From positions 1 through 21,287 of the IMG/VR virus record IMGVR_UViG_3300001778_000039: a DNA stretch of 21,287 nucleotides; one strand, 5' to 3'. Positions 1 through 21,287 of the stretch are shown here, piece after piece (position 1 is the stretch's first letter; each line of letters begins with the position of its first letter). The translations under genes were made by a program, and so were the position numbers. The stretch is from a virus. The notes below the pieces were generated by a model, which was not told the DNA's origin, did no database searches, and saw nothing but the letters and a program-made list of their open reading frames with translations.

Positions 1-10
1 AAACCAGCTA

Positions 11-226
11 TCAAGTTCCTGTTTGTTGGTTGTCATGTGTGTCCTCAAAGTAATCGTTAATGTTCAAGTGTGGGTATTTTTCGAGGACTAGAGCCAAGGT
101 GTTAGTACCTGTGTAGCCTGTCCTCATCATTCGGTATGGGGCAGTTCTTGTTTTCCCCATGCTGGCGGCAAATTCTCTGACCCCACCACAGTCTTCGACG
201 AGCCTGACGGCATTGAATTTAAGCAT
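11..226 (-). CDS. small helix-turn-helix DNA-binding protein (Cro/repressor-like)
   Basis: This encodes a 71-residue protein, likely a phage transcription regulator. An ATG at 226 is preceded by the strong ribosome site AAAGGAG (complement of 234-240) with 7 bases between. The reading frame stays open further upstream, but that part only mirrors the rightward gene at 381-788, so this start is preferred. Residues about 13-40 (GGVREFAASMGKTRTAPYRM and onward) fit a helix-turn-helix: a helix at VREFAASM, a turn at GKT, then a basic recognition helix with RTAPYRMMR. No other domain is present and the tail (DTHDNQQTGT) is hydrophilic. It is transcribed away from the early operon, and the shared intergenic region holds repeated TGTYACA half-sites, so it probably controls one or both divergent promoters (inference). 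Whether it acts as Cro, a lytic repressor or a lysogeny repressor cannot be told from this window. Confidence 0.72.
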   Translation of the reverse strand: MLKFNAVRLVEDCGGVREFAASMGKTRTAPYRMMRTGYTGTNTLALVLEKYPHLNINDYFEDTHDNQQTGT

Positions 227-261
227 CGAAACTCTCCTTTCATTCTGACTTTTACGCAGAG

Positions 262-328
262 TGTTACACATCTGCAACATATCCTGTCTTATTAGTGACA
301 CACATTTGGATGTCACAGACTTGTCACA
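262..328. promoter_or_regulatory. cluster of TGTYACA half-sites, candidate operators
   Basis: The divergent intergenic region has an imperfect palindrome TGTTACA-catc-TGCAACA at 262-279 and an inverted repeat GTGACA-N10-TGTCAC at 295-316. A second direct TGTCACAG copy lies at 322-329, 11 bases after the one at 311-318. Half-site starts at 262, 273, 294, 311 and 322 are spaced 11, 21, 17 and 11 bases, mostly near whole helical turns. The 322 copy overlaps the proposed -35 box of the rightward promoter. Binding by the neighbouring helix-turn-helix protein is inference. Confidence 0.45.
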
Positions 329-349
329 GCCTTCTTTGAGTTGTACTTT
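321..349 (+). promoter_or_regulatory. candidate sigma70-type promoter for the early operon
   Basis: TTGTCA at 321-326 matches the -35 consensus at five of six positions. A 17-base spacer separates it from TACTTT at 344-349, a poor -10 that keeps only the TA and final T. It lies just upstream of the first gene and overlaps a TGTCACAG repeat. No convincing promoter was found for the leftward helix-turn-helix gene. Confidence 0.33.
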
Positions 350-380
350 CTGCCTGTAACTTAATGTTAAGGAGACCGAT

Positions 381-788
381 ATGAGTTCTTGGAACACAGG
401 CAATATGTCTTCGACTGCTTCTGAAGCCATTGTTGAAGCCTGTAAGGAATACAAAGAGTTGTCTCTCAAAGTTGAGAAGCTATCCGCACGGATGGACGTT
501 CTTAAAGATGAGATACTTTCTGAGTTCCCAGAAGAGGCAGGCCAGCAAGAAATGAGAGTTGGCAATAAGCTCACAGTCATAGTCAAGCGTGCAGAGCGCT
601 GGACATGGGACGCTGACTTACTAGACAGCATCTTCGATGGCGCACAAGAGCTACCAGCCCACGTCAAAAAAAGATTTTCGGTAGACAAGCGGAAATTTCA
701 GGGGCTTGACGACACACAAAAACGTGAGCTTCTCCCTGCACTCACACGGAAACCCGGACCTGCTTTGGTCGAAGTGCTGGAGGACTAG
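381..788 (+). CDS. unknown early phage protein with coiled-coil N-terminus
   Basis: This encodes 135 residues that I do not recognise. The start is well fixed by TAAGGAG at 368-374, six bases before ATG. Residues about 15-50 (EAIVEACKEYKELSLKVEKL onward) have heptad-like spacing typical of a short coiled coil. A charged, mixed alpha/beta part follows, with RVGNKLTVIVKRAERWTW around 59-76, and the C-terminus ends in acidic VEVLED. No signal peptide, membrane segment or metal site is seen. It is first in the operon and is followed almost at once by the Sak4-like ATPase, whose ribosome site GGAGG lies inside its last codons. That position suggests a role beside recombination or single-strand DNA handling, but this is only guilt by association. 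Confidence 0.8.
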   Translation: MSSWNTGNMSSTASEAIVEACKEYKELSLKVEKLSARMDVLKDEILSEFPEEAGQQEMRVGNKLTVIVKRAERWTWDADLLDSIFDGAQELPAHVKKRFSVDKRKFQGLDDTQKRELLPALTRKPGPALVEVLED

Positions 789-789
789 G

Positions 790-1596
790 ATGTTTAAGCC
801 ATTGTCTACGAAAGACCACACCACTTCTTATCGGAAGTGCTTGCTATACGGCCACCACGGCTGGGGCAAGACCACACAGTTCGCCTACTATCAAGAGTAT
901 TATGGTGACGGGTTTATCATTAGCGGTGAAAGCGGCCTGTCCAGTATCAGGTCTGCTGGTATTGATTACCTGCCATTCACAAGCTGGGGCGGTAAGACTG
1001 ACCCCGACAAGGGTAGCTACTCATTCGTAGATATCTTTAAGTGGATGAAGTCAGATGAGTTCGCTAATCGAAACTATAAATGGGTAGGCATAGACAGCCT
1101 CACCGAGCTTTCTAACCACTCCCTAAAGCACGCTGAAAAGCTGGCAGAGGAAGAGGCTAAGAAAAAAGGCAAGCCTGTCAATAATTTTGAGAGTTGGTCT
1201 AGCCATGCGTCGCAACTTATAGGCGCATGTAAGGCCATCCGAGATATGCCTATGCACTATCTCGTTACCGCGCTGGCAAAGGAAAGTCAGGACGATAACG
1301 GTAATGTGGAATACTGGCCAATGATAGATGGCAAGGCTTCCATGCAACAGCTTCCCGGAATTTTTGACTGCGTGTTCTGTGGTATTCGCAGAACATCTGG
1401 CAATCAACAGGACGGCCAGAAGGTTGTGAGGTTTCTTGCAACCGAGGAAGTTCGCGGTTGGAAAGGAAAGGTTCGAGACGAAAAGCGCCGTCTCGCACCA
1501 GTAGAGAAAACGGGGAACATCGTAGACCTATTCAAGCGTATGGATATGTCTGACGAGGACTACGAGAACTGGCGCAAATCACAATCAGGAGACTAA
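790..1596 (+). CDS. Sak4-like RecA-fold ATPase (AAA_24 type), probable ssDNA-annealing/recombination protein
   Basis: This 268-residue P-loop protein has a Walker A motif GHHGWGKT at residues 21-28 and a hydrophobic strand ending in aspartate (WVGIDSLTEL, D102) that fits Walker B. Length and motif layout match phage AAA_24/Sak4 proteins, single-domain relatives of RecA that promote single-strand annealing and usually work with a phage SSB. An SSB-like gene follows directly, which supports the call. The start is ATG at 790, chosen for GGAGG at 779-783 with a six-base gap; an upstream in-frame start at 706 would lie inside the previous gene and lacks a ribosome site. The region after Walker B is lysine/glutamate-rich (LAEEEAKKKGKP), probably a surface helix. 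The family is clear; the annealing activity is inferred from it. Confidence 0.85.
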   Translation: MFKPLSTKDHTTSYRKCLLYGHHGWGKTTQFAYYQEYYGDGFIISGESGLSSIRSAGIDYLPFTSWGGKTDPDKGSYSFVDIFKWMKSDEFANRNYKWVGIDSLTELSNHSLKHAEKLAEEEAKKKGKPVNNFESWSSHASQLIGACKAIRDMPMHYLVTALAKESQDDNGNVEYWPMIDGKASMQQLPGIFDCVFCGIRRTSGNQQDGQKVVRFLATEEVRGWKGKVRDEKRRLAPVEKTGNIVDLFKRMDMSDEDYENWRKSQSGD

Positions 1597-1599
1597 AAG

Positions 1600-2112
1600 A
1601 TGTCATTTTCATTTGACCAGCTAAACCTCTCTAATTACGAGGTGTCTACAAGTAGCGTGCTGAAACCCGGCAGGCATGTTTGTAAAATTAAATCCGCCAC
1701 CCCACAAGACAGCCGGAGTGGCGGCAAGATGATTGCATTGGAGTTCGATGCAGTCGATGGCAGTGGCAATATCCGTAATTGGATTAACGTCCATGTGCCT
1801 AGTTCTGAAAAGGCCACGCGGATTGGTCGTGAGGAATTGAAGACCATGCTTACCTATGCTGGTCACGCAAATCCAAACCACCCTTTTGCCAATGATGCGC
1901 CTGTCTCTAGCCTCGCTGGACTTACTGTCGGTGTAAGAGTGGTCTCCGACACTTACATGAAGGACGGTGAAGAAAGAACTGGCTCGGCTGTCAAAGGCTA
2001 TTTCGACCCTGCTGAAGTAGGTAGCACAGCTTCCTCCCCTACCGCTTCAGCCACGCCTAACGAGGCTACATCGTCTACGTCAACAGACATGGACGACGAT
2101 ATCCCTTTTTAG
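1600..2112 (+). CDS. single-stranded DNA-binding protein (DUF669-like) with acidic tail
   Basis: This 170-residue protein fits phage SSB in layout: a beta-rich body to about residue 138, a Ser/Thr/Ala/Pro linker (about 139-162), and the acidic tail DMDDDIPF at 163-170. That tail closely resembles the bacterial SSB C-terminal peptide that docks partner proteins. The body has strands such as GRHVCKIKSA and KMIALEFDAV and a conserved-looking NWINVHVPSS region, as in the DUF669 proteins found beside Sak4 ATPases. The ATG at 1600 follows AGGAG at 1587-1591 with an eight-base gap, and only three bases separate it from the ATPase stop. It probably coats single-stranded phage DNA and recruits the ATPase and replication proteins. 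A strong terminator begins 10 bases after its stop codon. Confidence 0.8.
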   Translation: MSFSFDQLNLSNYEVSTSSVLKPGRHVCKIKSATPQDSRSGGKMIALEFDAVDGSGNIRNWINVHVPSSEKATRIGREELKTMLTYAGHANPNHPFANDAPVSSLAGLTVGVRVVSDTYMKDGEERTGSAVKGYFDPAEVGSTASSPTASATPNEATSSTSTDMDDDIPF

Positions 2113-2121
2113 GCGTAACCT

Positions 2122-2156
2122 AGAGGGGCGTTTCGGAAGAGCGCCCCTCTTTTTTT
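2122..2156 (+). terminator. intrinsic terminator inside the early operon
   Basis: A perfect 9-bp stem, AGAGGGGCG at 2122-2130 with CGCCCCTCT at 2142-2150, closes an 11-base loop. It runs straight into seven T residues (2150-2156). This is a textbook rho-independent terminator, only 13 bases before the next rightward start codon at 2170, so it likely lowers expression of the four downstream genes. Confidence 0.9.
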
Positions 2157-2169
2157 ATCTGGAATAAAC

Positions 2170-2961
2170 ATGACTGACATCACTGCGCTAATTGATGCGG
2201 CCTTCTCCAAGAGAAAGCAAGACAAACCACGAGCATATATAGGTGCGTCTGGCATAGGCCAAGCCTGTGATGCGGCTATCGCCTTCGCATTTCGCGGATA
2301 CCCAGACACACCACCAGACCCAAAGCTGGCACGGATATTCCGAGACGGCCACAGGATTGAATACTCTGTGGTTAAGGATATGCGCGAAGCTGGACTGCAT
2401 GTTATGGAAACAGACCCTATGTCTGGCAAGCAGTGGAGGTTCGAGGGTTACGGCGGCTTGGTCATGGGTAATGCTGACGGGTTGCTTGAGATAGACGGCA
2501 AGACAGTCGGCTTGGAAATCAAATCCATGAACGATGCCAAGCACAAAGAGTTTGTGAAGAAAGGTGTCAAGTCTAGCCACCCTCAGTATTACGACCAGAT
2601 GCAATTTATGATGGGTCTGTCTGGCATCCAACGGTTTGTGTTGGTTGCTTACAATAAGAACAACAGCCTTTATCACCACGAGTTTGTAGACTTCGACGAT
2701 TTCAGATACGCCTTTCTAACAGCCAAAGTCGAAAGAGTTATTTCAAATAAAGCTGAGAAAATTTCTGTTGACGAAACAGATTGGCGTTGTCGTGGTTGCT
2801 TCAAACGAGACGCTTGCTGGGGTGGCGCTATGCCAGAAGAGATGACTGTAAGAACATGTGGAAATTCCTACGCTACAGAGGATGGCACATGGAAGTGCGA
2901 AGTTTGTGACGGGCAGGCTTGTTCTGACTGGACTTTATATAAGCCCATAGACAGGAGTTGA
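2170..2961 (+). CDS. PD-(D/E)XK nuclease, Cas4/RecB-like, with cysteine clusters
   Basis: This 263-residue nuclease shows the PD-(D/E)XK core in order: GHRIE at 60-64, GNADGLL with D103, LEIKSM with E116 and K118, and the helix QMQFMMG starting at Q143. One cysteine near the N-terminus (C33, in GQACD) and three after the core (CRGCFKRDAC: C207, C210, C216) match the split four-cysteine iron-sulphur pattern of Cas4 and AddB nucleases. Beyond this a further cysteine set (C230, C243, C246, C251) looks like a small zinc ribbon added at the C-terminus. It probably resects DNA ends to make single strands for the upstream annealing ATPase and SSB. The ribosome site is weak (GGA at 2161-2163) and a terminator lies just before it, so expression may be kept low. 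The stop codon precedes the next start by two bases. Confidence 0.83.
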   Translation: MTDITALIDAAFSKRKQDKPRAYIGASGIGQACDAAIAFAFRGYPDTPPDPKLARIFRDGHRIEYSVVKDMREAGLHVMETDPMSGKQWRFEGYGGLVMGNADGLLEIDGKTVGLEIKSMNDAKHKEFVKKGVKSSHPQYYDQMQFMMGLSGIQRFVLVAYNKNNSLYHHEFVDFDDFRYAFLTAKVERVISNKAEKISVDETDWRCRGCFKRDACWGGAMPEEMTVRTCGNSYATEDGTWKCEVCDGQACSDWTLYKPIDRS

Positions 2962-2963
2962 AG

Positions 2964-3185
2964 TTGGAAGATAAGCGGTTGGGATTGAAGCGGAGGCTTA
3001 TTGAATTAGAACACGAGGCAGAAAGTATTTCGTCTCGTGTGAGAGATATAGAATGGCAAATGGTCAACTATTCAGACAGCTATGAGCGCGACAACATGGC
3101 TGACGATAGACGTAAGGCTATGGATAAACTCAAATACGTCCGAAACAACATAGCTGAAATTAAGATAAGGTTACTTGAAGAATGA
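2964..3185 (+). CDS. small charged coiled-coil protein, TTG start
   Basis: This encodes 73 residues with no recognised family. Nearly the whole chain is charged and helix-forming, with heptad-like stretches at the start (RRLIELEHEAESISSRVRDI) and end (KLKYVRNNIAEIKIRLLEE), separated by a polar NYSDSYERDNMADD segment. This suggests a helical hairpin or dimer. Two in-frame TTG codons are possible; the one at 2964 is chosen because AGGAG at 2953-2957 then sits six bases upstream, while for 2958 it would abut the start. A TTG start implies modest expression. The end overlaps the next gene by four bases (ATGA), so translation is probably coupled to the kinase. Function is unknown. Confidence 0.72.
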   Translation: MEDKRLGLKRRLIELEHEAESISSRVRDIEWQMVNYSDSYERDNMADDRRKAMDKLKYVRNNIAEIKIRLLEE

Positions 3186-3742
3186 GATTAGTAGCATTTT
3201 GTGGATTGATGGGGTCTGGCAAAACCTATGCGGCGGACTACTTGGTGCAAAATTTCGGTTATACTAGGGTAAAGTTTGCTGGCGTCTTGAAGGATATGCT
3301 TCGGACGATGGGGCTTACTGATGAACACATAGAGGGTGACTTAAAAGATTTGCCCTGCGAATTGCTAGATGGGAGAACGCCAAGATGGGCGATGCAAAGT
3401 TTGGGAACGGAATGGGGTCGAACCTGCATAAGCGAAAATCTGTGGGGAAACCTCTGGGAACAAGAGGTACAATCTCTGCTAAAGAAAAGCAAATCAGTCG
3501 TAGTAGACGACTGTCGCTTCGACAACGAAGTGGCGAGAGTGAAGCGCTTGAGGGGGTTAGTATGTCTGATTACGACCCCAACTTCAGGAACCGCAGACAG
3601 CCACCCCAGTGAGAGCCTGCCGTCAAATCCTGATGTAACTTTAATTAACCAGAAAAACCGACACTTTAACGAGATGCTAGACACGCTTGTAGGGCAGAAC
3701 AACAAACTGCCTAAAGTGTCGCAGAACGGATGGTCGGTATGA
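3182..3742 (+). CDS. deoxynucleoside monophosphate kinase
   Basis: This 186-residue P-loop kinase probably phosphorylates dNMPs from degraded host DNA to dNDPs for phage replication, like T4 gene 1 protein. Walker A is GLMGSGKT at residues 8-15. The LGTEWGR segment at 74-80 and the strand VVVDDCRFDNE at 106-116 are hallmarks of the phage dNMP kinase family. The length is somewhat below that of T4 dNMP kinase. The segment around 60-70 (ELLDGRTPRWAMQ) fits the substrate-binding lid region. It overlaps the preceding gene by four bases with an ATGA junction, and no separate ribosome site is evident, so translational coupling is likely. No truncation or missing motif is seen. Which nucleotides it accepts cannot be read from sequence. 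Confidence 0.85.
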   Translation: MRLVAFCGLMGSGKTYAADYLVQNFGYTRVKFAGVLKDMLRTMGLTDEHIEGDLKDLPCELLDGRTPRWAMQSLGTEWGRTCISENLWGNLWEQEVQSLLKKSKSVVVDDCRFDNEVARVKRLRGLVCLITTPTSGTADSHPSESLPSNPDVTLINQKNRHFNEMLDTLVGQNNKLPKVSQNGWSV

Positions 3743-3762
3743 TAAGTCAAGGGGACGGCTCT

Positions 3763-3993
3763 ATGCAAAGAGCAATAGACAGTGGGCTATGCCCTAGATG
3801 TCATAGCTCTATGAAGGTAGAGGTGCATGGTCATGTTCAGTGTGGTGTGTGTAAGATGTATGTCGATGAGTGCTGTTCAGGTGAGACGGCATCATGCGCT
3901 ACCGCCGTTGTGTCTAGCGATGAGGAACATACAGAAGATGACAAGTCCCCAGACGCCGATGAACAGAAGTACGCTCCCTATGATAATCTCTAA
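3763..3993 (+). CDS. zinc-ribbon protein with acidic tail overlapping the opposing gene
   Basis: This 76-residue protein begins with a zinc ribbon: CPRC at residues 10-13 and CGVC at 27-30, with 13 residues between the pairs. More cysteines follow (ECCSGETASC). The rest is strongly acidic (SSDEEHTEDDKSPDADEQ). The start at 3763 is chosen for AAGGGGA at 3749-3755, seven bases upstream; in-frame ATGs at 3730 and 3739 would extend it into the kinase gene without a good ribosome site, although 3739 would give a four-base ATGA overlap. Residues 44-76 are read antisense to the membrane segment of the leftward gene in exact codon register, which explains the acidic tail. Short zinc ribbons often contact nucleic acid or RNA polymerase, but nothing specific can be claimed. 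Confidence 0.65.
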   Translation: MQRAIDSGLCPRCHSSMKVEVHGHVQCGVCKMYVDECCSGETASCATAVVSSDEEHTEDDKSPDADEQKYAPYDNL

Positions 3994-4347
3994 AATCATT
4001 TTGTTTCTACGCTGTATTCTGGCACGCTCTTCTTGTCGTTGCTTGCGTACCTGACCGCGTATCTTTAACAACTCTTGCCAGCCATTGAAGCCGCGAGTAG
4101 AGATAACAACGTCGCGCAACTGATTTTCTAAATCCTCTGCACGCTTCTTGTCTATGAATGTGGATAGTGCTTCCTCGTTGGCAGAGCCAAATGACTTGCT
4201 CTTCTTCTTGTTGTGAGCATCCTTGACTTCGTCAAGAGCGCCCCACAGCTTCCCCACTTCTCGGCCAAGTTGGCTAATGTCCTTTCCCATTTGAACACCA
4301 GTCTTTATCGCGGCTACCGCGCTCAAGGCCACTGATATTGGTTCCAT
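3892..4347 (-). CDS. membrane-anchored coiled-coil protein, last gene of the leftward module
   Basis: This encodes 151 residues. The N-terminus (MEPISVALSAVAAIKTGVQM) is mildly hydrophobic. Residues 22-115 are charged and helical, with KKKSK at 48-51 and a very basic run RKQRQEERARIQRR before the membrane. One strong transmembrane helix spans about 117-144, and the C-terminus HNGGSA is short. Positive residues before the helix suggest the long domain stays in the cytoplasm. I recall proteins of this shape near lysis genes in marine phages, but no function is established; a spanin- or holin-helper role is speculation. The ATG at 4347 is preceded by AGGA (TAGGAAAAA). The last 102 bases overlap the end of the zinc-ribbon gene on the other strand. 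Confidence 0.72.
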   Translation of the reverse strand: MEPISVALSAVAAIKTGVQMGKDISQLGREVGKLWGALDEVKDAHNKKKSKSFGSANEEALSTFIDKKRAEDLENQLRDVVISTRGFNGWQELLKIRGQVRKQRQEERARIQRRNKMILEIIIGSVLLFIGVWGLVIFCMFLIARHNGGSA

Positions 4348-4420
4348 TTTTTCCTACTTTTTCTTTGTCTTTTTGCACGAAATCCTTTTACTTGACGTTT
4401 TCTTTTTCATAGCAAGCGTT

Positions 4421-4567
4421 CTACTTACCCCAGTTAATCTGTTTGAGGATGCTATCATCCTTCTTGCTCGGTTTCTTTTTGACTGGTGTAGACGTGGACT
4501 TGTTGTTGCCCTTTTTCTTGCCGTCATTTTTCCAGACGTATTCAAGTAGCTCTTCTACTTTTCCCAC
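4421..4567 (-). CDS. short lysine-rich protein, GTG start
   Basis: This encodes a 48-residue protein that I do not recognise. It starts with GTG at 4567, preceded by AAAGGAG (complement of 4574-4580) with a six-base gap, one of the best ribosome sites in the window. The N-terminal part (GKVEELLEYVWKNDGKKKG) can form an amphipathic helix, the middle is Lys/Ser/Thr-rich (NNKSTSTPVKKKPSKK), and it ends ILKQINWGK. Its first 26 bases overlap the end of the upstream 53-codon gene in another frame. Size, basic character and position suggest a small accessory phage protein, perhaps nucleic-acid or membrane associated, but this is not established. A different frame over the same bases encodes a very basic peptide without a proper ribosome site and was not preferred. 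Confidence 0.62.
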   Translation of the reverse strand: MGKVEELLEYVWKNDGKKKGNNKSTSTPVKKKPSKKDDSILKQINWGK

Positions 4568-4703
4568 GGTTTGCTCCTTTATTAAGTATGCACGGGCATG
4601 GCTTGGTTATCATGCGGTCTTTAAGACCGCCTCTTGCGTACCGGGTTGGCCTCTCTGCCTTGCTCACGTTGCCAGCAGTTCGTGTCCCCAGAACAACAGC
4701 CAT
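4542..4703 (-). CDS. short basic protein with CPC motif, just after the endolysin
   Basis: This encodes 53 residues, not recognised. The ATG at 4703 has GGGAG seven bases upstream, placed within the last endolysin codons, and starts two bases after the endolysin stop. The sequence is basic and glycine-rich, with AERPTRYARGGLKDR in the middle, CPC at residues 36-38, and a GKSRRAT end. No membrane segment or complete metal-binding set is visible. A perfect palindrome at 4614-4630 falls on the codons for GGLKDR and has no T-run, so it is treated as coding sequence. The ending overlaps the next gene by 26 bases. The strong ribosome site and tight spacing support a real gene, function unknown. Confidence 0.62.
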   Translation of the reverse strand: MAVVLGTRTAGNVSKAERPTRYARGGLKDRMITKPCPCILNKGANRGKSRRAT

Positions 4704-4705
4704 TA

Positions 4706-5161
4706 CTAATCTCCCAACTCGAAGTGAGGTGCGTCAATAAACGGGCGTCTATTCTGCGACCTTCTTAAATCAATATACTCCAAATTGGCTGTCTCCATCG
4801 TCCCCATGTACTCGCATATATCGTCAATATGCCAAGCCGCGCCCCACCGTAGGTTGTCTACATCAAGCTCGTGAGCCGCAGTACGCATGGCTTCCGCCAC
4901 ATCATCGTATAGATTTATCTCCCATGATATTTGACCATCACAGTAAGCAACCAAGTCCACGGCTTTTCCGTCTAGGTGCTTGGAGTTCATGGTTTGGGAT
5001 TTCCCTGCCGCGACCAAACGCTCTTGCTCTTCCCATGAACGTAGACCGCAGGTCACTCCAAAATCTACCTTGGTTAGCTCGATAGCACGGACAACGACTT
5101 CGGTTAGTCTCTCGTCTACACCACCCAAATTAGCAACACTGCGCTGAGATAACTTAAACAT
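4706..5161 (-). CDS. M15-family peptidase endolysin (L-alanyl-D-glutamate/VanY-like)
   Basis: This 151-residue single-domain enzyme is probably the phage endolysin, cutting peptide cross-bridges of peptidoglycan. Zinc-site motifs of M15 peptidases are present: SKHLDGKAVDL with H62 and D69, and near the C-terminus DAPHFELGD with H146. The substrate-groove element CGLRSWEEQERLVAAGKS around 38-55 is also typical. There is no signal peptide or cell-wall-binding domain, so export depends on a holin, and two holin-like genes lie directly upstream. The ATG at 5161 overlaps the holin stop by one base (TAATG), with AAAGGG shortly before. Length fits globular endolysins of phages of Gram-negative hosts. 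Precise bond specificity is not readable from sequence. Confidence 0.88.
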   Translation of the reverse strand: MFKLSQRSVANLGGVDERLTEVVVRAIELTKVDFGVTCGLRSWEEQERLVAAGKSQTMNSKHLDGKAVDLVAYCDGQISWEINLYDDVAEAMRTAAHELDVDNLRWGAAWHIDDICEYMGTMETANLEYIDLRRSQNRRPFIDAPHFELGD

Positions 5162-5529
5162 TACTTGCCCTTTCTCTTTTCCATAATCCCCTCGAAGGCT
5201 CCTCCTCCGAAGTAGAAAGCGATTATCGCAAACATGATTTCACCTATGTAGAAATCGCCCATCACAGCCTTAACGCTGTCTATGTCACCCTTGCCTGCCA
5301 GCGTCATAGCCATGACGATGACAAACACTGATAGATATGTGAGGCCAAACATCAGCGCGAGGTAGCGCTGGGCTAACTTAAACGGCTGGTAAGCCTGTAG
5401 TAAGTCTGTCTTTGCCTTCGACTTAGCGGCAACCTCTTCCTCTGTGGACGTATGGAAACTGTCTATGAGGTCGAGGCCTTTGCTAATCACCTTGTCTGAA
5501 CCAAGGATTTTTCCGAGAACTGCAAACAT
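5161..5529 (-). CDS. holin, GTA_holin_3TM-like
   Basis: This 122-residue membrane protein resembles the 3TM holin family known from gene transfer agents and many marine phages. A charged N-terminal part (FHTSTEEEVAAKSKAKTDLL) leads through the characteristic YQPFKLAQRYLALMF into two strong hydrophobic helices at about 56-77 and 93-115, ending in the basic tail MEKRKGK. The N-terminal segment (VLGKILGSDKVISKGLDLI) is amphipathic and may be the third membrane-associated helix. Its probable role is to open the inner membrane at lysis so that the endolysin encoded next can reach the wall. The ATG at 5529 follows AAAGG six bases upstream. The stop shares one base with the endolysin start, a classic coupled lysis pair. 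Confidence 0.8.
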   Translation of the reverse strand: MFAVLGKILGSDKVISKGLDLIDSFHTSTEEEVAAKSKAKTDLLQAYQPFKLAQRYLALMFGLTYLSVFVIVMAMTLAGKGDIDSVKAVMGDFYIGEIMFAIIAFYFGGGAFEGIMEKRKGK

Positions 5530-5539
5530 TATTTACCTT

Positions 5540-5734
5540 TCATTTCCGTTCACTTCCGAGCCAGACTGCGAAAGCGCCTGTCATGCTACCGCTGACAACG
5601 CTTATCATTGAGGCCTGCTGGGTGCTGATGTCATCGAGTGAAATTCCCCATTCAATCACGCGGATATACATGGCTGTCATAACCATCATCATTATTCGTG
5701 GACCGACTTTGTGCCTTAATAGTATGTCGCTCAC
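5540..5734 (-). CDS. small two-helix membrane protein, holin-like
   Basis: This encodes 64 residues with two predicted membrane helices, about 12-30 (RIMMMVMTAMYIRVIEW) and 40-60 (ASMISVVSGSMTGAFAVWLG), and a short charged end, GSERK. Size and topology fit class II holins, and it sits directly upstream of the GTA-type holin. The start is GTG at 5734, overlapping the stop of the giant gene by four bases (GTGA). No ribosome site is visible, so translation is probably coupled to termination of the giant gene and may be low. It could be a second holin, an antiholin or a pinholin-like partner; sequence alone does not decide. The run of methionines at residues 15-19 could also allow an internal start. 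Confidence 0.7.
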   Translation of the reverse strand: MSDILLRHKVGPRIMMMVMTAMYIRVIEWGISLDDISTQQASMISVVSGSMTGAFAVWLGSERK

Positions 5735-8700
5735 TTGAACGGACTTTCACCAAACTTACCTTTACCGAAGGGGCTAGACCCGAAGCCGCCCTTTCGTCCC
5801 GGCTTACCCGGTTCGCCGCCTAAATCTGCCGCGCCTTCTCGGAAGTCACTTATTCCGCCAGCTACAGGTACACGTCTAGCCATCTCTCTCAGTGCCGCAC
5901 GCTTGTTGCCAGTCTTCTCTTCGCCTGTGATAAAGTCACTCGCACCTGCGGCCATCGTTAGACCGCTATCAAACACTGCGCTAAATGATGGTCCAGCTAC
6001 CGCACTAGCAACTCTCATTTTACCGTATGCACCGTTGTCAGCTTGGCTGGCGGCGTTATAGAAGAACTCAGCGAATAGACCGAGGCCACCCATAGCCATC
6101 AGGCTCTCTATGTACCAGCCTGCGTACTTGTCTACATCACTACCCTCGCGAACATTGAAGGCTCTAGCCAGTGCTTCTGATGAGTTTGTCAGGCTTCTCT
6201 TGCGGAACTCTGCGCTTCTCTCATCATCACCACCCCTCTGCTGTACGATGTCCTTCATACCTAGTGAAATAGCACCAGCGCCAACGCCAGCAGTCGCCAT
6301 ATACATGAGTGGTAGTGGGTTGCCGTGAACAAACGCCTCACTCACTACATGTCTACTCAAACGTGCCATCATTAGAGGGAACGATTTAAGCTGGAACATG
6401 AGGCTACCCCAAGGTGTCTGCGCCCACATAGGCACATCGTTGGGGTTCGGGGTAAAGATGGCTTCGTTAGTGAAGCGGAGTGCCGCCGCACGAACCTGCA
6501 TCTGTACGTCTTCACGGTTTGCAGGTATCTCGTCTATCATAAATGAACTGTTAGACAGAAAGTCATGCTCTGCATTTTGACCAGTGAGACCATACCTTTC
6601 CAAGAAACGCTTGGCTTTCTTATAGGTGTACCCGTCTCTGTTGCCTGACATGTACGCTTTTCTTGCACGAGCTATCTCAGACTTGAACGCCTCCATGCCC
6701 ACCATAGACGCCATCTCTCTGTTGAAGTTTGTCCATGTTGTGAGGAATGTGGCGTTGAAGAACGAGTTTGTGAATTTTTGTGAACCGCCACCAGCCATGT
6801 GAACCATGCGGTCATGCAACATATTCTCGATGCCTGTGCCGATGTTCTTAGCGGCCTGCCTGTAGACGGGGTCGCTCATGTATTTAATCCACGCCTTGCC
6901 AAACGCTCTCATGTTTCCGCTTCTAATCAGCGGCAACGCCAAGTCAGGAACAGATGTCAGGGTTGTGAACGCAAGCAGTGTCACAGAATTAAATGACTTC
7001 ATGTTGCGTACCACTTTATGTTTCGTCTCGTTGCCACTTGAGCCGTCTATTGGCTTGCGGTTCAGGACATTCATCATCTCGTCCATGCGTTGCATGGCTG
7101 TGGTACTCATGCCGCCTGCTGGGAAATCAGCAAGAGCGTTGACAACTGCGTCTACCCTGCGGATGTAGCCAGCTTGTGTTCTGAACTGTGCCTCTTGTGC
7201 ATTGAGCAGAATGTTCTTGGCTCGCTGGATAGCGGCGTGCTTGTTCTCGTCAGGAACATTAAGCTCATCCTGAACTGACCGAAGCACGCTTTCTATCTCT
7301 TGTCTGTTGCCTTTGAGTGGGTGGATGTATGGGTATTCCTCTATCTCTACCTTCACGCCAAGTGTGTCGTTGTGTGTGGTCATGTGCTTGCCGGACATCA
7401 TAATGTCTACTGCGCTCTCTGCGCCTAGGCGTGCAACTGCCTTGTACTCGTCTACGCCATGACCGTTGAGGCCAAACTTCTCAGTCAGCAGTCTCTTGCG
7501 AACTGTTCTGTCGAAGTATTTAGCCATCAAACCCTGTAGGTTGTTGACCAAGAACGGCATCATCTCCGGCACATCTTCAGGCTGGAGGTTAATGACACGT
7601 TTCTGGAAGGCATCAGGTACGGAGTATTTGATAGCGTCTACCGTATCCATTACACCTTCTTGGTCTGTCAAACGCTTTGCCAGCATCTTTACTTTGGCGT
7701 TGATTTGCGCTCGTGTAAGACGATGCTTGGCTGGGAAGTCAAGCGAGTTTTGCTCCCTAATCAGGAAGTTAGTCATAGCCATTTCAAAAGCGTTAGGGTT
7801 TGCCAAGATTGCTTCGCCGTCCCACACTTGTGGAACGTAGAAGCCTGTGCCTCTTGAGCGAACATCACCAACTGGGATATCTAGCGCACGCAGGTTGTCT
7901 AGCTCATCTGCAAACAGACTAGCGACTTTCAGAGCGATAGCTTTTTCTTTTGGTTTCAACCTGTCCACTTCACCTCTGCCCATACGAAGCGCACGAACAA
8001 TGCGCTCGTGGCTCTTGGGTTGCCCGACTTCCATAAACAGCAGGCCTTTGTTGCGCTTATTCCAGCGCTCGAACTTGTTGCCAGCGTCGTCTAGCTCATC
8101 GAGAGCTTGGAAAGTTTTTGACAAGATGCGAGACATCTCAACGTCATGCTTCTCGTAGAAGCCCACACCCTTCTCTGGTTTGATTGTGTTCCCAAACCAG
8201 TTGGCTCCGTATGACCTGAAGCGTGCGGAGTTTTCCTTAAACAGGTTAAGGATTGTAGAAATTTTACCCACCTTCTGCACGTCGCTCTCTGCTATTGGCT
8301 GTTGCTTCAGCATCTTCTTTAGCGGCTTCATAACGCCAGCAGGCACGCCTGCGTGCTGTAGTCCAGTGGCTAGGGTAGGTGTAGACGTTGGAGGATACTT
8401 AGCGCCTGTGTAGAACATCTCTTCTGCAACCGCGCCAGCGACCTTCAGGTCTCCTCCCATCTGTTCTGTTCTCATTTGAGGGGCATCAGACTGGTTGTAG
8501 CCACGGACAGCGTGCTTGACGTTGTCTGGGTCGAAGAACACATACCCTTCGTCTGTCTCGATAGCGTCCATGCCTGACTTTTGCAGATACAGATTGAGTT
8601 TGTTCTTGGCGTCGTTGCCATCAATCGAGTTTCCATGCAGGTGCAACACGCCGAACTCGTCGTTTGTCAGAGCCGCATATAGCTGTCTGCCATTGAACTC

Positions 8701-11700
8701 GCCCTGAAAAACATTAAGCAGAGCATTGACGCCTTTATCGTTAATCATGCCTGTGTTCGCCATATCTTGTATCAGATAAGCGATGTTGTTTTTCTGCTCA
8801 CCAGCTATTGTATATTTAGACTTGCTGTTGAAGCTGAGTGTGGCACGAGACCGTGTGAATACGGGCGCAACCTTCTGGTCATAGAACGACTTATTTATGT
8901 TCTGTAACAGGTTCCACATATTAGCTTCTTGGCGTAGACGCACCCGTATGCCACGGTGGTCGGGGTTTCTTGCGTTCATCATGCGCTCTATGTCTGTGCG
9001 GAGAGACGCTATATGTTGAGCCGCCGCTTTAACGCTACGCATATCCTCGCCGTTGACGCCTAGTTGTTTTGCTCTGTTAATTAAGCGGTTGACGAAGATT
9101 TCCGGGTCGTATGAATTATTAAGCTGGCTACCTTTAGTGATGTAGACACCAGTTCCGTACTCACCGAATGAAGGTGTGACACCCCTAACCTGACCTTCAG
9201 GTGACACGTTATACATAATGCGCTTAGACAGAGGCTCTTCCATGCGGATGCCGCCCCATGTCCTGATAGCCATTTCCTGTGCCAGCGGCATGTTATCAGC
9301 CAGTTCCCTGCCGTATTTAACAGCTACTACAGGGTGAACGACATCGTCTCTTATGGAGTGAGCCGCATCGACCATTGGTGACTTAGACCGCTGTGACGCA
9401 AACACATCTCCGTAAGCGGCAAACTGGTACATGTTCTTGTGTATCGGGTCGTCAATCAAACCATTAGACAATACCGCCACATCATCCAAGATGTTGTGTA
9501 GCATCTTGGTAAGGGTTGGCGTGCCTTGCCATTCTGGCAGACCAAGCATGTCTTCAAATGGCACACTGCCTCTAATATGAAACTCGATTAACCTGTCTAG
9601 TTCCTTGAGGACATCTTCGCTGTTTCTTGGCTGTTTGCCGTCTTGAATCATAGCGTCTACTAACAGCCTTCTCTCTGACGGGGTTTGCAAATGGTAGCTA
9701 AACCTAGCCAAACGGCCGATTAGTTCTGGAGCATCCTTTGCGGCGAGGTTGGCAAGGGTACGCATATTGTCGCGTAGACCTTGATAAAGCTCGTCGTCTA
9801 GGTTCAGGGCGACAACGTCATCAAAGTCATCTGCCGGGTGTCCTTGCATAACCATAGCGCCATACTGTGTGACGCCTACGTTTTCGCCGACATCCTCACC
9901 AGTCAAAGTCGCCATTCTCTGCATCAACTCTCTGGCTACAACCATCTTGCGCTTGTCTCTGTGCGTCACGGCCTCTACCTGCTCTTTAAGAGTTTCTGAG
10001 ATATGTGGATAGATGCCAATGCCGTCGCTATCGCCTGCGCTTTTTTCGACGATGTCGTTTACAAGTTTTGCGGCACGAGAGCTTTCAATTAACTTTGGAT
10101 TGTCATGGCCGCGAGACTTGAGGATTTGCGTGATTATCTGCACAAACTTCGGTGAGTTTTCCTGAACTGATTTGCGGTACATGGAACGCAATTCATTGTC
10201 GCTCATTTCTGTTAGACGCTGAACCGCTTGATGCTCTTCAGTATTTAAGTCGTTAAGGTCTACCTGTGCAGGCTCAGTGTTCGCCTTGTTAATACGCTCG
10301 TTCACAAGGTTCACATGCTGTACTGTCTCTTCCTTTGTAGCCAGTAGCTTGTTAGACAGCGCATCATCGGACATGGACTTGGGAGACATACCTAATTCTG
10401 GGTCGCCTGATTCCATCGCGTCTGTGTAGATGCTGGCCTTGCGCTTATTGATAGCTTCAAGCAAAGCCCTAGCGCTTTTGTTGGCCTGTTCGCGCTGGGC
10501 TTGGTTATACTGCTTCATAAAGCGGAGTGACTTTTCGCTTGGCTGTCCTAGATATGCGCTACCGTCGTCGTTCAATACCACGCTTTCGTGTCTAGCTGTC
10601 TTTGGCAGGCTATTAGAAAACTCTGTGCGGTACTTTCTGATGCCTTGGTTGATAGCAAATACCATTTCGTTAGCCAGTTTACGCATGTGTAGAGCCTGTG
10701 CGGCCTCTACATCTGAGTAGTCACCAGCCTGCAAGATACGCATGGTAGCCGCATCCACACCTTCTGTCTGGAAGTCGCCTTCCTGAGACTGCATGATTTC
10801 TGTAAGGCGTGCATCATTCTTATCTTTGCCTGCGCGAAGTGTATCTAAGAACTCCTTGGCGTTCTTCTGAGCCTTGTAGATTGCGTTTCTAGCAGATGAG
10901 CCATCAAGGATGGTGTCTCTTGTAGTGCCGTCTTTGTGCGTTCTGTCGCCAGCCTTGCCGCCGTAGAACCTGTATAGGCTCTTGTGTGTCTTTTCCAGAA
11001 CCTTACCTAGTTCGATGGTGTCGTTAGGGTTGGCGTTGATGTGACGCAACGCAGAGATAAGTTCTACACGCTGGTTGTCTAGCGTTTCCAGACGTTCAGC
11101 TATGTACGAGGCTCGCTCTGGGTTTCTCGCAATCTTCTGTGCAACTTCTTGCAGACCTGCGAACCTGCTTATGCCGCCGTTTGAGCCACCTGTTACAGGG
11201 TCTATGTCTAGCTCTGGCAAATAACGCTGGAAGATTGGCACGAGGTCTTCGTCAAGCTGGAACTCGTCTCCACGAATACGCTTGATAAGAGCATGAGCTA
11301 TCTTCGATACCTTGCTCCATAAACCAACATCACCAACTTGCCTGTTAGTTACAGCCCATGCCATAAACTGATTTGCAAAGAACTCAGCAGGGCTTTTCAT
11401 GTCGTTATCGAACACATCAATCCCGTCGGCGTCGCCCATATTTGCACGCTTCTGAAGCATGTCTATGTTCACGCCGTCTTCGTCGATGTACTTGCCGATA
11501 GCTCCCCAGAACTTGAGCTTGTCGCCCTCGTCTAGGAGCGTGCCATAAATCCAATGCCCAAGTTCATGTAACACTAGGGCGGATGACGGCAAGTGACGTT
11601 CACCTGTTCCCTCAACATCGTTAAGGATATTACCATCTATCAGTATCTTATTGCGAAGTTCCTTGTACTGGTATGAGGTATTCATCGCATAGGCAGAGTT

Positions 11701-14700
11701 GACATTCTTGATGTTCTCTGCGCTACGGAATGTAGGCGCGACCCCTTCGTTGCTGTATGCAAGACGCACAAGTATATCTTCTACTGACTGTAGTTCTTCT
11801 GGAGAAGCGTTGCCCAGTACGTTGTGCAGAGTAGATATAGAAGAACGCACGTTGGACGTTGGTTTCTCTACTCCATTAGGAGCATAGCGGCGAAGCAAAG
11901 CAGACGCCTCATATCTTGTCGTTACCCACGCCTGATACTCTTCTACAGTGCCAAGCGTGTTCCAATCCATGTTGTCCATCTCAACGATGTAATCATGCAG
12001 GTCAGCCGCAGTCCTGATACCACGCTCGCGCATGGCTGGTGTGGCTTCCTCGATAATCGTATTCGCCAAGTCTTCTAGCTTCTTGGGGCGAACCTTGCGC
12101 TGTCGTGGGCTTGAGCGTGAAAGCTCTGCCTTTGTTGGGTTGAACTCATCGGCACGAACTGTCTCTGTCATGCCCATAGGAATGAAGTGTTCTGCCTCGT
12201 TCATTGGGCGGAACGTAGACATGGCCTCAACGCCTTTAGCGCCGTAGTCCACGAAGCCGAGGACGTATTCTTCCTGTTTGCCAAGTACATCCTGAACTGT
12301 TTGTTTGTCGTTCAGGTTGAAGGGGCGAACCTTGCCGCGTTGCTTTCCGTTGCCAAGTATCTGTACCGCAGGCCATCTACCTGCTGGGATGTCGAAGCTA
12401 GTGGCTCGTGCAGTCAGTGGGTTTTCAGGGTCGAATGGTCTGGCCGGGTTGTCTACAGGGTCTACAGCCTCAATCTTTGGCTTTTGCGGTGCGCCCTTGT
12501 AAGTCTGTGTCACCTCATGGTTCGGCATAGTATAGCTAGAGCCAGAGGACGGTACTTCATCGAAGTACGGTTCGGCATCTTGCTTTGCTCTGATGCGGTC
12601 TTTGTGACGCACAGCAAGGAACTTCAGGAACTCGCCCTTACCATAGAAAGACATGGCTAGGCCGTCTGTCCCTTCGTATGTATAGCCCCATTGGGTTGTC
12701 TTTTTGACTGTGCCGACTTTGTCGCCGAAGAAGGAGATGTCTGTCAGGTCGTCTGACAGCATGTTCTTGCTAAAGGTAAAGTCATTAGTGACATCCACCT
12801 CAACAGCACGTCCCTCGCCCAAGTCTACAACAACAATGGCTGGGTTGTTCTTAACTTCTGCTGGCGTGGTATCAGGCGCTACTTTGTTTGCCTTCATGGC
12901 CTTGGCCATCTCTACAGCTTGCTTAACAACCGCCGCCATTTGCTCGTCCGACAAGTCAGGCAGTGCGTTTTCGTTCATAAACTTAGCGACCAGAGCTTTG
13001 ATGCCGTCTTGTCGGGCTATCTCGTCTGCGTTCTTCTCTGCCTTCTGCACAACCTCGGCAGGTATTTCAGAGCCGTCTAGGTCAGTCTTTGTAGTGACCA
13101 TGCCGTCTTGCTCTAGCGCTTCTTGAGTTAGATTCTCGACCAGCGCGGCGTTCTTGCTGTCGGCGAATACAGCTTTCTCTGTAGCTGTGCCTGTTTCAAG
13201 CTGTTGTCTTAGCTTGTTAGCATCATCTAGCATCTTGTCCAGCTTGAAACGGTTGATTTCCTCCCCGTTTTCTAGGCGTGCCGCCATGCGCTGAATTTCT
13301 TTCTCAAGTTGTATGAGCTTGCCGCGAGCCGCAGTAATTACTGCGGTCTCCTTCGCTACTTCTGCCCTGTTACCAGCCGCCTCTTTTTCTGTTGACCGTG
13401 AAAGCAAAGCGATGTTTTGGTTTAGCGCCTTGCGAGCAGTAGCTTCTTTATCTAAAACCCCCGTGCCAATTTCCATTGGCTGTCCTGTAGCGGAATCTGT
13501 TACGGTCTCACGAACACGGACTTCGTTTTGTCTGATAAGTGCAGTGTCAATAAGGTTTTCCTCTACCGTTGCCAGCAGGTCTGACCTTTCTTTTTCTAAA
13601 GCATAAAGTTTGTTCTCAACCTCAGTTGGGTCTACGCCATCAAACTCTTTGACCTTCTTCTTGGCCGCGCGAATCTTGCCGTCTAGGCTTTTCAGTTCTT
13701 TTTGTATTGCCAAAAGTGGGTCTAGTTTTTCAGCGTTACGACCCTGCTTGATTGGGTCTACGGTCATGCGGTTAGTTGCGCGAGCTATGCTTGCATCAGC
13801 CATTTGCTTATGTGCTGTAATCAAGCGGCTAAGTCTTCTGACCTGACCATTAACATCTGTAGTCTTAATGCTTTGCCAGACACCACCGTCATTCATGCCA
13901 CGGTGGCTGGCCTTCAAACTGCCTTGTGGGCGCTTAATAATGCTACCGCCCTCTCGCTCTTTGCCAAACACTGTGTATGTGCCAAGACCTTTGCGTTGTT
14001 GTGCGCCTATATGAGGGGCGTTGTTGGAGAACTCATCATGTACGGAGAAGTCACGAGTGCCTCGTGTCTGCAACTGGCGCACGTCTAAGGTCACTGTAGC
14101 GCCCTTCTTAATGCTTGCGCCAATGCCTTCAGCACGCTTCTCAAGTTGTGCAATTATCTCGCCCAAAGACTTACCGGTGAACCCGTGCTTGGCTCCAATA
14201 GCGGAAATCTCTGCCCTGACCCGAAGATAACGCAACTCGTCTGCGGTAGGCTCACCAGAAGGGTCGAAGAAAAGACGCATCTTCTGACCTTCTTTTTGCA
14301 TGGTAAAGTTTTCCCAATCGACATGATATGTAGTCACATCATCCCTTGCGAACTTTGCCTTTTCTCTAATCTTACCATTAGACTTCAGGTCTAGGAGTTG
14401 AGAGCGCAGAGATTTAAGTGACAGTATATCTGTTGTCAAAGCCTGCTGGTCACGAGACATCATGCCAATGTCTCTGGTTAGGATTTCTGGAGATGCGGCA
14501 ATCATTCGTTCTGCTTTTTCAGCTTGAACATCTCTCGCCATAGCTATGGCGTCTGCCTCTGACATACCCATCTTTTCCATCAGATTTCTGGTAGACGCGA
14601 TTAGGCCATCACGGATTAACACGCGGTTCTCTTCACTAAGTACAGAGAGCAACTTGTCTAGGTTGTCGCCGTTCTTGCCGGGGATGCCAGCTTTCTGAAC

Positions 14701-17202
14701 AGCAGGGTTAAGGTTCTGCGCCGCCATAGTCATAGCGTCGTCACCAAACTTAATTCTTATTTCGTCAAGAGCGTCCGCAACGTCTAGGCCATCTGCCATC
14801 ATATTGACGAGCAGTTGCTTACTGCGGTTTGTTGCATACAGGTCGTAATGTGCAAGAGCCAGTTCTTGTAGGTTCTCTGGGACTGTCTGCTTTATAGCAG
14901 TCACGACAGCCTTCATGTTCATAGACTGCACATCGTCCATGCCGCCAAACATATTGTCGAGAACCATGAACAGGTGGTCTCTTGCTACGAACTGCTCTAC
15001 ACGCTCGCGCAAATATTCTCTTTGCTTAATCTTCGTCTGTGGGTTGCGGCCATCTCCGAAGCTCTTGAGCTTGCGTTTGGCAACCTTGGGGTCGTCGCCC
15101 ATCTCTACGAGAGCATCGACCATCCTGTTCGTGTCATTACCAACAACTTCCAGAACTCTGTCTGGGCTGTCAGGCGTAGACGTGCCGATTGTTGGGTCAG
15201 CTTCCACATCTTGTGTTGGAGCGCCCTCTGCTTCAGGGGCAACCGCCTCAGACTTTCTGGCTTTAATTTGCGTTTCTATACCGTCTAGGTCACGGCCAAG
15301 TTGGGATAGCTCGCTGTTGGCTGTGTCAAGGCGTGCTTTCGCGTCATCGCCTTTCTTCTGCAACTCAGCGAGAGCCGCCTCTTCTGCGCCATCTTGTTTT
15401 GCTTTTGCGTAGTTGTCTCTTGCTTGCTTTAGCTCTGCCTGCGCTTCAGTGCCACGGGCTTTAGCTTTTGCAATTTCGCTCTTGGTGCTTTCAGCACGAG
15501 CCTCTAGGTCTTTGCCTATGTTCGCTGGGCGCTCCAACAGTGGGATGTTCTCAGGGATAACACCACTTACACGAGCCTTCTTTATTTCTTCGATGTTTGC
15601 ACGGAGCGTCTCTGCTTCTGCTTCGTCTGTGACATCGTCTAGGCGTTGCTCGTACTGTTCCTGAAGCGCTTTCAATTCTGCTTCTTGTGGGGCATTTGCT
15701 TCAGCGTCAGCGTTTCTTACCGGGATATTCGCGTCTGCGGCAGATGCCTGCCCAGTGATGCGTGTGGTTGGCTGTCCTTCTGGGGTTTCCTTTAACTCAA
15801 GTAACTTGGTGGCCTCTTCGCTATGCCGACCAAGTTTATCCATTTGCTCGGTAGCATTAGCGGCTTTGTTGTTACCAAGCAGATTGTTGAAGGATGCTTC
15901 AATAGCGTTTGACACTTGGCGATGGCGTCTAGCTTGCGCCATTTTATCTGTGCGAGCTTTTGCATCAAGCTCTGGGTCAGACGCTTCGCGCTCTAACCTC
16001 TGTGCGCTTTCTTCCAGAATAATCATCTGGTCTGCGGCAGTCCGCAAACGGCTGGCTTGGCTCAACTCAACCTTGTCTGGGTCAGCAGTAATTTTTACAG
16101 TGTTGCCATCTACTCTCGCACCTGCATTTGTATCTGTAGGCTCTTCATCAAGGCGTGCCGCAATACCCTCAATCTGCTCCGCAAGCTGACGCTTGCCATC
16201 CATCTCGGCTTCTTGGGCTGATACATCTGTGTCGAGGCCACGGCCTATAGCCGCGCTTGGGTCTATGCGAGCTTCATTGTTGGCGGCACGCATAGCTGAC
16301 TGCTCTTGCATAATCCCCTGCTTTACAGGTGCAGGCATGAAGCCTTTGGAAGATGCTTTGTTTGTGGCAGAGCCAAGCAACCCTTCCTTACCCTTTGTAG
16401 GAATGACGCCGAACTTCATGTTGTAAGGATTGGCCGCACCAGCTAGACCGAAGCCAGCACCTAGCGCACCACTAAAGATTGAGCCTACACCGACTGCTTT
16501 ACCTAGCTGTGAGTAGCTGAACTCGTCTTGCAGGCCAATCTGCATATTGCGGTTCTGCTCGCCGATATTGAAGCCGCCTTCAACGGCTCCGCCAACTATG
16601 GCTTCGTTTCTTGCGCCCTTGTATGCGCCAGCCGCTAGACCCTTCTTTACTGCCTCGCGCTTGACTTCGCTAAGTGCGCTTTGAGTTAGGGCTTTTGTAG
16701 ACGCCGCACGCACACCTGCCGCCGCCGCTTTAGCGGCCGCCGCACCAGAGCCGAAGCCAATAAGGTTTACGGGGTCTAGCAGAGCGTACCCTGCATTTGC
16801 GGCAAAGCCTTTCCAGCCGTCGCCGCCTTCTTCGTAGAAGTCTGGGAGATTATCGAAAAGTGTCTGAAGTCTTGCTAGACGTAGCTTCTGCTGGTCTTCA
16901 GCACCAGCGAGGCCAATCATCTCACCACCGAGACCAAACGAGTTCATGCCTCTGTATCTACGGTCTGAGATGAAATAATCACGAGCTTCATCAGCGTTGG
17001 CAAACGTCTTGCCATCGCGCTCGTAGTAATATTCCATTATGTCGGATATGGCTTCTGCGCTGTTAAAAGCGCTACGGGCTTGGTCTTTATTCTTTATTCC
17101 AGATGCCCAGCCAAGGCCAGATGAGTTAGCTTGACCGCCTAGTTGGTCATGGTTTGTTTCGGCCATGACCCCTGCGATATATTCGCGACTTCTTTTAGAC
17201 AC
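5731..17202 (-). CDS. giant polyvalent internal virion protein with zincin and ADP-ribosyltransferase-like domains
   Basis: This 3823-residue protein sits where T7-like phages carry the gp16 ejection protein (about 1300 residues). Hydrophobic small-residue stretches at about 139-165, 186-215 and 236-257 (beginning YALLDPVNLIGFGSG) could enter membrane. Long charged coiled coils follow at about 510-650, 1160-1215 and 1280-1340. A zincin site HELGH at 1879-1883 with a downstream glutamate E1940 (SPAEFFANQF) indicates a metallopeptidase. An ADP-ribosyltransferase-like segment spans about 2660-2900: MYNVS, then YGTGVYITKG, then GYVFFDPDNV. The end region has more hydrophobic helices near 3400, 3630 and 3700 and finishes with two Gly-Phe repeats. 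I see no lytic transglycosylase motif. It begins with GTG at 17202 after GGAG nine bases upstream, inside a possible hairpin. It is probably packaged and injected at infection; enzyme roles are inferred from motifs. Confidence 0.82.
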   Translation of the reverse strand: MSKRSREYIAGVMAETNHDQLGGQANSSGLGWASGIKNKDQARSAFNSAEAISDIMEYYYERDGKTFANADEARDYFISDRRYRGMNSFGLGGEMIGLAGAEDQQKLRLARLQTLFDNLPDFYEEGGDGWKGFAANAGYALLDPVNLIGFGSGAAAAKAAAAGVRAASTKALTQSALSEVKREAVKKGLAAGAYKGARNEAIVGGAVEGGFNIGEQNRNMQIGLQDEFSYSQLGKAVGVGSIFSGALGAGFGLAGAANPYNMKFGVIPTKGKEGLLGSATNKASSKGFMPAPVKQGIMQEQSAMRAANNEARIDPSAAIGRGLDTDVSAQEAEMDGKRQLAEQIEGIAARLDEEPTDTNAGARVDGNTVKITADPDKVELSQASRLRTAADQMIILEESAQRLEREASDPELDAKARTDKMAQARRHRQVSNAIEASFNNLLGNNKAANATEQMDKLGRHSEEATKLLELKETPEGQPTTRITGQASAADANIPVRNADAEANAPQEAELKALQEQYEQRLDDVTDEAEAETLRANIEEIKKARVSGVIPENIPLLERPANIGKDLEARAESTKSEIAKAKARGTEAQAELKQARDNYAKAKQDGAEEAALAELQKKGDDAKARLDTANSELSQLGRDLDGIETQIKARKSEAVAPEAEGAPTQDVEADPTIGTSTPDSPDRVLEVVGNDTNRMVDALVEMGDDPKVAKRKLKSFGDGRNPQTKIKQREYLRERVEQFVARDHLFMVLDNMFGGMDDVQSMNMKAVVTAIKQTVPENLQELALAHYDLYATNRSKQLLVNMMADGLDVADALDEIRIKFGDDAMTMAAQNLNPAVQKAGIPGKNGDNLDKLLSVLSEENRVLIRDGLIASTRNLMEKMGMSEADAIAMARDVQAEKAERMIAASPEILTRDIGMMSRDQQALTTDILSLKSLRSQLLDLKSNGKIREKAKFARDDVTTYHVDWENFTMQKEGQKMRLFFDPSGEPTADELRYLRVRAEISAIGAKHGFTGKSLGEIIAQLEKRAEGIGASIKKGATVTLDVRQLQTRGTRDFSVHDEFSNNAPHIGAQQRKGLGTYTVFGKEREGGSIIKRPQGSLKASHRGMNDGGVWQSIKTTDVNGQVRRLSRLITAHKQMADASIARATNRMTVDPIKQGRNAEKLDPLLAIQKELKSLDGKIRAAKKKVKEFDGVDPTEVENKLYALEKERSDLLATVEENLIDTALIRQNEVRVRETVTDSATGQPMEIGTGVLDKEATARKALNQNIALLSRSTEKEAAGNRAEVAKETAVITAARGKLIQLEKEIQRMAARLENGEEINRFKLDKMLDDANKLRQQLETGTATEKAVFADSKNAALVENLTQEALEQDGMVTTKTDLDGSEIPAEVVQKAEKNADEIARQDGIKALVAKFMNENALPDLSDEQMAAVVKQAVEMAKAMKANKVAPDTTPAEVKNNPAIVVVDLGEGRAVEVDVTNDFTFSKNMLSDDLTDISFFGDKVGTVKKTTQWGYTYEGTDGLAMSFYGKGEFLKFLAVRHKDRIRAKQDAEPYFDEVPSSGSSYTMPNHEVTQTYKGAPQKPKIEAVDPVDNPARPFDPENPLTARATSFDIPAGRWPAVQILGNGKQRGKVRPFNLNDKQTVQDVLGKQEEYVLGFVDYGAKGVEAMSTFRPMNEAEHFIPMGMTETVRADEFNPTKAELSRSSPRQRKVRPKKLEDLANTIIEEATPAMRERGIRTAADLHDYIVEMDNMDWNTLGTVEEYQAWVTTRYEASALLRRYAPNGVEKPTSNVRSSISTLHNVLGNASPEELQSVEDILVRLAYSNEGVAPTFRSAENIKNVNSAYAMNTSYQYKELRNKILIDGNILNDVEGTGERHLPSSALVLHELGHWIYGTLLDEGDKLKFWGAIGKYIDEDGVNIDMLQKRANMGDADGIDVFDNDMKSPAEFFANQFMAWAVTNRQVGDVGLWSKVSKIAHALIKRIRGDEFQLDEDLVPIFQRYLPELDIDPVTGGSNGGISRFAGLQEVAQKIARNPERASYIAERLETLDNQRVELISALRHINANPNDTIELGKVLEKTHKSLYRFYGGKAGDRTHKDGTTRDTILDGSSARNAIYKAQKNAKEFLDTLRAGKDKNDARLTEIMQSQEGDFQTEGVDAATMRILQAGDYSDVEAAQALHMRKLANEMVFAINQGIRKYRTEFSNSLPKTARHESVVLNDDGSAYLGQPSEKSLRFMKQYNQAQREQANKSARALLEAINKRKASIYTDAMESGDPELGMSPKSMSDDALSNKLLATKEETVQHVNLVNERINKANTEPAQVDLNDLNTEEHQAVQRLTEMSDNELRSMYRKSVQENSPKFVQIITQILKSRGHDNPKLIESSRAAKLVNDIVEKSAGDSDGIGIYPHISETLKEQVEAVTHRDKRKMVVARELMQRMATLTGEDVGENVGVTQYGAMVMQGHPADDFDDVVALNLDDELYQGLRDNMRTLANLAAKDAPELIGRLARFSYHLQTPSERRLLVDAMIQDGKQPRNSEDVLKELDRLIEFHIRGSVPFEDMLGLPEWQGTPTLTKMLHNILDDVAVLSNGLIDDPIHKNMYQFAAYGDVFASQRSKSPMVDAAHSIRDDVVHPVVAVKYGRELADNMPLAQEMAIRTWGGIRMEEPLSKRIMYNVSPEGQVRGVTPSFGEYGTGVYITKGSQLNNSYDPEIFVNRLINRAKQLGVNGEDMRSVKAAAQHIASLRTDIERMMNARNPDHRGIRVRLRQEANMWNLLQNINKSFYDQKVAPVFTRSRATLSFNSKSKYTIAGEQKNNIAYLIQDMANTGMINDKGVNALLNVFQGEFNGRQLYAALTNDEFGVLHLHGNSIDGNDAKNKLNLYLQKSGMDAIETDEGYVFFDPDNVKHAVRGYNQSDAPQMRTEQMGGDLKVAGAVAEEMFYTGAKYPPTSTPTLATGLQHAGVPAGVMKPLKKMLKQQPIAESDVQKVGKISTILNLFKENSARFRSYGANWFGNTIKPEKGVGFYEKHDVEMSRILSKTFQALDELDDAGNKFERWNKRNKGLLFMEVGQPKSHERIVRALRMGRGEVDRLKPKEKAIALKVASLFADELDNLRALDIPVGDVRSRGTGFYVPQVWDGEAILANPNAFEMAMTNFLIREQNSLDFPAKHRLTRAQINAKVKMLAKRLTDQEGVMDTVDAIKYSVPDAFQKRVINLQPEDVPEMMPFLVNNLQGLMAKYFDRTVRKRLLTEKFGLNGHGVDEYKAVARLGAESAVDIMMSGKHMTTHNDTLGVKVEIEEYPYIHPLKGNRQEIESVLRSVQDELNVPDENKHAAIQRAKNILLNAQEAQFRTQAGYIRRVDAVVNALADFPAGGMSTTAMQRMDEMMNVLNRKPIDGSSGNETKHKVVRNMKSFNSVTLLAFTTLTSVPDLALPLIRSGNMRAFGKAWIKYMSDPVYRQAAKNIGTGIENMLHDRMVHMAGGGSQKFTNSFFNATFLTTWTNFNREMASMVGMEAFKSEIARARKAYMSGNRDGYTYKKAKRFLERYGLTGQNAEHDFLSNSSFMIDEIPANREDVQMQVRAAALRFTNEAIFTPNPNDVPMWAQTPWGSLMFQLKSFPLMMARLSRHVVSEAFVHGNPLPLMYMATAGVGAGAISLGMKDIVQQRGGDDERSAEFRKRSLTNSSEALARAFNVREGSDVDKYAGWYIESLMAMGGLGLFAEFFYNAASQADNGAYGKMRVASAVAGPSFSAVFDSGLTMAAGASDFITGEEKTGNKRAALREMARRVPVAGGISDFREGAADLGGEPGKPGRKGGFGSSPFGKGKFGESPFK

Positions 17203-17247
17203 TTCGGTTCTCCAGTTTCCTAATGTGATACATTAGAATACCGAAGT
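17201..17247 (-). promoter_or_regulatory. nested inverted repeats over the giant gene's ribosome site and start codon
   Basis: In the 63-base gap before the giant gene, an outer repeat ACTTCGGT (17201-17208) with ACCGAAGT (17240-17247) encloses a perfect inner repeat CTAATGT-gat-ACATTAG (17220-17236). Read as leftward mRNA, the 3' arm of the outer stem ends on the first two bases of the GUG start codon. The GGAG ribosome site (complement of 17210-17213) lies in the internal loop. This could hide the start and control translation; it could instead be a protein-binding DNA site. Confidence 0.5.
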
Positions 17248-17265
17248 TAAAATCAGCAGTCGTCC

Positions 17266-19611
17266 CTACCTGCCTGTGCGTGAGCCGCGACGGTCATCTG
17301 CGTTAGACTGAGCCACTTCTTCTGGCGGCACAATCTCGTAAGTGCCATTGGCCTTCATTCTGTAGAACACTCCCGGCTGGTGCATCCCAAACTGTTGCGC
17401 CCTAGACACCGCCTCGCTGTCTTTATCGTTAATTTGGAAGACACGCTCACCGCTTAGAGTTCTAAAGGTGGTAAAGTAACTGGGCTTCGCCTTTGCTTGC
17501 GACGCTTTTGCAAGGCCACTCATCTGTATGATAAAGCTCTCCATCTGGTTTGTGAAGGTTTGGCCGTTAAATCCACTAAGCGCATACTTGATGCTGTCCT
17601 GATTGGCGTCGTCTTTATACTCATTAACCATACCCATGATTTTCTGGACATAATCGTTTCGTATTTGGTCTACTTTCTCTGGTGGTGTGTCCAAAGGTAG
17701 GTTCTGTATTTTGGAAATCAGAGACATAGACAGCATTTTTACATCTGCTTGAGCGTTATCTAGGTAATCTGTAAAGGTCATTTCAGGGTCTACCAAGTCT
17801 TCAAGGTCTAGTAGTTCCTGTTGCCTCTTGGCTAGAGCCGCCCCCTTTGGAAGCAGGCTATGAGACGCAGACGCATAGTCTACAACACTGTTGAAAAGGG
17901 CGAGGTCGTCCAAGTCAGCCGCTTCGATATCATTAGTATCAAGATACGTCTTGATTGTTTGTATCAGGGCTGATTGCTCAGACGGCGGAATGTAAAGCTC
18001 AGTCATCATTCTACCAGCCACAGCTTTTAGAGCTTCACTGTTCTCCCCACCCATAGCCGCAACTAGGTTGGAAATGTTGTCGTTCTGTGTCTTGAGATTG
18101 TTGTCTACAGTCGTCTGTGCAGATGAGTTAATCTGAGTAATACGACTGTAGTAACTGTCGCCAAAGTATTTCTTAATTTTGGCTTCGGCGCTCTGCCACA
18201 ATCTATCAAACTCTGGGCTGTCCATTTTCAGAGGTTCTTGCAAATGCTCACGCCGAACATCATTGACTGCATCCAAGTAGCCTTGCTTACGGTCTGGTAT
18301 TGAGCGACCAGTTAAGAACGATGCTGGAACTCCTTTAGGGTCGTTTATCGCTGTCGAAATAGCGGCGGTTACACGTTCAGCTTCGCTCACAATAGCGCTG
18401 TTAATGCGTGGAAGTGCCGCCTGTCTCAGCCTTGCTTTGTAATCAGCAATCTCTTGTTCAGATAGACCTAGTTGTATCATTTGGCTGTCTTGGAATATGC
18501 CATCAATAAATTCGTCGATTTCTTGGTCTGTATCCAAGTCATCCAAAACTTCCTGTGGCGTAGACGCAATAAGGCTGACGCCTGCTTGGATACGAGTTTC
18601 GTTCTCGGCTCCTATCTTAGCTGTGACCTGAGTTCTGAGATTGTTCTTCGCCCTTTCCAACTCTTCGGGGCCATAGCTGTAGCCAGTCGCGTCTAGGTAT
18701 TTCCTAGCGATACGGTCTAACTCCTCATCATCTCCAACTGCGGCGAGAAGCTCTGTGTCTGTGGCTGTAAGTCCAGAGATGGCTTTGCCGATAGTGCCAG
18801 AAGCGGTGACATCAAACATAGAGTTAATCAAATTTCTAATTTTTGCCTTGTCTGCTTCGGTAGCGAGGCCATTGGATGTGGAGACCAACTGGTCTACGGC
18901 GAGCTTTTCAGCGGCCGCTTTGTCGCCCATAGCTCGCTCGATGATGTCGGCCATGTTGCCTTCGACAGCCTTCATCGCTGTGTCTCTTGACGTAACTTCA
19001 AATTGGGATATCTGACTGTCGCCTATCGTAAGCAGTTCCTTACGCATCCATTCTGGCGCTTTCTGGGCGGCGGCTTGGATTGCATCTTTACTTGTCAGTC
19101 TATTAAAGCCAACGCTTGTGATGTATGACGAGAGAGCATCACTTCTGCCTTTGTTATGAACAGTCTTCCAACCTCCGTTAGCGCCCATGCTGTTCCACAA
19201 GTTGCCTTGACCTGCTTGCTCAAACGCATTTTGCATGTCTTTCGCAAGGTCAGGGTCGTTCTCTTCTCTATTCACAAACCGCTTAACAACAGTGCCAAAC
19301 ACCCTGTCTTGGTCTTCAACAGTCTTCAAGGCGTTCTGTGCTTCGGTCTGCTGAGTGTTTGCCTTGAGTTCGGTTAGACGAGAAGATGTTTCCAAAAGCT
19401 CTGAAGATGTAGGCAGGCCAGCGGTGAAGTAGTTATCACCACGGCCAAAGCTATCACGCATCCGCGTTAGCTCTTCTCCCGTCGCCGTTTCGCCCATCTC
19501 TTTTTTGAAACGCACATAGTCGCGGAAGTCTTCTGCGTTTTCCCTACGACGACGGCGCAGGTTGTCAATCTCGGTGTTGTAACCTTTGAAGAAAGCACTG
19601 CCTAATCTCAT
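17266..19611 (-). CDS. internal virion (ejection core) protein in the gp15 position
   Basis: This 781-residue, mostly helical, charged protein lacks a signal peptide or clear membrane helix. It has no catalytic motif that I can recognise. Its N-terminus (MRLGSAFFKGYNTEIDNLRR) is followed by the very basic RRRRREN. Its place between a gp14-like protein and the giant gp16-position protein, and a length close to T7 gp15 (about 750 residues), support an internal core role in DNA ejection. The sequence itself is not diagnostic. The ATG at 19611 follows GAGG six bases upstream, eight bases after the preceding stop. The C-terminus has a compact region (SYFTTFRTLSGERVFQINDK) and ends basic, DDRRGSRTGR. 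The gene ends 63 bases before the giant gene, the largest gap in the leftward module. Confidence 0.65.
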   Translation of the reverse strand: MRLGSAFFKGYNTEIDNLRRRRRENAEDFRDYVRFKKEMGETATGEELTRMRDSFGRGDNYFTAGLPTSSELLETSSRLTELKANTQQTEAQNALKTVEDQDRVFGTVVKRFVNREENDPDLAKDMQNAFEQAGQGNLWNSMGANGGWKTVHNKGRSDALSSYITSVGFNRLTSKDAIQAAAQKAPEWMRKELLTIGDSQISQFEVTSRDTAMKAVEGNMADIIERAMGDKAAAEKLAVDQLVSTSNGLATEADKAKIRNLINSMFDVTASGTIGKAISGLTATDTELLAAVGDDEELDRIARKYLDATGYSYGPEELERAKNNLRTQVTAKIGAENETRIQAGVSLIASTPQEVLDDLDTDQEIDEFIDGIFQDSQMIQLGLSEQEIADYKARLRQAALPRINSAIVSEAERVTAAISTAINDPKGVPASFLTGRSIPDRKQGYLDAVNDVRREHLQEPLKMDSPEFDRLWQSAEAKIKKYFGDSYYSRITQINSSAQTTVDNNLKTQNDNISNLVAAMGGENSEALKAVAGRMMTELYIPPSEQSALIQTIKTYLDTNDIEAADLDDLALFNSVVDYASASHSLLPKGAALAKRQQELLDLEDLVDPEMTFTDYLDNAQADVKMLSMSLISKIQNLPLDTPPEKVDQIRNDYVQKIMGMVNEYKDDANQDSIKYALSGFNGQTFTNQMESFIIQMSGLAKASQAKAKPSYFTTFRTLSGERVFQINDKDSEAVSRAQQFGMHQPGVFYRMKANGTYEIVPPEEVAQSNADDRRGSRTGR

Positions 19612-19619
19612 TTAATGCC

Positions 19620-20519
19620 TCACTTCGTATATGTCTGAGTGTCGGGGTCCCACTTGAGGCCTGCCGCCGCAAGTGCTTGGTCTTTCTTCAAGTCACGAGA
19701 GGTGTCTAGGTAGCTGTTAGTTGCGCCAAAGCTATAACCAATGTTGGGAGCTACCTTTTCCTTAAACCTTCCGAGGGCGTTGCCCATATATTCTTGGCTA
19801 TCCATAGCAAGCTGGCTGGCATCAGCGGCAGTATTGGCTTGGTTGCCATAGGCTGTGTTTAGATAGCTCATGTCTGTGCCTGTGATAAGCCCTTTCTCAT
19901 AGTTCGCCGCGCTTCCGTAGACGTTAGCTAGTTCATCGAACACGCCCTGACGCTGGGAATTGAGAGAGGTGGCATAGTCTTGGCTACGTCTGATTGCCGC
20001 GTCGAAAGCAGACTGGTCTAGCTTTGGCAGTTCAGCCGCCGCCTTGCGAGCTAGTTCTGCTTGCCTATCATCCATCTGTGTAGACGCATCCATGCCTCGC
20101 GCAATCTGGTCGGCAAAGCCTTTAGACGCGATATTGTTGATGGTCTTCTGATAGTCATTCATTATCTGGTCACGGAACGTAGCATAGTTGTTAGCAACAT
20201 CCGTAGCACTAACTTGAACTCTCGGACCCAGCTTTGCCGCCGCGCCTTTTAACTGTTTATCAAGTTCTGCCGCACGGTCTAGGATACGTTGGCGCAACTG
20301 CGCTTGCTCTGCGGCGTTGTCTGCCGCGAGTTGCATCTGTGCATTACCCAGTTGTTGCTGTAGACGTAGTTGGTCTTCAGCTACCTTCTGGTCTTTTCTG
20401 TTTTGGAAGTAGCTATCTCCGATGTCATAGAGACCGCCTAAGAAATCAAAAGTGGCCTTAGTCTTTTTATCATCGAAGAAACTTCCGACTGCCGTAGCTG
20501 TCGCGTCACCATATGCCAT
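19620..20519 (-). CDS. internal virion protein, gp14-like
   Basis: This 299-residue protein resembles T7-type gp14 inner core proteins in its layout. It opens with MAYGDATATAVGSFFDDKK and GGLYDIGDSYFQNRKD, then a long Gln/Ala-rich helix (about 44-95, with QLRLQQQLGNAQMQLAADNA). Helical segments with repeated Asn, Asp, Tyr and Ala follow, and a small C-terminal motif ends LKWDPDTQTYTK. No clear transmembrane helix appears. In T7, gp14 is about 196 residues and joins gp15 and gp16 to form a trans-envelope channel; here the order of this gene, the 781-residue protein and the giant protein copies that arrangement. The ATG at 20519 has AGGGGG about six bases upstream. Assignment rests on position and composition more than on a specific motif. 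Confidence 0.66.
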   Translation of the reverse strand: MAYGDATATAVGSFFDDKKTKATFDFLGGLYDIGDSYFQNRKDQKVAEDQLRLQQQLGNAQMQLAADNAAEQAQLRQRILDRAAELDKQLKGAAAKLGPRVQVSATDVANNYATFRDQIMNDYQKTINNIASKGFADQIARGMDASTQMDDRQAELARKAAAELPKLDQSAFDAAIRRSQDYATSLNSQRQGVFDELANVYGSAANYEKGLITGTDMSYLNTAYGNQANTAADASQLAMDSQEYMGNALGRFKEKVAPNIGYSFGATNSYLDTSRDLKKDQALAAAGLKWDPDTQTYTK

Positions 20520-20531
20520 GCTGACCCCCTA

Positions 20532-21287
20532 TTAAAAGCCAGTACCGAAGAACCTTCTGCCAAAGCCTCCGCGCGGTCTCATCAGACCCCTTGAAATAGC
20601 TCCTCTAGCAACAGCCTGCGCTCCGGGTCTGAAACCAAACCCACCCAAGAAAGGAACTTGGTATTGAGCGTCTATGATGTTTGCTTTGCCCGGTGCAGGC
20701 GGCATGTAGTTCGGGTCTTTCTGAAGGTCTGATGGCGCTTGCTCGGCAGGTATGGCAGTGTTTACCGCATTACTGCCTGTGGCCTCGTTTACCATAACTT
20801 GACCCTCTCCACCTGACAAAACTCTATTGCCAAATGCTTGCTTGCCAACACCGGGGTCTCCGCCAGCAATATCAGGAACGCCTTGTTGCATCTCAACTGA
20901 TGCGTCTAGGCCGGGAACTTCTGCGGTCTCGGCGTATTCACCTTGCAAAAACGCACGTCTGTCTTGATTGAATACGTCCTGTCCTCGGAAAACCGCACTA
21001 GGGTCAGAGCCAATTACAGCTTCAAGAACTTCAGCGCCGCCACCCTCGCTCTGAGCGCCGGGAACAAATGCCGCTGTAGACTTGTCAGCGCCCATTCGCG
21101 CACCCGAACCTGTAGCGCCCATGTATGATGAGCCGCTGGCGTCAGCCGCGCCCATAACACTAGGTTTGCTTTGCGTAGTCTCGCCCGTACCACTCTCAAC
21201 ATACTGGACTGGTTTATTTGGTGCTGTCGGCTTTGTTGGTTTTGGAGCTTGTGGTGGAGTTATTGGCTTCGCTACAGAGCTACCGCC
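20532..21287 (-). CDS. Gly/Ala-rich virion-region protein, 5' end outside window
   Basis: The reading frame is open from 21287 to a stop at 20532, giving the last 251 residues of a longer protein. The visible start is a Pro/Lys/Thr-rich linker (AKPITPPPQAPKPTKPTAP). Next come low-complexity Gly/Ala/Ser stretches (ADASGSSYMGATGSGARMGA) and an acidic middle part. The C-terminus is Gly-, Phe- and Arg-rich (RPRGGFGRRFFGTGF). An internal ATG at 21155 exists, but the linker upstream has the same composition and no break, so the real start is probably beyond the window. No domain is recognised. Position directly before the gp14-like gene suggests a structural or assembly protein; scaffold, tail and core accessory roles all remain possible. 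Confidence 0.62.
   Translation of the reverse strand, partial: GGSSVAKPITPPQAPKPTKPTAPNKPVQYVESGTGETTQSKPSVMGAADASGSSYMGATGSGARMGADKSTAAFVPGAQSEGGGAEVLEAVIGSDPSAVFRGQDVFNQDRRAFLQGEYAETAEVPGLDASVEMQQGVPDIAGGDPGVGKQAFGNRVLSGGEGQVMVNEATGSNAVNTAIPAEQAPSDLQKDPNYMPPAPGKANIIDAQYQVPFLGGFGFRPGAQAVARGAISRGLMRPRGGFGRRFFGTGF

What the first reader, a model, noticed from the sequence alone, without database searches (positions are those of the whole stretch)
5731..17202. A 3823-residue multi-enzyme protein in the place of the gp16 ejection protein
One uninterrupted frame fills 11.5 kb and combines N- and C-terminal hydrophobic segments, several coiled coils, a zincin site and an ADP-ribosyltransferase-like segment. 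Polyvalent proteins of this kind, thought to be co-injected and to disarm host defences, are described by comparative genomics. Here the gene order (gp14-like, 781-residue protein, giant protein, then lysis genes) suggests the polyvalent cargo is fused to the DNA-ejection machine itself. Large spans, for example about 660-1150 and 1350-1850, carry no motif I recognise and could hold undescribed domains.
Basis: partly seen in the sequence, partly recalled or inferred. Interest (0 to 1): 0.75.

Follow-up and report, generated by a model that had tools for sequence, protein, structure and literature searches.

The report
Giant phage ejection protein carrying enzymes
A marine virus of bacteria makes one huge protein whose two ends resemble the proteins that short-tailed phages push into a cell ahead of their DNA, and whose middle carries a predicted protein-cutting enzyme and an ADP-ribosyltransferase-like domain, so the injection machine itself probably delivers tools into the host.

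Summary
The 11.5-kb frame is real (minus strand, GTG start, 3823 aa) and is one protein. About 30 distinct full-length relatives (2910-4121 aa) in marine contigs keep the same order: N module, zincin, ADP-ribosyltransferase (ART)-like domain, C module. The window belongs to the CRP-810-type marine podophages. The 'gp16 place' reading is supported. The N module (residues ~45-245) matches pelagiphage 'internal virion protein D'. The C module (~2960-3800) matches the T7 gp16 family by profile (hhalign 98.5%, E 2e-15; column-shuffled controls far lower). Its AlphaFold model best matches solved ejection proteins (PhiM1 Z 8.3, T7 gp16 Z 7.4), and its ART region matches the cyanophage A4 pre-ejectosome (Z 9.1). 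The zincin (HELGH 1879-1883, E1940) is invariant in the aligned giants. The ART-like domain is real, but in the window's clade the catalytic His is Asn (N2665; one change on the tree), so it may be inactive here. Most likely mechanism: a gp16-type ejection protein with an enzyme cargo between its two membrane modules, delivered to the host side. Virion presence, delivery and activity are inferred. Polyvalent virion proteins are already known (N4-like vRNAPs); the gp16-type chassis is the new element: a new variant of a known kind.

The parts
5731..17202 (-). giant ORF, 3823 aa, gp16-type ejection protein with enzyme cargo
16468..17070 (-). N module, residues 45-245, shared with pelagiphage internal virion protein D; DPVNLIG motif and hydrophobic stretch
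16450..16506 (-). hydrophobic segment 233-251 (candidate counterpart of T7 TMH I)
   Evidence: topology from PMC8954989
14023..16422 (-). weakly conserved linker, residues 261-1060
   Evidence: pairwise identity 21-31%
12133..12870 (-). strand-rich region, residues 1445-1690, confidently modelled, no fold assigned
11203..12015 (-). zincin metallopeptidase domain, residues 1730-2000
   Evidence: Pfam Tox-MPTase3 sub-threshold
11554..11568 (-). HELGH zinc-binding motif, residues 1879-1883
11383..11385 (-). E1940, invariant glutamate, probable third zinc ligand
9523..11172 (-). helical connector, residues 2011-2560
8503..9240 (-). ART-like domain (ART-PolyVal type), residues 2655-2900
9208..9210 (-). 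N2665 in place of the ART catalytic His (YHGT in most relatives)
9142..9144 (-). Y2687, ART strand-2 tyrosine, retained
8566..8568 (-). D2879, ART acidic residue (D or E in all aligned relatives)
5803..8322 (-). C module, residues 2961-3800, homologous to T7 gp16 ~600-1200
6376..6393 (-). QLKSFP, residues 3604-3609, aligned to T7 gp16 QFKSF
6925..6981 (-). hydrophobic segment 3408-3426
6259..6315 (-). hydrophobic segment 3630-3648 (candidate counterpart of T7 TMH II)
17266..19611 (-). 781-aa protein in the gp15 (periplasmic tunnel) position; no detectable homology to T7 or pelagiphage gp15
19620..20519 (-). 299-aa protein in the gp14 position; weak match to CRP-810 gp38
   Evidence: E 1e-6
20532..21155 (-). 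207-aa late protein, unassigned
5161..5529 (-). holin-like membrane protein (phrog_9646)
4706..5161 (-). M15-type endolysin (phrog_465)

Best explanation
The giant is the inner-membrane/cytoplasmic ejection protein (T7 gp16 type) of a CRP-810-type marine podophage. Proposed sequence of events: it is packed in the head with the 299- and 781-aa proteins, leaves through the tail before the DNA, and threads across the envelope. The N module and the C module insert in the inner membrane, as the two membrane regions of T7 gp16 do. The ~2700 residues between them, carrying a zincin peptidase and an ART-like domain, end up on the cytoplasmic side, where the peptidase cuts host or phage proteins or frees cargo from the chain, and the ART-like domain modifies host proteins in clades that keep its His. 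In the window's clade (N2665) that domain is probably inactive as a transferase or has become a binding module. Shown: one conserved protein, the modules and their order, gp16 homology, zincin and ART folds, loss of the His. Inferred: virion packaging, delivery, membrane topology, catalysis, targets.
For: C module: phrog_342, the PHROG to which T7 gp16 belongs, matches relatives at E 3e-18 to 5e-13. hhalign to the gp16 family gives 98.1-98.5%, E 7e-14 to 2e-15, score 142 against at most 26 for 30 column-shuffled controls, aligning T7 ~597-1203. Among about 1000 chains re-aligned, four of the five best matches to the model are gp16-type ejection proteins (PhiM1 Z 8.3/289 residues; T7 9jyy Z 7.4/277; E1004 Z 7.0; T7 7eyb Z 6.7), and the top one (cyanophage A4 pre-ejectosome, Z 9.1/154 residues) falls on the ART region. 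N module: pelagiphage internal virion protein D, E 1e-15. Order 299-781-giant-lysis and T7-like hydrophobic ends. Zincin: invariant HExxH and E, fold match to a zincin domain (Z 6.9, 144 residues). ART: ART-PolyVal sub-threshold hits in two relatives, YHGT motif in most relatives. Close BFVD neighbours are named 'large polyvalent protein associated domain' proteins. Purifying selection throughout.
Against: No virion proteomics for any member. The 781-aa protein shows no sequence homology to gp15. Pfam matches for both enzymes are below gathering thresholds. The T7-only profile (A6) reaches only 21.8% / E 0.001, so the gp16 link depends partly on bridging members such as TL-2011b. The N module has no significant match to T7 gp16. 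Structural Z values are middling for a helical protein. The window's ART-like domain lacks the catalytic His.
Confidence: 0.72

Rival explanations
1. Gp16-type ejection protein whose zincin only processes the giant itself (in the head or after ejection), with the ART-like domain a relic or structural spacer; nothing acts on host proteins.
For: Iyer et al. (PMC5512222) suggest self-processing by such MPTases, and the packaged form of P1 DdrB is a processed one; the window's ART-like domain has lost its His.
Against: Most relatives keep Y-H-G-T, Tyr and Asp/Glu, and the ART-like domain is under purifying selection even in the Asn clade, though synonymous sites there are near saturation. Many clades carry a second HExxH motif between zincin and ART, and phiA008 carries a nuclease domain instead, which suits cargo better than spacer.
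Confidence: 0.2
2. A divergent N4-type virion RNA polymerase: giant, ejected, zincin- and ART-bearing, with a polymerase core.
For: Same size and same order after two smaller ejection proteins; vRNAPs with MPTase and ART are published (PMC5512222); CRP-810 gp36 has a weak phrog_2206 hit (E 6e-5).
Against: No polymerase match in Pfam or PHROG; simple motif patterns for polymerase motifs A, B and C absent; N and C modules do not match vRNAPs; the C module is gp16-type.
Confidence: 0.03
3. A late protein not packaged in virions: a toxin or lysis-associated polyprotein made next to the lysis genes.
For: It lies directly upstream of holin and endolysin genes.
Against: gp16-type C module, pelagiphage internal-virion N module, and position after the other late structural genes; the published CRP-810 family study lists internal virion protein D as shared by all subgroups (PMC11288001).
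Confidence: 0.05

Closest known systems
T7 gp16 / internal virion protein D family (phrog_342; PDB 7EYB, 9JYY; PhiM1 TEP 8VB2)
   Same: C module by sequence profile and predicted fold; third in the 14-15-16 order; hydrophobic regions near both ends
   Different: three times longer; no N-terminal transglycosylase found; ~2700-residue insert with zincin and ART-like domain
Pelagiphage HTVC019P-type internal virion protein D (1265 aa)
   Same: N module (about 200 residues, 30-35% identity) and gene order
   Different: no zincin, ART or detectable C module
CRP-810 gp36-gp35-gp34 (Roseobacter CHUG phage, PMC11288001)
   Same: collinear parts of the same protein in the same phage family
   Different: annotated as three genes because of an indel and a 29-nt tandem duplication in the record; enzymes not noted in the passages of the paper that were read
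Polyvalent proteins, especially N4-like virion RNA polymerases (PMC5512222, PMC12633501)
   Same: giant virion-ejected chain combining zincin and ART (Roseovarius Plymouth podovirus 1)
   Different: no RNA polymerase found; chassis is gp16-type, not vRNAP-type
Cyanophage A4 pre-ejectosome chain (PDB 9K3A_B; A-4L gp27, 1717 aa, by size and numbering)
   Same: solved ejection protein whose residues 944-1601 match the ART model (Z 9.1); gp27 carries YHGT at 1425-1428 and GSGTYF at 1444-1449
   Different: no detectable sequence homology; no zincin found; C module not detected
Aeromonas phage phiA008 2050-aa protein
   Same: gp16-type C module and an HELGH site
   Different: cargo includes a staphylococcal-nuclease-like domain

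Membership tests
T7 gp16-type ejection protein | homologous C-terminal region (T7 ~600-1200) | tested here: met
   fold matches
T7 gp16-type ejection protein | last of three consecutive ejection genes (gp14, gp15, gp16 order) | tested here: met
   by position only for the other two
T7 gp16-type ejection protein | membrane regions flanking the cytoplasmic part | tested here: inconclusive
   moderately hydrophobic segments in comparable places
T7 gp16-type ejection protein | packaged in the virion and ejected | not testable with these tools
   needs virion proteomics
T7 gp16-type ejection protein | N-terminal transglycosylase (lineage-specific: absent in P22 per PMC8954989; TL-2011b matches phrog_342 only from profile position 203; so not treated as defining) | tested here: not met
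   no match
Polyvalent proteins (Iyer 2017) | two or more disparate biochemical domains in one chain | tested here: met
   zincin and ART-like fold
Polyvalent proteins (Iyer 2017) | late/virion gene context | tested here: met
Polyvalent proteins (Iyer 2017) | above-threshold match to a polyvalent-associated Pfam family | tested here: inconclusive
   only sub-threshold: ART-PolyVal 22-24 bits against cut-off 31.2 in relatives
ART-PolyVal / HYD2 ADP-ribosyltransferase (active enzyme) | His in strand 1 | tested here: not met
   N2665 in the window and 9 clade members; His in 38 of 50 aligned rows
ART-PolyVal / HYD2 ADP-ribosyltransferase (active enzyme) | Tyr in strand 2 and acidic residue in strand 5 | tested here: met
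   Y2687, D2879
Zincin metallopeptidase | HExxH plus downstream Glu, zincin fold | tested here: met
   H1879, E1880, H1883, E1940 invariant; Z 6.9 to a zincin domain
N4-like virion RNA polymerase | single-subunit RNA polymerase domain | tested here: inconclusive
   no polymerase match or motif found; residues 261-1400 were not modelled

The most novel reading that the evidence does not exclude
Gp16-type ejection proteins are a general delivery chassis with an exchangeable cargo slot between their membrane modules: none in TL-2011b, a nuclease in phiA008, an ART in cyanophage A4, one or two zincins plus an ART in the CRP-810 family. The DNA-ejection channel would then double as an effector secretion device in many short-tailed phages.
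Probability: 0.45. Interest if true: 0.78.

Novelty: new variant of a known kind. Interest (0 to 1): 0.62.

Why it matters
Polyvalent phage proteins were predicted in 2017 to be injected with DNA, but their delivery route is experimentally explained mainly for N4-like RNA polymerases. Here the cargo is built into the homologue of the best-studied ejection protein, T7 gp16, in a globally distributed marine phage family with a cultured, integrating member (CRP-810). That makes delivery, processing and targets directly testable.

Tried and rejected
PDB sequence-profile searches with the N and C modules: no hit. T7 gp16 and N4 vRNAP as single sequences against the N module: no match. N4 vRNAP as relative of the N, ART or C modules: rejected; only a faint zincin-region signal (P 0.009) remains. 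gp15 homology of the 781-aa protein: not detected. C module in pelagiphage internal virion protein D: not detected. PADLOC: no hit. Fold of residues 1445-1690: only 55-residue partial matches to single-layer beta sheets, left unassigned. Foldseek alone gave no hit under E 0.001 in the PDB for either model; the PDB structural claims rest on the VIA-align second look. Genome contigs gave one hit (Neomarinimicrobiota MAG), so host range was not resolved. No paper on the A4 ejectosome was found in the library.

Full report
What is there. The frame at 5731-17202 is on the minus strand, 3823 codons from a GTG with a GGAG seven bases upstream, while the other five frames hold 80-269 stops. Upstream on the same strand are genes of 207, 299 and 781 aa; downstream are a holin-like protein (phrog_9646) and an M15 endolysin (phrog_465). 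The divergent replication genes (AAA ATPase, PD-(D/E)XK nuclease and others) and their order match Roseobacter phage CRP-810 at 32-48% identity, so the window is a fragment of a CRP-810-type phage, a published marine family with 251 uncultured members and a cultured one that can integrate (PMC11288001).

It is one conserved protein. A scan with the C-terminal region found 20 relatives, and one with an alignment found 185, of which 80 were fetched. About 30 distinct loci hold an uninterrupted giant of 2910-4121 aa with the order N module - zincin - ART-like region - C module. Selection is purifying in every module, including the linkers; three of the four pairs compared are near synonymous saturation, but the fourth (L016/L024) is not. 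CRP-810 itself is annotated as three genes, but these are collinear parts of the same protein (gp36, gp35 and gp34 against L013). The record shows a 29-nt tandem duplication at the second junction and an indel at the first, either natural or a sequence error.

The ends are ejection-protein modules. Residues ~45-245 match the N-terminus of internal virion protein D of T7-like pelagiphages (HTVC019P and others, E 1e-15). The C module (~2960-3800) matches phrog_342, to which T7 gp16 itself belongs (E 0), at 3e-18 to 5e-13 in relatives. A profile comparison with the gp16 family gives 98.1-98.5% probability and E 7e-14 to 2e-15, along T7 597-1203, including QFKSF/QLKSFP. Thirty column-shuffled profiles scored at most 26 against 142, and the N, zincin and ART modules and N4 polymerases did not match in this way. 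With only close T7 relatives the match is weak (E 0.001) but collinear, so part of the link runs through bridging phages such as TL-2011b. The AlphaFold model of residues 2560-3758 (mean pLDDT 78.9) was compared with the PDB; in the second-look alignment the five best rows were all phage ejection proteins (cyanophage A4, PhiM1, T7 twice, E1004). Foldseek alone did not reach E 0.001. The hydrophobic segments sit near both ends, as in T7 gp16.

The middle carries enzymes. The zincin site H1879-E1880-x-x-H1883 with E1940 is invariant in the aligned giants, and the model matches the zincin domain of a known metalloprotease (Z 6.9 over 144 residues), the same relationship that Iyer et al. reported for N4-like proteins (PMC5512222). 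Residues ~2655-2900 form an ART-like domain: ART-PolyVal profile hits in two relatives (sub-threshold, 3e-4 and 7e-5), a weak PARP-type profile hit (E 0.03), and a structural match to residues 944-1601 of the cyanophage A4 pre-ejectosome chain (Z 9.1), whose probable gene (A-4L gp27) carries YHGT followed by GSGTYF. Of 50 aligned rows 38 keep the His, while the window and nine others have Asn, a single change on the tree (support 92/93). Tyr2687 and Asp2879 are kept. The window's ART-like domain is therefore probably not an active transferase of the usual type, though it remains constrained. Other clades have a second HExxH motif between zincin and ART that the window lacks, and phiA008 carries a nuclease-like domain on a gp16-type C module, which looks like exchangeable cargo. 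Three BFVD neighbours of the middle model (E 1e-14 to 1e-19) are named polyvalent-domain proteins.

How it probably works. In T7, gp16 crosses the inner membrane by two hydrophobic regions and exposes the part between them to the cytoplasm (PMC8954989). By homology, the giant's N and C modules would do the same and place the insert, with the zincin and ART-like domain, on the cytoplasmic side at the moment of DNA entry. This is inference; no member has been shown in a virion. In N4, a ~3500-residue ejected protein is proposed to pass through the tail in a beads-on-a-string form (PMC12633501), so size is no obstacle.

Known and new. Polyvalent proteins that combine zincin and ART are published, including in an N4-like virion polymerase (PMC5512222); that text does not contain the term gp16. 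The CRP-810 paper names only 'internal virion protein D' in the passages read. The new element is the union of a gp16-type chassis with this cargo across a whole phage family, and the loss of the ART His in one clade. I rate it a new variant of a known kind.

Noticed in passing
L002 (OR671924.1) locus 19900-19999 and 13880-13990: CRP-810 giant gene is split into three annotated genes by a 29-nt tandem duplication and a small indel; either a real break or a sequence error in the reference isolate.
   Followed up: partly
L004 10000-16152 (Aeromonas phage phiA008): 2050-aa protein combining a staphylococcal-nuclease-like domain, an HELGH site and a gp16-type C module.
   Followed up: partly
L119 20116-28497 (Anabaena phage A-4L gp27, gp28): gp27, probably the chain solved as the A4 pre-ejectosome protein, has an ART-like YHGT/GSGTYF motif; its neighbour gp28 has an M23 peptidase domain (E 1e-21).
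   Followed up: partly
L013, L057, L059, L066, L094, L095 and others, and CRP-810 gp35: A second HExxH motif (mostly HEIGH) between the zincin and the ART-like domain in many clades, absent in the window.
   Followed up: no
window 12133-12870 (residues 1445-1690): Confidently modelled strand-rich region with no assigned fold.
   Followed up: partly
L098 2616-12439: Giant gene split into three overlapping frames in one IMG/VR contig; frameshift error or real fission.
   Followed up: no
L114: A Neomarinimicrobiota MAG contig carries a relative split into two frames, suggesting either a host outside Proteobacteria or a binned free phage.
   Followed up: no
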